This document shows positions 1 to 60,209 of a stretch of DNA of 60,209 nucleotides, piece by piece. The position numbers and the translations under genes were made by a program. Below the pieces are notes generated by a model. It was not told where the DNA came from. It did not search any database and saw nothing but the letters and a program-made list of their open reading frames with translations. The DNA comes from Candidatus Desulfofervidaceae bacterium (lineage in GTDB: Bacteria; Desulfobacterota; Desulfofervidia; Desulfofervidales; Desulfofervidaceae): contig JALWFG010000003.1 of assembly GCA_027038965.1 (NCBI GenBank), positions 1-60,209 on the forward strand. Reading direction: 5' to 3'. Position 1 is the stretch's first letter, and every line of letters begins with the position of its first letter.

Positions 1-96
1 AACTATAAAACTCCTTATTCTGTCTACTACAACAATGACCCAAAACCCCTTTCTAAAAAATGGGAGATTTATGCTTGACAAATTTTATATTAACCA

Positions 97-495
97 TTAT
101 ATCTTTCCAAAAAATTGGGGCATTGCATCATCTACTGGCATAGCCTTTAAAAATTTCTTCACTGTTTTGGTTATTATCCCCTTGAGACACTTGAGACCTT
201 TAGATCTTCCCATCCGTCTGAACCAGTCCCCATATGTTGATAATGATGGCATCTTCTTAAGCCCTATCACCTCTCTTAGCCCTACATCGTCTCTCATCTG
301 CCTTAAATCTTCTACATGTCTGCCCCCTGCCTGTAACATCAATAGCACAGGCAGTATGTATTGCCAGGCCCGGTAACCCCTGTTTGAACCAGGTTCTGGC
401 ATATAAGCTTCTATCAAAGATTTTATCCCTGACTTTTCTAACCCCGTGAAATAACTATTAACTATTTCACGGGGTATTTGCTTCTGGGGTATCAT
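97..495 (-). pseudogene. IS1380-family transposase, N-terminal fragment
   Basis: The 132 residues match the start of IS1380-type DDE transposases: a segment LQAGGRHVEDLRQMRDDVG followed by the SLSTYGDWFRRMG helix typical of the family. The remaining roughly 300 residues with the DDE catalytic core are missing; the frame stops at 97 after unrelated residues, so the element cannot move by itself. An AGAGGAAG ribosome site precedes ATG 495. Codons 8-19 (PREIVNSYFTG) are made by an inserted palindrome at 441-475 rather than by transposase sequence. Family call from recalled motifs; the truncation is direct. Confidence 0.75.
441..475. repeat. palindromic element, family A (in-frame in transposase)
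   Basis: Perfect 13-bp inverted repeat, arms ACCCCGTGAAATA (441-453) and TATTTCACGGGGT (463-475) around a 9-nt loop. On the minus strand it reads in frame as PREIVNSYFTG. A near-identical palindrome at 14978-15007 encodes TREIVSYFTG at the end of an unrelated IS3 transposase fragment. Confidence 0.85.
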
Positions 496-526
496 TTTGC
501 AGGCTTCCTCTTGTTTGTTTTGTTTT

Positions 527-590
527 TCACCTATTAGGTGATGTATTATACATCATCTAAACCCCGTTAATTTTTTCTATTTAACGGGGT
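527..590. repeat. cluster of three back-to-back palindromes
   Basis: Three inverted repeats follow each other: TCACCT/AGGTGA (527-541), GATGTA/TACATC (540-554) and ACCCCGTTAA/TTAACGGGGT (561-590). The third belongs to the same hairpin family as 16475-16506. No gene is seen between 496 and 628. Confidence 0.7.
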
Positions 591-628
591 AAACCAAGAA
601 AGGAGGAGGCCTTTTTTATTTTTAGGGA

Positions 629-772
629 AGTTCCATCGGCAAATTTGGGGAAACAAAAGAAGCTTTACAGAAATTCAAAGAGACTCCCAAAGTCCAGCAG
701 TATCTGGAAAATCAGAAAAGACTCAGAGGACGCCTCGGATACGGCAGGAAAATGAGCTGGGGAGAGAAATGA
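629..772 (+). pseudogene. C-terminal gene remnant, unrecognised
   Basis: An open stretch of 47 codons ends at TGA 770-772 and reads SSIGKFGETKEALQKFK..., rich in Lys, Gln and Gly, with the tail GRKMSWGEK. There is no start codon or ribosome site at its 5' end. It looks like the 3' end of a gene cut off when the palindrome/IS region to its left formed. Not recognised as any family. Confidence 0.35.
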
Positions 773-797
773 GGATTAGCTATATTTGCCTATAAAA

Positions 798-1103
798 TTA
801 CGAATCATTATAAAATTCATCATAAACTGGATCTCCAGGACCATCACAGGTAGAAGCATTAAAGTGGACTCCCCAGGCCCAGAACTTCTCCTCTTGCTCC
901 CGCTTCCACCACTCCTCATCCTCTCTCTCCATTTCTGCCTCAGCCCTGTGCAGTGCTTCAAGCCTTTTTCTCTTTTCTTCCGGAGTGAGTGGTCTGAAAA
1001 GAGAAAGAGGCTTTCTCCCCTTCTTCAGGCGGTAGAAGTTGTACACCCAGATGCAGTAAATGACGGTGATGAAAGAAGCCGCTATCAAACCCATTGCTGC
1101 CAT
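798..1103 (-). CDS. small single-pass membrane protein, element paralog of 57538-57864
   Basis: A 101-residue protein with one hydrophobic helix (about residues 3-24), then a basic and acidic tail with a PEEKRKRLEALHRAEAEMERED helix and an acidic C-terminus ending PGDPVYDEFYNDS. The protein at 57538-57864 in the right element has the same plan: N-terminal helices, charged middle, and a C-terminus with PGNVWYNNDDE. Both lie downstream of the initiator/iteron region, so this is an element core gene. Function unknown; an entry-exclusion or mating-channel accessory role would be a guess. Confidence 0.55.
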   Translation of the reverse strand: MAAMGLIAASFITVIYCIWVYNFYRLKKGRKPLSLFRPLTPEEKRKRLEALHRAEAEMEREDEEWWKREQEEKFWAWGVHFNASTCDGPGDPVYDEFYNDS

Positions 1104-1139
1104 TTTAAATACCCTTTTTCCCTACCTCAGGAAGGATCA

Positions 1140-1364
1140 TTAAGCTGCCGGTTTCAATGCCTCACTAACAGGCCTACACAATGGCTCTGGAATCACTCTG
1201 CCCTCTTTTTCCGCTGCTTTAAGCCATAATTCTATGGCAACTTTCACTTCTTTTAAGGCTTCTTCAGGAGTTTCACCAAAGGCAGAGCAACCGGGTAGCT
1301 CCGGCACCACCGCAATGTAACCTTCGTCTTCTTTGCTGTAAAAAATTTCAATATTGTATTGCAT
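1140..1364 (-). CDS. hicB: HicB-family antitoxin
   Basis: A 74-residue protein with the HicB partial RNase-H fold signature: EIFYSKEDEGYIAVVPELPGC followed by FGETPEEALKEVKVAIELWL. It is the short form, ending PRP..ALKPAA without an obvious C-terminal DNA-binding domain. It lies 7 bp after the HicA gene on the same strand, so hicA is transcribed first, the usual order. Known role of the family: binds and neutralises HicA. The pair is a stability module for the left element. Confidence 0.85.
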   Translation of the reverse strand: MQYNIEIFYSKEDEGYIAVVPELPGCSAFGETPEEALKEVKVAIELWLKAAEKEGRVIPEPLCRPVSEALKPAA

Positions 1365-1371
1365 ATATGTC

Positions 1372-1617
1372 TTATTCGTCCAAAAGTTTGTATCTTTCCA
1401 CTACTTTTAAAAACTGCCTTACCTGATAAGGTTTGGCTTTCCCCTTCACATCCTGAAAATTAAGTATTTCTCTAACTCCCTCTTTGGCATAAATTCTATG
1501 ACTTCCTTTCCCACCTCTGAACTTGAATCCAAAAACCTCCGCGGCTTTACAAATAGCCGCAAATCTTACATTCTTAACATTACGTTTGAGTTCTTCATAA
1601 AGCTCTTTCTTATTCAC
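1372..1617 (-). CDS. hicA: HicA-family mRNA interferase toxin
   Basis: An 81-residue protein with the HicA double-stranded RNA-binding-like fold. The sequence GFKFRGGKGSHRIYAKEG carries the conserved catalytic-type histidine in GSHRIY. It is a little longer than the commonest HicA (about 60 residues) because of an N-terminal helix NKKELYEELKRNVKNVRF. Known role: ribosome-independent mRNA cleavage, blocked by HicB encoded just downstream. The stretch 1618-1843 holds no gene that I can support. Confidence 0.85.
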   Translation of the reverse strand: MNKKELYEELKRNVKNVRFAAICKAAEVFGFKFRGGKGSHRIYAKEGVREILNFQDVKGKAKPYQVRQFLKVVERYKLLDE

Positions 1618-1843
1618 TTACCTACTTTTAGGCATAACGCAAGAGAAAAAATATGTCAAGCACCATTTTAGAAAGCTTTAATCTTCCCTCTGGACGGTTC
1701 AAATTGAATTCAAAATAGCCATTTTCAGGGCGTGAATAACTCCTCAAAAGGGGGTATAGGTATAATCACACCCGTTTTCTTTTGGGGGTCAAAAGAACAG
1801 AAAAAAAAGGCCACTTTTTGTTTCAAAAAGGGCGTTGAACAGG

Positions 1844-1883
1844 GGTGCAGTCAATCCCGTTGACACGGGATTTCTCCTGCACC
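1844..1883. other. conserved origin hairpin II (left element)
   Basis: Two nested stems: GGTGCAG (1844-1850) with CTGCACC (1877-1883), enclosing AATCCCGT (1853-1860) with ACGGGATT (1865-1872) around a TGAC loop. The outer GGTGCAG/CTGCACC stem recurs at 57405-57437 at the same place relative to iterons and hairpin I. Candidate single-strand initiation or nick site; function inferred. Confidence 0.6.
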
Positions 1884-1951
1884 GAGCAGCCTAAGGCTGG
1901 CGTTCAACCATTGGTTGGTAGGCGGGCGGCTGGGGTATTTTATTTTTTTTT

Positions 1952-1994
1952 GGGGAGAGAGGGTGCCAACCGAAGGGAGGCACCCTCTCTCCCC
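1952..1994. other. conserved origin hairpin I (left element)
   Basis: Perfect 16-bp inverted repeat, GGGGAGAGAGGGTGCC (1952-1967) and its complement (1979-1994), with an 11-nt loop that reads TCCCTTCGGTT on the minus strand. The right element has a 17-bp version with an identical loop (57265-57309). The T-run lies on the wrong side for a terminator in either direction, and the position beside the iterons suggests an origin element such as an ssi-type priming site. Confidence 0.7.
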
Positions 1995-2061
1995 CCTAAT
2001 ATATTAAAGGGGATTTTGTGTCTTTTAACTGCCCTATAAATCTTTACTTTTAGAAACAGCA

Positions 2062-2144
2062 GGTTCATGTTACGCACCAAAAGGTTCACGCTACGCATCA
2101 AAAAGTTCATGTTACGCACCAAAAGGAGTTCGTGTTACGCACCA
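2062..2144 (-). repeat. iteron array (4 copies), left element origin
   Basis: Four direct repeats, on the minus strand TGGTGCGTAACATGAACC with small changes, at 2062-2079, 2083-2100, 2104-2121 and 2127-2144. Spacing is 21, 21 and 23 bp, i.e. two helical turns. The copy nearest the initiator gene overlaps its last codons and stop (CATGGTGCGTAA). The right element repeats this exactly, including the 23-bp first spacing. Likely binding sites of the initiator encoded next door. Confidence 0.85.
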
Positions 2145-2974
2145 TGTTTTAGGGCCTGTTTCTTACTACACGGGGTTGAGTATGCCCAACAAAATTGATA
2201 GTAGGAGTTCTTTTTCTCAACTTTGTAGCTCTGGAGGTAACCCGCAGCGACAACATCATCAAAAGCCTTTTTAAGCTCGTATCTGCTTTTTTTCTTTTCT
2301 GTATAGTGCAAGTGCAGGGCCTGGAAGATAAGGTCTTCTTTACAAACTGTATTTCGCTGTCCTTGTAACCACACCATTAAAAGCTTTCCGATATCAGTTC
2401 TGCACTGCTGGATATAAGATATGTTCAGTTTAAGAAAAAGAAGGTTTTCTTTGTATTTCTTTGCAGCGTCAATGAAATTTTTATTTATCCAGAGTAGCCA
2501 CTTTTTTTGTTTTTCTTCTTTGAAGTCCAGTAAAATTTTAACGCGGCTAAATTCGCTGCCTTTGTAGAAATATGTCCACGTACAATCTGCCAACCTTTCA
2601 AGGCTTTGTCTTACTGCCTCACGGGTTCTACTGCCCCATTTTAATTCTCTATACCCCTCAACGAACTGTCGCACGCCAATTTGGAGTACATACATGCGCT
2701 TTTCTTCCTTGCCATCTGGCCCTTTGTAGCAGCCGCCGTCTTCTAAAGGAGATTCAAGGGCTGCTTTCGTAAGAGCCAGCAGGGTCAAAAGGTCAAAAGC
2801 ATTCAAAGTTTCTCGCGCAGTTATTTCCAGCTTTTCAAGCCTTCCCCAGTTAATTTTGTAGACTGCAGCGAACCCCCTGGTTCTTTTTCGGCTGGGTGAA
2901 ACAGGCAAAACATGCACCATTTGGGTCATTAGCAAGCTGTAATTAGATGGATGGTGGCGTTTTTCCTTTCCCAT
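2135..2974 (-). CDS. plasmid-type replication initiator (RepC/RepA-like)
   Basis: A 279-residue basic protein, homologous along its whole length to 56278-57093. Shared blocks include HVLPV.PSRKR, INWGRLEKLEITARETLNAFDLLTLL, GSRTREAVRQSLERLADCTWTY, and DIGKLLMVWLQGQRNT. The layout (two winged-helix-like halves) and its position directly upstream of iterons argue for an iteron-binding initiator. GGAGGGAG precedes ATG 2974, and the gene overlaps the helicase by 32 nt, so the two are translationally coupled. The exact Rep family is not certain from sequence alone. Confidence 0.7.
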   Translation of the reverse strand: MGKEKRHHPSNYSLLMTQMVHVLPVSPSRKRTRGFAAVYKINWGRLEKLEITARETLNAFDLLTLLALTKAALESPLEDGGCYKGPDGKEEKRMYVLQIGVRQFVEGYRELKWGSRTREAVRQSLERLADCTWTYFYKGSEFSRVKILLDFKEEKQKKWLLWINKNFIDAAKKYKENLLFLKLNISYIQQCRTDIGKLLMVWLQGQRNTVCKEDLIFQALHLHYTEKKKSRYELKKAFDDVVAAGYLQSYKVEKKNSYYQFCWAYSTPCSKKQALKHGA

Positions 2975-4583
2975 TTCTTTTACTCCCTCCGTTGTTTTTG
3001 TTCTCGCCTTGCCCTTGCTTTACGTCCTCCCATATCTGCTGGATGGTGCGGTTTAGCCTTTTAACTTGGATTTGCTGCCCTTGGCCTTGGTTTAACAGAT
3101 TTGAATGGAAGAGTTTAATGAGTACGGGTTTCTGTCTTTCCATGATATTGTTTTTGGTGTTTTGAATTAACAGCCAATCCGCTGGATATGTCCGATCCTC
3201 CTGCGCCACTTCTGCTTCATCAAAAATTCTGGCAACGAAATCTTTTCTTTCGGGCTCTTTGCTGCTAACCAGGTAAAACTCAAGATTTCTGATTTGGAAA
3301 ACAAGCCGCGCGCAGTCCGTTAAAGAAGAAGCGCCCCTAATACTATTCATAACCAGATCTTCTGTCCGCCCCGTTTTGTTTAGATGGTGGATTAAAAAGA
3401 CTGCTGTCCCAGTAGTCTTTGCTATAGAGTCAAAAAAGCTTGAAAATTCCGCCATGTAGGCGTTGTCATTCTCGGCTGCTATCAGTCGGGAGATGGGGTC
3501 TACAATGATCAAGTCGGGCTTGAACTGCTGGGCTTCGGCCAGCAGCCGCAGCTTGAGGTTTTTCCCAAAGTCAGTTGGGCTGAGGCTGTATCTGTCCAGG
3601 ACAGGGGCAGGTTGAGGGTCTACCGCCAAAAAGCGGATATTAAAAGGATTTCGGAGAAGGTTAACACTTGAACGCCGGCAAAGGTATTTTAGCCGCCGGC
3701 TAATCGTTTCTTTTGAATCTTCAAGGGTAACATAGATGGTTTTGAGGTTATACCTAACTGCCCAGTAGTAGACAAAAAACAACAGTAAAAAGCTTTTACC
3801 CACCCCTCCCTGGCCGCCGATGATTGAGACGTAGGGGCCTCTGGGTAAGAAAATAGGATCGTCGGCGACTAGCAGGTCGGGTCCTTCGGTGACTTTTTCC
3901 ACCTCGCTGGGGGTAATTGAGAAGTTGACAATCTGCCTTTTACCGCTGTTACCATGCAAGGCGTTGAAAATTTCTTCGGCTTGGTGGTTGATTTCTTGGG
4001 GAGACGCGGCAGGGTCCTGCAGAGTGAAAAGTAGGCCCTGAGCGGCCAGCAGAGCCTGTTTTTTTCTGGACGTTTCTTTTATCAGGCGGGAGTAATAGGT
4101 AACAGTTTCCGGATTCGCGAAGGGAATGCTGTTTGCGAGTTCAAGGAGTTTCCCGAAATAGCTTCCGCCTTTTTCTTCTTCTTTGCCTTTTTTCCTGAGG
4201 TGGGAGAGGACGGAGACAGGATCAAGCGGTGCTTGTTTTTCAAATAGCTCAACTAACGCTTGAAAAATTTCCCTATTCTCTTCATAGTAGAAATCGGCAG
4301 GTTCAAGGCCGCACTCCAGAGCGATGGGTAGAGGGTGAAAACCTTCGTCTTCGGAGTCGGAGAAAGACAGGATAGTCCCGATAAGGGTTTGCTCAGCCTC
4401 CAGGTTGTGGGGGAGGGAACGGTATTTTTTCTTTTCCCGGGTCCCGGCCTGATTTCCCCATCTCTTCCCGGCACCGGAAGAGGGGGAAGAAGAGGGCGTT
4501 TGGGGTTGAAAATTATATTTTTTCTTGCTATTATCATCTCTGACTGGTGCGGCTGCGGCCGCGCCGGTTTTTCCCCACATCAT
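2943..4583 (-). CDS. DnaB-type replicative helicase fused DnaB-N/RecA-like
   Basis: 546 residues. Residues 1-50 are low complexity (GAAAAAP...); about 55-180 form a DnaB N-terminal-like domain (LPHNLEAEQTLIGTIL, DFYYEENREIFQALVELFE); about 235-480 form a RecA/RepA-type ATPase with Walker A GGQGGVGKS, Walker B LIIVDPISRLI, the FLIHHLN H-motif and SIRGASSLTDCARLVFQI. RSF1010 RepA-like ATPases share the second part. AGGAGG precedes ATG 4583. Operon order: small DNA-binding gene, helicase, initiator, iterons. The right-element homolog is split by a frameshift. Confidence 0.8.
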   Translation of the reverse strand: MMWGKTGAAAAAPVRDDNSKKKYNFQPQTPSSSPSSGAGKRWGNQAGTREKKKYRSLPHNLEAEQTLIGTILSFSDSEDEGFHPLPIALECGLEPADFYYEENREIFQALVELFEKQAPLDPVSVLSHLRKKGKEEEKGGSYFGKLLELANSIPFANPETVTYYSRLIKETSRKKQALLAAQGLLFTLQDPAASPQEINHQAEEIFNALHGNSGKRQIVNFSITPSEVEKVTEGPDLLVADDPIFLPRGPYVSIIGGQGGVGKSFLLLFFVYYWAVRYNLKTIYVTLEDSKETISRRLKYLCRRSSVNLLRNPFNIRFLAVDPQPAPVLDRYSLSPTDFGKNLKLRLLAEAQQFKPDLIIVDPISRLIAAENDNAYMAEFSSFFDSIAKTTGTAVFLIHHLNKTGRTEDLVMNSIRGASSLTDCARLVFQIRNLEFYLVSSKEPERKDFVARIFDEAEVAQEDRTYPADWLLIQNTKNNIMERQKPVLIKLFHSNLLNQGQGQQIQVKRLNRTIQQIWEDVKQGQGENKNNGGSKRNGKGKTPPSI

Positions 4584-4603
4584 TCAGCACCTCCTCACTT
4601 CTT

Positions 4604-4831
4604 CTAAAGTCCCAAATTTTCAAGCTTTTTTGCCCTCTTTTCCGCTTCAGCTATTGCCTTTTGCACCATTTCCTCCCAGACTCGCACTCGCAGAAAAAGC
4701 CGATTGCCAATTCGCACGAAAAGCCTTGGATGTCTTCCGATACAGTGCCACTTGTACAAGGTTTCCGGCTTGAGGTGAATTCCCGCTTCCAGCAGGGCTT
4801 TTCTATCTTTTACCCAAACCAGTCTTTCCAT
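4604..4831 (-). CDS. small helix-turn-helix/excisionase-like protein
   Basis: 75 residues: MERLVWVKDRKALLEAGIHLKPETLYKWHCIG..., the pattern of MerR/excisionase-type winged helices (helix, turn, WH..GRHPRLFVRIGNRLFLR wing), then an Ala/Glu/Lys helix. ATG 4831 is chosen because AAGGAGGGAAAG lies directly upstream; the frame is open further but without a ribosome site. It ends 20 nt before the helicase start and probably regulates or accompanies the replication operon. A remnant of the same 3' end precedes the third helicase start near 12.69 kb. Confidence 0.6.
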   Translation of the reverse strand: MERLVWVKDRKALLEAGIHLKPETLYKWHCIGRHPRLFVRIGNRLFLRVRVWEEMVQKAIAEAEKRAKKLENLGL

Positions 4832-4911
4832 CTTTCCCTCCTTAGATGGTCGTTGATTTAATTTTCTAAATTCTCTAATAGCGTTTAGTTTCCGATTTTC
4901 AGATCCAGAAC

Positions 4912-4942
4912 AAAAAAACCCGCCACCGAACAGGCAGGCGGG
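4912..4942 (-). terminator. hairpin plus U-run in leader of replication operon
   Basis: On the minus strand CCCGCC (4942-4937), a 12-nt loop, GGCGGG (4924-4919), then seven T (4918-4912). It lies upstream of the operon starting at 4831 and in the same direction, so it could be a transcription attenuator; it may instead end antisense transcription. Confidence 0.55.
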
Positions 4943-5035
4943 CCACCAGGAGGTGTTGAGAGCACTTTGTAAAAAAAGCCCCAAACCAGGGAGAAGGTGC
5001 TATTTTTTTATCAAAGATAAAGGAGGTGCATCATT

Positions 5036-6436
5036 ATGCTCAAAAAATTCACAAACTTCACGGTCTTAACAGTTTCTCTGGTGATGCTCAGCCTTCTCTG
5101 CACGGAGACATGGGTTTCAGCGGGAATGTATGGAGAGATGAAAGGGACTGCCTTTATCTGGGCAGTCAAAGCGGGCAGGGAGTCAGTCATTTATCTCAAC
5201 CTACCCAGCAACCGGATTTCCCATGACATACCTGTTCCCATTCAGCCTGCGGGAGTCATTGTGGCCAAATACAGCCCTGAGACAGCCAGCGGTGCAATTT
5301 ACCTGACAAAGATCAGAAAGACAAACGACAGCATAGTGGCCAGGATACAGCAGCTCACTCCCAGACGTCTGGCCAATCAGGTGGGTGCTGATGTGGCCAT
5401 GTGGGATTATGCGTGGTGGGCATGGGACAGCTCCTGCGGCACGCCCACTGCACCGCCCGGGGATGCAACTCTGCCTGATCAGGCCAGATACAACTTTCTT
5501 TACATGAAAGACTGGCAGCCGGTCAGCGCCTGCTGGAAAAAGATTGGCCTGAAGGACTTTTACGGGGGCGATAACATCTTTCACAATGTCAGCTTTACGG
5601 GTTTTTTAAAGCTTACAGCCCTTGCAGCCTACTGGAACAGGGCAAGCTTGATGTATGTGGCTGTTGATGAGCTTCAGAGGGACGTCCAGCAGCATAAAAG
5701 CGGGAACCTGATAAGGAAAAAAGTCACGACAACCGTCACCTACTACACCAAGCCCCGGTGGCTTGTGGGGGCGGTCACGTGGCGTAAGTGTGCGGACATG
5801 AACGCCTGCGGGACATCTCCGGGCGATAAGTGGATTGGGCCTGCCACCCCTGACATCACAGTGAATCCCTGGCATGAGCCCTGGAGAGAGGCCAGGTTCA
5901 TCTGGGCTGATGGAGATCTGAGCGACTACCCTGTTCAGGAGAAGCAGATCTACCAGTGGTCAGAAACGAAGAAGAGCTGGGGATTTGTCTCTGTTTTGTT
6001 TGTGGATATTTTGTTAGGGGCCCTGACTGGCGGGGCTTTGGGCTTGGCAGGTGGTTACCTTTTTGGTTGCAACCCTCTTTACATTGCGGCTGCCGGCGGG
6101 GGCATAGGTGCGATTTCAACCCTTCAGGCGGGCCACGACCTTTCAGGGGGCTACAGCATCAAGGGCTTTACCAACGACCGGGTGACCAGGCCCACACCAT
6201 CTGATGACCACGAAAGGGGTTTGCAGAACAGCATTGAAGGGAACTGGGTGAAGGCGGATCCCCGGAAGACCGGCGGCGGTTTTCAGGTGTTCATCTCCTA
6301 CATTGACCCAACCAGAGAGACGGGTGGGTACGAAACCCTGCCCATGACGAATCCAAAGGCTCAGGAGATCTATCAGAAATACTTCCACAAACCCTGGAAG
6401 GACACGGAGTTTCTGGCGGCAATTAGAGGGATGTGA
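5036..6436 (+). CDS. exported element protein with C-terminal membrane hairpin, unrecognised
   Basis: 466 residues beginning with a signal peptide (KKFTNFTVLTVSLVMLSLLCTETWVSA). The mature part is Trp-rich (MWDYAWWAWDSSCGTP, KPRWLVGAVTWRKC) with several Cys that could pair in the periplasm. Around residues 318-375 two hydrophobic, Gly-rich segments look like a membrane hairpin with glycine-zipper spacing. AAAGGAGGTGC precedes the ATG, and a strong terminator follows. Base composition is visibly richer in G+C than the core, as for the TraG-like gene at the right edge. A conjugation-envelope component is a guess; no family recognised. Confidence 0.5.
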   Translation: MLKKFTNFTVLTVSLVMLSLLCTETWVSAGMYGEMKGTAFIWAVKAGRESVIYLNLPSNRISHDIPVPIQPAGVIVAKYSPETASGAIYLTKIRKTNDSIVARIQQLTPRRLANQVGADVAMWDYAWWAWDSSCGTPTAPPGDATLPDQARYNFLYMKDWQPVSACWKKIGLKDFYGGDNIFHNVSFTGFLKLTALAAYWNRASLMYVAVDELQRDVQQHKSGNLIRKKVTTTVTYYTKPRWLVGAVTWRKCADMNACGTSPGDKWIGPATPDITVNPWHEPWREARFIWADGDLSDYPVQEKQIYQWSETKKSWGFVSVLFVDILLGALTGGALGLAGGYLFGCNPLYIAAAGGGIGAISTLQAGHDLSGGYSIKGFTNDRVTRPTPSDDHERGLQNSIEGNWVKADPRKTGGGFQVFISYIDPTRETGGYETLPMTNPKAQEIYQKYFHKPWKDTEFLAAIRGM

Positions 6437-6443
6437 TAGAGAA

Positions 6444-6469
6444 CCCCCGGCCAGGACCGGGGGTTTTTT
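6444..6469 (+). terminator. Rho-independent terminator
   Basis: CCCCCGG, six-base loop, CCGGGGG, then TTTTTT, directly after the stop of the exported protein. Converging lipoprotein gene ends 7 bp further. Confidence 0.9.
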
Positions 6470-6475
6470 GTTCAC

Positions 6476-7045
6476 TTATTTGCTTGCCAGGTTCACCTCA
6501 GAGGGGCTGACAATCCCTTTCTCCACAAGCCACTTTGCGATGTCACCTGCGATCTTTGTTAAACACTTGCGGGTGGTTATCATGAGCGGCTTTTTTGCAA
6601 GCAACAGGTCAGAATGCACGGCCTTTGCCCTGAAAACCCTTTCCTCTCCGTCTGGAAGGATTACTTTGTAGGCAATTATCGTTCGCAACCGGCCCAAAAA
6701 AGCTCCACTTTCAGTATCTTCAAGCACTATGTTCAGCCCCTTTTTTCTAGGGCTCTCGGCCAGTTCAAACCGGGCATGGGGCAAAACTTTGGCCAGATAG
6801 GGAAGGATCATCTCACTAGAAGCCTTTATTTTTGTTAGGTCAACTGAGGGGACTTTGTAGAGAAATGCACGTGCATACTTTTGGGTGGCCCTTTTCACCA
6901 CAACCACAACCGGCCTGCCGCTCACGGGACCTGTGGGGATTTGCCCATTTATTCCTGCCATTTTTGTTAGGTTGTAAGTAGCACACGCCCCAAGCCCCAT
7001 GACCATGCCTGCAAAACACACCAGAAGAAAAAGCCTTTTAAGCAT
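6476..7045 (-). CDS. lipoprotein A, element paralog family
   Basis: 189 residues with a lipoprotein signal: hydrophobic LFLLVCFAGMVMG then lipobox LGAC (Cys 21). The mature part contains YKVILPDGEERVFRA and a conserved end CLTKIAGDIAKWLVEKGIV. The gene at 16581-17204 encodes a close paralog with the same signal and C-terminus. The start overlaps the AbrB-like gene by 8 nt, and the paralog has the same neighbour, so the pair is a duplicated module. Function unknown; anchored in the envelope. Confidence 0.65.
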   Translation of the reverse strand: MLKRLFLLVCFAGMVMGLGACATYNLTKMAGINGQIPTGPVSGRPVVVVVKRATQKYARAFLYKVPSVDLTKIKASSEMILPYLAKVLPHARFELAESPRKKGLNIVLEDTESGAFLGRLRTIIAYKVILPDGEERVFRAKAVHSDLLLAKKPLMITTRKCLTKIAGDIAKWLVEKGIVSPSEVNLASK

Positions 7046-7235
7046 CTTCTTTTACCTCCTTTCTGTGTATTTTTAACAAAATTTCGTCTGGATTTTTCAG
7101 GCACCATTCAACTGCTGCATTTTCAAGTCCCAGCATCAGGACGATCGACTTTGGGATTGTTACGATATACTGCGCATGTCCTTTTTTATCTCTTCTTGCC
7201 GTTACTTTTGTTATGTTCCCTCCCTGCTTTCCCAT
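7038..7235 (-). CDS. AbrB/SpoVT-like small DNA-binding protein
   Basis: 65 residues, MGKQGGNITKVTARRDKKG..., then QYIVTIPKSIVLMLGLE and a beta-strand end DEILLKIHRKEV: the swapped-hairpin layout of AbrB-type antitoxins and transition regulators. AGGGAG lies 7 nt before ATG 7235, so the shorter start is preferred. Coupled to lipoprotein A. A decayed copy lies at 17197-17405. TTGTTCAAATTGAACATTTTC just upstream (7309-7330) contains a palindrome that recurs before the second copy and may be its operator. Confidence 0.65.
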   Translation of the reverse strand: MGKQGGNITKVTARRDKKGHAQYIVTIPKSIVLMLGLENAAVEWCLKNPDEILLKIHRKEVKEDA

Positions 7236-7395
7236 TCTCTTTCTCCCTGTTTTTCCTAATATTAATATAACCATTAATTTAATAAATGTCAAGGGGGAAT
7301 TTGTTCAAATTTGTTCAAATTGAACATTTTCACCCCTCAGGCCTGCTAGGGTGGCCGGGAGTTTCTGGCTGCGGTGAGCGGGATGTGGGGAAACA

Positions 7396-7460
7396 CCCCG
7401 GCCGTTCGGGCCGGGGTTGGTTTTTGTTCACTTGCTTGCTAAATTTAGGGGTTGACAATG
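7396..7460. other. third copy remnant: terminator plus lipoprotein 3' end
   Basis: CCCCGGCC/GGCCGGGG hairpin (7396-7416) with T-run, then TTGTTCACTTGCTTGC and AGGGGTTGACAAT. The order and sequence copy the stretch 6444-6510 (terminator and lipoprotein A 3' end), so this is a leftover of another duplication at the edge of the ATPase/nuclease insertion. Confidence 0.6.
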
Positions 7461-7515
7461 TATGGTTTGGTATGGTTTGATGGTATCATAGTTGAGTTTT
7501 GTGAAGGAAGAAAAT

Positions 7516-8865
7516 ATGTTTTCATTAAAGTTTAATATAAGGAATTTTGGCAACATAAAAGAGGCAGAGATAGAGCTTAAGCCTTTAACAGTTTTCATGG
7601 GCTTTAACAACACTGGAAAGACCTATCTCTCGTATCTGCTTTATGATTTGCTAAAATCAAGCCCCAATATTTCTTTCAACTTTGAGAGTAACCTTCAAGA
7701 CAGGGTCATAGAGGGATTGGTAAAAAACAAAAGCTATATGATAGACCTTGAAGAATACCTGAACAAGAACAAGACAAAGATAGAAAGAAAGATAAATGAT
7801 GCATGTAAAGATTTCGGGAAGAGAGTGTTGAACTCGAATCAATCATTTAAGGGTGCGGAGTTTGAGATTGAAAACATATTCAGCATGAAAGAACAGAATA
7901 AAGCTTCTACACGTGCTGAGCTTTACGGCAGAAATATAGAGGCTGTTTTTGAAGGAAATACAATAACCATAAGAACAAACAGAACTATAACCAGGAGAAA
8001 TTTGAGAAAGGGCTCAAACGCATACAAAACTTTCAAGAAGAGATTAGAGGATTTTTTAAATTTCTGTGTAAAAAACTTCCTATTCCCGGGAGAGGTATTC
8101 TTTCTTCCTGCAGAGAGGGCAACACTAATACAGGTGATGGATTACCTGGAGATTTTTACTTTTCCGCTTTCTTTGTTTGGAAATCTGGATAGCTTTAAAC
8201 TTCCTTCACCTATAATCGACTTCAAGCATTACTTTGAGTTTTACAGTTCAGGCAAGAGCTTTTTTGAAGATGTATCGAGTTTTCTTGAGTCTGAGGTATT
8301 GGGTGGAGAAGTGGAGATAATTCAGAAAAATAGCCCTTATTCAAAAAAAGTGATATATAAGTATAAAAACAATGAAATTGACATAAAAGCGGCGTCAAGC
8401 GGCGTCAAAGCTCTTTCGGGGCTTAATGTCCTGCTGAAAAAAAGGTTATCAAAGGGCGATGTTTTATTTATAGATGAGCCTGAGATTACACTCCATCCAA
8501 AAAACCAGATCAAACTTGTGGAAGCGTTTGGTATAGCCGTTAATAAGGGCCTAAACACTGTTATGGCTACGCATAGCCCATACATAGTTGACCACATAAA
8601 CAACTTGATTTTGGCTTATGAAGCTATAAATAAGGATAAAAAGGGTTCAATAAAGGTTTTAGAAGAGTATGGAATAAGACAGGAAAGCTTAATTGATCCT
8701 GACAAAGTGGCTGCGTATGAATTTAAAGAAAACGGAGAAGTTGTTGATGTTTTCAACAGGGATGAAGGGTTTATTAATTGGGAAACATTTGGAGAATATT
8801 CGGATAGGTTGTCTGAAATTGGTTATGAGCTAAACGAAGTTTTAAGAGAAAAGGATGAGCGTTAG
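7516..8865 (+). CDS. AAA_15/OLD-like ATPase of a two-gene ATPase-nuclease system
   Basis: 449 residues. Walker A GFNNTGKT near residue 33; mid-part FLPAERATL, frequent in AAA_15/AAA_21 proteins; ABC-type signature region SSGVKALSGL; Walker B DVLFIDEPEITLHPKNQ; and the H-loop MATHSPYIVDHINNL. These are the marks of SMC/ABC-like ATPases found in OLD, Septu, PARIS and related defence systems. ATG 7516 is chosen because GAAGGAAG precedes it. Low G+C unlike the flanking element genes, suggesting separate acquisition. Its stop overlaps the next gene by 11 nt, so both are made together. Confidence 0.75.
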   Translation: MFSLKFNIRNFGNIKEAEIELKPLTVFMGFNNTGKTYLSYLLYDLLKSSPNISFNFESNLQDRVIEGLVKNKSYMIDLEEYLNKNKTKIERKINDACKDFGKRVLNSNQSFKGAEFEIENIFSMKEQNKASTRAELYGRNIEAVFEGNTITIRTNRTITRRNLRKGSNAYKTFKKRLEDFLNFCVKNFLFPGEVFFLPAERATLIQVMDYLEIFTFPLSLFGNLDSFKLPSPIIDFKHYFEFYSSGKSFFEDVSSFLESEVLGGEVEIIQKNSPYSKKVIYKYKNNEIDIKAASSGVKALSGLNVLLKKRLSKGDVLFIDEPEITLHPKNQIKLVEAFGIAVNKGLNTVMATHSPYIVDHINNLILAYEAINKDKKGSIKVLEEYGIRQESLIDPDKVAAYEFKENGEVVDVFNRDEGFINWETFGEYSDRLSEIGYELNEVLREKDER

Positions 8866-9319
8866 CCTGAAACAGTTTTTCAACGATAAAGGCGTGTGTA
8901 CTTTGTTTTCCAATTTAGTCGTTAAAACATCCTTGAAAGATAAAGGTAGTGGAGGAGCGGGTTTTAACTTCAATAAAGAAGAAAATGAACTTTTTTTGCC
9001 AATTAAATTAGATGGTGGATTGTTTAAGCAACAGACAGGCAAGATAGCCGATTTTTTAATTTATTACAAGAGCGAAAACTCGAATCTAAAGGTGGTTATA
9101 CTTGAATTGAAGGGCAAAGTTAAAAATAGAAGACCAGAGGAGCAGGTTGAATCGACAATACAACTAATCAAGAATAATCATTCTTTCATGATCCCAGAAA
9201 GTGCCAAAATCCTTAAAATAGTAAAGGTAAGAAGTTCATCCCCGAAGATGAATAAAAAGAAAAGCGATATTCTTTATATTTCTAACGACAATAAGATTGC
9301 AAAAGTGATCAGGGGTTAA
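8855..9319 (+). CDS. small PD-(D/E)xK-like protein, partner of the ATPase
   Basis: 154 residues. The central block KIADFLIYYKSENSNLKVVILELKGK shows an Asp followed, after a strand, by E-L-K, the D...ExK pattern of PD-(D/E)xK nucleases; EEQVESTIQLIK then forms a helix. Not matched to a named family. It starts inside the ATPase stop region (translational coupling). A degenerate copy of its first 35 codons lies at 15112-15219 with a 24-bp insertion. Inference: nuclease effector triggered or released by the ATPase. Nuclease assignment rests on one motif. Confidence 0.6.
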   Translation: MSVSLKQFFNDKGVCTLFSNLVVKTSLKDKGSGGAGFNFNKEENELFLPIKLDGGLFKQQTGKIADFLIYYKSENSNLKVVILELKGKVKNRRPEEQVESTIQLIKNNHSFMIPESAKILKIVKVRSSSPKMNKKKSDILYISNDNKIAKVIRG

Positions 9320-9351
9320 ATTCTTTAGATTACTTGTAGGTTAAATCTGAA

Positions 9352-9567
9352 ATGTCATTTATGGAGAGAGTAAAGCAAAGCGAAGTGAAGGACAGAGAAA
9401 GACTGCTGAAGCTGCTCCACAGGAACTCTTTTAAATATGCCCCTGATAAAAGGTTTAAGCTCACCTGTGGTGCACAGAGCGATGTTTACTTTGACTGCAA
9501 AAGAACCAGTCTGACCTCTGAAGGTTTGATGCTAATAGGGAAACTGCTCTATTTAACTTTGCAATAA
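9352..9567 (+). pseudogene. orotate phosphoribosyltransferase, N-terminal fragment
   Basis: 71 residues. The part RLLKLLHRNSFKYAPD...LTCGAQSDVYFDCKRTSLTSEG.MLIGKLLY matches the first third of PyrE (the SG..S.YYFD.K block). The PRPP-binding loop and catalytic loop are absent; the frame ends at TAA. A leftover of a housekeeping gene, presumably replaced or still present elsewhere. 9568-9666 contains only a short hairpin CTCTCCTTT/AAAGGAGAG (9630-9650). Confidence 0.65.
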
Positions 9568-9666
9568 ATCAAGTATAGAAGGTATTTTTTGCGATATATA
9601 TAGTTTGTTCTTAGAACCGTGCTGTATCTCTCCTTTAAAAAGGAGAGGATTAGCGCAAAATTTATC

Positions 9667-10822
9667 CTAAACTTCCTCTGAAGTTCCGCGATTTTTCCTT
9701 TCTTTGAAAAATAATTCTTTAAATTGTTGAGCAGATGAGCGAGCTATTTCCTTAAGTCCGGGAATAAAATGATATTTATCAATTTCTTTTATTGGGGTCC
9801 ATTTAACAATGTCATGTTCTTCGCCCTCTTCTTTAAGAGAGGAATCATCCACACAATAGCAAATAAATCTCAAGCCTGGGATTAAGGCTCTCTCTTCCCT
9901 GGGAGGTATGCTGTAAGTAGCAAAAGGGGCTAACACTTCAACTTTTATTCCGAACTCTTCCCAGAGCTGCCTTTTAATAGCACCTTCAAAGGTTTCTCCC
10001 CTGTGAACCTGACCGCCTCCGAACTCCCAGAGCCCTGGATATAACTCTCTGGTTTCCTTCCTTTTTCCAGCAAGAATATAAATCTCACCATTTTCTTCTT
10101 TAAAACACAGAGCTGCCACGTGTACTTCTATATGGTGCTGAAACTCCTCTCGTCTGCCCGGACTTTTTAAAGGAATCTCTTTAACTTGAGGAGAAAAAGC
10201 CGCCTTAATAGGAGGAAAACCTTTAGGTATTATTTCATTTATAACATAATTTTGGCTTTTGAGAGTTTGCTCTAAAAAGGGTAAACTTTCCACATCTATA
10301 ACTATTCCCTGCGGACGAGCGACACCACATAATCTTGAAGCTAGATTAATAGCATTACCAAAAAAGTCAATCTTTTTGTTACCATCTTCAAGGTAAATTA
10401 CTTTTAAAATACCGAAAGATATACCTATGCCAATAGCCAAAGATTCGGCTCTCCCCCAGCTTCAGAGATAGGCTTGATAATCTTTTGCGAAAATTGAGAG
10501 GGAATTTTTTCGCAAATTGCTGAAACTGTTTTCTCTATCTTTTCTCTATCTTCTCCAGTCAAAATTTCATCGTTCAGTCTTTGCGGAGAATCTTCAGGAA
10601 CCTCTTTTAAACCAAAAATAAACAGACCACCATCCCCCAACGGTTTAAAAAGGGAATTTTCTTTATTTTTTTCGTGATAAAAATCTGTTTTTAACTCTAA
10701 AAACTTTTCCTGCAGGAATTTATAAAAACGACTTACCAATATCGGTGCGTAAGCTTCATTTTTTTAGCCCATTTAGAAAAATTCCTGATGTCTATATTAA
10801 TTACAGCCCCTAATACCCACAT
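9667..10822 (-). pseudogene. class III nucleotide cyclase domain fused to Nudix hydrolase, two frameshifts
   Basis: Reading from ATG 10822 (AGGAGGAG upstream): GAVINIDIRNFSKWAKK carries the first metal Asp; then in the next frame LFKPLGDGGLFIFGL with the second Asp; then in a third frame IDFFGNAINLASRLCG, the cyclase C-terminal half. From about residue 230 follows a Nudix domain with GGQVHRGETFEGAIKRQLWEEFGI; the usual R-E of the Nudix box is R-Q here. Frame breaks fall at a 7-A run (10759-10765) and a 5-G run (10453-10457), each needing one extra base. Either a decayed gene or sequence errors. The cyclase-Nudix fusion is unusual. Confidence 0.65.
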
Positions 10823-10918
10823 AATTAACTCCTCCTGTCTTAATTTGAGGAAACTCTGATCAATTTAGCCATTTTACGAGATTATACATAATCTTACCCG
10901 ATATGTCACTAAAAAAAT

Positions 10919-11083
10919 GGAGGCTTTTTACCAATTGGTCCTGAAGGTGGACTAAGTCCAGAGGAAATTAAAGAAATGCTTGGTTTAGGATTTATTTCTG
11001 TCCGCCCTGGGTCCTATGTTTTGAGGGCCGAAACAGCGGCTGTAGCTGGATTGGCTATTATCCAGGCTACCTTAGAAGATTAG
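10919..11083 (+). pseudogene. rsmE 3' fragment (16S rRNA m3U1498 methyltransferase)
   Basis: 54 codons reading GGFLPIGPEGGLSPEEIKEM... then SYVLRAETAAVAGLAIIQ, the SAM-binding knot end of RsmE (IGPEGG and LR.ETA motifs). No start or upstream part. The N-terminal part lies downstream at 12180-12422, so the order is reversed relative to an intact gene. Confidence 0.7.
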
Positions 11084-11119
11084 CTCTTATTTATTACCTT
11101 GTATTTATTTACGCCTTGT

Positions 11120-11310
11120 TAGCATGCTCGTAGCATTGTTTAGCATTGCCAGTAGTATGCGGGTAGCATTGCTCATTTCTGCTAACAGCATGCTCGTAGC
11201 ATTGTTGTCCTGCGGACAAGTAGTATCATCGTTAGATACTACTTTTTATTTCTGTTTCTGTTACCAGGACCACCAGTAGTCTCCTGGTAGTCTACTGGGA
11301 GACTACTGGT
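11120..11310. repeat. nested short repeats and hairpins
   Basis: Repeats of AGCATGCTCGTAGCATTGTT (11122-11142, 11182-11202) with partial copies between; then GTCCTGCGGAC; then GTAGTATC/GATACTAC followed by TTTTT (11220-11247), a plausible terminator; then CCAGTAGTCTCC and its complement GGGAGACTACTGG around 11270-11305. No coding sequence. It looks like an area where small palindromes have accumulated. From 11310 to 11430 nothing is recognised. Confidence 0.55.
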
Positions 11311-11430
11311 AGGCTACCGTCTTTTTCACAGAAGAAGGCCCAACATCTTGTGGTATTGAGGGCCAACGATTCCCCAGGATATTGTGTTTTGTTTTTTGCA
11401 AAGTGCTTTTCTTATAGTTTTCTTTCACAG

Positions 11431-11450
11431 ATCATCATGGTTACGCCGAC
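11431..11450 (+). repeat. 20-bp direct repeat flanking the TA module, copy 1
   Basis: ATCATCATGGTTACGCCGAC occurs here and again, identically, at 12179-12198, where it is the first part of the rsmE 5' fragment. The segment between carries the antitoxin-like gene and yoeB, so the repeats bracket an inserted cassette. Confidence 0.75.
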
Positions 11451-11577
11451 CTTAATAAGCTTGAGCCTTTGTTAAGCATTCAATACCAGATACCAAAAGA
11501 GAAGCTGTTAGAGGTCTCCAAAAAATGTTGAAAAAAGAAACCAAAACTGTTAGACTAAAAAAGAGAGGGAAATAATC

Positions 11578-11886
11578 ATGATCAGAGCAAATACAATGAG
11601 AAGTTTGGATGTAACCTTTACAAAAGATAACAAAGTGGCTTTACCTAGAGAAGCCCTTCTTTCTATTTTGAAGGAGCTTTTAGAATGGGATCCCTCCAAT
11701 TATGAGCTTGCAGTTTTATTTGTGGCCGTGAGGGATGGAAAGAGGGTTGCAGAGGTGGAAAAAGAAATAGAAGAAGAAACCGGCTATCTCATGGGCAGTG
11801 AGGTAATGAAAAAAAGATTGCTGGAAGCGATGAGTCGGAAAGAAGGTATACCTTATGAGGCCATCCGAGAGAAGTTTGGAATTTGA
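11578..11886 (+). CDS. putative antitoxin paired with YoeB
   Basis: 102 residues starting with RSLDVTFTKDNKVALPREALLSILKEL and ending EGIPYEAIREKFGI. GAGAGGGAAAT precedes the ATG. It overlaps the YoeB-like gene by 32 nt on the same strand, the usual antitoxin-first arrangement, but I do not recognise a Phd/YefM N-terminus, so the antitoxin role rests on position. A short remnant ending LKKRGK stop lies immediately upstream (11500-11574). Confidence 0.5.
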   Translation: MIRANTMRSLDVTFTKDNKVALPREALLSILKELLEWDPSNYELAVLFVAVRDGKRVAEVEKEIEEETGYLMGSEVMKKRLLEAMSRKEGIPYEAIREKFGI

Positions 11887-12124
11887 TCCCTATGGTTTTG
11901 AAGATTTCGTCTGGTGGATAGAAAAAGACCGAAAGACCGCTCTAAAAATTGCCAAGCTCATTAAGGCTACTTTAAAAGACCCCTTTGGGGGAATAGGCAA
12001 GCCTGAACCTTTGAAACACGAACTCACCGGCGCCTGATCAAGGCGTATAGATAAAGAACATCGGTTGGTATATCAGGTCCTAAAAGACAAAATCAGAATT
12101 TTATCCTGTCGTTATCATTACTAA
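11855..12124 (+). pseudogene. YoeB-family toxin with TGA in place of conserved Trp
   Basis: Translation gives FDPYGFEDFVWWIEKDRKTA, DPFGGIGKPEPLKHELTGA, then TGA (12034-12036), then SRRIDKEHRLVYQV and the YoeB end LSCRYHY. YoeB proteins have G.WSRRI at this spot, so a single TGG to TGA change explains the stop. The rest, including the catalytic-type SRRI.KEHRLVY and terminal RYHY, is intact downstream. The truncated 60-residue product would lack the active site. Loss of the toxin while the antitoxin-like gene stays open is the expected direction of decay. Confidence 0.8.
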
Positions 12125-12179
12125 ACACTCCTGGTGTTTTTCTGTCCAATAGGTCCACCCTTATTCCTTCAACCCGCTA

Positions 12180-12422
12180 TCATCATGGTTACGCCGACAT
12201 GAGAAAAATGGTCTTATAGAATGCCTTGATGGGCAAGGGCATCAATATATAGGAAAAATCATTGACATCAAAAGGAATAGGGCAGAAATAGAGATTATAA
12301 AAAGGAACTTCTTTCCATCCCCTCAAACAAAGATAAGACTCATCATTTCCCTTCTTAAAAACAGGGCTATGGAAATGGTTGTTCAAAAGGCCACCGAATT
12401 GGTGCCTCTCCCCCCGCCCTAA
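12180..12422 (+). pseudogene. rsmE 5'/middle fragment
   Basis: 81 codons in one frame: HEKNGLIECLDGQGHQYIGKI, then IEIIKRNFFPS and RAMEMVVQKATELVP. This is the PUA-like N-terminal domain and the start of the knot domain of RsmE (..QKATELGV..). It stops at TAA after a run of prolines. The true N-terminus is missing; the first codons are the second copy of the 20-bp direct repeat. Complements the 3' fragment at 10919-11083. Confidence 0.65.
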
Positions 12423-12673
12423 CGGGTTTTTTGAATAGATATCCGTATGTTATGTAAAGATTTGGACGGGACATGCAAAGTTTTTTCGCTATCTGTGTTT
12501 TCGTATACCCGTTCTCAAGCAAACGCTTGATTTCCCTGGCTTTTTCTTCCTTCTTTTTGAAAATTGTATCTTTTTGTGCTATTGTTTTTATAAACAGTTT
12601 TCCAAGTTCTCTCTGGTGCGGCGGCTGCGGCTGCCGTGCCTTTCTCCCACATTGCAAACATTGCGAAAAACAT
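12367..12673 (-). pseudogene. third replication-operon remnant joined to a small HTH gene
   Basis: From ATG 12673 the sequence reads FAMWEKGTAAAAAAPERT...NST.RYNFQ, matching the start of the 2943-4583 helicase (MMWGKTGAAAAAPVRDD...KKKYNFQ); the helicase frame soon stops. In the neighbouring frame (open 12657-12367) KKEEKAREIKRLLENGYTKTQIAKKLCMSRPNLY forms a resolvase-type helix-turn-helix. Upstream AKISNNLGV stop resembles the end of the excisionase-like gene (KLENLGL stop). So this is a leftover of a third helicase operon fused to an HTH gene that has a relative at 12878-13210. Confidence 0.5.
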
Positions 12674-12764
12674 CCTCACCTTTCCTAAACTCCCAGGTTA
12701 TTTGAGATTTTCGCAGGTTGCTGCTGAGATCGTTTGCAAAAAACGCGTGAAGTTTTGTGAAAAT

Positions 12765-12845
12765 TTCCTTTCCTCTTTCTTTCTTCTCTTCTTTTCTTCC
12801 TTTTCTTTTCTTTTCCTCTCCTCCTCCCTACCCCACCCCCCACCC
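12765..12845 (+). repeat. polypyrimidine tract (about 80 bp)
   Basis: Almost pure C/T on the plus strand (cctttcctctttctttcttc and onward, ending in C-rich cccaccccccaccc). Next to it AGGGACAG/CTGTCCCT forms a hairpin (12851-12871). Strong strand asymmetry; such tracts can form triplexes. No gene. Confidence 0.6.
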
Positions 12846-12877
12846 TAACAAGGGACAGCTTTGCTGTCCCTCCTGCC

Positions 12878-13210
12878 CTAAAGGGTAAGGGGTGGTATTA
12901 TATCAATGAAAGTTCCTCTTTTTTTTAAAAAAATCCGTGGAATATTGGGGTTGTAACACGCATTTTCTTTTCGCTTTTTTGCTATTTTTTGCTGAACAAA
13001 ACAAATGGGCATAGGTTTTGAAAGATTCCGCTTCGAGATGCCCAGCCGACGGGCAATTTTCTCCTTGCTGTATCCTTCCCGCCAGAGACGCCTAATCTTT
13101 TCTTCCTTTTCTTCTTTTTGGGCTTGGCGGATTTTTTCGCAGGTATTCCGTGTGGAAGGACATTTGTACAGCTTGCCCGCTTCTTTAAGCCCCAGCCCTC
13201 TTTTCTCAGC
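12878..13210 (-). pseudogene. small HTH protein remnant
   Basis: Open frame without a start codon reading KCPSTRNTCEKIRQAQ, KEEKEEKIRRLWREGYSKEKIARRLGISKRNL, then unrelated residues to TAG 12878. The REGYSKEKIARRLGISKRNL part is a helix-turn-helix close to NGYTKTQIAKKLCMSRPNLY at 12367-12657. Both are probably broken copies of one element regulator. Confidence 0.45.
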
Positions 13211-13457
13211 TTAACAATTCCTCAGGTGTCCAAAGCTTTTTTTGAGGACGCTTTTCCTTTTCGTGAATTTCAAATTCCAAACCGAGAAGATCCAGTAAAC
13301 GGCAAATTGTTCCAAAGGCTACAAGTGGTGCGCGTCCAGCTTCAATCTTTGAAAGTGTAGCCCGAGCTATTCCTGCCCTAAAGGCCAGGGCTTCCTGGGT
13401 TAAACCAAGTTTTCGACGTCTTTCGCGTATCTTCTTTCCAAGGGCCTCGCAGTTCAT
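13206..13457 (-). CDS. hipB: HipB-like XRE-family antitoxin
   Basis: 83 residues with a Cro/XRE helix-turn-helix: LGKKIRERRRKLGLTQEALAFRAGIARATLSKIEAGR, then FGTICRLLDLLGLEFEI. It lies downstream of hipA with an 80-nt overlap, the reverse of the usual hipB-hipA order. Known role: binds operators and the HipA kinase. The overlap means hipB translation probably depends on hipA translation, which is odd for an antitoxin. Confidence 0.85.
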   Translation of the reverse strand: MNCEALGKKIRERRRKLGLTQEALAFRAGIARATLSKIEAGRAPLVAFGTICRLLDLLGLEFEIHEKEKRPQKKLWTPEELLS

Positions 13458-14658
13458 GCGGCAGCTCCTTCACAGTGTTCTTGAGGTTTGCTCCAAGTGA
13501 AAACTCAAGTATGGTTTCAAATCGGTCGTAGAGTTTCTTCCATTCAGGACGGTTCTTTTTAAGGGTCCGCACTTTGATGAGCAGGTCTTCCGCAGCCGTA
13601 AGACAGTCCTCAAAAAGTTCACGAACTCGTTTTGCAGAAAACCCACAGGCAAGTCTTCCAAACTCTTCAAGCTTTGATCTTGAAAACCACACCTTCCTTC
13701 CGAACATGGTAAGTGCTGGTTGATCCGTCGGATCGTAAATCCAGGTGCAAACCACATCGTAAACCGGGGCCAGGCGTACATCGTTTGCATAAGGATACGA
13801 ATAAAGCACACCGAAGTTTTTAAGGTGTGCATCACCGTTCTTGAGGAGGAAGTTCATCACAAGGAGTTTAAAAAATCGTTCAAGGTCCTTTTCAGGGTTA
13901 GCAGAAATTTTCCGCAGAGCTTTTGCTACAGCCTCATAAGATCCGTCGTACTTGCGTTCCCTGGTTTTCCAAAAAAGTGAGGCGAACTCCTCAAAACCAA
14001 AAGGGCTTTCTCCTAAATCAAACCGTTCAATCACAAAAAGCCGTCCGTGCTGAGAGAGCCAGAACCTGGGCACTTCAAGCCCTGCTTTAACACAGGCAAG
14101 TAAGGAAAGCCGTTCATTTTCCGTAAGGAGAAAGAATTGTTTTCCAAAAGCCTTAACGACAAACTTTTTCGTGCGCAGAGCACCTTTCTCGTCATCTTCA
14201 AATTCGGCCAGCACCTTGGGCTGAACGCCTCCAAGCGGCGAAGCGGTAAGGAATGCTCGCACCAATTCCTGGAAAATGCCGGAAAAGTCGTCTTTAAGGA
14301 CTTCTGAAAGCCTAAAAATCGGTTTTGGGGACTTTGGGGACGTGGTCTTTTCTTCAACTTTAAAAGTGAGGAACCCCTCAACGGCCGGAGCCAGTGTTTT
14401 GAAAATATCAAATTCCTCAAAAACCTCAAAACGCTTGGCAAGCATATCCCGTAATACCCGATAGAGCCACCCTTCTGGCATAAACTGGTCAAAAACCGGA
14501 ATAAAGTCCACGTAAGACACATAGCTTTTTGGGGTATACGGCATTACCAGGGAAACTGGATTGTCCTGTAAATAGTTAAAAATGTGTTCCTTAGACTCAG
14601 AAAGATAGTGATACTCTCCCGAAAACTCACTGCCTGCAAAAACCTCAATTTTGCTCAT
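13378..14658 (-). CDS. hipA: HipA-like Ser/Thr kinase toxin
   Basis: 426 residues. N-terminal couple domain (VFAGSEFSGEYHYLSE, FDQFMPEGWLYRVLRDML); central HipA kinase with SPLGGVQPKVLAEF and FVVKAFG; catalytic loop NFLLKNGDAHLKNFGVLY; metal-binding LAPVYDVVCTW. All key residues are present, so it is probably active. Known family activity: phosphorylates glutamyl-tRNA synthetase or similar targets and causes growth arrest. ATG 14658 preferred over an in-frame GTG at 14676; neither has a clear ribosome site. The 3' end runs 80 nt into hipB. Confidence 0.85.
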   Translation of the reverse strand: MSKIEVFAGSEFSGEYHYLSESKEHIFNYLQDNPVSLVMPYTPKSYVSYVDFIPVFDQFMPEGWLYRVLRDMLAKRFEVFEEFDIFKTLAPAVEGFLTFKVEEKTTSPKSPKPIFRLSEVLKDDFSGIFQELVRAFLTASPLGGVQPKVLAEFEDDEKGALRTKKFVVKAFGKQFFLLTENERLSLLACVKAGLEVPRFWLSQHGRLFVIERFDLGESPFGFEEFASLFWKTRERKYDGSYEAVAKALRKISANPEKDLERFFKLLVMNFLLKNGDAHLKNFGVLYSYPYANDVRLAPVYDVVCTWIYDPTDQPALTMFGRKVWFSRSKLEEFGRLACGFSAKRVRELFEDCLTAAEDLLIKVRTLKKNRPEWKKLYDRFETILEFSLGANLKNTVKELPHELRGPWKEDTRKTSKTWFNPGSPGL

Positions 14659-14859
14659 ATTATTTATCAATAACACATTTGAGGCTATTTGTCAAAATAT
14701 ACAGACAAAATTGCTTGAAAATTTCTTTCCATCACCTCAACATCATCACAGCCTCTGTCTGCCAAGGGTGGAGAGGGAGTTATCCTAAGGAAATGCAGAA
14801 ACAGAGCGGATGATGCGGACGATAAAGGAAGAGGTTATTTGGCTGCATGAATTTACAAG

Positions 14860-14885
14860 CCCCGTTGAATAATAATTTACCGGGG
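14860..14885. repeat. degenerate palindromic element, family A, inside IS3 fragment
   Basis: CCCCGTTGAAT ... ATTTACCGGGG. It interrupts the transposase reading frame without shifting it. Arms are imperfect; it is probably an old copy of the palindromes at 441-475 and 14978-15007. Confidence 0.6.
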
Positions 14886-14977
14886 CAAGTCTGGCAGAAG
14901 CAGGGAAGGTGGTAGGGGAATGGATCGGAAGATACAACCGCGAATATGTCCATTCGGCTTTGGGCTATTTAAGCCCG

Positions 14978-15007
14978 ACCCGTGAAATAGTCAGTTATTT
15001 CACGGGT
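14978..15007. repeat. palindromic element, family A, end of IS3 fragment
   Basis: ACCCGTGAAATA (14978-14989), loop GTCAGT, TATTTCACGGGT (14996-15007), 12-bp perfect arms. Encodes TREIVSYFTG in frame with the transposase. Confidence 0.85.
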
Positions 15008-15111
15008 CCCGCTTGAAAGGAGGCTGCTGGGCTGTAAAAAATTTTATTATTATCGAATTTCCATATTGCCTTGGGCCCCCTCTCTATGGCCCTGTCAGAA
15101 GGCATGTAAGG

Positions 15112-15219
15112 ATGAGTGTTGGCCTGAAACAGTTTTTCGACAATAAATGGGCATCTTCGATGCTCCTTAAAGGTGTGTGCACTTTGTTTTCCAATTTAGG
15201 GGGGATCCTGAAACGCTAA
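15112..15219 (+). pseudogene. degenerate copy of the nuclease-like gene 5' end
   Basis: Nucleotides from AGGATGAG to CAATTTAG match 8851-8925 closely (MSVGLKQFFDNK and GVCTLFSNL versus MSVSLKQFFNDKGVCTLFSNL) but carry a 24-bp in-frame insertion encoding WASSMLLK, built around the palindrome GCATC TTC GATGC. After CAATTTAG the similarity stops. Shows the ATPase/nuclease pair was once present twice, or moved. From 15017 to 15111 nothing else is recognised. Confidence 0.7.
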
Positions 15220-16397
15220 GTCTCCAGAGAGGGGAGAGAAGTTCTTATCAGGCTCCGGGCATCTTCTGTGCTTTTGATGCTTTTCAATGACTCTGTCAGT
15301 TTTCTCAGCCTGGACGGCAGGGCTCGCAACTCTCTGTCTATGATGTTGTAGTTAAGGGGAAAGCCGGGCAAATACTGTTCCAGAAGGTGGTAAACCAGGA
15401 GAGCCTGTGCCGCATCCCGGCGTTTTTTCACAGCCGGACGATCTGGCTGCCTGGCCACCCACAGCTTGTGGAGCACAAACGCTCTGGGGTCAGGGACGAT
15501 CAAAGGCACGGGCAGTCCATCATATCCAACGGCGGTCACACAGATTTTGGGGCAGGAAACGATCCACCTTGTTCCCCTGGTCTCCAGAGCAAGCAGATCT
15601 TCGGGAAAAGGGGACACTCTCATCTGAGAGGCTTTGATTTCCAGTAAGGACTTCGGGGTGGGTTTCAACAGCTCCACCCAAAAACCTTCCCTGTTAACCG
15701 CTCTGTAAGGCGTGTCTCCCATCTGAAAGGACGGATCCGCTCGTTTGAGCAACCCCAAAAAGCCCCCTTTTGGAAGGCCCGCTATCTGAAGACAGGATCG
15801 GGCATCCCAGAGAATATCAGGGTCTCCTGTTGCAATGGGTATCTCTGATACTGCCGAAGGGGGTATCTTTGATACTGCCGAAGGCAGACCAGATGAAATG
15901 AGCACTCCCGCCAGGGCTTCGTAGGCGTAGAGGGCATTGGTTCCCAGAAGGACTATTCGCTTCCGTATCTCTCTGACCATGAACATCTCCCGCGCGATTC
16001 TGGCCACCACCAGGGGAACCCGATTGAGATTAAGGGCTTTGCACATTTTTCGTATCAAATCCGCTCGTTCAAAGAAGGCTTCTTTCCTCTGCCGCAGATC
16101 CTCTTTTTTTCGCCGCCATGTGGCATAAATCTGCTCCGTCTCCGGAGAGCGGGGTCCCAGAGATTTCATGTTTCCCCTGCTGTCCAGCAGGCGAACAAGA
16201 TACTCTTTTCCCCTAACACGCTTCCAGCACATGCCGCCCCGACAGGAAAGCTCTTCCTGCCGCAGGATCAGGAAGGCTTCCCAGAGTTGCTGGGCGTCCA
16301 CTAAAACACGCCTCTGCTCTTCGTTAAGTTCCAGATTTTTTCCATTCATTTCTATCAAATTCAAATTTTTAATGGAAAAGGTCGGATTGTCAAGCAA
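15216..16397 (-). CDS. GSU2403-type nucleotidyltransferase-fold protein
   Basis: 393 residues. The core VLLGTNALYAYEALAGV, then GDPDILWDARSCLQI, fits the NTP_transf_8 / GSU2403 family (G.NAL.AYE and a D-x-D-type T.DPDIL strand). Later parts FVLHKLWVARQ and KRRDAAQALLVYHLL are also typical. The family is widespread in Geobacter-like bacteria; function unknown, perhaps nucleotidyltransferase of a toxin-antitoxin type. Residues about 171-187 (SAVSKIP PSAVSEIP) come from a 24-bp palindromic tandem repeat. Start uncertain: TTG 16397 or ATG 16349. Confidence 0.65.
   Translation of the reverse strand: MLDNPTFSIKNLNLIEMNGKNLELNEEQRRVLVDAQQLWEAFLILRQEELSCRGGMCWKRVRGKEYLVRLLDSRGNMKSLGPRSPETEQIYATWRRKKEDLRQRKEAFFERADLIRKMCKALNLNRVPLVVARIAREMFMVREIRKRIVLLGTNALYAYEALAGVLISSGLPSAVSKIPPSAVSEIPIATGDPDILWDARSCLQIAGLPKGGFLGLLKRADPSFQMGDTPYRAVNREGFWVELLKPTPKSLLEIKASQMRVSPFPEDLLALETRGTRWIVSCPKICVTAVGYDGLPVPLIVPDPRAFVLHKLWVARQPDRPAVKKRRDAAQALLVYHLLEQYLPGFPLNYNIIDRELRALPSRLRKLTESLKSIKSTEDARSLIRTSLPSLET
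15839..15887. repeat. 24-bp tandem palindromic repeat, family B, inside CDS
   Basis: Two units each centred on GTATC TYT GATAC (15839-15851 and 15863-15875), exactly 24 bp apart, followed by TGCCGAAGG. They add 8 codons each and keep the frame. The same core appears as GCATCTTCGATGC (15151-15163) and GGTATCGAAGATACC (16536-16550). Confidence 0.75.
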
Positions 16398-16431
16398 AAT
16401 CTGCCCCCTGTTTCCCAGAAAAACCCAGATG

Positions 16432-16597
16432 CCCCCCTGAGGTGAAAAGACCTCAAGGGGGGGGGGGGTATTTCCCCCGTTAAATTGTTATTTCTATTTA
16501 ACGGGGTTTATCTCTTTTGAGCTGGGCTTTGCCCAGGTATCGAAGATACCCGCAGATTCACCCTGTTAAACAGTTTTTATTCATTTAACAGGGTGAA
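16432..16597. repeat. cluster of five consecutive palindromes
   Basis: In order: CCCCCCTGAGGT with ACCTCAAGGGGG (16432-16468, ending in a run of 12 G); CCCCGTTAAAT/ATTTAACGGGG (16475-16506); CTGGGC TTT GCCCAG (16522-16536); GGTATC GAA GATACC (16536-16550); TTCACCCTGTTAAA/TTTAACAGGGTGAA (16557-16597, 14-bp perfect). The last supplies the final codons and stop of lipoprotein B. Several may act as terminators for the converging genes, but the density is far above what termination needs. Confidence 0.8.
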
Positions 16598-17204
16598 CCT
16601 CAGAGGGCTCAACAATCCCTTTCTCCACAAGCCACTTTGCAATGTCACCTGCAATCTTTGTGAGGCACTTGTTCAGGGTGTAGTGGTAAGTTCTTTTGTA
16701 GGAAATCCAGTTGGCTTTGGTGGCCTCAGCCCGAAACACCCTTTCCTCTCCGTCCGGAAGGGTCACTTTGTAGGCAAGATGGGTGTTAAACCTGGGACCA
16801 AATTTCACCTTCATATACTGGTCAACCAGCATGACTGCCACCTCTCCATCTTCTGGCCTTCTGGTTTTGTCATCTGTCAGGACAAACCGGGCATTGGGAA
16901 GTGCCCTTGCCAGATAGGGAATGATCATCTCACCTGAGGCTTCGGTTTGATCTCTTTTGCCGTCGAGTCCAGGAAGGCCACACCTGCCGGTCAAACCGGA
17001 TCTTATACACTTCACCATCTCATTTTTCACCACCAGCACAACCGGCTTTCCCTCTTTCTTCTGAAGTGCCTGATTGAAAAGGGTCTGGTTGGTCTTATCC
17101 ATCATGGCTATCTGGTCAAAGTGGGCAGTCACCGCCATTCCACACGCCCCAAGCCCCATGACCATGCCTGCAAAGACTGCTAAAAGAAAAAGCCTTTTAA
17201 GCAT
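16581..17204 (-). CDS. lipoprotein B, paralog of 6476-7045
   Basis: 207 residues with signal LFLLAVFAGMVMG and lipobox LGAC, near-identical to lipoprotein A there, and the same C-terminal YKVTLPDGEERVFRA and CLTKIAGDIAKWLVEKGIV. The middle differs: residues about 65-90 (CIRSGLTGRCGLPGLDGKRDQ) make better sense in another frame (VYKIRFDRQVWPS), so a pair of compensating indels is likely. The last codons HPVK come from an inserted palindrome. AAAGGAGGTAAAAGA precedes ATG. Function unknown. Confidence 0.6.
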   Translation of the reverse strand: MLKRLFLLAVFAGMVMGLGACGMAVTAHFDQIAMMDKTNQTLFNQALQKKEGKPVVLVVKNEMVKCIRSGLTGRCGLPGLDGKRDQTEASGEMIIPYLARALPNARFVLTDDKTRRPEDGEVAVMLVDQYMKVKFGPRFNTHLAYKVTLPDGEERVFRAEATKANWISYKRTYHYTLNKCLTKIAGDIAKWLVEKGIVEPSEVHPVK

Positions 17205-17405
17205 CTTCTTTTACCTCCTTTCTGTGTATTTTTAACAAAATTTCGTCTGGATTTTCAAGGTTTAAGACGCCATTCAAGAATTGCCCCTTGAAGGTCCAGC
17301 ATTGCCACTATTTGTTGCGGAACTGTAGTAATATACTGCGTATGTCCCCGGTATTTCCTTCCATACACCTTTGTTTTGCTCCCGCTGTATCTCTCTTTTC
17401 TGCAT
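17197..17405 (-). pseudogene. decayed AbrB-like gene, paralog of 7038-7235
   Basis: AGGAGGTAAAAG-ATG at 17405, but the AbrB-like sequence is spread over three frames: start, then SKTKVYGRKYRGHTQYITTVP with MLDLQGAILEWRLKP stop, then NPDEILLKIHRKEVKEDA leading into lipoprotein B. At least two indels separate the pieces. Same order as in the first module. From 17406 to 17504 there is a copied TGTTTAAATTGAACATTTTC and a CCTGCC/GGCAGG hairpin but no gene. Confidence 0.65.
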
Positions 17406-17504
17406 CTTTTACCTCCTTTTGAAGAATATCTTATTTAATATTTGTCAAAGGGGGTAAATGTTTAAATTGAACATTTTCCTGCCCATTTGGCAGGCCTGGA
17501 TACC

Positions 17505-18601
17505 TCAGTTTTTTTGCCTATTTTTGAAATCGATCACCTTTGCAAGTGTTTCCGAGGCTTTCTGCAGGCGGCCGGGCAGAAAGTGCGAATACCTCTGGCT
17601 CATTTTCAAGTCCGCGTGTCCCAGAAGCTTCGCCACTTCATAGAGCCCGACGCCGTTGCTCACTAGAAGGCTTGCAAAGGCATGGCGGAGGCTGTGAAAG
17701 CGAAAATCGGGGGGGATGTCTGCCAGAGCCTTTATTTTTGCCCAGGGCTTCTTAAAAACCTTTCTCTGCTCTCCGTTCAAGCCCGGAAAAACATATTCAG
17801 CGGTTCGCGGCCTGTTTTTGAGCACCTCGACGGCCAGATGATTCAACGGAACCGCGAGAGGTTTACCCGACTTGCTTTCGCGCAGGTAGAGAATGTTATT
17901 GTCAAAGTCTATGTCCTGCCATCTTAGCCTAAAAATGCTTGATTTTCTCAAGCCTGTGTAGAGAGTGAACCGGACGATGTCCGCTGCATCTCTGTCCGGA
18001 TATTCTGCACAGACCTCAAGCAGCCGCTTCACCTCCGGCAGGGTGAGGTATTGCACAACGCCGTTGTTCACTTTTGGCTTTTCCACTTTTGCAACCGGGT
18101 TTTCTCCCTCAAACATGCCCCATTTTGCCGCTAAGTTGAAAATCCGGTTGATGAGTTGCAGGATGTGCTTGATGGTCTGAGGTTTCAATTCCCCTTTTAA
18201 GCTGGTCATGAGCCTTTCAATGTCGTAGGTGGTAATCTGCTTAAGATTTTTGCTGCTCAACTTTTTTAAGTGTTTCTCATAACGATAAACATCGGTGTCC
18301 CAGCTCTTCTTTGTCTGTTTCGCATAGGGCAAATAATGCTTTTGCCAAAATTCACCCAGAGTAATGTCTGCCTTTTTTTGTAGTAATTTCCAGCCACCAG
18401 CTCAGATTTAATCTTGCTCTCTATCTGCCTTGCCAGCACAAGACTGCCCGGAACCACTTTTGAGACCCTCCTGCCGTTTACCATCACCCGCACGTAATAC
18501 ATTCTGCCCTGTTTTGGAACCGGCGTCCCGCATCTGGGGCATTTTTTGTGTTTCAGGCCAAAGGTGTTCTTGCATTTGAGGCAGAGATGATACACAGGCA
18601 T
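17505..18601 (-). pseudogene. tyrosine recombinase (integrase) with N-terminal zinc ribbon, one frameshift
   Basis: ATG 18601 (GGGAGG upstream) starts PVYHLCLKCKNTFG..KKCPRCGTPV, a C2C2 zinc ribbon, then an arm-binding region (YYVRVMVNGRRVSK). At a run of seven A (plus strand T 18373-18379) the frame must slip by -1 to continue DITLGEFWQKHYLPYAKQ. The catalytic domain follows: R in YTGLRKSS, K in SKSG, H-x-x-R in HSLRHAFASLL, H in LLGHAD and Tyr in RYSHF. Lies beside the att site at 18782, so it is the element's integrase. The slip may be real decay, a sequence error or programmed frameshifting. Confidence 0.8.
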
Positions 18602-18638
18602 TCCGCAGCCTCCCTGTATTTGTTGTCCTTGATTTCTG

Positions 18639-18657
18639 GTGGACACATAGTGGACAC
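18639..18657. repeat. GTGGACAC direct repeat near att, possible arm site
   Basis: GTGGACAC at 18639-18646 and 18650-18657; GTGGACATAG again at 18901, beyond the tRNA fragment. Placement around the att site suggests integrase arm binding. Short, so weak. No gene between 18602 and 18781. Confidence 0.35.
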
Positions 18658-18781
18658 TTCAGCAGTCATTTCCAGCTATTTACAGAAAAAAACAGAAATT
18701 ATTCATAAACACTTTTTGCTTATATCATGGGAAGTTAGAAAAGTCAAAAAAGGAGAGAAAGACTAAGAAAAACTTTCAAAA

Positions 18782-18830
18782 CTGGCCTCTCACGCCAGAG
18801 ACACGGGTTCAAATCCCGTTGGGACCACCA
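18782..18830 (+). other. attachment site: 3' half of tRNA-Glu(CTC)
   Basis: Starts at the anticodon stem: CTGGC, loop CTCTCAC (anticodon CTC), GCCAG, variable AGAC, T-arm ACGGG TTCAAAT CCCGT, 3' acceptor TGGGACC, A, CCA. No 5' acceptor GGTCCCA or D-arm lies upstream, so it is not a tRNA gene but the duplicated 3' half left by integration of the element on its left. The full gene is expected at the other element end, outside the window. Core chromosome begins at 18831. Confidence 0.85.
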
Positions 18831-19138
18831 AATAAAAATCAAGGAATTAAGGCCAGTTGGGGAAATAGCCTGACTGGTTTTTGTTTTTGACCGGGCAGGG
18901 GTGGACATAGGGTAAAGATAAGTAAAGGCAGGGTAGAGAAACGGTTCTTTGTCTGCTTTTTGCCTTCCTAGAACTATCTGTGTCCTGAGTTTCCATTTCC
19001 TTGAAAACATATCTTTTTAACCCTTTTCAGATTTCTGCGGGTGTTTTTTTAGAGTAATTCCCAATTTTGGGATTTTTAGGGATTGACGTTTATTATACTT
19101 TTTGTTAAGTTGTTTTTAATTTTTAGTGGAGGGTAAAA

Positions 19139-19288
19139 ATGCTACCATGGCATGTGCTTCATTGGGATCCTGGGCATTGTATTTTCTTAGGCATATTTTA
19201 TGCGGCTGTTTCCGTGTTGGGGTTAGGAATAACCTTTGTAACACTTAAGAGCATCAAAGATTATTTTTTTGGGGGAGAACACCACTAA
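19139..19288 (+). CDS. 49-residue single-pass membrane protein
   Basis: MLPWHVLHWDPGHCIFLGIF then a hydrophobic helix AAVSVLGLGITFVTL and a short charged tail ending GEHH. GGAGGG sits 6 nt before the ATG. The H..HWDPGH..F.G pattern before a single helix looks conserved-type, and the His residues could bind metal or heme, but I cannot name a family. It converges on the SDR gene with a 4-nt overlap of the 3' ends. Confidence 0.6.
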   Translation: MLPWHVLHWDPGHCIFLGIFYAAVSVLGLGITFVTLKSIKDYFFGGEHH

Positions 19289-19974
19289 CGCCAGGTTAAC
19301 ATGGCGTTTTTAAGCACAAGCTCTTTTACCTCTGATTCTTTTGAAAGATGAAGGAGGAATTTTGTTGTTCGGGCAATTTCTTCAGGGGTTAGTAGCCCTT
19401 TTTCTTTAGGTTTAAACGGCATTTTGGAAAGGAGTTTGGTTTTTACTATCCCTGGATAAATGGTACTCACTTTTATTTTGTATCTTTTCCCTTCTTTATA
19501 CATTACCTCAGCCATACCTCGGAGGGCAAACTTGAATGGGCAATAAGCAATTCCATAAGGAAATCCTTCAAGCCCTGAAACTGAATTTATAAGGATAATA
19601 TGTCCCCGACCTTGGGCCTTAAACACCCGATAGGCCATTTGAGTAAGAAAAAAGGGGACTTTAAAATTGGCTTCATACGAGGCATCTATTTGGACCAGAG
19701 AGGCATCTTCCACCTTGGCATAAAAGCCATCACCAATAGCATTTATAAAAACCTCTGGAGAAAATTCATAAAAGCAGGTTTGTATTTCTTCGCTTCGTTC
19801 AAAGAGATTTTGGATGCAATAGAAATGGACTTTCATTCCATTCAAAACCTGCCTCAATCCTTCTTTTTTGTCTTGGCTCCTATAAAGCAAAAGCAACTCG
19901 TGATTGTCTTGACCCAAAGATTTGGCAATTGCCCTGCCAATATCTCCAGTTGCTCCGGCAATAATAACCTTCAT
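19285..19974 (-). CDS. short-chain dehydrogenase/reductase
   Basis: 229 residues. Nucleotide-binding GATGDIGRAIA at the N-terminus, NAIG strand motif, catalytic Ser in INSVSG, and YCPFK giving Y-x-x-x-K; PGIVKTKL follows. This is the classical SDR layout, NAD(P)-dependent. Substrate unknown. It overlaps the methyltransferase upstream by 4 nt (ATGA), so the two form one unit. Confidence 0.8.
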   Translation of the reverse strand: MKVIIAGATGDIGRAIAKSLGQDNHELLLLYRSQDKKEGLRQVLNGMKVHFYCIQNLFERSEEIQTCFYEFSPEVFINAIGDGFYAKVEDASLVQIDASYEANFKVPFFLTQMAYRVFKAQGRGHIILINSVSGLEGFPYGIAYCPFKFALRGMAEVMYKEGKRYKIKVSTIYPGIVKTKLLSKMPFKPKEKGLLTPEEIARTTKFLLHLSKESEVKELVLKNAMLTWR

Positions 19975-20678
19975 CGCTTTATCCCCTTCACAAGCACAAA
20001 GGCCCCCAAGTGTTTCATAAAGGAATCTTTGAGATGTTTATCTAGTCCCAGACATAAGGGAATTAAGGCCCTAGGTACAAAAGACGGCAAATAGATAATG
20101 CCCCTGGAATAAGTATCCTTAAAACCCGTCTTGATTAGAAGTTCCTTTAATTGATTGGGGGTGTAAAATCGGGCATAGCGATAGGCAGTTTCTTCAAACA
20201 TAGATTTCAAGCGTTTAAAAATAAACCACAAGCTTTTGCCATTCATAGTGCCAATAATAATTTCTCCTTCTGGTTTTAAAACCCTATAGATTTCTTTAAG
20301 TGCCACTTCTGGATTAAAAATAAATTCAAAGAGGGTAATACTTAAAACTCCATCAAACACCTCGTTTTTGAATGGCAAGCTCAAGGCATCGGCTCGGACA
20401 AAATTGGCTTGAAGCTTTCTTCTAGCGATTTTTAACATGGCCTCAGAGGCGTCTAGTCCTACTACCCTCAAACCTGCTTTTCGCAAGGCCAGGGTATAGC
20501 CTCCTGTTCCACAGCCTAAATCAAGAACTAGCCTTTGGGAATTTTTTCCATTAGAAGAAAAACGGATTAAAGAGAAGACCTCCCTTTTCTCAGAAAGATC
20601 TATATACCGGCCTATGTCTGAGGCAAACCACTGATCATAAAAAGGGGCAATTCTATCAAAATATTGCCATGGTTTCAT
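19971..20678 (-). CDS. class I SAM-dependent methyltransferase
   Basis: 235 residues with FYDQWFASDIG at the start, motif I VLDLGCGTGGYT, acidic motif II VVGLDASEAML, then RADALSLPF and EIYRVLKPEGE: the Methyltransf_11/UbiE-like type. Substrate unknown. ATG 20678 is preferred over TTG 20684. Coupled to the SDR gene downstream, which suggests a small-molecule or lipid modification pathway. Confidence 0.8.
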   Translation of the reverse strand: MKPWQYFDRIAPFYDQWFASDIGRYIDLSEKREVFSLIRFSSNGKNSQRLVLDLGCGTGGYTLALRKAGLRVVGLDASEAMLKIARRKLQANFVRADALSLPFKNEVFDGVLSITLFEFIFNPEVALKEIYRVLKPEGEIIIGTMNGKSLWFIFKRLKSMFEETAYRYARFYTPNQLKELLIKTGFKDTYSRGIIYLPSFVPRALIPLCLGLDKHLKDSFMKHLGAFVLVKGIKR

Positions 20679-20748
20679 AAACAAAGTTTACAACCAAAAG
20701 TCTTGGTTATCAACAGAATTTTAAAATGGCTTCAACTGATAAAACGGA

Positions 20749-21189
20749 TTAAACCTTGACTAACACAATTTTGGCCTCTTCTAACATCTGCTTAGAAAGC
20801 TCATCTGGATATCCCTCAGCATAACAGATTTTTTTGATACCTGCATTAATAAGCATCTTGGCACAAATTACACAGGGAAAGTTGGTGCAATAAATAGTGG
20901 CCCCTTCTACCGAAATTCCATATTTGGCTGCTTGGCAAAGGCAGTTTTGCTCAGCATGAACCCCGCGACACAATTCATGGCGTTGTCCTGAGGGAACATT
21001 ATTTTTTTGACGCAAGCACCCAATATCTAAACAATGAGCAAGTCCCGAAGGAGCACCATTATAACCTGTAGCTAAAATTCGCTTATCTTTAACCAATACC
21101 GCCCCTACCTTACGCCTCAAGCATGTAGAACGTTCAGCAACTAAGTGAGCAATTTTCATAAAATACTCATCCCATGTAGGTCTAGACAT
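20749..21189 (-). CDS. deoxycytidylate deaminase (ComEB-like)
   Basis: 146 residues. [31 protein letters not shown] is the standard dCMP deaminase start; zinc ligands in GVHAEQNC (H-A-E) and FPCVICAK (P-C-x-x-C), plus an inserted Cys/His set (HCLDIGC, HELC) typical of the family. Converts dCMP to dUMP for thymidylate synthesis. ATG 21189 is supported by AAGGAGG. 21190-21394 holds no gene I can support. Confidence 0.9.
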
Positions 21190-21394
21190 CCTTAACCTCC
21201 TTGAGGGTAGAAACAAAGACATGTATGCCTTTTATTTTCATAATGTCAAGAGGAAACAAATACTGACATTCCTACAAGAAAATGAGACTTACCCACTTAT
21301 TCCTCCTCCAAATAAGTAATTTTTATAACTTTTGAGAGGTATCGTTAAAATTCACACAGATTTGCCTAACCTAGAAGCGCAACTACAACGAAAA

Positions 21395-22372
21395 CTAACC
21401 GCCAATCCAACTCATGGGACGCCTTGAAATAAATTTTACATAGCCATGATTTTTGGGTTTATGGGCAATGGCATCTTCTATTATCCTTTTAATCTCCGCC
21501 TCATTCGCACCTTGACGTAAGGGAGTTTTCAAATCCCACTCTCTATTAGAAAACAGACAGGGACGAAGCTGTCCATCAGGGGTTAGTCTCAAACGATTGC
21601 ATTTAGGACAGAAATGATCGCTCAAAGCGGTGATAAACCCAACTTCTCCTAAGCTTCCTTTTATTTTATATCTTTTTGCAGGGCCATCTAGCTCAGACGA
21701 TGGAATTGGCTCTAATTTGCCCAGTTTTTTTAAACGGCTTATTGCCTCCTCGGCCGATAGAAAACAGTGTCCATATTCAAGTTGGGTATGGTTTAAGGGC
21801 ATAAACTCAATGAACCTTACTGCAAGGGGATATTCAAAACTCAACTTGGCCAAATCTACAATTTCATCGTCATTAAATCCCTTGATAAGAACTACATTGA
21901 TTTTTATAGGGTCAAAACCCAATTCTATTACCCTTTTGATCCCTTTCCAAACCTGACCAAAGGCATCTCTTCGGGTAATATAGGCGTATTTTTTCCGATC
22001 TAAGGTATCTAGACTAATATTTATATGACGCAATCCGGCCTTATAAAGTTTTTCAGCCATGTTAGGCAAGAGGGTTCCATTGGTGGTCAAACAAATTTTC
22101 TCTATACCTTCTATTTTTTTTATTTCTTTAATAAAAAAGACAATATTTTTGCGGACTAGAGGCTCTCCTCCTGTAATGCGCACTTTTTTAAATCCCATTT
22201 GAGAAACAACGTTAATAATCTTTAAAATTTCTTCATACCGAAGGATTTCTTTGTGGGGAAGTTTTTTTACACCACTTCCCGGCATACAATAACGGCATCT
22301 TAAGTTGCACCTATCAGTTACAGAAACTCGGAGGTAGGTAATAACACGATGGAAGGCATCACATACGGGCAT
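21395..22372 (-). CDS. moaA: GTP 3',8-cyclase MoaA
   Basis: 325 residues. Radical SAM motif CNLRCRYC with VSVTDR before it; GGEPLVR; second [4Fe-4S] set in HFCPKCNRLRL and RPCLF. Ends RPMSWIGG; the terminal GG pair is required in MoaA. First step of molybdopterin synthesis, which fits the aldehyde oxidoreductase in the same core. ATG 22372 chosen because AAGGGAG precedes it. Two 16-bp tandem repeats lie 20 bp upstream. Confidence 0.95.
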   Translation of the reverse strand: MPVCDAFHRVITYLRVSVTDRCNLRCRYCMPGSGVKKLPHKEILRYEEILKIINVVSQMGFKKVRITGGEPLVRKNIVFFIKEIKKIEGIEKICLTTNGTLLPNMAEKLYKAGLRHINISLDTLDRKKYAYITRRDAFGQVWKGIKRVIELGFDPIKINVVLIKGFNDDEIVDLAKLSFEYPLAVRFIEFMPLNHTQLEYGHCFLSAEEAISRLKKLGKLEPIPSSELDGPAKRYKIKGSLGEVGFITALSDHFCPKCNRLRLTPDGQLRPCLFSNREWDLKTPLRQGANEAEIKRIIEDAIAHKPKNHGYVKFISRRPMSWIGG

Positions 22373-22392
22373 ACTCCCTTGTAACGCCCTTT

Positions 22393-22424
22393 GGGACAAT
22401 TGTCAATTGGGACAATTGTCAATT
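22393..22424 (-). promoter_or_regulatory. tandem 16-bp repeat upstream of moaA
   Basis: GGGACAATTGTCAATT occurs twice back to back (22393-22408, 22409-22424). Each copy holds the palindrome GACAATTGTC and, on the moaA strand, AATTGACAATTGTCCC with a TTGACA box. Could be a doubled operator/promoter of moaA. No start site can be fixed by eye. Confidence 0.5.
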
Positions 22425-22468
22425 CTTAAATGACGAAATTTTGGAATTGAGAGCGAATCATAAAAAAA

Positions 22469-22545
22469 TGGCGGGGCCGACGAGACTCGAACTCGCGACC
22501 TCCGGCGTGACAGGCCGGCGTTCTAACCGTCTGAACTACGACCCC
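22469..22545 (-). tRNA. tRNA-Asp(GTC)
   Basis: 77 nt, full cloverleaf: acceptor GGGGTCG/CGGCCCC, D-arm GTTC...GAAC, anticodon stem CCGGC loop CTGTCAC, T-arm GCGAG TTCGAGT CTCGT, encoded CCA. Confidence 0.95.
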
Positions 22546-22571
22546 GCTTTACAATCAGATCTCTCAAAACA

Positions 22572-22646
22572 TGGTGGGCGGAACAGGTTTCGAACCTGTG
22601 ACCTTCGGCTTGTAAGGCCGACGCTCTCCCGCTGAGCTATCCGCCC
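22572..22646 (-). tRNA. tRNA-Val(TAC)
   Basis: 75 nt with acceptor GGGCGGA/TCCGCCC, D-arm GCTC...GAGC, anticodon arm TCGGC CTTACAA GCCGA, T-arm ACAGG TTCGAAA CCTGT, discriminator A and encoded CCA. Confidence 0.95.
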
Positions 22647-22705
22647 CAACGCAAGTTAAAATTATCAGGTTAAAAACTGCTTGTCAAGGGTAGCAATTAT
22701 AGATT

Positions 22706-23341
22706 ATGATAATGCCCATGTTTGATTCTCATTTCATCCTTAAGACCTTTGTGTCCATTTTTATCATCGTTGATCCCATCGGATTGATACCCAGTTTTAT
22801 TACTCTTACAAACCATTACTCGCCTCAAAAGATAAAAAGAACTGTCTGGGAAGCCTCCTTGACTCTAATGGTGGTTTTGGCCCTTTTTACCCTTTGGGGA
22901 AATGCAATCCTTAGAATTTTTGGTATTAGCCTACCTGCCTTTCGAGTTGCCGGAGGGGCAATCCTTTTTATGGTCAGTTGGGAAATGCTTCAGGCTAAAC
23001 GCACCCGTTTAAAAACCAGCCCTGAAGAAGAAGCTTATACCCAAGTCCAAGAGGATATCGGCATTGTTCCTTTGGGTGTCCCTATGCTCGCAGGTCCGGG
23101 TGCTATTACCAATGTTATGGTGCTTGGAGGCGAAAGTTATCCCCTGGGCAAAGTTATTATTCTCTGCGCCGTATTTCTTACAACCATCTCAACCTTTCTC
23201 ATCCTGCGTTATGCAAGTATTTTAGCGCGGATTTTGGGACAAACTGGACTTCTCGTAATGACTCGCCTCATGGGGCTCCTATTGGCAGGAATTGCCTTCC
23301 AATTTGTGTTTGATGGAATCAAATTCGGGCTCCTATCCTAG
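22706..23341 (+). CDS. MarC/UPF0056 family membrane protein
   Basis: 211 residues, about six hydrophobic helices. FVSIFIIVDPIGLIPSFITLT is the MarC N-terminal helix with the VDP.G..P motif, and GIVPLGVPMLAGPGAIT is its repeat-related partner in the second half. Family function is unsettled (MarC was once thought to give multiple antibiotic resistance). It ends 4 nt inside the converging gene. Confidence 0.85.
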   Translation: MIMPMFDSHFILKTFVSIFIIVDPIGLIPSFITLTNHYSPQKIKRTVWEASLTLMVVLALFTLWGNAILRIFGISLPAFRVAGGAILFMVSWEMLQAKRTRLKTSPEEEAYTQVQEDIGIVPLGVPMLAGPGAITNVMVLGGESYPLGKVIILCAVFLTTISTFLILRYASILARILGQTGLLVMTRLMGLLLAGIAFQFVFDGIKFGLLS

Positions 23342-24387
23342 CCCTTTTGGTACAAAAACAAAATCAAATTATGATAACGAAAGAGGCATCCTTGAGGAAG
23401 CACGCTCATTTTTATCCTTTTGCCCTTTAGGCGCTGAAAGACACTATTTAAAAACCTAAAGCCACATTTCAAAGAACGTTCTAGGTTTGTGTTTTCGCCC
23501 AAAGGGAGGCAGTAGACATACACTCCCTCGGATGAAATTATATTAAAAACACATTTGTCTCTTGCCAGTTTGATCTTACTTATAGCACCCAGATGTTTCT
23601 CCATTCTAGAGAGTCTTGAAAGGGAGTTTTTAAAAGTGCTAAGTTCTATTTCTATTTGGGCCAGGGGACTTGCCTGCAAAATGTCTCTCAAAAGATCAAG
23701 ATTAACATGGGGTTTAGGGCTAAGGTTAGCCGAAATTTTTAATTTCGGCAGACAGATTTCCAACTGAGGGTGTTGAAGGCTTATAAAGGCCTTTTTCTCT
23801 TTGATTTGTTTTAATGCCTTGACTAAATGTCTAGTAGGGACATATGGGAGAGAAAAATACTGAGATTTTTTAGGTGGTTTTAAAAGGGGCATAAAGGTGC
23901 AAACAAACATACCTTCTCTTTGACCGATAATGCCCAAGGATTTGCCTTGGCAGAAAAAGAGAATTTCGGTATCTTCATCGGAAATAACGCTTGAGATATC
24001 AAGTAAGCGGCAGAAGGTAGCCAAATTTATCTCTATGCCTTTGGAGGTCATTGGAGGCACTTTTAGGTGGGTTCCTTGAAAAGGGATTTCCAATCGTTCT
24101 AGGCCAGTTCGAAGAATAATTTTTTCCTTTATTTCCAGCCTTATTTCTTCTCCTCTCCTACCCTTTATAAAGGCCTTTAAGGTATTCAGGGGTAGGATAT
24201 AAGAGTAAGGCAAAAGAAGGCCTTTTTTTATCAAAAGTTGGGCCGTAAGCACCCCATCTGTACCAAGCAAGTAAATCCCATCTTCCCCTCCGAGAATAAG
24301 GCGTCTTTTTTCTTGAGAGCCTATGACCCGGTCAAAAAAATCAAGTGCCTTATTTAAGAAATGGCCTGAAATTGAGATAGCCAACAT
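23338..24387 (-). CDS. divergent protein with three-fold sliding-clamp-like layout
   Basis: 349 residues, no recognised family by direct motif. Three successive units of about 115 residues each start with a hydrophobic helix (HFLNKALDFFDRVIG; ATFCRLLDISSVIS; STFKNSLSRLSRM), continue with strands and a second helix after a P or F (LPLNTLKAFIKG; VPTRHLVKALKQI; FRFLNSVFQRLKG), and end in an amphipathic strand. This is the DnaN plan, with matching length and an end GCLFRYHNLILFLYQ like the clamp's last strand. So a DnaN-fold paralog is plausible; the true clamp would be elsewhere. Unusual and unproven. Confidence 0.45.
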   Translation of the reverse strand: MLAISISGHFLNKALDFFDRVIGSQEKRRLILGGEDGIYLLGTDGVLTAQLLIKKGLLLPYSYILPLNTLKAFIKGRRGEEIRLEIKEKIILRTGLERLEIPFQGTHLKVPPMTSKGIEINLATFCRLLDISSVISDEDTEILFFCQGKSLGIIGQREGMFVCTFMPLLKPPKKSQYFSLPYVPTRHLVKALKQIKEKKAFISLQHPQLEICLPKLKISANLSPKPHVNLDLLRDILQASPLAQIEIELSTFKNSLSRLSRMEKHLGAISKIKLARDKCVFNIISSEGVYVYCLPLGENTNLERSLKCGFRFLNSVFQRLKGKRIKMSVLPQGCLFRYHNLILFLYQKG

Positions 24388-24489
24388 AAAAAAATCTTAC
24401 AATGCCTGAGACTACCTGGCAACATCTCTTGACAGGTTTTGCTCAACCCGCTACCATGCCGTTGTCTATAAAACTAAACTGGAGTAAAA

Positions 24490-25077
24490 TTGGAAATTAT
24501 GATGACCTTTTGTAGAAAATCAATTTTAAAAAAAGCTATATTGTTTTTAGCCCTTTTTTTGTTTGGGCAGACCTCTCTTCTATGGGCAAGAAAGGCCATT
24601 TTAAAGGACATTGTAGTTACTACCTCTGCTAAAGAGCTCTTTGTATATTTTACGGTAGCCAACAGTTTCACCAAAGACATGGAAGAAGCCATTTTAAATG
24701 GTGTTCCTGTAACCTTCACCTATAAGCTTGTATTGGAAGAAAAACGTTCTTTTTTCCCTAATAAGACCATTGCCTCTTTCTCAATCTCTCACACCATGAA
24801 ATATGATCAGTTAAAAGGTGTCTTCATTATTACAAAGGAAGGGAAGAAGAGAGAACGTTTAACTTCTAAGGATCTAATATGGGCTAAAAAGTTAATGACT
24901 GAAGTGGAAACGCCTATAGTCCCTCTCAATAAACTAAAGAAGGGACACAGGTATGAACTCCGCTTAAAAGCAGAGTTAAGCAAGGTCAAACTCCCCCTCT
25001 TTTTGCATTACGTCCTCTTCTTTTCTTCTTTGTGGAATTTTGAAACCGACTGGTATACCGTAGAATTTGTCTATTAA
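24490..25077 (+). CDS. DUF4390 protein
   Basis: 195 residues with an N-terminal signal anchor (KKAILFLALFLFGQTSLLWA), then KDIVVTTSAKELFVYFTVANSF, VTFTYKLVLEEKRSFFPNKTIASFS and a hydrophobic C-terminus. DUF4390 proteins sit directly upstream of NtrY-type kinases in many proteobacteria, as here (1 nt apart). Probably an envelope partner of the kinase; role not established. Confidence 0.75.
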   Translation: MEIMMTFCRKSILKKAILFLALFLFGQTSLLWARKAILKDIVVTTSAKELFVYFTVANSFTKDMEEAILNGVPVTFTYKLVLEEKRSFFPNKTIASFSISHTMKYDQLKGVFIITKEGKKRERLTSKDLIWAKKLMTEVETPIVPLNKLKKGHRYELRLKAELSKVKLPLFLHYVLFFSSLWNFETDWYTVEFVY

Positions 25078-25078
25078 T

Positions 25079-27217
25079 ATGAATATTAAAGAGAAAAAGA
25101 AACGGCAGCGGGAAAGAATTATCATATTAGTCTTAATTCCACTCCTTGCCTTTCTTATCTATTTGGAAGGGCATTCTTTTAAGATTGACCTTGGATTGCC
25201 CAATAGCCTCCTTTTTTTCTTTTTGCTGAATATAAACATCATCCTTCTGCTTTTACTGGCCTTTTTGGTCTTTAGAAACTTAGTAAAGCTCATTGCCGAG
25301 AGAAAAAAAGGCGTTATAGGAAGCAAGATTAGGACAAAGCTTGTTATTCTTTTCATCAGTTTGGCCATGCTTCCCACCTTAGTATTATTCGGAATTTCTG
25401 TAAAATTTGCCATTTCAACCTTTAATTATTGGCTCAACTTGAAAATCGAAAAGGCCCTAAATCAAGCCATCCAAGTAGGAAAATCTTATTATGATCAAAC
25501 AACGCAAAATTTATTGGTCACTGGTGAAAGGGTAACCCTTATCTTGAAATCCCATACCGCAGAAGAACAAAATACATCTCTGGTGGAATATTTAAGGGGA
25601 AAAAATGTAGATCTGGTTCAGATATATTCTGAAGATGGTCAAATAATTTGGACCTTTATTAAGAAAGAAGTTCCACCTAAGCTAGCCCATTTAGATTTTC
25701 GGAAAACATTTGAAGAAGTGGTTAAAAAGAGGCAGAGAATTTCTTCTATAGAACCCTTACCGGAAGGAGATTTGGTATATGTTGTTTTTCCCATTTATCA
25801 AGAAAATTTAAAGGAATTTTTGATACTCGCCAAACTTATTCCGGCAAAACTTGTCAAGGGATTTGAGGGCATCAGGGCCAGTGTTGAAGAGTATAAACAG
25901 GTCGCTTTGTTTATCAAACCTTTGAAAATGAGTGTTTTTGTAATATTTTCTATTATTACCCTTTTAGTACTCTTTGCTGCTACTTGGATTGGATTTCACC
26001 TGGCAAAGGTAATCACTGCCCCTATTCAAACTTTAGCGGCCGCCACTCAAGAAGTGGCCAGTGGAAATCTTAACATTCAAGTGGATGTAACATCAGAAGA
26101 CGAGTTAGGAATGCTTGTCCAGTCCTTTAACAAAATGATTATGGATTTAAAAGAGGCCTACGAACAACTAAGTCAGCAAAAAGCAGAAATAGAAAAAAGG
26201 CATAAGTATATTGAAACCATCTTGGAAAATATAAAAACCGGGGTAATTTCTACGGATGCCTCAGGGAGAATTACAACGATCAATCCCGCCGCTGCTAATA
26301 TCTTAGGGCACATAGTTCTTTCTTGCATAGGGCAGAATCTGGAATGTCTTAACCAAATTTCTCCTTGTCTCAAAGAGGCATTTATGGAAGTAATGCAAAA
26401 AGAAATAAAAGAAAAACAACTTCACATTATCTTAAACAACAGACGCATCAATTTGCTCATTAGTAGTACCCTTTTGCAAAATAAAAAGGGTTTACCCTTA
26501 GGACACGTTTTTGTCTTTGAGGATATAACTGAACTTGAAAAGATGCAACGAATGGCCGCTTGGCGTGAGGTTGCTAGAAGGATTGCCCACGAGATAAAAA
26601 ATCCCCTTACCCCTATCCAGCTTTCAGCCCAGCGTTTGCGCCGTCGCTATTTAGACCAAATCCAGGACAAAGGCGTTTTTGACGAATGCACTCAAATGAT
26701 TATCAAACAGGTAGATGGGCTAAAGAAAATGGTTAATGAATTTTCCCAATTTGCTCGTTTACCCACTATAAATCCTATTCCAAACAACTTGGCAACAGTT
26801 ATAGAAGAGGCAATTTCTGTTTACAAAAATGCCCGTCCGGAAATTTCTTTCTCATTTCAAATTTTAAAACATGTCCCTATATTTGCCTTTGATAGAGAAC
26901 AAATCAAAAGGGTATTTCTCAATCTTATAGACAACGCTATTGCTTCTATGGAAGGAAAAGGAAGAATAGAAATCACCTGCGATTATGATGAAGGCCTCAA
27001 AATTGCCAGAGTTGAGGTCAAAGATACTGGAAAGGGTATTCCAGCAGAACACAAACCTTATCTGTTCGAACCCTATTTCTCCACAAAAAAGAGCGGGACT
27101 GGACTTGGCCTAACCATTGTTCATCAAATTGTTTCAGACCATCAAGGCTTCATCAGGGTAAAGGACAACTACCCTCAAGGAACCATTTTTGTTGTTGAAC
27201 TCCCTGTCCAAGCATGA
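25079..27217 (+). CDS. NtrY-like sensor histidine kinase
   Basis: 712 residues. Three membrane helices in the first 120 residues (RIIILVLIPLLAFLIYL and on), an extracytoplasmic part, a fourth helix near 285-310, HAMP (VITAPIQTLAAATQEVASGN), PAS (about 370-480, ILENIKTGVIS), HisKA with REVARRIAHEIKNPLTP (His) and HATPase with NLIDNAIASM, KDTGKGIP and GTGLGLTI. The order TM-HAMP-PAS-kinase is that of NtrY. Start ATG 25079; the upstream TTG 25067 overlaps DUF4390. It pairs with the response regulator 15 nt downstream. Confidence 0.9.
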   Translation: MNIKEKKKRQRERIIILVLIPLLAFLIYLEGHSFKIDLGLPNSLLFFFLLNINIILLLLLAFLVFRNLVKLIAERKKGVIGSKIRTKLVILFISLAMLPTLVLFGISVKFAISTFNYWLNLKIEKALNQAIQVGKSYYDQTTQNLLVTGERVTLILKSHTAEEQNTSLVEYLRGKNVDLVQIYSEDGQIIWTFIKKEVPPKLAHLDFRKTFEEVVKKRQRISSIEPLPEGDLVYVVFPIYQENLKEFLILAKLIPAKLVKGFEGIRASVEEYKQVALFIKPLKMSVFVIFSIITLLVLFAATWIGFHLAKVITAPIQTLAAATQEVASGNLNIQVDVTSEDELGMLVQSFNKMIMDLKEAYEQLSQQKAEIEKRHKYIETILENIKTGVISTDASGRITTINPAAANILGHIVLSCIGQNLECLNQISPCLKEAFMEVMQKEIKEKQLHIILNNRRINLLISSTLLQNKKGLPLGHVFVFEDITELEKMQRMAAWREVARRIAHEIKNPLTPIQLSAQRLRRRYLDQIQDKGVFDECTQMIIKQVDGLKKMVNEFSQFARLPTINPIPNNLATVIEEAISVYKNARPEISFSFQILKHVPIFAFDREQIKRVFLNLIDNAIASMEGKGRIEITCDYDEGLKIARVEVKDTGKGIPAEHKPYLFEPYFSTKKSGTGLGLTIVHQIVSDHQGFIRVKDNYPQGTIFVVELPVQA

Positions 27218-27232
27218 TAGAATTTTTTTACT

Positions 27233-28582
27233 ATGTCGGCTTTAGTGCTTATCATAGATGACGAAAGAGATATTTGCCTGGCTTTAAAAGGGATTCTTGA
27301 AGATGAAGGCTATGAGGTTATTAGTGCCTTTGATGCCAAAGAAGGAATGAACAAAATTGAAAAGGAGGGACCAGATCTTGTTTTATTGGATATTTGGCTT
27401 CCAGATATAGATGGCCTAGAGGTACTTAAACAAATAAAAAAGAGGCAGCCTTTCTTACCAGTAATCATGATTTCTGGCCATGGAAGTGTAGAAACGGCTG
27501 TTAAGGCCATGAAATTTGGGGCCTATGATTTTGTTGAAAAACCCCTCTCTTGGGAAAACACCATTCCTCCTATCAAAAATGCCCTTAAACTCTCTCGTCT
27601 AGCCGAGGAAAATATATCTTTAAGACAGAGGTTGCCCTTCAAATATGAAATCACAGGCAAAAGCCCTCTTATTCAAAATTTAAGAGAACAAATTAAAAGG
27701 GTAGCTCCAACCAAGGCATCAGTGCTTATTATGGGAGAAAATGGTACTGGGAAGGAGCTTGTTGCCAGGGCCTTGCATCATTATAGCCCCAGATCGCAAG
27801 GGCCGTTTATTGCTGTTAATTGTGCCGCTATTCCAGAGGAATTGATTGAAAGCGAACTTTTCGGACATGAAAAAGGGGCCTTTACTGGAGCCAACTCAAG
27901 GAAAAAGGGTAAGTTTGAACTCGCTCATGGAGGCACCCTCTTTTTAGACGAAATTGGGGACATGAGCTTAAAGACTCAAGCTAAAGTCTTACGGGTAATT
28001 CAGGAACAATGCTTTGAAAGAGTGGGAGGAACAAAGACTATTGCGGTAGATGTCCGAATCATCGCCGCTACCAATAAAAACTTAGAGGAGGAAATAAAAA
28101 AAGGCAACTTTCGGGCCGATTTGTATTATCGTTTAAATGTCATTCCCTTTGAAGTTCCTCCCCTACGAAAAAGAAAAGAAGACATTCCTTTATTAGTGGA
28201 GGAATTTTTAAAAGAGTTCTCTGTTGAAACCCATTTAGGAAGGAAAAAAATTGCCCCTGAGGCCCTAGAACTTCTCATTCAATACGATTGGCCAGGTAAT
28301 GTTAGAGAGCTTAAAAACACTATAGAAAGGCTTGTAATTATGACCAAAGGGGATGTTATTACGGCCGAAGACATTCCGGCTCCAATTTCAAGGAGAAGGA
28401 CAAGTGGGAATTTTTCTCTATTTGGAATTGACAACTTTAAAGAAGCCAGAGCCTTGTTTGAGAAAGAGTATTTAAAGTGTAAACTAGCGGCTTGCCGGGG
28501 TAACATCAGCTTGTTGTCTCAGACGATTGGGCTTGAGAGGAGCCATCTTTACAAAAAATTAAAAGGATACGGGTTAATTTAA
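27233..28582 (+). CDS. NtrX/NtrC-type sigma-54-dependent response regulator
   Basis: 449 residues. Receiver domain with acidic IDDE (9-12), phospho-Asp 53 in VLLDIWLPD and the ISGHG switch; AAA+ domain with Walker A MGENGTGKE, sigma-54 contact loop GAFTGA, Walker B GGTLFLDEIGD and R-finger region; Fis-type HTH at the end (LSQTIGLERSHLYKKLK). It would activate sigma-54 promoters; two near-consensus -24/-12 sites are in this window (50895, 53691). Partner of the NtrY-like kinase. Confidence 0.9.
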   Translation: MSALVLIIDDERDICLALKGILEDEGYEVISAFDAKEGMNKIEKEGPDLVLLDIWLPDIDGLEVLKQIKKRQPFLPVIMISGHGSVETAVKAMKFGAYDFVEKPLSWENTIPPIKNALKLSRLAEENISLRQRLPFKYEITGKSPLIQNLREQIKRVAPTKASVLIMGENGTGKELVARALHHYSPRSQGPFIAVNCAAIPEELIESELFGHEKGAFTGANSRKKGKFELAHGGTLFLDEIGDMSLKTQAKVLRVIQEQCFERVGGTKTIAVDVRIIAATNKNLEEEIKKGNFRADLYYRLNVIPFEVPPLRKRKEDIPLLVEEFLKEFSVETHLGRKKIAPEALELLIQYDWPGNVRELKNTIERLVIMTKGDVITAEDIPAPISRRRTSGNFSLFGIDNFKEARALFEKEYLKCKLAACRGNISLLSQTIGLERSHLYKKLKGYGLI

Positions 28583-29053
28583 ATACCTTTTCAAATATTC
28601 TAAGGCCCTTTGGGGATGAGTTCCAGACCAGTAAATCCGCTTACACGTGGGACATTGCTTGAATATTTGATGGGTATGCCAGATGTATTCTGGAACCTTT
28701 CCAATCACCTCTTCTTTGGTTTTGATCTCTAGGATGGAGTTGCAACGAATGCATCGGGAACAAAATCTTTCAGGCAAAGGCCTTAGGCTCAGCTTATTTA
28801 TCACCTCAGACAATTGTTCAAAGGAATCATTGGAAGAAAGGATTAAAACTGAGGATGAGTAAGAAATTTCTTTACCCAAATGTTGCGGCCAATTTCTCCT
28901 CCTGGTAATTACAATAAAGCCCTGATAGAGGTAAGTTTGAAGGGAAGATAAATTGGCTATATCTGTATAAACGGTATCATATCCCAAAAGGCGCAGCCAC
29001 TTGGCCAACCTGCCAAGCATAACATCCACAACAAAGCGCACTTTACTTCTCAA
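28574..29053 (-). CDS. Mut7-C RNase domain protein
   Basis: 159 residues. FVVDVMLGRLAKWLRLLGYDTVY is the Mut7-C (PF01927) PIN-like start with its first catalytic Asp; ITRRRNWP follows. The C-terminal zinc ribbon is CSRCIRCNS...CPTCKRIYW (C-x2-C, C-x2-C). RNase activity is known only by homology. Converges on the response regulator with a 9-nt overlap; the upstream thioesterase gene overlaps by 4 nt. Confidence 0.85.
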   Translation of the reverse strand: MRSKVRFVVDVMLGRLAKWLRLLGYDTVYTDIANLSSLQTYLYQGFIVITRRRNWPQHLGKEISYSSSVLILSSNDSFEQLSEVINKLSLRPLPERFCSRCIRCNSILEIKTKEEVIGKVPEYIWHTHQIFKQCPTCKRIYWSGTHPQRALEYLKRYLN

Positions 29054-29449
29054 GCTTTAGACATACGTAATAAAATGCCTTCGGCCTCAGCGATTGTCTT
29101 GTTATCAGAAATCCTTTTTATAACGGCTTCGGCCTCTATTTTTCTACCTTTTTTTCTCACAATGCGGCCACTTACCTCTATTTCCTCATTTGGATGTAAG
29201 GCTTGTCTAAAGGTCACATTGAGATGAATGGTAACCGTGGGCCCTTCTTTGAAGGCAGCATAAGCCATAAATTTCGTCTAAAAGGGTGGCAATAAGGCCG
29301 CCATGAATAATTCCCTTCCATCCCTGATACTCAGGAGAAAATGCATACCGAGTTTTGGCCCAATCATCTTCGTAAAAAACCTTTATGTGAAGACCTTTAG
29401 GATTATCCCTACCACAAACAAAGCACTGAGAAGTATCAAACGAACTCAA
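29050..29449 (-). pseudogene. hotdog thioesterase (PaaI-like), frameshifted
   Basis: ATG 29449 reads SSFDTSQCFVCGRDNPKGLHI and YQGWKGIIHGGLIATLLDE, then shifts frame; the continuation MAYAAFKEGPTVTIHLNVTFRQAL starts one base off (29268) and runs to 29050. Joined they give HGGLIATLLDE-MAYAAF, the standard HGG..A..DEAM hotdog motif. One extra T in ATTTATGG (about 29268-29274) explains it. Either a recent mutation or a sequence error, since both halves are otherwise undamaged. Would hydrolyse acyl-CoA. Confidence 0.75.
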
Positions 29450-29682
29450 TGTTTTACCGACCTTTGTTTCAAAATTTCTTTGAAGGCTACGTCTATAGCC
29501 TGATCTACTAAATCAGTAGGCAAGTGCTCATATTTTTGCATTTCCTTCTTTAACAAAAAGCTAAAAGTCGTAAGAAGTTCTTCGTTAACCAAAACGCCTG
29601 CTTGGTCCATGCGCTCTATTTCTTCCTCTATCCTCTTTAAGAAGATTTGACTTAAAGAAAAAACTGCCTTTTCTACATCCAT
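29446..29682 (-). CDS. small helical hypothetical protein
   Basis: 78 residues, predicted all-helical and charged: EKAVFSLSQIFLKRIEEEIERMDQAGVLVNEELL, then FLLKKEMQKYEHL. No signal, membrane segment or known motif. First gene of a compact minus-strand run (this gene, thioesterase, Mut7-C) with 4-nt overlaps. Not recognised. Confidence 0.6.
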   Translation of the reverse strand: MDVEKAVFSLSQIFLKRIEEEIERMDQAGVLVNEELLTTFSFLLKKEMQKYEHLPTDLVDQAIDVAFKEILKQRSVKH

Positions 29683-29731
29683 AGGTCTTTGCCGCTTTTA
29701 AGGCATTTCCACAACTACCTTGTCTTTCATT

Positions 29732-30094
29732 TGGTGGAGGCGGCGGGAATCGAACCCGCGTCCGGAGATACTCGGCTTAAGCCTCTACATGCTTAGTTCG
29801 GGTTATCCTTTTCATCCTTGGTCTTCCCCCGAACAAGAATCCCAAGGACTAGCCTACGAATACTCTCGCTGCCTTCTGTCATAGGCCCCAGAAGGCAGCC
29901 AGCCTGTTTTCCCGACGCCTGCTTTAGACCCACAGGCAAGGCCTAGGCAGGCGCTGGCTGCGTTAATTAAGCAGCCAGAGCGTATTCGTAATCGTTGGCA
30001 TTTGTGTTTTACCCTATCATTTTTCACGAGGTGATAGGAACCCCGGCATGCAGCTTAAACCTCCCATATCTCCGTCGAAGCCACATCGCCCCCT
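29732..30094 (-). ncRNA. ssrA: transfer-messenger RNA (tmRNA)
   Basis: 363 nt. 5' end GGGGGCGATG pairs with 3' CGCCTCC-A-CCA; T-arm GCGGG TTCGATT CCCGC near the 3' end. The tag frame reads GCC AAC GAT TAC GAA TAC GCT CTG GCT GCT TAA, i.e. ANDYEYALAA. Rescues stalled ribosomes. A TATAAT box lies upstream at 30113-30118. Confidence 0.95.
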
Positions 30095-30245
30095 TATTTA
30101 GGTTTGAATAGATTATAATCATTTTTTAAAAAAACGGCAATAAGAGATTTGTTTTCCTTAAACAGAAGGTAAGATTCAATTAAGAAAATAGGGAAGTGAA
30201 AGGGGAATGAATAGAGCAGGTAAGTCTTGAGTATTTGTTCTTCTC

Positions 30246-30341
30246 TTGACATTATTAAAATAAAAGGCATATATGTCTTTGTTTCCCTATTAAGGAGTCA
30301 ACTATAATAAATAAGCAAATTTTATTTCCTGTGTCAGGAAA
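30246..30341 (+). promoter_or_regulatory. promoter and palindrome upstream of CoA-disulfide reductase
   Basis: TTGACA (30246-30251), 18-nt spacer, TATATG (30270-30275) is a fair sigma-70 promoter. TTTCCTG TGT CAGGAAA (30325-30341) is a 7-bp perfect palindrome between promoter and gene and could be an operator. No other gene from 30095 to 30374. Confidence 0.5.
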
Positions 30342-30374
30342 AGGAGAAGATAATTCATAGCAGGAGGTTTTGGA

Positions 30375-32090
30375 ATGAAGGTGATTGTAATTGGAGCTGT
30401 AGCTGCGGGCCCAAAGGCCGCTTGTCGGGTTAAACGGCTTCTTCCTGAAGCCGACGTGACTATGGTAGATAAAGATAGCATTATTTCCTATGGAGCATGT
30501 GGAATTCCTTATTTCATTAGCGGAGATATCCCCAGTATTGAGGAGCTCTTTTCCACAAATTTCCACGTTTTAAGAGATATAAAATACTTTGAAGAATTTA
30601 AAGGCGTAAAGGTTTTAACTCAAACAGAAGCCGTTTTTATAAACCGTCGGAAAAAGGAGGTTACTCTAAAGGAGTTGACCACAGGCAAAGAATTTGTTTT
30701 GCCTTACGATAAACTGGTTCTTGCCACAGGTAGCACTCCTTTTATTCCCCCTATTGAAGGTGTAGATGCCCAGGGTGTGTTTACCGTAGCAAATATGCAT
30801 GATACCCAAAAGATTCATGAACTTATTAAAAGGGGTGAGGTAGAAAGGGCTGTCATTATTGGAGGGGGTGCTATTGGCATAGAGATGGCCGAGGCATTGA
30901 CAGACATGTGGGGCATTGAAGTTACCATTGTTGAAATGACCTCTCAACTCTTGCCCAAGATTGTCGAGCCAGAAATAGCCTTTATGCTCCAAGCACATGT
31001 TGAAATGCACGGTGTTAAAATCCTGTGTAACTCACAAGTAAAAAAGATCATAAAAGATGACTCTGGGAATGTTTCAGGGGTACTTACTACTAAAGGGGAA
31101 TTAGCTGCGGATTTGGTAATTATGGCCACGGGAGTAAGGCCGAATATAAAGCTGGCCCAAGAGGCAGAGCTGCTAACTACCCCCCAGGGAATTGTGGTGA
31201 ACAAGAGGCTTCAGACCTCTGACCCTGATATCTATGCAGGCGGAAATTGCGTCCAAAATTGGTGCTTAATTACTGGTAAGGGTGTCTTTCTTTCTTCGGG
31301 CTCTATTGCCAATCGCCAAGGAAGAATCATCGGCACAAATATTGCTGGAGGACGTGATCTCTTCGAGGGAGTAGTCAGAAGTTTTGTAATCAAGGTCTTT
31401 GACATATGTGTTGCCAAGGCAGGTCTTAGTGTGGAGGTAGCTCGGGAAGAGGGTTTTAATGCCCTTCCGGTAATGGCGGTACAATTGGATCGGGCCCATT
31501 TTTATCCCACAAAACAACTTATCTATTTGCAGTTAACCGTAGATAAGGATACTGGCCGCATTCTGGGAATCCAAGCAGTGGGGCTTAATGGAGATGCCGT
31601 TGTGGGAAAGGTTAACACTATGGCTGCCATGCTTAAATTCAGGCCGACTATTGAGGATTTAAGCACGCTTGAAGTAGCCTATGCCCCTCCCTTTGGAGCG
31701 GCCATGGATATTCTAAATACTGCCGCCCATGTGGCTCAAAACACCTTAAAGGGCAAAAATCGTTCTATAGGCATCATGGAATTTCTATCCTTCTGGCAAG
31801 AAAGAAATACAGGTAAATATCTCTTTTTAGACGTGCGTGAGGCAACAGATGCCAAGGCTTTGGTAGAAAAATATGCCCCTTATTGGGTAAATATCTCTCA
31901 GGCAGATATAAAAAGGCATCTGTCAAACTTACCTCTTGATAAGACAATAGTGATTGTCTGCAATACGGGCATGCGGTCTTATGAAGTTCAATTGATATTA
32001 GATAAGGCTGGCTTTAAAAATGTCTTCACCCTCCGAGGAGGCATAGCGGCTTTAAAGATGGCAGGAATTGATTTAATTCAATCTTCATGA
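30375..32090 (+). CDS. CoA-disulfide/polysulfide reductase with rhodanese domain
   Basis: 571 residues. FAD-binding IGAVAAG start (usual G replaced by A at one site), redox Cys42 in SYGACGIPYFISG, NAD-binding GGGAIGIEMAEAL, second FAD site GVRPN and DIYAGGNC, dimerisation domain with AYAPPFGAAMD. Residues about 465-570 form a rhodanese domain with active Cys in VIVCNTGMRS. This CoADR-rhodanese fusion reduces CoA disulfides, persulfides or polysulfide with NAD(P)H. GGAGG upstream. Fits a sulfur-metabolising anaerobe. Confidence 0.85.
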   Translation: MKVIVIGAVAAGPKAACRVKRLLPEADVTMVDKDSIISYGACGIPYFISGDIPSIEELFSTNFHVLRDIKYFEEFKGVKVLTQTEAVFINRRKKEVTLKELTTGKEFVLPYDKLVLATGSTPFIPPIEGVDAQGVFTVANMHDTQKIHELIKRGEVERAVIIGGGAIGIEMAEALTDMWGIEVTIVEMTSQLLPKIVEPEIAFMLQAHVEMHGVKILCNSQVKKIIKDDSGNVSGVLTTKGELAADLVIMATGVRPNIKLAQEAELLTTPQGIVVNKRLQTSDPDIYAGGNCVQNWCLITGKGVFLSSGSIANRQGRIIGTNIAGGRDLFEGVVRSFVIKVFDICVAKAGLSVEVAREEGFNALPVMAVQLDRAHFYPTKQLIYLQLTVDKDTGRILGIQAVGLNGDAVVGKVNTMAAMLKFRPTIEDLSTLEVAYAPPFGAAMDILNTAAHVAQNTLKGKNRSIGIMEFLSFWQERNTGKYLFLDVREATDAKALVEKYAPYWVNISQADIKRHLSNLPLDKTIVIVCNTGMRSYEVQLILDKAGFKNVFTLRGGIAALKMAGIDLIQSS

Positions 32091-32157
32091 TAACAAGTTT
32101 AAGATTTAACAAAAACTGGGTAAAGACTTTTAAAAATTGCTTCTTTGGAAGGGGGGA

Positions 32158-32192
32158 GAAGGTAAGTCTTACTCACCTTCCATCCTTTTTTC
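32158..32192 (+). terminator. terminator after CoA-disulfide reductase
   Basis: GAAGGT ... ACCTTC with partly paired inside, then CATCCTTTTTTCT. It touches the stop codon of the converging AOR gene. Confidence 0.6.
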
Positions 32193-33943
32193 TATTTTAA
32201 AAGAAGCTTTTTATAGGCCGCAATTGCCCTTTTGAGAAAGTCCTCTTTTAATTGGCCCTGGGGAGAAATGGTTTCCAGAATTCGTTTAGGGATACGCAAT
32301 TTATCCAATGAAAAGCCTTCTCTAAATTTAAACTCGTATTTTTTCCTCAAGATTGCCTTCCCTAAACGTCTCAATTCTGGCTCTGTAAGATTATATCCTA
32401 AAAGGGGAAGCAAGTCAGCAATAGTTTGATAATCATATACGCTTCTAGCAAAGAAACAAATTACCAGCGAGGAAAGTATTTGCCGATAACACTCCTCATT
32501 GAACAAATTGTGGGCTAGGTTATCAGGGGTTATTTCCTCAGGTCTCAACCTTTGGTCATAACTATATCCTGCTGAATCAAGGTGGCTATGTCGTGCCCCA
32601 GTTAAAAAGGTTAAATGACCACCATAACCAGTATGATAGCCAGGCATTTCATTTTTGCCAAACGCTAAGGCAAAATCCTTTCCTCCATAAAGCTCAGAGG
32701 CATGTTCCGCTCCCCTAGCTAAGGCCTTATAAAACTCACCCTGCTGCCCCACAATATTTCTAATCATAGCAATATAAGTCTTAAAATCTCCCCACGCAGG
32801 TTTTAGCCCTAGGGTTTCTTTTTCAGAGATCATTCCCCTTTCAAAGGCCTCAGTTGCCCAAGCAAGAGCAACCCCCGTGCTAATGGCGTCTATTCCCATA
32901 CACTCCACCGCATCAAGCAATTTGAGCAGACCTTCTGGGGAACCGATTCCAAGCATTGATCCCAAAGAATAAATCAGCTCGTAGTCATAGGAAATAAATG
33001 TTGTTTTGTAAAAGTATGATTCATCTTCATAGGGGGTTCTTAAGGCGGCCAGGTGAATACAAGCAATGGGACAATGAGCACAGGCCAGACGCCGACCTAA
33101 GAAATGGCAGGCCAGATTCTCGCCAGAAATGGATTGAGCCTGCTCAAAAAATGCTTTTTTTAAATTGCAAGTTGGCAAGGCTTGCTTTCTATTTAGAGGT
33201 AACACATTTACAGACGTACCTAAATCATGATATTTCTTTAAAGAAGGGGTATTAAGAATCCTTTTGAAGACTTCGTCATAGGCCCTCTTATAGGCCTTTT
33301 TATCCGTTACTTCCAAACTCCTTCGGCCTCCAACAACAATGGCCTTCAGTTTCTTACTGCCAAAGACAGCCCCAAGTCCCAGCCTTCCAAAGTGTCGATA
33401 TGTTTCAGTAACCACGCAGGCATAAGAAACCAGGTTTTCTCCTCCAGGACCAATCCGCATAATACTCCGTGCCCCAGGTTTTTTTTCTCGCTCCCGAATA
33501 ACCCTTCCCGCTACATGAGTCTTCATTCCCCACAAGGCTCGGGCATCACAAAATTGAACCTTATCACCAAAAATGCTTAAATACACTGGAATATCGCTGG
33601 CACCTTTAATAACGATGGCCCCATATCCGGCCATTCGGATGCTGATGGCACTTCGGCCTCCGGCATGGCTTTCTCCCAGGTTCCCAGTATGGGGAGATTT
33701 AAACATAGCCACTGTTTTTGAAGCCATTGGAAAGACACCTACCAGGGGCCCTACAGCTAGAATAATCGGATTTTCAGGGGATAAAGGGTCCACACCTTCA
33801 GGGCAGTCCTCATGCAAAAGAACGCTAGCGATACCAGCCCCTCCTAGATATTTATCAAACAAATCTGGGCGATGTCTGATCCAAAAGCGTCGTTTACTCA
33901 GGTCTATATAAAGCACCCTTTGCAAAGGGTCGTGATCAATCAT
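32192..33943 (-). CDS. aldehyde:ferredoxin oxidoreductase (tungsten/molybdenum enzyme)
   Basis: 583 residues. LYIDLSKRRF start, YLGGAGIASVLLHE, GRSAISIRMAGYGAIVIKG and GLGAVFGSKKLKAIVV of the pterin-binding N-terminal domain; cluster Cys in CAHCPIAC; later domain with DAVECMGIDAISTGVALAWATE. Oxidises aldehydes with ferredoxin via a bis-pterin W/Mo cofactor. It overlaps by 4 nt the ferredoxin gene upstream, which is probably its electron partner. MoaA in the same core could supply the pterin. Confidence 0.9.
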   Translation of the reverse strand: MIDHDPLQRVLYIDLSKRRFWIRHRPDLFDKYLGGAGIASVLLHEDCPEGVDPLSPENPIILAVGPLVGVFPMASKTVAMFKSPHTGNLGESHAGGRSAISIRMAGYGAIVIKGASDIPVYLSIFGDKVQFCDARALWGMKTHVAGRVIREREKKPGARSIMRIGPGGENLVSYACVVTETYRHFGRLGLGAVFGSKKLKAIVVGGRRSLEVTDKKAYKRAYDEVFKRILNTPSLKKYHDLGTSVNVLPLNRKQALPTCNLKKAFFEQAQSISGENLACHFLGRRLACAHCPIACIHLAALRTPYEDESYFYKTTFISYDYELIYSLGSMLGIGSPEGLLKLLDAVECMGIDAISTGVALAWATEAFERGMISEKETLGLKPAWGDFKTYIAMIRNIVGQQGEFYKALARGAEHASELYGGKDFALAFGKNEMPGYHTGYGGHLTFLTGARHSHLDSAGYSYDQRLRPEEITPDNLAHNLFNEECYRQILSSLVICFFARSVYDYQTIADLLPLLGYNLTEPELRRLGKAILRKKYEFKFREGFSLDKLRIPKRILETISPQGQLKEDFLKRAIAAYKKLLLK

Positions 33944-34350
33944 TCTTCAGTATCCTCCTTGACAAAAGCAAGGACATGATGAGGGCAATATTGCACGCAG
34001 TAACCACAATGAATACAGATCACTGGCTTATTAGTCGTTTCATTCCAGAAAATGGCCCCCAAGGGACAAGCCTCTTTACAGTGTCCACAACCAATACATC
34101 TATCAGGCAAAAGGATGACCCCACCTCCCTTGCGGACTTTAAGGGCATCTACAGGGCAAACTGCGGCACAAGGTGGTTCTTTACAAGCTCGGCATACAAC
34201 TACAGTAAGACCCCGACTCAATCCCCCTCTTGAGCGCACCGAAATGGCCGCCTCAGCTATACCCCCCATGCCCATGCGCCGTTGGCACGCAAACATGCAC
34301 AACTGGCAACCTACACACCGTTCAGTATCTACTACCTTTAAATGTGCCAT
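33940..34350 (-). CDS. polyferredoxin, AOR electron-transfer partner
   Basis: 136 residues with four Cys-rich sets: CVGCQLCMFAC, CRACKEPPCAAVCP, CIGCGHCKEACP and CIHCGYCVQYCP. This is the four-cluster ferredoxin type found before AOR genes and as small subunits of other oxidoreductases. Starts the two-gene unit with AOR. The 216-bp gap to the next gene is a divergent promoter region. Confidence 0.9.
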   Translation of the reverse strand: MAHLKVVDTERCVGCQLCMFACQRRMGMGGIAEAAISVRSRGGLSRGLTVVVCRACKEPPCAAVCPVDALKVRKGGGVILLPDRCIGCGHCKEACPLGAIFWNETTNKPVICIHCGYCVQYCPHHVLAFVKEDTEE

Positions 34351-34566
34351 AACTTTTCAGTATAACTCTTTTTGCTTTTAAAGCAATATGATAAATGAAA
34401 TCATACTTAAAAAATGTGAGATGAGAAGAGATAAGACATTTATACTAATCCAGTATGGGATTTCTTTAAGTTTAAAGTGGGCGCGGAAGTGAGATGTGAT
34501 GGTCTTAAAGGGTTTGAGGTGATTTTTAAATTAATAAATTGCTTGATTTTTTGACATTTTTGATTT

Positions 34567-35610
34567 ATGAAATGCCTGATGAGAAGGATTTTTTGTTGCA
34601 TTCTGCTGTCTTTGATTTTGATAATTAACTCAAGCCTCGCAGAAGAAAAGGCCAGGTCCGCCCCGGAGAAGGTACCAGTTTGTATTCACCTCCTTGATCT
34701 AAAAGAAGGTCCTGATGGCATTCCCATAGCTTATCCTTCCTTTGTCACAGAAGATGAAACTACAAAACAAATATATGTGGTAGATTCATCTCATGGTCGA
34801 GTTGTGGTATACACTGAGGATGGCTATCCTCTATATGCTTTAGATAGAACCAAAAAGGTAGAAGCTCCTACTGGGGTTAGCATTGATAAAGATGGTTTTG
34901 TGTATATTGCCCAATGTAAAACAGAAGGTGCACGTAAGGGAAGAATTACTATCCTAGACCCCTGCTTTAGGTGGAAAAGGGACATCTTTTTTAGCGGTTT
35001 TTCTGGGGCAACGGAATTTATCCCTCGAACAATAGCTGTAGGAAACAGCCACTTTTATGTTAGTGGAGATGGCTTTAAAGGAGTTTTGGTCTTTGACCGA
35101 AACTGGCATTTTTTGCATATTATTTCTCCTGAAGATGAATTATTGGGAGTTAAAGGACAAGCAGATATATGTGATGTTCATGTGGACGAGGATGGGAGAA
35201 TATACCTTTTAAGTGAAGGATACGGCCGGATCTACGTCTATAACAAAAATGAAAAATTCCTTTTTAAATTTGGCAAAAAGGGCGGAAGTAGTGGAAAGTT
35301 AAGCCGTCCTCGGGGTATAGGTATAGAAGAAGACAAACATTGGTTCTATGTTGTAGACTACATGCGACATACAGTAAATGTCTTTGATAGAGAAGGCAAG
35401 TACCTTTTTGAGTTTGGAGGAAAGGGTTGGGGACCTGGGTGGTTTCAATATCCCTCTTATGTCTACGTAGATAAAAGTAATCGCATCTTGGTAGCTGATA
35501 CCTTCAATCAACGGGTCCAAATACTAAAAGTAAGGTTAATCAAGGCCACAAAGGGAGAGCAAAAAAGAATTCTCCAGCCTGGGATTCCTTTTAAGCTCAA
35601 GGTTAAATAA
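34567..35610 (+). CDS. exported NHL-repeat beta-propeller protein
   Basis: 347 residues. Signal peptide (RRIFCCILLSLILIINSSLA), then repeated blades such as IYVVDSSHGRVVVYTEDG, GVSIDKDGFVYIAQ, IYLLSEGYGRIYVYNKNEKF, FYVVDYMRHTVNVFDREGKY and RILVADTFNQRVQIL. These are NHL/6-bladed propeller repeats. Extracytoplasmic; ligand unknown. In electron-transferring sulfate reducers such proteins often sit near cytochromes, but no cytochrome gene is adjacent here. No clear ribosome site. Confidence 0.8.
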   Translation: MKCLMRRIFCCILLSLILIINSSLAEEKARSAPEKVPVCIHLLDLKEGPDGIPIAYPSFVTEDETTKQIYVVDSSHGRVVVYTEDGYPLYALDRTKKVEAPTGVSIDKDGFVYIAQCKTEGARKGRITILDPCFRWKRDIFFSGFSGATEFIPRTIAVGNSHFYVSGDGFKGVLVFDRNWHFLHIISPEDELLGVKGQADICDVHVDEDGRIYLLSEGYGRIYVYNKNEKFLFKFGKKGGSSGKLSRPRGIGIEEDKHWFYVVDYMRHTVNVFDREGKYLFEFGGKGWGPGWFQYPSYVYVDKSNRILVADTFNQRVQILKVRLIKATKGEQKRILQPGIPFKLKVK

Positions 35611-35921
35611 GAAATAAAACAGGTTCAAGATATGGTAACAGTCTAACTTTTTAGGTTTTATAGAAAATATCTTGACGTCTTTCAAAATGTTTAATTTACT
35701 ATTATTTCCCTCCCTTGAACTTTATGAATAGAAAGAGTAGATTTTTTGAAATAAGGATCCTTTGACATTCATGCAGAAGATAAAATTAGCGATTAAATTG
35801 AGCAAGTGTGCATTTCTATTAATTATGAATTGGTACATTTGAGTTGTTATTAAGATTGCTCTTAATAAAGTCCATAGGATAAAAGGACTGCTAATTGGGA
35901 AACATTTGAGTAATGGGATAA
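35611..35921. other. A+T-rich intergenic region
   Basis: About 310 bp with no gene or RNA that I can support. It contains TTGACG and TTGACA boxes (35671, 35762) and probably the promoter of the rlmN-his operon. Confidence 0.5.
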
Positions 35922-36968
35922 ATGATGCTTGATTTAAAGGATTGTGATTTGGAAGGGCTTAAAAAACTTTTTCTTGAGATGGGAGAACCGGCCTATAGGG
36001 CAAAACAGGTGTTCCAGGCCATTTATGCCCAAGGGAAAACAGATTTTGAAACCATTTCTCCACTACCGAAGTCACTGAGGCAAAGACTTTCTGAGGTAGC
36101 CATTCTTAGCCAACTCGTTCCCTCACAAACCCTGGTTTCAAACGATGGAACCACTAAATTCCTCTTTACTCTTAAGGACGGATATTGTATAGAATCTGTG
36201 CTCATTCCCCACAATGGATATTATACCCTATGTGTCTCTACCCAAGTAGGTTGTGCCCAGGGATGCCGGTTTTGTTTAACAGGCAGACTTGGCCTCAAAC
36301 GCCATCTCAAAACATCCGAAATTATCAATCAAGTTATTTGGGCAAGGTCCTTTTTAAAGAGAAAACACCCTTGGCCTCTGCGTAATCTTGTTTTTATGGG
36401 AATGGGTGAACCCCTGCACAACTATCAAAATGTCCTCAGGGCAATTAAGATTCTGCTTGACCCCTTAGGACTTAATTTTTCTCATCGGCGGCTAACCATC
36501 TCTACAGTAGGCCTTGTCCCCCAGATGTTAAAAATGAGTCAGGAAGTGAATATAAGCTGGGCCATCTCTCTTCATGCCCCTGATGACGACACCCGAAATC
36601 TAATTGTGCCAGTCAACAAAAGATATCCCCTTGCCACCCTTATAGAGGCCTTGAAAAGGATGCCTCTGCCGCCAAGAAAGCGTTTTACCATAGAGTATGT
36701 TATGCTCAAGGATATTAACACTTCTAAAGACCATGCCCTCAGATTGGCTTATTTATTGAGGAACATCCCTGTAAAAATCAATCTTATTCCCTACAATCCT
36801 CACTTTTCAACAGAGTTCAAAGGAGCAGGGCTTGAATTTGAGCGCCCCGAAGAAAGGGAAATCTTAAGCTTTCAACAGATCTTGCAAAATAAGGGCTATA
36901 CAGTTACTATTCGGAAAAGCAAGGGGGCAGACATCGGAGCTGCCTGCGGTCAGCTAGATGGGAAATAG
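35922..36968 (+). CDS. rlmN: 23S rRNA/tRNA adenine C2-methyltransferase RlmN
   Basis: 348 residues. Radical SAM Cys set CAQGCRFC after VSTQVG; FMGMGEPLHNY; STVGLVP; SLHAPDDDTRN; ends with GADIGAACGQL whose Cys is the second methyl-transfer residue. N-terminal EPAYRAKQVFQ is typical. Methylates A2503 of 23S rRNA and A37 of some tRNAs. First gene of a tight run with hisI, hisG, TPR, aminotransferase, engB. Confidence 0.95.
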   Translation: MMLDLKDCDLEGLKKLFLEMGEPAYRAKQVFQAIYAQGKTDFETISPLPKSLRQRLSEVAILSQLVPSQTLVSNDGTTKFLFTLKDGYCIESVLIPHNGYYTLCVSTQVGCAQGCRFCLTGRLGLKRHLKTSEIINQVIWARSFLKRKHPWPLRNLVFMGMGEPLHNYQNVLRAIKILLDPLGLNFSHRRLTISTVGLVPQMLKMSQEVNISWAISLHAPDDDTRNLIVPVNKRYPLATLIEALKRMPLPPRKRFTIEYVMLKDINTSKDHALRLAYLLRNIPVKINLIPYNPHFSTEFKGAGLEFERPEEREILSFQQILQNKGYTVTIRKSKGADIGAACGQLDGK

Positions 36969-36977
36969 GAGGTAAAC

Positions 36978-37355
36978 ATGATTCGGCTTAATTTTGAAAA
37001 ACTAAATGGTTTAGTGCCTGCTATCGTTCAGGATTATGAAACGGGTGAGGTGCTCATGCTTGCCTTTATGAATGAAGAGGCCTGGCAGAAAACGTTGGAA
37101 ACGGGATTGGCACATTATTACAGCCGAACCAGAAACACCCTATGGCAGAAAGGAAGCTCTTCAGGGAATGTCCAACGTGTAAAGGAGATTTACGTAGACT
37201 GTGATGAAGATACCATTTTGCTTAAAGTAGAACAAGTGGGAAATGCCGCTTGCCACACAGGCTATCGGAGCTGTTTTTATCGTCGTTTGGAAGATGGCAA
37301 GCTCAAAATTGTGGGAAAGAAAATTTTCAATCCAGAGGAGGTCTATAAAAAATGA
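36978..37355 (+). CDS. hisI: phosphoribosyl-AMP cyclohydrolase
   Basis: 125 residues. [24 protein letters not shown] start; [42 protein letters not shown] with the metal-binding Asp and Cys. HisI without a HisE domain. Third reaction of histidine synthesis. TAGGAGG upstream. Confidence 0.95.
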
Positions 37356-38224
37356 AAAAATTGAAGCTGGGTGTTCCTAAGGGTAGCCTTCAGAATTCTA
37401 CCTTGGAACTTTTTGAAAGGGCTGGTTGGAAGATTAAGCTGGGAGAAAGGAGCTATTTCCCAAGCATTGATGATAAAGACATAGAGTGCAGCATGTGTCG
37501 GGCCCAAGAGATGTCCCGTTATGTGGAAAATGGTACCTTAGATGTAGGAATTACTGGAAAGGATTGGATTTTGGAAAATGACTCTCAAGTAGTAGTGGTT
37601 ACAGACCTTATCTATTCAAAGGCGAGCCGACGTCCCACAAAATGGGTCTTGGCCGTAGCTGGAGATTCCCCTATCAAAGAGGTAGGGGATTTAGAAGGCA
37701 AAAAGGTAGCTACAGAGTTGGTAAATTTTACCAAACGGTATTTTGCTAGTCAGGGAGTAAATGTCACGGTAGAGTTTTCTTGGGGGGCGACTGAGGCCAA
37801 GGTAGTTTCTGGCCTGGCCGATGCCATCGTGGAGGTTACCGAAACTGGGACAACTCTAAAGGCCCATGGTCTTAAAATAATTAAAGAACTCATGATTTCT
37901 TACCCTCAACTTATTGCCAATCTCAAAAGTTGGGAGGACCCTTGGAAACGGGAAAAAATAGAACAAATTGCCTTGCTCCTAAAAGGGGCCCTTCAGGGCT
38001 ACCATATGGTGGGTTTAAAAATGAATGTTGCTAAGGAAAATTTGGAAAGGGTCATTGGCCTTTTGCCAAGCCTTAATGCCCCCACGGTCTCCCCGTTGCA
38101 TACTTCAAACTGGTTTGCTATAGACACCGTAGTAAATATCAAAACGGTTAGGGACCTTATTCCCAAATTGCTTAAGGCTGGGGCCGAAGGAATTATTGAA
38201 TATCCCCTGCACAAGGTGATTTGA
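37352..38224 (+). CDS. hisG: ATP phosphoribosyltransferase, long form
   Basis: 290 residues. [40 protein letters not shown]-binding region [12 protein letters not shown]; then the C-terminal regulatory domain (about 215-290, [28 protein letters not shown]) that binds histidine in long-form HisG. First committed step of histidine synthesis. Starts at the hisI stop (ATGA overlap), AGGAGG upstream. Confidence 0.95.
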
Positions 38225-38227
38225 CAA

Positions 38228-38968
38228 ATGAGGTACTTATCTTGGGCCATAATTCTCTTAACATTTCTTATTTCTGCCTGTGCTTCAGTACCCAATAAAA
38301 ATGAAACCCAGGCCCATTTTCTTTTAGGAGATAGTTATCTCCGAGAAGGAAAGTATAACCTTGCTTTAAAAGAACTCATTTTAGCCTCCCAAAGGAGTCC
38401 CTCCAATCCCACCATTCGCATGGAACTGGGTCTGGCCTATATGTATAGAGGGGATTTGAAGCGGGCCGAAAGGGAGCTCAGAAAGGCCATTTCTCTTAAA
38501 GATGACTTTGGTGAGGCCTATAACAACTTAGGGTTGCTTTATCTCAAGATGAATAGGTGGCAAGATGCCCAAAAATGTTTTTTAAGGGCTGTCTCTATCC
38601 CTACTTACACCACTCCAGAAATTGCTTATACCAACTTGGGCTCTTGCTATGTCTTACAAAAGAAATACCTTAAGGCCGAAAGGGCCTTCAAACAGGCTAT
38701 AAAACTGAACTTTCTTTATCTACCTGCCTACATAGGCTTAGGCAATCTTCTAGAGTTTCAAAGGCGATATCTTGAGGCCCTAAAACTTTATCAAAGGGCT
38801 ATAATATATCTTCCTAAAGAAGCGGTCCTGCATTATCGAGTTGGAATGATATATTACCGGTTAGGACAGCAAGAAGCCGCCAAAAGGGAATTTAAAAGGG
38901 TCATTGATTTAAACCCTGGGAGGGCCCTTAGCCAGGCTGCCCAGCAAATGCTGGAGGAAATGCCGTGA
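38228..38968 (+). CDS. TPR lipoprotein (PilF/PilW-like)
   Basis: 246 residues. Lipoprotein signal with lipobox LISAC (Cys 18), then about five TPR units: AHFLLGDSYLREGKYNLAL, MELGLAYMYRGDLKRAE, NNLGLLYLKMNRWQDAQKC, NLGSCYVLQKKYLKAERAF, GLGNLLEFQRRYLEALK. PilF-type pilotins have this size and plan and help PilQ secretin assembly; no pilus gene is near, so the role is open. Ends overlapping the aminotransferase start. Confidence 0.75.
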   Translation: MRYLSWAIILLTFLISACASVPNKNETQAHFLLGDSYLREGKYNLALKELILASQRSPSNPTIRMELGLAYMYRGDLKRAERELRKAISLKDDFGEAYNNLGLLYLKMNRWQDAQKCFLRAVSIPTYTTPEIAYTNLGSCYVLQKKYLKAERAFKQAIKLNFLYLPAYIGLGNLLEFQRRYLEALKLYQRAIIYLPKEAVLHYRVGMIYYRLGQQEAAKREFKRVIDLNPGRALSQAAQQMLEEMP

Positions 38969-40128
38969 TCTCAAATAAGGCCCAAGAAATACCACCCTTT
39001 ATCGTCATGGATGTCTTGGAAAAGGCCCAAGAATTGGAGGTTCTGGGGGAAAACATTATTCATCTTGAGGTAGGAGAACCCGACTTTGATACCCCTGAGT
39101 GCATCAAAAGGGCGGCTCAAAGGGCCATTGAGGAGGGCAAGACTCATTACACACACAGCCTTGGACTTTGGGAATTGAGAGACGCCATTGCTCAACATTA
39201 TAATGCCCAATATGGGCTTTCTGTCTCTGCCCACAATGTGATAGTTACAGCAGGGACTTCTCCAGCCATGTTTCTTGTCTTTGCAGCCCTTATTAACCCA
39301 GGCGATGAGGTTATCTTACCTAACCCCCATTACGCTTGTTATCCCAATTTTATCAAATTTTTAGGGGGAACACCCGTTTATGTGCCTTTAAGGGAGGAAA
39401 ATGGTTTCATTTATGATATCAAGGAATTAAAACGGTATCTTACTGCTCGCACCAAGGCCATTGTAATTAATTCCCCAGCCAACCCTACAGGAATGCTCAC
39501 TCCGGCTGAGGTATTTAAAAAGCTTGCCTGTCTAGGAATTCCCTTAATTTCTGATGAAATTTACCATGGTCTGGTATATGAAGGCAAAGAACATTCTGCT
39601 CTTGAATTTACCAAAAGGGCCTTTGTCCTCAATGGTTTTTCTAAGGCCTATGCCATGACCGGTTGGAGGTTGGGTTATCTTATTGCTCCAAAGGAATTCA
39701 TTCGTCCCATACAAAAGATTCAACAAAACTTTTTTATCTGTGCTCCCTCCATTGCCCAATATGCAGCCATTGCGGCCCTTAAGGAGGCCCAAAAGGATGT
39801 AGTCAGAATGCGCCAAACCTACGATAAGCGGCGAAGATATGTTTTTAAGGCCTTAAAGGAAATGGGGATCAAACTTAATACCTGTCCTCAAGGGGCATTT
39901 TACTTTTTTATCAATGTCAAACACTTTATTCGTTCTGTTTCTGGTCTGCCAAACAGTTATGCCCTTGCCTTTGACATTCTAAAAAAGGTCAAGGTGGCGG
40001 TAACCCCAGGTGTGGATTTTGGGCAAATGGGAGAAGGTTACCTAAGGCTTTCTTATGCCAATTCTCTGGAAAAAATCAAAGAAGGTCTAAAAAGACTCAA
40101 AGCATATTTTGGGGTCCATGAAAATTAA
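38965..40128 (+). CDS. class I/II PLP-dependent aminotransferase
   Basis: 387 residues. EVGEPDFDTPECIK, VTAGTSPAMFLVF, NSPANPTGML, DEIYHGLVYEG and PLP lysine in GFSKAYAMTGWRLGY; ends with YLRLSYANSLEKI. Aspartate-aminotransferase-like (Ib). Substrate not fixed; in this operon it could serve histidinol phosphate or aspartate. GTG start overlaps the TPR gene stop. Confidence 0.85.
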   Translation: MISNKAQEIPPFIVMDVLEKAQELEVLGENIIHLEVGEPDFDTPECIKRAAQRAIEEGKTHYTHSLGLWELRDAIAQHYNAQYGLSVSAHNVIVTAGTSPAMFLVFAALINPGDEVILPNPHYACYPNFIKFLGGTPVYVPLREENGFIYDIKELKRYLTARTKAIVINSPANPTGMLTPAEVFKKLACLGIPLISDEIYHGLVYEGKEHSALEFTKRAFVLNGFSKAYAMTGWRLGYLIAPKEFIRPIQKIQQNFFICAPSIAQYAAIAALKEAQKDVVRMRQTYDKRRRYVFKALKEMGIKLNTCPQGAFYFFINVKHFIRSVSGLPNSYALAFDILKKVKVAVTPGVDFGQMGEGYLRLSYANSLEKIKEGLKRLKAYFGVHEN

Positions 40129-40729
40129 AAGTGTCAAGTTTTTGAAAAGTGCCCTTTGGCCCAAGGATTGGCCAGAAACAAGGTATCCAGAGGTGGCCTT
40201 TGCTGGACGCTCTAATGTAGGTAAGTCCTCTCTCTTAAGGGCTCTGCTGGGAATTCATAAACTTATTAGAATAAGTAGCACTCCAGGTTGCACTCGGACT
40301 ATAAATTTTTATAATTTGAACGATAAATATATCTTTGCCGATTTGCCTGGTTATGGCTTCGCCAAGGTCTCTGCCAAACTGCGGACCAAATGGGGTAAGG
40401 GAATAGAACTTTACCTCTCTAAACGGAAGCAACTAAAAGGGGTGATTCTTTTAATTGATGCCCGCCATGGTCCTACTTCAAATGACCTTCAGCTTTGGGA
40501 ATGGCTTTGTCATCATAAGTTGTCCTCAGTAGTTGTTCTTACCAAGGCCGACAAACTAAAACAATCAGAAAGATCAAAGGCCTTAAAGATTGTCCATCAA
40601 AGACTTGGCCTCTTGCCTCAAGACCCAATTTTGTTTTCTGCCAAAACAGGAGAAGGAAAGGGAGAATTGTGGAAAAGGATTAACTGCCTAGTTAAAAACG
40701 GAGAGAAGCAACCCTCAGCGAAGAGCTGA
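40118..40729 (+). CDS. engB: ribosome biogenesis GTPase EngB/YsxC
   Basis: 203 residues. G1 AGRSNVGKSS, G2 region TPGCTRTINFY, G3 DLPGYGFAKV, G4 LTKADKL, G5 SAKTGEG: a full set in the EngB order. Needed for 50S assembly. ATG 40118 overlaps the aminotransferase end by 11 nt. A GGGATT/AATCCC hairpin with T-rich tail follows near 40788. Confidence 0.95.
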   Translation: MKIKSVKFLKSALWPKDWPETRYPEVAFAGRSNVGKSSLLRALLGIHKLIRISSTPGCTRTINFYNLNDKYIFADLPGYGFAKVSAKLRTKWGKGIELYLSKRKQLKGVILLIDARHGPTSNDLQLWEWLCHHKLSSVVVLTKADKLKQSERSKALKIVHQRLGLLPQDPILFSAKTGEGKGELWKRINCLVKNGEKQPSAKS

Positions 40730-40828
40730 TGAAATTAAGGAGATAAGCAGTTAAGCAGCTCAGGTCGCCATAAATGTGATTCAAAAATGGGATTGAAATC
40801 CCTTTGTTTATATGCTATCTGAAGAGAA

Positions 40829-41554
40829 ATGAAACACAAAGATTATCAGCACACCCTTGAATCCCTAAGCAAGCTTCTGAGTTATATCCTGCGTCATCAT
40901 CCCGATGAATACGGTTTGGTGTTAGATGAAGAGGGTTTTGTGTCCATAAAAGAACTTCATCAAGCCATTATAGAGGACAAGGCCTGGTCGTTTGTCCGTA
41001 AGGCCCACATCATGGATGTGGTTAATCTTTCTAACCGCAAGCGCTTTGAGATAAAGGATGGAAAAATCAGGGCTACCTATGGGCACTCTCTGCCAGTAAA
41101 ACTCCACTATGAGCCTGTAGTTCCCCCCAAAATTCTTTATCATGCCACAAGTCGCAGGTCCTACCCTTATATTCTAGAAAAGGGACTTTTGCCTATGGGC
41201 AGACAATATGTCCATCTCACTGTGAATAAGGAGCTGGCCTTAAGGATTGGCAAAAGAAGAGATAATAAGCCCGTATTGATAGAGGTTTGGGCCCAAAAGG
41301 CCCATGAGGCAGGCATTACATTTTATTGTCCTAATGAATTGATTTATTTAACCAAAAGGATTCCTCCAACATTTTTTTCTGGCCCGTCTCTAAAAAAGGT
41401 GGCAGTCAAAAAACGGGTGTCTAAGGAGGAAACTGCTCCTCCAAGCCCAGCGACATTTGTCCTCTCTCACGAAATGATAGAATCCTTTTGGAATGAGAAA
41501 AAGGCGAGAGCCGAGCGTTATGCCCGCAAAAAACAAAAGAAAAGGAAAAAGTGA
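40829..41554 (+). CDS. kptA: RNA 2'-phosphotransferase (KptA/Tpt1)
   Basis: 241 residues. LSKLLSYILRHHPDEYGLVLDEEGFV is the KptA start with its R-H-H; KRFEIKDGKIRATYGHS; LYHATSRRSYPYILEKGLLPMGRQYVHL with the NAD site. A basic Lys/Arg tail of about 40 residues extends beyond the usual 180-200. Removes a 2'-phosphate with NAD in eukaryotic tRNA splicing; the bacterial substrate is unsettled. Overlaps the permease start. Confidence 0.9.
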   Translation: MKHKDYQHTLESLSKLLSYILRHHPDEYGLVLDEEGFVSIKELHQAIIEDKAWSFVRKAHIMDVVNLSNRKRFEIKDGKIRATYGHSLPVKLHYEPVVPPKILYHATSRRSYPYILEKGLLPMGRQYVHLTVNKELALRIGKRRDNKPVLIEVWAQKAHEAGITFYCPNELIYLTKRIPPTFFSGPSLKKVAVKKRVSKEETAPPSPATFVLSHEMIESFWNEKKARAERYARKKQKKRKK

Positions 41555-42516
41555 AAAGGATAGCCTATTATCTCTGCTTGATTTCTCCCTTTTTAATTCT
41601 GCCTCTAAGTCTGGTCATTGGACCGGTTGCCATCCCTTTAGAAGATATTTTTAGGCTGTTCTCAGGTCATTACCCTTCTACTTTTGGTTTGATTGTCTTA
41701 AACATCCGCCTGCCCAGAATTTTATTGGCCATGGAGATAGGAGCTGCCCTTTCAGTCTCTGGTGCAGTGCTTCAGGCAATTTTTCAAAACCCTCTAGTTG
41801 ACACTTATATCCTGGGTATCGCTGCTGGAGGAGGTTTTGGAACAACCTTAGCCTTTCTCATAGGATTCTCTTGGCAAGTTGCACCATTTGCCTTTGCCTG
41901 TGCCTTGTTAGCCGTAGTAATAACCTGTTATCTTGCCAAAGTAAAGGAAGCTATTACGCCCATTTCTCTAGTGCTGGCCGGTATTATTGTTAATGCCTTT
42001 TTTTCCGCCGGGACTTCTTTATTTAAAATCTTTCTCTCTCATGAAAGACTGGCAGAGGTAATCTATTGGCTTATGGGCAGTTTGAGCAATGCTGATTGGA
42101 GGCAGGTCAAGTTTTCCTTGCCCTTGGTCATCCTTTGCCTTACGCTTGTCTTTTTAATGCGCTGGAGACTAAATGTCCTTTCTTTAAATGAAACTATGGT
42201 CAATAACAAGATAAAACTCGCTTTTATAGGGCTCGTTTCTTTGATGACCGCCATCTCAGTGGCAGTATGCGGGATTGTGGGCTGGATTGGACTTATCATA
42301 CCTCATTTAATACGTATGGGCTTTGGAGCCGATCATAAAAGATTAATCCCCCTAAGTGCAACCCTTGGGGCTACCATGTTGGTCGCCGCCGATGACCTGG
42401 CCCGAAGTATGACGCCTTATGAAATTCCGTTGGGACTGATTACCGCCTTGCTTGGTCTTCCCTTCTTTGCCTATCTGCTTAAAAAGACAGGTGGAGGGTG
42501 GAATGCTCAAAGTTGA
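41551..42516 (+). CDS. FecCD-family iron-chelate/B12 ABC permease
   Basis: 321 residues, about nine hydrophobic helices. LNIRLPRILLAMEIGAALSVSGAVLQAIFQNPLVDTYILGI is the BtuC/FecCD signature, then GWIGLIIPHLIRMGFG and the end IPLGLITALLGLPFFAYLLKK. Transports cobalamin, siderophore or heme. GTG start at 41551. The ATPase follows with 14-nt overlap; no substrate-binding protein gene is in the window. Confidence 0.9.
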   Translation: MKRIAYYLCLISPFLILPLSLVIGPVAIPLEDIFRLFSGHYPSTFGLIVLNIRLPRILLAMEIGAALSVSGAVLQAIFQNPLVDTYILGIAAGGGFGTTLAFLIGFSWQVAPFAFACALLAVVITCYLAKVKEAITPISLVLAGIIVNAFFSAGTSLFKIFLSHERLAEVIYWLMGSLSNADWRQVKFSLPLVILCLTLVFLMRWRLNVLSLNETMVNNKIKLAFIGLVSLMTAISVAVCGIVGWIGLIIPHLIRMGFGADHKRLIPLSATLGATMLVAADDLARSMTPYEIPLGLITALLGLPFFAYLLKKTGGGWNAQS

Positions 42517-43258
42517 GAATGTGGAGCTCCAACTTCCTAATTTTCATTTAAAGGAAATTTCCTTTGAGGTAAAAGAAAATCAAATTTGTGCCCTTCTGGG
42601 GCCCAATGGCAGTGGAAAGACAAGCCTTCTTAATTGCATTGCTGGAATTTATTCCTTTCAAAAAGGGAATATATACTTGAATGACCACGATATAAAGCTT
42701 CTCTCTTCCAAACGCCTTGCCCAACTCATAGGATACTTGCCCCAAAAAATGGGCCCGTCTATGTCTTATGCAGTAAGGGAATTTGTCGTAACTGGACTGG
42801 CAAACCAAATTGGCCTTTTTGGATGTCCGCAAAAAAGACACTATCAAAAGGTTTTGGATTGTCTTCAAACACTGGGCATTTCTTATTTAAAGGACAGGTT
42901 TCTTAAGCAGCTAAGCGGAGGAGAGATGCAATTAGTTCGGCTAGCTCGAGTGCTCGTAAAAGGACCTAAAATTCTACTTTTAGACGAACCAACCACCTAT
43001 CTGGATTTAAAAAATCAGGTCAAAATCATGAATACCATTAAAGGCCTGGCTCAAAAGGGCATTACCACCTTGATCAGCCTCCATGACCCTAATCTGGCCT
43101 CCCTTTATGTCGATCAAATCGTGCTCCTAAAGTCTGGCAAAATTCTTGCCCAGGGGGCAACCAAGACCGTTTTAAAAAAGGAATTAATAGAAGAACTTTA
43201 TGAAATGCCTATAAAGGTAATTGACGTAGATGGCTTGAGACTGATTGTAGGAGATTGA
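42503..43258 (+). CDS. FecE/BtuD-type ABC ATPase
   Basis: 251 residues. Walker A LLGPNGSGKTS, Q-loop GYLPQ, signature QLSGGEMQLVRLARVL, Walker B ILLLDEPTTYLD, H-switch ISLHDPNLAS. GGAGGGTGGA supports ATG 42503; the frame is open further into the permease gene. Partner of 41551-42516. Confidence 0.9.
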   Translation: MLKVENVELQLPNFHLKEISFEVKENQICALLGPNGSGKTSLLNCIAGIYSFQKGNIYLNDHDIKLLSSKRLAQLIGYLPQKMGPSMSYAVREFVVTGLANQIGLFGCPQKRHYQKVLDCLQTLGISYLKDRFLKQLSGGEMQLVRLARVLVKGPKILLLDEPTTYLDLKNQVKIMNTIKGLAQKGITTLISLHDPNLASLYVDQIVLLKSGKILAQGATKTVLKKELIEELYEMPIKVIDVDGLRLIVGD

Positions 43259-43345
43259 ATCAATGCCCGGACCTTACTTTATTCAAACTATATTAATCCT
43301 TGACTTTAACTTTCTGCTCCAGCTATATTTTGAAAGGGCTTATAA

Positions 43346-44212
43346 ATGAGGAAAGAAAACAAAATAGGCCTTGTGTTAGGAGGTGGCGCAGCAAGGGGGC
43401 TAGCTCACATAGGCTTACTGGAATTTTTTGATGAAAAAGGATTAAGATTTGATATAATATGCGGCAACAGCATGGGGGCCTTCATTGGGGCCTTATATCT
43501 TTTGAATAAGGACGTTTATTCATTAAAGCAAGTCCTATTAGATTACCTTCAAAATCCTCTCTATCGGAAGTTAAAGTTTAGCTATTGGCTTCAAAGTCGG
43601 AAACAAGGTTCTGTTATTCACCAAATGAAAGGCTTAATCAAAAAGGGGGTTATCACCTTTAGTTTTTTCAGAAGTTGTTTGGTTTCTAACGAGGTTTATG
43701 ATAAGGTAATTGGCTACTTCTTTGATAACTATACCTTCTCTGATTTAAGATTGCCCTTTGGATGTTCCGCCTTAGATTTGGCAAGTGGTCAGGAGATTAT
43801 TTTTGGAAAGGGGCCTTTAAAACCTGCCATTATGGCCACTTGTGCCTTACCTGGAATTTTACCTCCGGTAAAAATGGGTAATTGCCTTTTAGTAGATGGT
43901 GGTTTTATAAACCGTGTTCCTGTCAAATTGGCTCACTTTTTAGGGGCAGATGTAACAATCGCAATAGACGTGGGAGGAAATTTAACCCCGCCTAAATCCC
44001 TGAATACAGGGATAGAAATAGTATTGAGGGCAAACGCCATGGTAAGATACTATTTGAACCAAATTCAAATAAAAGAGGCAGACTTGGTTTTGAAACCTAG
44101 GGTAGGACATATTCACTGGGCTGATTTTGACCGTCTTTCTGAACTTATTGACCTTGGCCGAAGATGTGCTGAGGAAAATTGGTCACAAATAAGGTCAATT
44201 CTAGAAATCTAA
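43346..44212 (+). CDS. patatin-like phospholipase (RssA type)
   Basis: 288 residues. Oxyanion GGGAARG, nucleophile in GNSMG, catalytic Asp in VDGGF: the Ser-Asp dyad of bacterial patatins. LVLGGGAARGLAHIGLLE is typical. Cytoplasmic or membrane-associated; substrate unknown. Converges on the nitroreductase-like gene with 4-nt overlap. Confidence 0.85.
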   Translation: MRKENKIGLVLGGGAARGLAHIGLLEFFDEKGLRFDIICGNSMGAFIGALYLLNKDVYSLKQVLLDYLQNPLYRKLKFSYWLQSRKQGSVIHQMKGLIKKGVITFSFFRSCLVSNEVYDKVIGYFFDNYTFSDLRLPFGCSALDLASGQEIIFGKGPLKPAIMATCALPGILPPVKMGNCLLVDGGFINRVPVKLAHFLGADVTIAIDVGGNLTPPKSLNTGIEIVLRANAMVRYYLNQIQIKEADLVLKPRVGHIHWADFDRLSELIDLGRRCAEENWSQIRSILEI

Positions 44213-45306
44213 TCTCTTTTAATTGTTAAAATGTCTTCTACTTTTCTCCTTAAGGCGCTAGAGGTAGGTGGAGGGGCATAGCCTAGGCGAAAGAGCATAA
44301 TAAGTCCACCTGCCTCTGAAAAGGAATTTTGGGAAAAAATTTCCTTAAAATCGGCATAAAGTTGTCGGATTAGGGATAAATGTTGGGGAGAAAAACCTTC
44401 GCCATTTCTTTTGAGTAGCCGCAGTATAAATAGGGTTAATACCGTGATGGGCTGAATAGCCAAACGGTGCTTGGTAGCCCTTAAAAATATTCGTTGAATG
44501 GCCCTGCCCCCAGTTAAGAAATCTGTGTTTTCAGACCTTTCCGTAGTGACCAAGCAGGCTATGGGTGCTGAATACATGAGCAAAAAGGTTTGCAATGAAG
44601 CAATTTTACTCATTCCTAAGCGGTTCAGGGCCTGCATCCGAGACCAAGGCCGAGTGAATTTTAAAAACCATTCTCCAAGTTTACCCACCTCTAAGGTGTC
44701 TACTGCCAAACCATCCCTAGTTTGCTCCTTTTCTTCTTTGGTAAATCGGAGTTTTTTATGCAGGTCTTCATGAAGAGACTGCATTTCAAAACGAATCCAA
44801 TCGGCCTTCCAGACAAGCTTGGCCAGTCTGAAGATTAATTTGGAATCATCTACCCAATGAAGCTTTACCCCTGGGAACCTAGCCACTTCCCTTCTAAGGG
44901 CCTCTTTTACATATATAGGAACAGGCCAGTATTTGTAGTAGGGCTTGCGGTTAACACACCTTTTAGGGATATATTCATAAAGGGGATCCCTTTCCCCCTT
45001 CGTCCAAGAAAGGTAAATATTGGCAATAAGTAGGTTGTTTTCTCTCTCAGGAAAATAATTTATTTCTGGCTCAAGCCCAAAATGGGAAGCCGCAATAGCG
45101 ATATTTTCAATCACTGCTCCTAGGGCAACATAAGGGGCATAATTGTTTACATCAAAAAAGGAATTTCCTCTCCCAGGGACAAAAAAGAGTTGTATTAGGG
45201 ATTGTTTGGGATGCCAAACAAAATGCCATGGTTGAAGGTTATCCCCTGAAGGGGCCATCCCTCCATAGCAAACGATTTCTTTTATGGTTTCAATAGAAAT
45301 TTGCAT
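44209..45306 (-). CDS. nitroreductase-family protein paired with ThiF-like gene
   Basis: 365 residues. APSGDNLQPWHFVWH is the FMN-binding start of the nitroreductase fold; central NRKPYYKYWPVP and FLLMYSAPIACLVTTE; TGGRAIQRIFLRATKHRLAIQPITVL near the end matches the Acg-like long forms. Last gene of the minus-strand run. Proteins uniting a ThiF and a nitroreductase part are known (mycobacterial MoeY/Rv1355c type), supporting joint action with the next gene. Reaction unknown. Confidence 0.75.
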   Translation of the reverse strand: MQISIETIKEIVCYGGMAPSGDNLQPWHFVWHPKQSLIQLFFVPGRGNSFFDVNNYAPYVALGAVIENIAIAASHFGLEPEINYFPERENNLLIANIYLSWTKGERDPLYEYIPKRCVNRKPYYKYWPVPIYVKEALRREVARFPGVKLHWVDDSKLIFRLAKLVWKADWIRFEMQSLHEDLHKKLRFTKEEKEQTRDGLAVDTLEVGKLGEWFLKFTRPWSRMQALNRLGMSKIASLQTFLLMYSAPIACLVTTERSENTDFLTGGRAIQRIFLRATKHRLAIQPITVLTLFILRLLKRNGEGFSPQHLSLIRQLYADFKEIFSQNSFSEAGGLIMLFRLGYAPPPTSSALRRKVEDILTIKRD

Positions 45307-45315
45307 TTTTGTATC

Positions 45316-46185
45316 CTAAATCAAAAATTTTTTGATAACCCATCTTTTAAACCGCTGGATGGGATGGCGGTTTCCTCCCAATAAATACCCTTTTTTGTAT
45401 CTTTTGACAAAGGGGTCAAACTGAATGTAGTGGGGTACTGCCTTGGGCCTCTTTCGCTTTAGAACGATATTTAATACCTCCATTCCTACAAAGGCAGAAC
45501 ACAACTCGCAGGCGATAAAAGATGAGGGTCCTTTGCCTCTCCTTAGACTGACACTTCCCAAATCCATATAATTTAAATGGAATCCTTTGGGAGTAAGCCC
45601 CACTGCAAAGGCAACAATTTTATCTAAGTAGTCCATTTGATCATCAATATCAAAATATTCATCAAAAGACATTCCATCCGGGGCAAATACTAAAAATGCG
45701 GCTCCAAATCCTATAGGGCCTGCCGTAAGGGCATAGATATTTTTCTCCTTGGCCTTTTTAAAAAAGAGCCTTCTTGCCTCTATGTTAAAAAAGTCAAGGC
45801 CGTCTATGGCTACATCCACGCCGTCAAGAAAGGCATCAATATTTTGTCTGTTGATAGCAGGAAAGGGTGTGATCTTCAGATAGGGATTTATGTCTAAGGC
45901 CAGTCTTTGCATTGTTTCAACCTTAGATTTCCCAATTGAGGAGACCGTGGCCCCTACTTGACGGTTGAAATTGACAATCTCAAAACGGTCTTCATCAGCA
46001 ATATGAAAACCACCGACACCTAACCGGGCTAAGGTCAAAAGATGGAGTCCTCCTACTCCACCCATTCCTGCTATGGCTACCTTAACATTCCTTAGTTGTT
46101 CCTGTTCTTCTGAACTGATAAGGCCAACATTGCGACAAAAGGCCTGTTGATAAAAGGATTTAACCTTTTCTTCCTTCATTCGCAA
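45316..46185 (-). CDS. ThiF/E1-like adenylating enzyme
   Basis: 289 residues. VAIAGMGGVGGLHLLTLARLGVG with ATP loop G-x-G-G-V-G, DEDRFEIVNFNRQ, GKSKVETM and VDVAIDGLDFF: E1-type adenylation signature. No CxxC zinc pairs are seen, unlike MoeB/ThiF proper. The family acts on small ubiquitin-like proteins or peptides, but no such small protein is adjacent. Overlaps the RND gene by 26 nt. Confidence 0.8.
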   Translation of the reverse strand: MRMKEEKVKSFYQQAFCRNVGLISSEEQEQLRNVKVAIAGMGGVGGLHLLTLARLGVGGFHIADEDRFEIVNFNRQVGATVSSIGKSKVETMQRLALDINPYLKITPFPAINRQNIDAFLDGVDVAIDGLDFFNIEARRLFFKKAKEKNIYALTAGPIGFGAAFLVFAPDGMSFDEYFDIDDQMDYLDKIVAFAVGLTPKGFHLNYMDLGSVSLRRGKGPSSFIACELCSAFVGMEVLNIVLKRKRPKAVPHYIQFDPFVKRYKKGYLLGGNRHPIQRFKRWVIKKFLI

Positions 46186-48460
46186 ACCTAGGTTTAAATG
46201 TTATTAATAAAGCAGGTAAAATGAGCAAGTCTCCTATAAGGGCCGTAAACATGATTAATGTGGTTAAATAGCCAAAGTGTTTTGTGGGAACAAAGTTGGA
46301 AAAAATGAGTACCCCAAAGCCTAAGGCCAGAATAACAGAAGTAAAAACAATGGCCTCTCCCTTTATTTTTATGGTTTCAAAAAGGGCCTTTTGATAGTCT
46401 CCACTAGTTTGACTTAGGCAATAGCCAAAGGTATGCAAAAAATGAATGGTATCATCCACAACAATCCCTATAGCAATAGCAGAAATCATTGAAGTGGCTG
46501 TACTTAAAGGTATCCCCCACAATCCCATAATACCAAAGTTTACAAAAATAGGAAAGACATTTGGAACAATACTAATCAATCCCACAGATAGCGACCTAAA
46601 CAATAAAAACATCATTCCAAAGATAATGACCATGGCTAGGCCCAAGCTGCTTACTTGGCTGTTCACCATCGTATCAATAATATCGGCCTCAAGGACCGGG
46701 TTGCCAGTAATTCGAGCCTTTAAATCTGGAAATTTTCTTTTTAAATATGACCTTATTTGTCCAATAATTTTTTTGGTCTTTGAAGAACTGTGTTCTGAAA
46801 GCCTTACTTGAACTGTAGCCCAATTATATTCAGAATTGACAAAGCTTTTCAAATCACTCTCATCATAAAGTAGGAGATATTGAGATATTAAGGGCTTTGA
46901 TTGAGGTAACCGATAGTAAAGAGGATTATTGTTATGAAAGGCTTGATTGGTCTTTTTCAAAAAATCAACCAACGAGATGGTTCTATCTACCTTTGGTATA
47001 TGTCTTAAATAAGTCTGCAGGGCTTCAACCCTTCCCAAAATGGCAGGGTCTTTAAAAAGGTCTCTTTTTTCTCCTTTAAGAGAAATTTCCAAAATCTGAG
47101 TTCCGCTTATGTGTTTTTCTACAAAAAGGGTAGCTCGATAAATTGGAGCCTCTCTTTTGAAAAAATTTATTAAATTGGTTTCTACCTTTAGATGAAAAAT
47201 GGCCCAAAAACTCATAATCATGATAACGCTGCTTGCTCCTAGAATCATACCGGGGTGAGCAACATTAAACTTGGTGAGTTTAAGTAGGAACCTGTCCATA
47301 AATGGGTGAGAATTGAGATGGAGAGTTTGCCTGTATCTGGAGGGAAATGGCCTTAAGACCAGAATGTTAGGCAAAAGAATAAAAGTAAGCAAAAAGGCTA
47401 TTCCAATCCCTAAGGTGGCTGAAAGTCCCAGTTCTCTAATGGCAGGAATTTTACTCACATATAAAGAGGCAAAGCCGGCCATTGTGGTGGTGCTAGTCAG
47501 AAAGCAAGGGGATATCAACTGAGAAATTGTGTTTTGAAGGGCAGCAGGAGCTGGTTTTAAAGGCAGTTCTTGCAAATATTCAGATAAAAGATGAACAGCA
47601 TCTGAAATAGAAAGGGCAATGATAACCGGAGGAAGAACGGTGGTCACATTATTCATACTCCCTCCAATTAAATACAGGCCAGCTACCGTCCAAATAAGGG
47701 AGGATAAAATTACAGCCAAAGGAGAAAGTATACCCCAAAAAGACCGAAATATGAGATAAAGGATTAAGATAATCAAGCTTAAAGAAATAGGCAAAAAGGT
47801 TTTTAAATCCTTTTGCATATAAAGGGCCAAAGCACAGTCTCGCACTGTCTTGCCTGTAAGAAAAATCTTTTTAAGCCCTAAGTGGGTAAAAACCTTTTTC
47901 ACCCCTTCTATCGTTTCTTGTCTATACTTGTCTTTTCTCGGAAGGTCCTCCAATTCAATAAAAATGGCAGTCGCCTTCCCATCAGGCGAAATCAAATTTT
48001 TCACAAATAAGGGGTTCTCAAGGGCTTCTTTTCTTATTTTTTTCAAAGCATACAGTCCTTGAGGAACTTCTGTATATAAAGGTTCTACCACCAAGTCTTC
48101 ACCTTCGGTGCGAACATCTACCGTATTAGAAAGACTGATAACCCGTCTTACATAAGGCAGGGCTTCTATCTGTTCGGTGGCCTTTTTTATAATTTTTAAA
48201 ACCGAAGGCTGAAAAATGCCATTTTTGCTCTCAAAGGCGGCAATGATAAACTCGTCTGTGCCAAATTGATTTTGCCATTGTTTAAAAAAGAGATAGTCAG
48301 GATTGTCTTTCATAATTAAGGCCGTGACCGAAGTGTCAATGTGAAGCTTCTGGCAGAAGAAGAAGGCAATAATTGTAAGCCCAAATAAGAGACACAAGGT
48401 AATTCGGGGATGTTTGGTGGTCTTTAAAAAGCTCTTAGTAAAAATATCTTTAAAAGTCAT
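46160..48460 (-). CDS. RND/MMPL-family exporter
   Basis: 766 residues with the 12-helix RND plan in two halves: one helix, a periplasmic loop (residues about 40-210), five helices (IILILYLIFRSFWGILSPL, VIIALSISDAVHLLSEYL), then again, with AIAIGIVVDDTIHFLHTF in the second half. The SDA.H / DDT.H intramembrane Asp residues are the proton-relay sites. Similar to HpnN and other hydrophobic-molecule exporters. With the barrel and LolA-like genes it forms an envelope transport set. Confidence 0.85.
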   Translation of the reverse strand: MTFKDIFTKSFLKTTKHPRITLCLLFGLTIIAFFFCQKLHIDTSVTALIMKDNPDYLFFKQWQNQFGTDEFIIAAFESKNGIFQPSVLKIIKKATEQIEALPYVRRVISLSNTVDVRTEGEDLVVEPLYTEVPQGLYALKKIRKEALENPLFVKNLISPDGKATAIFIELEDLPRKDKYRQETIEGVKKVFTHLGLKKIFLTGKTVRDCALALYMQKDLKTFLPISLSLIILILYLIFRSFWGILSPLAVILSSLIWTVAGLYLIGGSMNNVTTVLPPVIIALSISDAVHLLSEYLQELPLKPAPAALQNTISQLISPCFLTSTTTMAGFASLYVSKIPAIRELGLSATLGIGIAFLLTFILLPNILVLRPFPSRYRQTLHLNSHPFMDRFLLKLTKFNVAHPGMILGASSVIMIMSFWAIFHLKVETNLINFFKREAPIYRATLFVEKHISGTQILEISLKGEKRDLFKDPAILGRVEALQTYLRHIPKVDRTISLVDFLKKTNQAFHNNNPLYYRLPQSKPLISQYLLLYDESDLKSFVNSEYNWATVQVRLSEHSSSKTKKIIGQIRSYLKRKFPDLKARITGNPVLEADIIDTMVNSQVSSLGLAMVIIFGMMFLLFRSLSVGLISIVPNVFPIFVNFGIMGLWGIPLSTATSMISAIAIGIVVDDTIHFLHTFGYCLSQTSGDYQKALFETIKIKGEAIVFTSVILALGFGVLIFSNFVPTKHFGYLTTLIMFTALIGDLLILPALLITFKPRFANEGRKG

Positions 48461-49844
48461 ATTCTACATAAAAGTAAATTTGGTCACAGTTATCAAAATT
48501 CCCAAAAAGGGTATCTCGATTACCTTCAAAAATATTCAGGCCGGTTTTTAAAATCCAGTTATCCACAAAATGTATTTTCAGCTCTGGGTTAAGATAATAA
48601 CTCCTATCGCTTAGGTTCCAATAGAATTCAAGCTCCGGCACAAATTTACCTCTTAGCAGATCTTGGCTTAGGCGCCCATGAAGCCCGTTGTTTATGTGTT
48701 TAAAAAAAATAATCGGACAATAGTTAAAAATAATTTGCTGAGAAAACTGAAGATTTAAATAGAAATTATTGGCAGATAGATAATCTACTCCTAACACATA
48801 AAATAGGGTGTCATGTTTGGAAATCCTAAAATTTGTATTCATAAACCTTGTCCCTTTGGTATAGGCCAATTCTCCCCTTACTCCAAAGTCCCCCCAAGTA
48901 GTTTCCATTTCAACTCCCCAAATATGTGTGCGGTAAAAAAGGGCGTGAATATTGGGATCGGCAATTGAGTTCCAATTCAGATGCGTTAGGTAGGTGTTGA
49001 GGCCACTTTGAGCGTATAAAGAAAAGTCATTTTGGAACAAATCACTTTTTAACACCGGCATATCAGACCAAGTATAAAGATAACTGAAGGCCACATCGTA
49101 TTTGTTTACTGTTCCTGCAACTCTTAAACCCCATTCTGTATTTTTAAAATTTTTTGATGGCTTATGATAAATCACACTGCTGTTTAATAAGAGAGTTTTA
49201 GCTGAAGGAGGTAAAACGCTTTGCTTAATGGCCCTTTTTGTATGGTTAAAAAGGGCCCAGTCCCTGCCCCAAAAATCAATTTGGTCATCCTTGAAAAAGG
49301 GGATAAAAATGCCTTCTATTTCCCAATTGTCATTGGGATAGAAATCCAATTTGGCCATCCAAATAGGAATTTTCCTCCCTTCTAAGTTTCTTACAATGAA
49401 TTCTCGCATGTCCTGCGGATTGACATTATCCACAGGACTTACTTCATCTGTCTTGCCCCATCTTACAATCTGCTTACCCAATCGAAAGTCAAATTTGGAA
49501 AAATGGGTTGTGAAATAGGCCTCAAAAAGATGCGGATCAATCTCCTCATCGGCGTCCTCATTTTTGTACCAAATATAGTCCATATCCAAAGAAACAAGGA
49601 AATCAAAGCATTCACTCAAGTTGCCCTTCGCCCTAAGCCGAAATTCATCTCTCCATTCATAAAGATCCTCATATTCGTTGTCTTTATTCATATCTGTAGA
49701 AAATTTAGTCCAGACATAGCCGTTTAATTCCAGATCTGAGAATGATGCCATAGCCTGAGTGTCAAATTTTAATAGTAAAAGACATAAGAAAAAGATTGTC
49801 TTAAACAGTTTATCTTGACATATAACGCTTAGTAAACATCTCAT
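48450..49844 (-). CDS. DUF1302-like outer-membrane beta-barrel
   Basis: 464 residues. Signal peptide (FFLCLLLLKFDTQAMA), then ELNGYVWTKFSTDMN, amphipathic strands through the whole length, GKQIVRWGKTDEVSPVDNVNPQDMREF (the DUF1302 hallmark R.G...WG..D) and a C-terminal strand YFYVEYDF ending in Phe, as required for BAM insertion. Probably an outer-membrane pore for the RND partner. Overlaps neighbours on both sides. Confidence 0.75.
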   Translation of the reverse strand: MRCLLSVICQDKLFKTIFFLCLLLLKFDTQAMASFSDLELNGYVWTKFSTDMNKDNEYEDLYEWRDEFRLRAKGNLSECFDFLVSLDMDYIWYKNEDADEEIDPHLFEAYFTTHFSKFDFRLGKQIVRWGKTDEVSPVDNVNPQDMREFIVRNLEGRKIPIWMAKLDFYPNDNWEIEGIFIPFFKDDQIDFWGRDWALFNHTKRAIKQSVLPPSAKTLLLNSSVIYHKPSKNFKNTEWGLRVAGTVNKYDVAFSYLYTWSDMPVLKSDLFQNDFSLYAQSGLNTYLTHLNWNSIADPNIHALFYRTHIWGVEMETTWGDFGVRGELAYTKGTRFMNTNFRISKHDTLFYVLGVDYLSANNFYLNLQFSQQIIFNYCPIIFFKHINNGLHGRLSQDLLRGKFVPELEFYWNLSDRSYYLNPELKIHFVDNWILKTGLNIFEGNRDTLFGNFDNCDQIYFYVEYDF

Positions 49845-50571
49845 CAGAAAGGCCTAGATTATACTTGATATCTTTAACCACAAGACGGGTGCGATGGTGT
49901 TCTTTAAGATTTATCATCTCTGTATCGGTAGCCGTCCAAATTCCTTGAATACACTTGAGTTTATGCACCAAAAATTGCTTTATAAGTTCTCCTTTTCTGT
50001 TATACAAATCCATTCGAACGGGAATATAAATGCCTTTTACTATCCAACTTATAATCTTTCCATACTGGGAATGAGAATTCTTTTTAGGAATACTTTGCAA
50101 TACCCAGCAGTCCCAACCTTGGTATCTTTCCTCTCTTAAAAGGGTGTGAACATCTTTTTGGGGTTTCCTTCTTTCCATATCCTCATAAGTAAAATCAGAG
50201 TTAACGAAACTGTTGTCCTTTTTAGAAGAAACTATTCGTCTTACCCTCCTTAAAGCAGGTAAGTAAAGAAATTGGTCATCTTCCCGATCCTTATTTTCCC
50301 AGGCCAAGAAGGTGGTATCTTTTATATCGGCAGGGCTAAGAAAACGAATAAACACCTTGCGCAATGAACCATAGTCTTTTTCTGCCATAACCATAGTTCT
50401 TATTCGCTGCTGGCCATGCTTATCTATAAGAGTCATTTGCATTTGGACATAAAAATCCCTGCCATCATTCCTAGAATAAACCTTTTGAGCAATCTCTAGT
50501 CCTGTAATGGCCCATGAGTATGAAACAAAAAATAGCAGACAAACTATTGGAAATATAAGCCTACCCTTCAT
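49810..50571 (-). CDS. outer membrane lipoprotein-sorting (LolA-like) protein
   Basis: 253 residues. Signal peptide (IFPIVCLLFFVSYSWA), GLEIAQKVYSRNDGRDFYVQMQMTL, IKDTTFLAWENK and QFLYLPALRRVRRI, then DFTYEDMERR: the LolA-like fold (PF17131 type) regularly found with MMPL exporters and DUF1302 barrels. Probably a periplasmic lipid carrier. First gene of the cluster; transcription would start in 50572-50945. Confidence 0.8.
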   Translation of the reverse strand: MKGRLIFPIVCLLFFVSYSWAITGLEIAQKVYSRNDGRDFYVQMQMTLIDKHGQQRIRTMVMAEKDYGSLRKVFIRFLSPADIKDTTFLAWENKDREDDQFLYLPALRRVRRIVSSKKDNSFVNSDFTYEDMERRKPQKDVHTLLREERYQGWDCWVLQSIPKKNSHSQYGKIISWIVKGIYIPVRMDLYNRKGELIKQFLVHKLKCIQGIWTATDTEMINLKEHHRTRLVVKDIKYNLGLSDEMFTKRYMSR

Positions 50572-50894
50572 GATTTCATGATAATGAATTTGCCAAGAAA
50601 GTCAAGAAAAATTAGAGAATACAAGGTAAATTTGTTTTTTAAATTTTACCCCTTTGTTTGGCAATATAAATGTTTGAGGCATGGACACTTATCACTTACA
50701 TATTTGAGTTTGTATTTTTAGGAAAAATTTTGCCCTTCTCTTTAAGAAAACCATTTATAAAATATTTAAGGCATAAAATTTACCATTAAAATCAATAGGA
50801 ATTTTTTTCTTAATAAGGACAAAAATGTTCCTTTGTTATTCTTTTTAGTTTAGAACAAAAATCCTTATATTCCCTTAAAATAAGTTATTTTTTG

Positions 50895-50911
50895 TTGGCA
50901 TATATTTTGCT
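50895..50911 (+). promoter_or_regulatory. sigma-54 promoter of PEP-CTERM gene
   Basis: TTGGCA-TATATT-TTGCT: GG and GC are separated by exactly 10 nt, near the consensus TGGCAC-N5-TTGCW. The gene's ATG is 34 nt further, with AAAGGAGGG between. The rest of 50572-50894 is A+T-rich, with AGGAC/TGTTCCT-like dyads but no gene. Confidence 0.75.
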
Positions 50912-50945
50912 AATTTTAGCGCAAGAATAAAGGAGGGTAAAAATT

Positions 50946-51731
50946 ATGAAAAAAATCATTATCTTCTTGGCAATAATGATGGGCATTTACTTGATAAGCT
51001 CTTCTCTTATGGCTTACAGCCTAACTGATGAAAACTCCGCATTTGTTTTTGATGAAACAGAGGCTACGAGTTGGTCGGTAGACGGAGTGAATCAACTATA
51101 CCAGCAGATGTTTTTTTACCGTCTAGGAGATATTGGGGAAGAAAATTCTATCACTTGGTCTAACATCTCGCTTTATGATGTGGATGGTGATGGCCAAACT
51201 GAGGGCGTATCCGCTTATTATGGAGGTACTAGATTTTCACTGTTAATGTCTGCTCTTCTTCAAGGCGGAGATGACAATTCTCATCAATCTTGGCTAAATA
51301 CAACAGTAACTATCTTTAATTTTGCCAATGAAGACTTGCATTTATTTCTATACAGCGATTATGACCTGGGAGGAACTCCTTCAGATGACATTGCGTCTGT
51401 CAATCTAACCGCACAAAATGTGTATCAAGTTGATTATGATGCTCACTTTGCCGTATTAACTCCGTTAACTGGTTGTAATGCCTATCAAATTGCACCTTAC
51501 GATGTTCTTTATGGCTCTCTTACGGATACCAACCCTACCACGCTTAACAATAGCGGAGGCCCCCTCTCAGGGGATGCCACTTTTGCCCTTGAGTGGGACT
51601 TCCCTAGTGGAAATGTGTATTCTGTAAACTTTCTTCAATCTGTACAACCTGCTCCTGAACCTGCCACCTTACTTTTATTGGGTTCGGGCTTGATAGGAAT
51701 TGCTTGTATCAGCCGCAAAATTAAAAATTAG
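50946..51731 (+). CDS. PEP-CTERM sorted surface protein
   Basis: 261 residues. Signal peptide (KKIIIFLAIMMGIYLISSSLMA), a Ser/Thr/Asn-rich mature part with a Ca-binding-like DVDGDGQTEG, and a C-terminal PEP-CTERM: APEPATLLLLGSGLIGIACISRK (PEP, hydrophobic helix, basic end). Such proteins are cut by an exosortase (XrtA type) and exported with exopolysaccharide. Sigma-54 promoter upstream agrees with PrsK/PrsR-type control known for PEP-CTERM systems. An AACTATC/GATAGTT hairpin follows. No exosortase in the window. Confidence 0.85.
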   Translation: MKKIIIFLAIMMGIYLISSSLMAYSLTDENSAFVFDETEATSWSVDGVNQLYQQMFFYRLGDIGEENSITWSNISLYDVDGDGQTEGVSAYYGGTRFSLLMSALLQGGDDNSHQSWLNTTVTIFNFANEDLHLFLYSDYDLGGTPSDDIASVNLTAQNVYQVDYDAHFAVLTPLTGCNAYQIAPYDVLYGSLTDTNPTTLNNSGGPLSGDATFALEWDFPSGNVYSVNFLQSVQPAPEPATLLLLGSGLIGIACISRKIKN

Positions 51732-51799
51732 ATAAACTATCGAGAAGATAAAAGATAGTTTGGTTGTGGCCCAAATTGGTTGAGTGGTTAAACCCCTTT

Positions 51800-52447
51800 T
51801 CAGCATCTAGCAATAAAACTCATTTTCTCTGAACAGGGAAGGCGCCTGAAATGGCGTAGCTCACTTGTAAGGGCATCCAATTTTAAAGGCTTTAAGAACT
51901 TTCTCTCTAAGTGAGAACAATATCGGGCCGCAAGACGATAAGAACAGTAGTAACGCTGCCATTGCTGAGTATCTAACCCCTTCACAGGGATAAATCTTCC
52001 GAATAGACGGTAGTACACTTGCCTCAATTTTTCCTCACTTGGAATGGGAACAAGGGTTAAAAAAGAAAGTAAAAATTTGTCAATTTCCCCTAAAAGCTCC
52101 AATTCAAACTGGGTAGTTTGACGATTACTTTGCCAAAAGGAAATAAGGTGAAAAAAATGGCTTATTTCCTCAAAAACGGTACATAAATCGTTTAAAGACA
52201 CGTTCTCAAAACTGCCTTTTTCGGAAATTTCATATAACCGCTGTTCCAAATAAAGGGAAATATTGATCTCTTCACCTTCACAATATATTAGCAAGGCACC
52301 CCTTCGATGGATATAAGATGCATCTATTAACTTTAGGGCAATAAGTTGCTCTAGGGTTCTCTTATCAATAACAAAGTCATTTACTGCTACAGGCAAAGCA
52401 ATTCCATAAATTTTTTCTAAATTTCTTTGAATAACGTTAGCCACCAT
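51800..52447 (-). CDS. conserved-type hypothetical protein, helical
   Basis: 215 residues, no signal or membrane segment. Features: GIALPVAVNDFVIDKRTLEQLI near the start, ALLIYCEGEEINISLYLEQRLYEI and a Tyr/Arg-rich region QQWQRYYCSYRLAARYCSHLERK. Lies 4 nt after the next gene in the same direction. Not recognised; the pair probably works together. Confidence 0.55.
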   Translation of the reverse strand: MVANVIQRNLEKIYGIALPVAVNDFVIDKRTLEQLIALKLIDASYIHRRGALLIYCEGEEINISLYLEQRLYEISEKGSFENVSLNDLCTVFEEISHFFHLISFWQSNRQTTQFELELLGEIDKFLLSFLTLVPIPSEEKLRQVYYRLFGRFIPVKGLDTQQWQRYYCSYRLAARYCSHLERKFLKPLKLDALTSELRHFRRLPCSEKMSFIARC

Positions 52448-52451
52448 CTTT

Positions 52452-53048
52452 CTATTGCTGGGTGTTTAAATCAACCTCTAAGGGGAAAATGCCGGTTTTA
52501 TATAATTTCTTTTTAGCCCGTTTACTGTGGGTGCGAAGCCAATACTCATATACTCTTAGCAAATCTTCGTGCCCTGGGATAGAATGCTCGCTGATTTCGG
52601 TTAATACATCCACCAGTTCGGGAAATTTTTTACTTAACTCTATATAAACTGGTACAAAGGCTCTATCTTCTTTGTAGGTCTCTAAAATCTGAGCCAAATT
52701 TGAGTAAGCAAGGCTCCCTAAGGCAATGTAATAATCCACATCTATGATTTTTCGTTTAAGGCTTTCTGAGAAAAATCCAGAGATAAAGAGACTATAATCA
52801 GCAATGTGTTTTAAGGCCCGAATGCGTCGAAGCAGGTCATAAAAACGACTTTCAAGAAAGACTTGGGCTAATGCCTTTTTATCTAAATCTTCTGCAGAAT
52901 AGTAAACCCGCTCGGTTCGAAAAAAATAGGTAAGAAGATTGACTAAATAAAACGTGGTTAAATCACTAATTTCTATTTCTAATTCTTCCAGGCTTTCCTC
53001 AACGGCCTTTTTAAAATATTCCATTAAACTTGTTTGAACTAGAGGCAT
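52452..53048 (-). CDS. conserved-type hypothetical protein, helical
   Basis: 198 residues, all-helical by composition: LMEYFKKAVEESLEELEIEISDLTTFYLVNLLTYFF, DYSLFISGFFSESLKRKIIDVDYYIALGSLAY. No signal or catalytic motif seen. ATG 53048 chosen for AAGGAGG upstream (an upstream ATG at 53081 is in frame but has none). First gene of a two-gene unit. Function unknown. The downstream gap to the att site (53082-53184) is empty. Confidence 0.55.
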   Translation of the reverse strand: MPLVQTSLMEYFKKAVEESLEELEIEISDLTTFYLVNLLTYFFRTERVYYSAEDLDKKALAQVFLESRFYDLLRRIRALKHIADYSLFISGFFSESLKRKIIDVDYYIALGSLAYSNLAQILETYKEDRAFVPVYIELSKKFPELVDVLTEISEHSIPGHEDLLRVYEYWLRTHSKRAKKKLYKTGIFPLEVDLNTQQ

Positions 53049-53184
53049 CGCTAACACCTCCTTATCTTCTATTTTAGGCATTCAAATCATAAAATCAAGC
53101 CCAAAATCCAGAAATAAAAATCTCTTAATAATATATATCGGCTAAAAGTAAGAATACGGTTGGATTAAGGTTGAAATAAAAAAA

Positions 53185-53254
53185 TGGCGGAAGCGCATGG
53201 GAATCGAACCCACCACGGACACCTCTCCGTGCCCGCCACTGGATTTGAAGTCCA
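53185..53254 (-). other. attachment site: 3' half of tRNA-Sec
   Basis: On the minus strand: anticodon arm TGGA CTTCAAA TCCA with UCA anticodon, long variable arm around CACGGAGAGGTGTCCGTG, T-arm TGGG TTCGATT CCCA, 3' acceptor TGCGCTTCC, G, CCA. The 5' acceptor and D-arm are absent (A+T-rich sequence instead), so this is the duplicated 3' half at the border of the right element. The intact selC should lie at that element's far end, outside the window. Confidence 0.85.
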
Positions 53255-53690
53255 TAAAAATTGACTTAAAAACATCGTAAATATAGGCAATTAGGGGACA
53301 GAAGATAGGCATAAGGTAAGGATAGGGTAAAGGACGAAAAGCCCGGTGCCAGGCGGCATGTTTTTTGCAGAAGTAACAAATGTAATAAATGTAACAAAAG
53401 CAACATTTAATGGAGGAGAAAAAAGATATGACAGCGTCCTAAACATCTGTCAAGAAAAATAACAAAAAACCGCTTTTACCCCTTTTTAAAAGGTGTGTCA
53501 TTTTGGCACAGCCTGACCGCGTGAGTGTACCTTTTTGTCCATGAGGTGATCTAATTTGTTTTTAAAATGACAGAAAATGGCATTTTTCTCTATATACCCA
53601 GCCTGAACATCTCAAAACCTTCTATAGAAAATCAATGAAAATCCGTTATTTTTGATTTTTTTATTACCCCTTGCTATGTTTTGGCACGGG

Positions 53691-53707
53691 TTGGCACAGA
53701 AATTGCT
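53691..53707 (+). promoter_or_regulatory. sigma-54 promoter in right element
   Basis: TTGGCAC-AGAAA-TTGCT: GG and GC separated by exactly 10 nt, an almost perfect -24/-12 consensus. It would transcribe towards the replication operon, about 490 bp further. The gene-free stretch 53255-53796 otherwise shows repeats of TAACAAATGTAA (53377-53400). Confidence 0.7.
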
Positions 53708-53796
53708 TATCGTTTTAAGCAGTGGGGATTGATAGGCCCGGCCCTGTCTGCCAGCACCTTTTGCAGGACTGGGTAGGAAAAAGAAAGGATTGTTAA

Positions 53797-53958
53797 ATGT
53801 TATTTTCAGGATTTTTTAAAAATTTAAAAGATTTTTTAGATTTTAAGGCAGAGGGCCTTGAGTCCTCTAGGGAAAGGAAAAGAAGACCCAACCTACTTGC
53901 TGGCGGTAGGCTGGGGGGAGTAAAAAAGGAGCCTTGCCCTGCCTGGGGTAGCAGGTAG
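53797..53958 (+). CDS. possible small basic protein
   Basis: 53 codons from ATG 53797 (AAAGGA upstream) reading LFSGFFKNLKDFLDFKAEGLESS then ERKRRPNLLAGGRLGG. No homology recognised; coding status rests only on an open frame and a ribosome-like site 90 nt after the sigma-54 promoter. May be leader sequence. Confidence 0.25.
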   Translation: MLFSGFFKNLKDFLDFKAEGLESSRERKRRPNLLAGGRLGGVKKEPCPAWGSR

Positions 53959-54141
53959 AGCAAGCACAATAGGAAAACCCGCTGGGCCTGAGCGGTAAGA
54001 CAGGCCACTAGAAGTTAGTTAGAAGTTAGTTTTTAATTGATTTTTGAGAAGTTGTAAGAGAAATTGTAAAGTAAAGCAGAAAAGTAAAAGAAGAGTAAAA
54101 AAGAGAAAGCCTTGCTGCTTAAGGCAGCTACCCAATCGGAC

Positions 54142-54215
54142 AAGCAGCGGGCATTGTTAAGAAGTCCCCTAAAAATCAATTTTTTAGGAGGCAACAATGG
54201 CAATGTCCGCTGCTT
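54142..54215 (+). promoter_or_regulatory. long leader hairpin over the start of 54197
   Basis: Outer stem AAGCAGCGGGCATTG (54142-54156) with CAATGTCCGCTGCTT (54201-54215), 15 bp with one G-U; inner stem CCTAAAAA (54168-54175) with TTTTTAGG (54181-54188). The inner arm contains part of the ribosome site AGGAGG (54186-54191), and the start codon ATG 54197 is between the stems. Translation of the operon's first gene is thus likely controlled by folding. Confidence 0.65.
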
Positions 54216-54781
54216 TTTCTTTAGGAACATCCAGGAAAAAACTCATTTTTTTCTGGCAAACTCACCAGCGGGTCTCAAATTTTCTTGAAAAAAGAGGCAT
54301 TTATGCAACTGAGGCGATGGCGGCCTATATAGTTGTATACACCGCCAGCCAGGCCGCCCAGCGCGGCTGGGATCAGATAAAGGACTGGAAAATCGACGAA
54401 GCTTTTTGCCAACTCTACCGTCATAAGCCCGCCAAACGCCCTAAATTTCAGCAAAAATCGTCTATCTTGAGGTTTGTTGCCACCTGGGATGCGTGGAGCC
54501 TCAGGAAATACCCAACCATAAATTTCTCTTCTTTTTCAGTAAAAGACAACGCTGAAACATTCCTTATGCCTGCTGCCGGGGGCATGCCGGCAAGGAACCA
54601 AGATCTAACAGAGAAAATCAGGGGTCAGATCGAAGCTCTTGGCGGCGTGTGGAAAATGGCTGAGTTAGCCTTTCTGGAAAATTTAGAAAAAGGCCAACAA
54701 AAACAAAAGTTTAAACAACAGCAACTTTTTTCTCCCGGCACCGGGGACAACGGAAACGGCAAAGGAGGTGGAAAATGTTAA
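54197..54781 (+). CDS. first gene of right replication operon, unrecognised
   Basis: 194 residues. Opening MAMSAAFSLGTSRKKLIFFW; Trp/Ala-rich middle (AAYIVVYTASQAAQRGWDQIKDWKID); Gln/Lys-rich end (KGQQKQKFKQQQLF) with a low-complexity tail GDNGNGKGGGKC. No signal, no known fold. Its stop overlaps the helicase start. The left operon has an unrelated small HTH gene in this place. A replication or partition accessory by context. Confidence 0.45.
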   Translation: MAMSAAFSLGTSRKKLIFFWQTHQRVSNFLEKRGIYATEAMAAYIVVYTASQAAQRGWDQIKDWKIDEAFCQLYRHKPAKRPKFQQKSSILRFVATWDAWSLRKYPTINFSSFSVKDNAETFLMPAAGGMPARNQDLTEKIRGQIEALGGVWKMAELAFLENLEKGQQKQKFKQQQLFSPGTGDNGNGKGGGKC

Positions 54782-56303
54782 CCACCGCCCAGGCAGCCGG
54801 TGCCAGGAAGACCAGGGAGAAGAGGTGGGGGAATCAGGCCGGGAAAAAGAGAAAGGCACAATCCCGGCAATCCCTTCCCCATGACAGGGAAGCTGAGGAA
54901 AGCCTGATAGGCATTATTCTACTTTATTCAAAAGAAAGAGAAAAAAACAACTTTCACCCTCTGCCGATTATCTTTGAAGCTGGGCTGGAACCTTGTGACT
55001 TTTATTATTCGCAGAACAGAGAAATCTTCCAAGCCGCAGTCGAATTATACGAGATGCGGAGGCCGATTGATCCCCTATCAATTCTTAATCACCTGAAAAA
55101 AAAAGGCAAAGAAGTAGAAGGCAGTCTTTTCTCAAAGCTGATTGAACTGGCCAATTCAATCCCTTATGCAGATGCAGAGACCACCTTCCATTACGCGCAA
55201 ATAGTTAAAGAGGCTAGCAAAAGGCGCCAACTGGTTGCCCGGGGGTTTGAGGTTTTTAAAGCCGCTCAGGATTCAACCTTACCAATTATTCAACCTTACC
55301 AATTGAAGAAATCGCAGAAAGAATTCAAACAGTTAAAGAAATAATCACAGACAACAGGGTTGTTCAAAAATACGTGCTTGCTCCTAGTGATCTGCAAGAT
55401 GAGGAACAAGTTGACTTAATCATATCCAATCCATTCCCACTGCCACGGGGTGTTTTAGCCATTCTAGGGGGGCAAGGCGAAACGGGAAAAAGCTTCTTAA
55501 CTCTTTATCTTGCCTCCCAGTGGGCAAAGCAGGGCGTAAAAACCCTCTACTTTTCTCTAGAAGACTCTCTGGTTTTTACAAAGAAAAGGTTAATATACTT
55601 GGCGAAACATACCGCACTACCGCGCGAAATATTTTCTAACTTAGTACTTTACAGGGTAAAACCTCAACCAATTATTGATCAATATTCACTGCAGCTTACC
55701 TCTTTCGGGAGAAAATTTGAATTTTATCTAAGGTCTCAGGTTAAGCTTCTTCGTCCAGACGTAATAGTCATTGACCCGATTGCATTTTTGTTGATTAAAG
55801 AGAATGACAATGCCTATGCGGCAGCAGTAATGGACGTCTTCAACTCAATTCTGGAAGAGGCAAATGTTACCATAATTTTGCTGCACCACTTGAACAAACT
55901 GGCCAGAGAAGCAGATGGCGAAGGAGTAAATAATATTCGGGGCGCGAGTGCTTTAACAGACCACTCAAGATTCGTGATAGAAGCGAGAAGGCTTTCCTTT
56001 TACGCAACCCGCTCAAGAAGGAAGCTGTTAGCAAAGATCTGCGAGAATGCAAAAATACCACAGATTAGCAGTGAAAAGACTGCACGACAATGGATCTTGG
56101 TTAAAAATACTAAAAGCAGCCATTTGCCTGCACATTTCTTGCCCTTTTTGGTTAGGTTATTTCCTGCCCCTGATCCCTTGAATAATAACGACGAAAGCAT
56201 CGTAATAAAGCCCATGTCTCACTACCTGGAAGCCCTTCTTGAAGAATTAGAAGAAGAAAACAATGGAGGTAAAAGCAATGCAAAAAAAAGAAAGCAGTAT
56301 TAA
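54775..56303 (+). pseudogene. DnaB-type replicative helicase split by a 17-bp duplication
   Basis: First part (54775-55344) is the DnaB-N-like domain (LPHDREAEESLIGIILLYS, DFYYSQNREIFQAAVELYE). Second part (frame open from before 55374 to 56303) is the ATPase: Walker A GGQGETGKS, Walker B VIVIDPIAFLL, ILLHHLNK, NNIRGASALTDHSRFVIEA. Homologous to 2943-4583. The frames differ because a 17-bp unit is present twice (55272-55305); with one copy the sequence reads AAQDSTLPIEEIAERIQ without interruption. So either inactivated or made as two polypeptides; the GTG at 55374 could start the second. Confidence 0.8.
55272..55305 (+). repeat. 17-bp tandem duplication causing frameshift
   Basis: TTCAACCTTACCAATTA (55272-55288) followed by TTCAACCTTACCAATTG (55289-55305). 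The unit is not a multiple of three and sits between the two domains of the helicase. Confidence 0.9.
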
Positions 56304-57093
56304 TTACAGCCTACTCCTGAGGCAGATGATACACGTCCTGCCTGTTACCCCGAGCAGGAAGCGGAAGAAAAATTTCCGTGCAATCTACAAAGTCAATTGG
56401 GGGGACCTAAAAGCACTTCAAGTTACAGCAAGGGAGACGCTGAACACCTTTGATCTCCTTACCCTTTTGAGTCTAACAAAGGCAATAATTGAGTCCGAGT
56501 TAAAGGACGGCGGCGTCTGGAAAGACCCCGACGGCGAGGAACGGAACATGTATGTTTTTGATGTGGGTACGCGCAGGTTTGTCGAGCGATATAGAGGCCT
56601 GAGGTGGGGAAGCAGAAACTACGAGGCAGTCAAACAGAGTTTTGAAAGATTAACAGATTGTACATGGACATATTGCTATATAGATGGACTTAGCCGCGTT
56701 AAAATTCTCTTAGATTTTCAGGAAAGAGGCGGAAAGTGGGCTTTCTGGGTAAGTAAAAACTTCGCAGATGCTGCAAAGAAACGGGAAGATTTTTTGAAAG
56801 TCAACATGTCTTACATCCGAAGCTGTAAAACTGATCTGGGGAAATTACTTCTTGTTTGGCTCCAGGGACAGAAAAATACTGCTTGCCAGGAAGAGCTTAT
56901 TTCACAGGCGTTGCACCTCTCTTGCACACAGAAAAAGAAAACCAGATATGAACTCAAAACGGCATTTGCCAATGCCGTTGCCTGCGGTTACTTGCGGGAT
57001 TTCACCCTTGTAAAAAGGAACTCTCATTATCAATTTTGCTGGACACACTCAACCAGGAATTTAGCTAACAGGCACTCAAAACATGGTGCGTAA
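56278..57093 (+). CDS. plasmid-type replication initiator, right element
   Basis: 271 residues, homologous to 2135-2974 throughout (NYSLLLRQMIHVLPVTPSRKR, VNWGDLKALQVTARETLNTF, DLGKLLLVWLQGQKNT, and the same end KHGA). GGAGG 8 nt before ATG 56278 fixes the start. Overlaps the helicase by 26 nt. The last codons CATGGTGCGTAA form the first iteron, as in the left copy. Since the initiator is intact while the helicase is split, the element may have lost autonomous replication. Confidence 0.7.
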   Translation: MQKKESSINYSLLLRQMIHVLPVTPSRKRKKNFRAIYKVNWGDLKALQVTARETLNTFDLLTLLSLTKAIIESELKDGGVWKDPDGEERNMYVFDVGTRRFVERYRGLRWGSRNYEAVKQSFERLTDCTWTYCYIDGLSRVKILLDFQERGGKWAFWVSKNFADAAKKREDFLKVNMSYIRSCKTDLGKLLLVWLQGQKNTACQEELISQALHLSCTQKKKTRYELKTAFANAVACGYLRDFTLVKRNSHYQFCWTHSTRNLANRHSKHGA

Positions 57094-57187
57094 TAGGAAC
57101 CTCTGATGATGCATAACAGGAACCTTTTGATGCATAATAAGAACTTTTTGATGCATAATAAGAACTTTTTGATGCATAACAGGAACC
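57084..57187 (+). repeat. iteron array (5 copies), right element origin
   Basis: Direct repeats of TGATGCATAACAGGAACC type at 57084, 57107, 57128, 57149 and 57170 (18 bp each). Spacing is 23, 21, 21 and 21 bp. The first overlaps the initiator stop. Core sequence differs from the left set (GATGCATAA versus GGTGCGTAA), so each initiator probably recognises its own iterons. Confidence 0.85.
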
Positions 57188-57241
57188 ATCTATTTTCAAA
57201 AATAAAAATATGTAGGGAAGTTAAGTATCATGAAGAAGCCT

Positions 57242-57309
57242 TTAAGATATCTTAAGATATCTAAGGGGGAGAGAGGGTGCCTCCCTTCGGTTGGCACCCT
57301 CTCTCCCCC
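57242..57309. other. conserved origin hairpin I (right element)
   Basis: Perfect 17-bp inverted repeat, arms 57265-57281 and 57293-57309, loop TCCCTTCGGTT identical to the left copy. Just before it AAGATATCTT appears twice (57244-57262). After it comes an A-run, then CCGCCCGCC and ACCAACCAACGGTTGAACG (57332-57360), again shared with the left element. Confidence 0.7.
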
Positions 57310-57404
57310 GAAAAAAAATAAAACACCCCGGCCGCCCGCCCACCAACCAACGGTTGAACGATGGGAGATGCGACGGCATGGCAGCTGCCAGCCCTGGACT
57401 GCCC

Positions 57405-57437
57405 GGTGCAGGGGAGAAAAGGTTTTTTGACTGCACC
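57405..57437. other. conserved origin hairpin II (right element)
   Basis: GGTGCAG (57405-57411) and CTGCACC (57431-57437), loop of 19 nt. Same position and stem as 1844-1883; the inner stem of the left copy is not kept. Candidate single-strand initiation or nick site. Confidence 0.55.
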
Positions 57438-57537
57438 CTTATTCAAACGCCTTTTTTTGAACCAAAATTTTTAAAAAAAATATGGTTTGACTTTTTGTTT
57501 TTATGTAATTAAGCTAAGTGAAGGAGGAAAGAAAAAA

Positions 57538-57864
57538 ATGAGAAGGCACATAAAAACATGGACAGCAATCGGGGTTCTGTTTATTTTGCTTGTTGGTCTT
57601 TTTAAGTTTTCCTTTCCAATGGCACAGCCATGGTGTCTCTATTCGCTGGCTGCTTTCTTTGCTGTAGCAGGAGTGATACTCCCAAAGTGGACATATGAGG
57701 TACTGAGGTACAGGAAAAGGTATGGGAAATTTCCTGAAGTACCTGAACAGACAAGAAAAGAAAAAGAATGGGAGGAACTGGTGGAGGATGATACAGACTT
57801 ACTTTTTAATTCTGCTTTCAGCAATTTCCCTGGTAATGTATGGTATAATAACGACGATGAGTAG
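57538..57864 (+). CDS. small membrane protein, element paralog of 798-1103
   Basis: 108 residues. Two hydrophobic helices (WTAIGVLFILLVGLFKF; YSLAAFFAVAGVILP), then RKRYGKFPEVPEQTRKEKEWEEL and an acidic end. AAGGAGGAAAG precedes ATG 57538. Same genomic place, beyond the origin, as its left paralog. Function unknown; part of the shared element backbone. Confidence 0.55.
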   Translation: MRRHIKTWTAIGVLFILLVGLFKFSFPMAQPWCLYSLAAFFAVAGVILPKWTYEVLRYRKRYGKFPEVPEQTRKEKEWEELVEDDTDLLFNSAFSNFPGNVWYNNDDE

Positions 57865-57878
57865 TGGGAAGAAAATAG

Positions 57879-58277
57879 TTAACTCCCCTTTGCAATCCTG
57901 TACAGGCTAATCAGGGTGGCACAGTTTACCTGGTCCAGGGTAAGCGAAAAGCCCACTCTGATTTCATATTCCTCCGCTGTACTTGCGGCAAAGGAAATTG
58001 TGATTTCTTGCTTATCCTTTAAAAGCCTTTTTAAATGCTCTACCACCACTTCCTCAAGCAGGGCGTAAATCTTTCTTCCTAGACAAAGAAATGCAGTTCC
58101 CTCAGGTCCTTTGGCCACATTGAGGGAACTGCCCTCATTAGGCTCAGGCAGGTAATCGGCATCCAGCACAAACAACACCCCTGCATCTGTGAGCAGGTAT
58201 TTATAGGCAGTTAAGAACTCAGCCTCCTTTGTCCCTGCTTCTTCATACTTTATTCTCTGCACATCTACCGGCTCCAT
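57879..58277 (-). CDS. hypothetical protein downstream of TraG-like gene
   Basis: 132 residues, acidic, no signal or membrane segment. Strand-rich parts AGVLFVLDADYLPEPNEGSSL, GTAFLCLGRKIYALLEEVVVEHLKRLL and QEITISFAASTAEEYEIRVGF. Follows the TraG-like gene by 20 bp on the same strand with AGGAGGCAAACATG start. Not recognised; probably part of the transfer operon. Confidence 0.5.
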   Translation of the reverse strand: MEPVDVQRIKYEEAGTKEAEFLTAYKYLLTDAGVLFVLDADYLPEPNEGSSLNVAKGPEGTAFLCLGRKIYALLEEVVVEHLKRLLKDKQEITISFAASTAEEYEIRVGFSLTLDQVNCATLISLYRIAKGS

Positions 58278-58297
58278 GTTTGCCTCCTTTTGCCTTT

Positions 58298-60209
58298 TTA
58301 TTTTTTCACTCTTGGCCTGCTTCCAGAGGGAAGGGGCCTCAGCGGCGGCTCTGCATTATTGCCGGGAAATAGGACATCCATTGAATCAGAAAAGGTATAA
58401 CCCAAAGATTTGTTTTCCTGTCCGTTGAGGAGAGCGTTTACCCTTTCCTTTGTGATTTTAATAAAGTCCCTGGCCTGTTGGTCGTTCCAGCCCCGGATAT
58501 TTTTAATGGTTTCCACGTCGTTATTGGCAACTGCATTGCCTATCTTTTCACCCAGTTTTTCATACTGCTTTGCAAGGGGATTGTTGCCCACCACCTTTTG
58601 AGTTCCCTTCCCAACGTGGTCCATAATGTTTTGAGGAACCTTTTTAAGTTTTGGTTCTACTGCACCCCAGATTTTTTTACCCATCGCTTCAAGAGGCTGG
58701 CGAATAGGATAATCAGGATCGGCTGCGGCCTTGTATAAAATATCCGCTCCCTGCAAGACAAGAGCAGTTGCCATTATTGTGCGGGATTTAATAGCTCCTC
58801 CTATTATTCTTCCATCCTGCAAACTTCCCCATCCAGATGCTACTGCCTTTGCAGCGTATTTTTCTGCCTGGGATTTGCTGAAGCCCATTCCGCGCAGCAT
58901 TCCTTTAAAGAGACTGAAAGCCACGGTTTGAGCTGGGCTGTACTTGGTTTGAACTCCGCCAGTGTAATCAAATTCACGATCATGGAATTTTTCGACGCTT
59001 CCGTATTCATTCGTCCGCAAGTCCTCTCTTGTTACCCGCCGCCCAGATGTATCTGTCATGTAATCGTAATGATCCCTTCTAGCCCCTGAAGTGGCTCTTG
59101 CCACTCCGAATTGCAGATGGCCGTCTTTGTCAAACCAGGCGCCCAGAGTCACTGCGTCCCCGGCCTTAAACCGTGTATCCCATTTGTTCTCCTTGGCTAT
59201 TTCATTTAAGCGTTTGGCTTCTGCTGCGTTAATTGTTCTGGTAATATTGGCTGCCTGATGGGTCAGGGTAGTCCGGCCATTGGGATCGGATAGCATATTA
59301 TTTATCACTTCCTGCGTGGTGTTTGATAAGTGTCCTTTCTCAAGCATATCGTTTGCTGCCTTCATAAGAACCATCTTAGCTGCTGGGTTTTCTTCAGATA
59401 ACTCTCCTTCTAACTCCAAACCCTTTCCACCAATGTGCTTATAAGCTCTGGCTTTTCCCTCATCCTTCTTTGCCTCACCCCAGCCTAGCACCGCACTTAT
59501 TTCTTCCGGTGTCCAGCCGTCCTGCCTCCATTTTTCCATCTGGGAAGCCATGTGACTCCGTTTAAAATCCGCCACATCCTGAAGCAGGGCCTGCGTGTTT
59601 CCACCGTAGAACCGATCAGCGGCCTTTTTAACAGCGTTTGCGTCTGTGTATTTCCCCTCTGTGGCCATCTGCTCCATCAGGGAAAAATAATCAGCCATGC
59701 TGCCCTTGAAGCCGTGTCCTTGGGCATCCTGATATGCATTGTTAATCCCCTTCAGCTCACCGGCCAGTTTGTCTCCCGCTGTCTTCCCGAGATTGGGATT
59801 GACCCTACCCCATTTGTTCAGGCCAAATCCGGTCTGGTTCTCAATGCTGTCCAGCACATTATTAGCTCCAAGCCGGCGAACCATGTCCGCCTTTGCCGGT
59901 GTCCCCTCAAGGGCAGCCAACTGGTTCTGCATCTCCACCCAGCTCATGCCGTACTTCTTCTGAGCCCAGTCGGCCTGATCCAGTGTTCTGCCTGTGCTGG
60001 CCGTGGAGCTTATCCCACCAGGGGTGGCAGCGGTTCTGGCCGCGGCGCTGCCGCCCAGGGACTTGATCTGACTGCCCAGACTGGAGGCAAGGCTGACAAA
60101 CGCATAGCCGCTTCCTGAGGCCAGAGCATAGCTCAGAACGGGCACAAACCAGAGAAGGTTGGCGGCAAACCCGATCACGTCATAGCTCCCGCTCATAATT
60201 GCAGGCCAG
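58298..60209 (-). CDS. TraG-like conjugation protein, C-terminal part (runs off edge)
   Basis: At least 636 residues; the frame is open to the window edge, and the ATG at 60196 is probably internal. Begins with hydrophobic FAANLLWFVPVLSYALASGSGYAFVSLASSLGSQIKSLGG, like the last membrane part of TraG-type mating-pair stabilisation proteins, followed by a long Gly/Ala/Asn-rich soluble C-terminal region. G+C-richer than the core. Indicates that the right element is, or derives from, a conjugative element. Family call moderate. Confidence 0.55.
   Translation of the reverse strand, partial: WPAIMSGSYDVIGFAANLLWFVPVLSYALASGSGYAFVSLASSLGSQIKSLGGSAAARTAATPGGISSTASTGRTLDQADWAQKKYGMSWVEMQNQLAALEGTPAKADMVRRLGANNVLDSIENQTGFGLNKWGRVNPNLGKTAGDKLAGELKGINNAYQDAQGHGFKGSMADYFSLMEQMATEGKYTDANAVKKAADRFYGGNTQALLQDVADFKRSHMASQMEKWRQDGWTPEEISAVLGWGEAKKDEGKARAYKHIGGKGLELEGELSEENPAAKMVLMKAANDMLEKGHLSNTTQEVINNMLSDPNGRTTLTHQAANITRTINAAEAKRLNEIAKENKWDTRFKAGDAVTLGAWFDKDGHLQFGVARATSGARRDHYDYMTDTSGRRVTREDLRTNEYGSVEKFHDREFDYTGGVQTKYSPAQTVAFSLFKGMLRGMGFSKSQAEKYAAKAVASGWGSLQDGRIIGGAIKSRTIMATALVLQGADILYKAAADPDYPIRQPLEAMGKKIWGAVEPKLKKVPQNIMDHVGKGTQKVVGNNPLAKQYEKLGEKIGNAVANNDVETIKNIRGWNDQQARDFIKITKERVNALLNGQENKSLGYTFSDSMDVLFPGNNAEPPLRPLPSGSRPRVKK

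Follow-up and report, generated by a model that had tools for sequence, protein, structure and literature searches.

IncQ-like replication modules in two tRNA-integrated elements of a Desulfofervidaceae bacterium

How do mobile elements lodged in bacterial tRNA genes come to carry what looks like the replication machinery of a plasmid? The question is raised by a 60,209 nt stretch of DNA (the window, which is an entire contig) from a heat-loving Desulfofervidaceae bacterium. Both ends of the window fall inside integrated elements, and the two elements, each residing in a tRNA gene, each possess a plasmid-type replication cassette.

Integration sites and extent of the elements

An earlier note on this DNA described both elements as tRNA-borne, and this is supported by sequence comparison. 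The left element has a 75-bp direct repeat identical to an intact tRNA-Glu locus on another contig, and the right element a 72-bp direct repeat identical to an intact tRNA-SeC gene, also on another contig. Both elements have a tyrosine integrase and a tRNA 3'-end direct repeat at both ends, the features that mark integration at a tRNA gene, and the integrase of the right element is, like that of the left, in two frames.

17505–18646, minus strand: tyrosine integrase of the left element, split into two frames
18781–18855, plus strand: right end of the left element, tRNA-Glu 3' fragment and flank (75 bp identical to G000:C18:200855-200929)
53183–53254, minus strand: left end of the right element, tRNA-SeC 3' fragment (72 bp identical to G000:C16:30907-30978)
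58298–60196, minus strand: TraG-like protein, C-terminal half

The TraG_N half opens contig C16, so the right element runs on into that contig. A complete type IV secretion system was not found (TraG_N occurs once and TraU is absent from the genome), and the assembly is broken inside both elements. A related third element, at tRNA-Phe on contig C19, bears a DUF927/Cch-like helicase. An empty-site comparison using the gene adjoining the left-element end was uninformative because gene order differs among the relatives.

Initiators, helicases and accessory proteins

Replication of the IncQ type (RSF1010) has been described in small mobilisable plasmids, mostly from Proteobacteria, that have their own primase. 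Its hallmarks are RepC, RepA, a RepB/RepB' primase, an oriV with iterons, two oppositely oriented ssi hairpins and strand displacement. The proteins encoded by and around the two modules are as follows.

2135–2974, minus strand: left initiator, 279 aa, intact, RepC-like, predicted tandem winged helix
56263–57093, plus strand: right initiator, 276 aa, intact
2943–4583, minus strand: left helicase, 546 aa, intact, with a DnaB N-terminal domain and a RecA/KaiC-type ATPase core (IncQ RepA-like, AAA_25)
54775–56303, plus strand: right helicase, frameshifted (DnaB N domain 54775–55344, ATPase core 55374–56303)
55271–55304, plus strand: exact 17-bp tandem duplication disrupting the right helicase frame
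4604–4831, minus strand: 75-aa protein encoded ahead of the left helicase, resembling a small DNA-binding protein; no family match
54197–54781, plus strand: all-helical backbone protein, 194 aa; the Cch-type element (L024) and the sibling element (L005) have homologs
1372–1617, minus strand: HicA-like gene past the left origin (sequence comparison; putative family)

The initiators are 62% identical in protein sequence and their genes 70% identical in DNA. The initiator gave no match in Pfam, PHROGs, NCBIfam or PDB sequence searches, and a tblastn search of 72,556 plasmids and 50,697 phages with the left initiator returned nothing. The Pfam RepC model (PF06504) likewise had no match in the Pfam scan or in the genomes of this bacterium and its sibling, and the control genomes were equally silent. 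When profiles were compared, however, the initiators aligned with three IncQ RepC proteins (hhalign E 6.3e-7), collinearly over 200 columns. Among the controls, 91 unrelated proteins gave E values of at least 0.042, 60 column-shuffled profiles at least 0.074, and reversed sequences 0.24–0.28. Identity with RepC is about 17%, below Pfam detection. The earlier note had counted hits of the initiators in a well-described plasmid family against its reading, and the outcome is divided, with a remote homology to RepC on one side and no detection by PF06504 on the other. As judged from sequence, the initiator is distantly related to IncQ RepC and is a putative iteron-binding protein.

The structure prediction proposed in the same note was run, and gave a tandem winged helix of the RepE/pi/RctB type, although model confidence was low (pLDDT 56). 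The Z-scores were 9.5 for RepE, 9.3 for RctB and 7.1 for pi, and at most 5.7 for others. Foldseek matched the model to RctB (E 7e-5) and to nothing among viral structures. The predicted fold is one in common with Rep_3-type initiators (RepE of F, pi of R6K) and Vibrio RctB, but the Rep_3-type initiators differ in having no sequence match to those of the window (hhalign E 0.39 for RepE). Rep_3-type replicons generally rely on host DnaB and have no helicase of their own.

The left helicase matches the DnaB N domain (E 9e-18) and AAA_25 (E 2e-17) in Pfam, and its core aligns with IncQ RepA (hhalign E 1e-12), an assignment backed by PDB searches. This is the RepA-type helicase looked for in an IncQ replicon, its hexameric form being predicted. 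The expectation of a helicase in each element holds for the intact left gene, whereas on the right the 17-bp duplication leaves two frames in place of one gene. No RepB/RepB' primase was detected among the module proteins by Pfam and other family searches, and the assembly does not cover either element in full. The 194-aa backbone protein has an all-helical structure with no structural match, and does not look like a primase. Past the left origin, a HicB-like frame of putative family follows the HicA-like gene at about 1140–1361, and in sibling locus L003 the origin is likewise followed by a HicA/HicB-like pair.

Iterons, hairpins and conserved blocks of the candidate origins

In both elements the order is helicase, initiator, four or five iterons, an AT-rich stretch, a perfect hairpin of 16–17 bp and a conserved GC-rich block.

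2057–2143, minus strand: left iterons, four of about 21 bp each (consensus GRTGCRTARYRNGAAC...), starting at 2143, 2120, 2099 and 2078 (spacing 23/21/21)
57085–57191, plus strand: right iterons, five copies, starting at 57085, 57108, 57129, 57150 and 57171 (spacing 23/21/21/21)
1995–2057, minus strand: left AT-rich stretch, 71% A+T, with a AGGGCAGTTA motif; candidate duplex-unwinding element
57192–57264, plus strand: right AT-rich stretch, 76% A+T, with a AGGGAAGTTA motif
1952–1994, minus strand: left perfect 16-bp hairpin, loop TCCCTTCGGTT (fold z -5.0)
57265–57309, plus strand: right perfect 17-bp hairpin, identical loop TCCCTTCGGTT (fold z -7.1)
1902–1930, minus strand: left conserved GC block, GCCGCCCGCCTACCAACCAATGGTTGAAC
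57331–57359, plus strand: right conserved GC block, GCCGCCCGCCCACCAACCAACGGTTGAAC
1844–1883, minus strand: left second hairpin, GGTGCAG/CTGCACC enclosing an 8-bp stem (fold z -4.4)
57405–57437, plus strand: right GGTGCAG/CTGCACC pair, weak fold (z -1.1)

The initiator stop codon falls within the first iteron on both sides (TAA on the left), and the iteron pattern did not occur once in 2000 shuffles. Iterons of 20–22 bp accompanied by AT-rich and GC-rich parts make up, at the level of sequence, what would be expected of an IncQ oriV. The two perfect hairpins are the longest of their kind in the whole window. Between the left and right copies, the hairpin and GC block are 91% identical versus 70% for the initiator gene, and the origin DNA is better conserved overall than that gene (91% and 80% versus 70%). 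The earlier note thus read correctly both the iterons, which begin at the initiator stop codon in each element with a first spacing of 23 and 21 thereafter, and the long hairpin with its common loop. Its GGTGCAG/CTGCACC hairpin stands in part, as the sequence is present on both sides but the right copy does not fold well.

Hairpins are often contained in oriT regions, and the right element has a TraG-like gene, so the non-coding DNA could be imagined as a transfer origin or regulatory region in which the hairpin serves as a transcription terminator or attenuator. We consider this very improbable. The iterons span the initiator stop codon, as they do in IncQ-2 plasmids, and no relaxase gene was seen nearby (on inspection, without a relaxase profile search). 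The left hairpin is followed by an A-run, and by a T-run on neither strand, which argues against an intrinsic terminator of the operon, and the terminator scans do not list the hairpin.

The origin features can also be read as those of a true IncQ-type strand-displacement replicon, in which the two hairpins would be ssi sites for a primase encoded in DNA of the element that the assembly lacks. The RepC-like and RepA-like proteins fit such a replicon, as do the iterons, the AT-rich and GC-rich parts, the hairpin, and the motifs CCGCCCGCC and ACCAACCA, which the pTC-F14 origin has too. It is nevertheless quite unlikely, given a module in which no primase was found and whose accessory protein is all-helical, and a helicase whose DnaB N domain suggests DnaG. 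Both hairpins also lie on one side of the iterons. The first is strong in three of three copies (left, right and sibling), but the second is weak on the right and has no counterpart seen in the sibling; since only the first is solid, a two-ssi arrangement would be a tentative assignment.

Distribution, proposed mechanism and known relatives

A third, decayed copy of the module adjoins tRNA-Arg in the sibling genome. Its helicase is interrupted and its iterons are absent, and at the matching position there is a hairpin of different stem sequence with perfect 19-bp pairing. Pattern scans across genome and viral contigs matched the sibling genome alone; among 395 genomes from the phylum, a profile search matched only this genome and the sibling; and the origin block, sought in 39 relatives and the viral contigs, was found in this genome alone. 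The module is therefore not confined to one genome, as the earlier note had allowed it might be. What the earlier note called a possible undescribed family so far numbers three copies, all from a single genus, of which two are damaged.

With breaks in the right helicase, in the two integrases and in the helicase of the sibling, and with the sibling iterons lost, what is seen may be mostly decay. The modules would then be what is left of formerly independent plasmids that the chromosome took up, inactive in every copy and kept by inertia, and the finding of TraG alone of the transfer system, with TraU absent, points the same way. We regard this as unlikely, because the left module has an undamaged helicase and initiator, the reading frames of the two initiators are open and 62% identical, and origin DNA conserved above coding sequence is not expected of pure decay. 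Each module is probably a plasmid-type replicon that enables its tRNA-integrated element to replicate as a circle after excision.

Under the mechanism we propose, the initiator would bind the iterons overlapping its own stop codon, open the adjoining AT-rich stretch and load the helicase that the element encodes. Through its DnaB N domain this helicase would recruit DnaG, the primase of the host, as a substitute for RepB, and the 16–17-bp hairpin would be a strand-initiation or priming site. For the right module, the helicase would have to be supplied in trans, or the module is dead; the left module is intact. It is the DnaB N domain, and that feature only, that points to a contact with DnaG. 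Strand displacement could operate in these modules, but the domain argues for host DnaG with ordinary lagging-strand priming, and so favours theta replication over strand displacement. A possible reading, offered tentatively, is that a RepA-type helicase with a DnaB N domain hijacks host DnaG at the hairpin; the IncQ-like replicon would then be DnaG-dependent, and its cassettes exchangeable with Cch-type ones within one family of tRNA-integrated elements.

The closest layout is that of IncQ plasmids, particularly the IncQ-2 plasmids pTC-F14 (NC_004734) and pRAS3.1 (NC_003123), which have the same order of RepA-like helicase, RepC-like initiator and iterons. In pTC-F14, iterons of 21–22 bp span the repC stop codon, as in both window modules, and the IncQ-2 origin, like those of the window, has a GC-rich part and a perfect hairpin. 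Unlike IncQ, the window modules are integrated at tRNA genes in the chromosome, have the DnaB N domain on the helicase, and have neither a detected RepB nor mobilisation genes. The IncQ likeness, guessed from layout in the earlier note, is accordingly upheld by the RepC and RepA matches at the protein level and by the pTC-F14 iteron layout, and qualified by these differences. From sequence, the cassette is best described as a variant of the IncQ-type replicon, a distant relative in which no dedicated primase was found and whose helicase has a host-type DnaB N domain instead. CCGCCCGCC and ACCAACCA are absent from the other IncQ plasmids checked, and their presence in pTC-F14 is not proof. IncQ-3 palindromes have a CCGAAGGG loop motif in common with the window hairpin (PMC7557826), which was not used as proof either.

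Other systems share parts of the arrangement. Plasmid pHRV44 of Nitrosophilus labii (NZ_AP022827), which has F-type transfer genes, encodes a DnaB-N/RepA-like helicase (hhalign E 9e-16 with the window helicase), after which come a 277-aa protein and then 22-bp iterons; it differs in that tRNA integration was not seen and there is no similar origin hairpin. The 277-aa protein was rejected as an initiator homolog, as it has no detectable relation to the window initiators or RepC. The Cch-Rep system of SCCmec and SaPI elements also places a replicative helicase in chromosomal integrative elements, but that helicase is of another superfamily and is a self-loading initiator helicase with no separate RepC-like initiator (PMC7581432). 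ICEs of the ICEHin1056 type resemble the window elements in that their replication/stabilisation module includes a gene for a DnaB-type helicase; it is a module that is larger (parA, dnaB, parB, ssb, topB and a primase gene) and for which the excerpted text of the source describes no RepC-like initiator (PMC3739013).

It now becomes testable whether a DnaB N domain can substitute for RepB, so that host priming takes over from strand displacement in such a replicon. The modules lend further support to the view that integrative elements replicate as plasmids. That a thermophile has, in chromosomal elements where no primase was found, a RepC/RepA pair bearing a DnaB N domain and an origin of IncQ-like make-up suggests that the initiator-helicase pair is older and more modular than the primase.

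Organization of the replication modules

Two integrative elements in the window carry a replication module with the same parts in the same order:

about 1844-4831, minus strand: left module (helicase, initiator, four iterons, AT-rich stretch, 16-bp perfect hairpin, GC block, second small hairpin)
about 54197-57437, plus strand: right module (same parts, with five iterons and a 17-bp hairpin)

In both, the initiator stop codon sits within the first iteron, and iteron spacing is 23 first and 21 thereafter. This pattern occurs at no other site in the window and in 0 of 2000 shuffles of either origin region, and the two origin hairpins are the longest perfect hairpins of the 60-kb window. Left and right copies are 91% identical in the hairpin/GC block, 80% over the whole origin and 70% in the initiator gene, i.e., the origin is better conserved than the gene adjacent to it. 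Within this genome and the sampled relatives, the origin block was found only at these two sites. The left module is intact. The helicase gene of the right module is frameshifted precisely where 17 bp are duplicated in tandem (55271-55304), and the frame after the duplication carries on the helicase sequence. The duplication could reflect reversible slippage or an artefact of assembly.

A third copy is present in a sibling genome of the same genus, a Candidatus Desulfofervidaceae metagenome bin that includes contig JAMOPI010000035.1. Its initiator (38% identical) adjoins a tRNA-Arg gene and is preceded by an interrupted DnaB-N/ATPase helicase. Iterons are absent from this copy, which keeps the AGGGAAGTTA motif, a GCCGCCTGC block and, at the same position, a perfect 19-bp hairpin. 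Because stem pairing is kept relative to the window copies while the stem sequence has changed, the comparison argues for selection on the hairpin structure. A HicA/HicB-like pair (family by resemblance) follows the origin in both the sibling copy and the left element.

tRNA sites and extent of the elements

The genome assembly comprises 2.19 Mb in 21 contigs, and the window is the complete contig C3 (60,209 bp). An earlier note had described the elements as tRNA-borne, and this is borne out by tRNA 3' duplicates at both, though no tRNA gene adjoins either module:

17505-18646: split tyrosine integrase of the left element, adjoining the 75-bp tRNA-Glu copy
18781-18855: 75 bp identical to the 3' part and flank of an intact tRNA-Glu gene on contig C18
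53183-53254: 72 bp identical to the 3' part of an intact tRNA-SeC gene on contig C16

The intact tRNA-SeC gene is adjoined by a split integrase, and the integrases of both elements each lie in two frames. Both fragments face the chromosome on one side and the element on the other, as expected after integration into a tRNA 3' end, which leaves about 18.86-53.18 kb of the window as chromosome. Each element runs past an end of C3. A TraG-like protein is split over two contigs (TraG_N half at the start of C16, C-terminal half at the end of C3), so that the right element goes on into C16; should no more than a short gap separate the two contigs, it would measure about 38 kb. The sequence shared by the ends of C3 and C19 explains the break.

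A related element on C19 (G000:C19:60311-69947) begins at an intact tRNA-Phe gene. It shares the TraG-like gene with the right element and encodes a homolog of that element's 194-aa backbone protein, yet in place of the helicase and initiator it has a DUF927/Cch-like helicase with arrays of GGTTATCCC repeats, which looks like a swap of replication cassettes. Cch is the helicase found in SCCmec elements, which have been proposed to replicate once excised (PMC7581432).

Small membrane-like proteins with acidic tails are encoded after the origin at 798-1103 and 57487-57864 and at about 5166-5468 of the C19 locus; the N-termini of the first and last are nearly identical. The left element also carries an ATPase resembling PD-T4-4 (E 9e-52) with an adjoining partner gene (7492-9319), a HipA-like gene (13378-14676; HipA_C, 141 bits) and two related small lipoprotein-like genes (6476-7045 and 16581-17204), both starting MLKRLFLL. 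The C16 part of the right element (G000:C16:1-31000) has a dense defence-like gene set, including a GajB-like UvrD helicase (E 1e-154) and HmaB/HmaC-like, PbeA-like and PglZ-like proteins.

Relationship to IncQ replicons

IncQ plasmids replicate by means of repB, repA and repC and an oriV with iterons, GC-rich and AT-rich regions and two palindromes (PMC7557826), each strand having one ssi hairpin at which RepB' primes (PMC4434180). In pTC-F14, 22-bp iterons span the repC stop codon, as the window iterons span that of the initiator; a GC-rich CCGCCCGCC stretch comes after them, together with a perfect hairpin. At the protein level, the window helicase core aligns with IncQ RepA (E 1e-12), and its profile retrieves T7 gp4 (2e-6) and RSF1010 RepA (5e-5) from PDB.

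The initiators have no match in Pfam, PHROG, NCBIfam or PDB sequences, and the left one has none among plasmid or phage records. Profile-profile comparison with RepC proteins of IncQ-1 and IncQ-2, drawn from a plasmid collection, gave an E of 6.3e-7 over 200 collinear columns, against lowest control values of 0.042 (91 unrelated proteins) and 0.074 (60 column-shuffled profiles), with 0.24-0.28 for reversed sequences and 0.39 for RepE. The first winged-helix part alone gave 1.2e-4, the second only 0.015. The predicted structure is of low confidence (pLDDT 56); the structures it resembles most are without exception initiators (RctB, Foldseek E 7e-5; RepE, Z 9.5; pi, Z 7.1), and no unrelated chain exceeded Z 5.7.

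The IncQ likeness claimed in the earlier note thus holds for the RepC and RepA profile matches and the pTC-F14-like layout. It does not extend to the primase, none being found within the window module, unlike IncQ with its RepB, or to the RepC family model, outside which the initiator falls; as both are defining features, the module is not a member of IncQ. The window helicase also differs from that of IncQ in having a DnaB N-terminal domain. Since the corresponding domain of DnaB is involved in contacting DnaG, it is natural to infer, as had been proposed, that the helicase may recruit the host primase. Strand displacement does not follow, because a DnaG-recruiting helicase would normally prime the lagging strand too.

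The closest layout found is that of plasmid pHRV44 of Nitrosophilus labii, where a DnaB-N/RepA-like helicase related to that of the window (E 9e-16) and an unannotated 277-aa protein are followed by 22-bp iteron copies, five in tandem (L034:8170-8702, the plasmid locus). The 277-aa protein has no detectable relationship to the window initiators and is probably an undescribed plasmid initiator. Given this related helicase in a similar layout, the helicase part of the design is not unique to the window elements; no other instance was found of a RepC-like initiator paired with such a helicase in tRNA-integrated elements. Most likely, the module is what an integrative element uses to replicate once excised, an origin plus replication cassette that works in the manner of an IncQ replicon.

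Follow-up and report, generated by a model that had tools for sequence, protein, structure and literature searches.

Two genes in a 60,209-nucleotide stretch of a Candidatus Desulfofervidaceae genome (contig JALWFG010000003.1; the whole stretch is called the window below) carry extra in-frame pieces made of 24-bp palindromic units, and sequence comparison indicates that both pieces were very probably inserted. Units sharing the same loop and CCC tail number only five, at four sites on two contigs (four units in the window and one copy on contig C18), and three of the five are coding or former coding sequence. As far as sequence comparison goes, this is a real but tiny family. The units may quite possibly be very small, non-autonomous, hairpin-forming insertion elements that belong to the known world of very small palindromic repeats. 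What is seen directly is the additional sequence, its lack in homologues and the common palindrome, while movement as an element, target duplication and tandem doubling are what we infer. The features in the window on which the argument is built are the following:

8855-9319, plus strand: intact nuclease-like gene, 154 aa, without the 24 bp
15108-15199, plus strand: fragment paralogous to the 8855 gene, 92 bp including the insert (repeat families D3 and D7; alignment)
15148-15171, plus strand: 24-bp extra piece (WASSMLLK) in the nuclease-like fragment (pairwise alignment with 8841-8930)
15216-16397, minus strand: NTP_transf_8 (PF12281) gene, 393 aa (Pfam E 3e-38)
15837-15860, minus strand: 24-bp unit encoding PSAVSEIP, core 15839-15851, sense strand CCTTCGGCAGTATCAGAGATACCC
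15861-15884, minus strand: 24-bp unit encoding PSAVSKIP, core 15863-15875, sense strand CCTTCGGCAGTATCAAAGATACCC
16522-16550, plus strand: intergenic double hairpin CTGGGC-TTT-GCCCAG / GGTATC-GAA-GATACC (hairpin scan and fold)

The NTP_transf_8 gene contains exactly 48 additional bases, which are the two tandem 24-bp units at 15837-15884 and which differ from each other in one base; a preceding sequence-only reading had recognized both units, but had placed them at 15839-15887. The additional bases are located between SSGL and (I)ATGDPD, and the Pfam profile match of the gene is interrupted exactly at the two units. Twenty-six homologues, taken from genomes of the phylum and from plasmids and covering many families, were aligned, and none of them contains the 16 residues (PSAVSKIPPSAVSEIP) found here between GL and the (S/A)TxDxD motif; the residues were missing as well from a second alignment of seven of the 26. 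Since all 26 aligned homologues lack these residues, a gain of the 48 bp by insertion appears well supported. An empty site was not found in any close relative, the nearest homologues being about 41% identical, and the gene is absent from the genomes of the same genus and family. No target duplication was seen in the sequence of this site. In a structure model built from 8 sequences (window and genome loci), the insert is a loop (residues 169-194, pLDDT below 50) directly before the DxD motif, which is presumably catalytic as in the family.

In the nuclease-like fragment, about 69 bases could be aligned with the 8855 gene, with six substitutions and a single in-frame 24-base indel, TGGGCATCTTCGATGCTCCTTAAA, at 15148-15171. 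The in-frame 24-bp difference (WASSMLLK) pointed out in the sequence-only reading was borne out in this way, as alignment with 8841-8930 gave an exact 24-bp indel with the direct repeat TAAA on both sides (15144-15147 and 15168-15171), which can also be written as a 20-bp core between two TAAA. The palindromic core of the insert is GCATC-TTC-GATGC (15151-15163), and its DNA fold has an energy of -4.1 kcal/mol (z -3.8). The same reading had held that the direction of the change could be taken directly from the paralogue, which did not stand, as loss of the piece by slippage from one TAAA to the other would leave the same picture and the paralogue alone therefore gives an incomplete polarity; insertion was retained for the NTP_transf_8 gene on the strength of its homologues. 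It is improbable that the 8855 gene lost the 24 bp by such slippage and that the fragment represents the ancestral state, even if deletion between short direct repeats around a hairpin is a common mutation and no close homologue of the 8855 gene was found in 297 genomes of the phylum, plasmids or viral contigs. Against this possibility, the 24 bp carry the palindrome, loop and CCC tail of the NTP and intergenic units (shuffle P ~0.001 versus the intergenic copies), and the eight residues are missing from the partner proteins of related ATPases, very distant proteins that are too far removed to settle the N-terminus of the nuclease. Because the palindrome is shared with the other units, and with the distant partners lacking the residues, insertion seems more likely here too.

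The product of the 8855 gene gave a weak, below cut-off match to BsaWI (E 0.014), and the gene, which is AT-rich here (GC 0.36), is the partner of an ATPase gene at 7492-8865. This ATPase was matched by PADLOC to PD-T4-4_A (E 9e-52), and the two genes (7492-9319) are a probable anti-phage pair, judging from this match. Matches of the nuclease to genome contigs were rejected as spurious, as they covered residues 36-65 only and an aroA-like frame runs across the locus that was inspected. Near the two nuclease-like copies lie two putative lipoprotein genes (6476-7045 and 16581-17204), which are related to each other and whose 5' ends share 102 bp at 91% identity.

Between genes, the perfect palindrome GGTATC-GAA-GATACC at 16536-16550, described earlier as a further 24-bp unit, is indeed a perfect palindrome, but is one half of the 29-bp double hairpin at 16522-16550. 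A further relative on another contig (G000:C18:204867, L002) is also intergenic and has its loop, tail and double-hairpin layout in common with 16522-16550. Across 320 kb of sequence, made up of the window and thirteen 20-kb stretches sampled from the genome, seven double-hairpin chains were found versus three expected. The window shows no more than a modest excess of short perfect hairpins, and most unit copies form single-stranded DNA hairpins that are more stable than shuffles. The scan for intrinsic terminators (GC-rich stem, then T run) lists none at 16522-16550 or 15837-15884 and a single weak site near the units, on the minus strand at 15151-15163; no Rfam family reached the gathering level near the units, which probably do nothing useful themselves.

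The claim that cores of the type GNATC-NNN-GATNC cluster beyond chance was confirmed: GNATCNNNGATNC has four matches in the window versus a shuffle mean of 0.44, four being reached in 0/100 shuffles, and the four window matches of the core all fall inside 1.4 kb. As a dispersed family, the group defined by this core dissolved, since the core occurs at 17 sites genome-wide versus 11 for the reversed control, which is near background, and what is left are the five units at four sites. The pattern of core, loop and tail (GNATCNAAGATNCCC), which was derived from the same copies that it counts, has exactly four perfect sites in the genome, and the second NTP unit departs from it by one mismatch; by our own arithmetic about 0.26 exact matches would be expected (12 fixed bases, 2.19 Mb, both strands). 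Twelve further sites with one mismatch are not perfect palindromes and were taken as background. The full 24-bp NTP unit was found nowhere else in the genome with up to three mismatches. Genomes of the same genus and the same family gave background matches only and no recognizable units, and viral contigs gave no match to the unit patterns. The likeness between the NTP units and the intergenic copies is greater than shuffles allow, while the nuclease insert compared with the NTP units reached P 0.06 in a local match, with the core and 3-4 flanking bases in common; on these comparisons the nuclease insert is the least certain member of the family.

A separate palindrome family, CCCCGTTAAAT...ATTTAACGGGG (CCCnGTnAAAT..ATTTnACnGGG), occupies about 20 places in the genome, with at most a stray match in four relatives, and is specific to this genome within its family:

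441-475, 561-590, 14977-15008, 16475-16506 and 16557-16597: copies in the window
G000:C5, C7, C11, C13, C14, C15, C17, C18 and C21: copies on other contigs

Identical 4-bp direct repeats flank eight of the 18 tabulated copies (P ~4e-5 versus shuffled flanks), and the tetranucleotides differ among copies (CAAG, CCAG, CAAA, CCAA). One copy (SPVKLSLFNRAS, G000:C18, L088 7483-7511), with CCAG on both sides, forms an in-frame part of a dprA-like gene (L088 6611-7768) that was named by eye from its own sequence and a topA-like neighbour downstream. These 4-bp target-site duplications suggest that micro-palindromes do move in this genome. Two of the eight copies with flanking repeats are located inside an apparent insertion-sequence gene with several degenerate copies; for this reason not all copies are independent events, and some may have been carried along by the insertion sequence. 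In degenerate copies of the insertion sequence (window 14800-15035; L114, L124, L126, L134), the CCCCGTTAAAT palindromes are found at the same place in the transposase gene.

According to the reading that we tentatively prefer, an element of about 20-24 bp, consisting of the palindrome GYATC-RRA-GATRCCC and a short tail, would have inserted into the nuclease-like paralogue and duplicated the 4-bp target TAAA, a duplication that can be proposed at this one site only. The same type of micro-element would have entered the nucleotidyltransferase gene and been doubled there in tandem at a later time, probably by slippage. With a length of 24 bp and no stop codon in the frames that are read, the units would have kept the reading frame, and in the nucleotidyltransferase they fall in a loop, predicted to be flexible, that precedes the catalytic DxD. 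A search with PF01797 found no Y1 (REP) transposase in this genome, while control genomes gave matches, and no candidate transposase for the units was found. In the absence of a Y1 transposase, the REP mechanism is unavailable from within this assembly. We consider it possible, but rather doubtful, that the genome hosts an activity which, without Y1, inserts several unrelated palindrome families of about 20-30 bp with 4-bp target duplications, also in frame in functional genes, with CCCCGTTAAAT as the main family and the present units as a minor one. If right, these units would rank with the smallest mobile DNA known from bacteria, adding short peptides in frame, and the larger CCCCGTTAAAT sister family would offer a route to the enzyme that moves palindromes below about 30 bp.

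Several known systems resemble the units in part. SDR5 of cyanobacteria has a size of about 24 nt. The small dispersed repeats of cyanobacteria (SDR5 and kin) were reportedly described by Elhai et al. in 2008 (Genome Res 18:1484). These repeats are treated in PMC4390886 and PMC3116915, and SDR5 inserts inside HIP1 sites (PMC4390886). Both SDR5 and the present units are very short repeats with precise insertion at a site and no gene of their own; here there are five units only and no HIP1-like target was seen. Mitochondrial repetitive hairpin-forming and double-hairpin elements (PMC2800124) are likewise short hairpins, often tandem double hairpins, found in genes and intergenic regions with complementary-substitution variants; they belong to organelle genomes and are likened by layout, with no homology claimed. 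With respect to the features that mark small dispersed repeats and hairpin elements, the units are present against absence in homologues (0/26 for the NTP gene, the exact 24-bp indel for the nuclease), have a possible target-site duplication at the nuclease site (TAAA) and none at the NTP site, and occur at four sites on two contigs. Rickettsia palindromic elements (RPE) are about 150 bp long, encode a conserved peptide and occur in dozens of copies (PMC10969869). They too lie in frame inside unrelated genes as palindromic pieces tolerated by the protein, but the present units are five pieces of 24 bp, and WASSMLLK and PSAVSEIP are unrelated and read from opposite strands; membership was rejected on length and peptide. 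REP/REPIN elements, palindromes of 20-40 bp (PMC3733652), are also small and non-autonomous and are moved by RAYT (Y1) transposases, whereas the units here are few and mostly inside genes in a genome without a Y1 transposase. REP/REPIN membership was rejected since the RAYT/TnpA-REP transposase is absent and five units do not amount to a high-copy extragenic family.

Nothing need have moved as an element if a spot rich in hairpins had parts of one hairpin copied into the genes next to it, be it by replication slippage, gene conversion or template switching. Local generation of this kind, which we regard as somewhat unlikely, would explain why four of the five units fall within 1.4 kb, and agrees with the tight clustering of the cores, the tandem duplication at 15837-15884, the single outside copy and the richness of the spot in other palindromes. 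It accounts poorly for that outside copy, which shares loop, tail and double-hairpin layout on a different contig, and additions of exactly 24 bp bordered by a clean 4-bp repeat are more reminiscent of insertion than of template switching. Less probable still, the DNA at 15-16.5 kb may have been imported from a more GC-rich species in which such palindromes abound, the units having been inserted before transfer. Import as part of an island deserves to be taken seriously, because GC is 0.52 at 15.0-16.5 kb versus about 0.40 in sampled genome stretches and because each of the two loci, on C3 and on C18, has a tyrosine recombinase gene nearby (the C18 gene recognized by eye); that the NTP gene is missing from the same genus and family also fits. 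Against import, no donor emerged, with the unit patterns unmatched in viral contigs and the 16500-16620 region unmatched in plasmids, and the nuclease fragment derives from a gene that is AT-rich here. Insertion of hairpin micro-elements is the reading that we retain, at the tentative strength given above.

Other repeats were observed in the window. Long perfect inverted repeats, GGGGGAGAGAGGGTGCC...GGCACCCTCTCTCCCCC, are present at 1952-1994 and 57265-57309, near both window ends, and the intergenic region 11120-11320 contains tandem and palindromic repeats with a 33-bp unit (AGCATGCTCGTAGCATT...), together with ACCAGTAGTCTCC...GGAGACTACTGGT.
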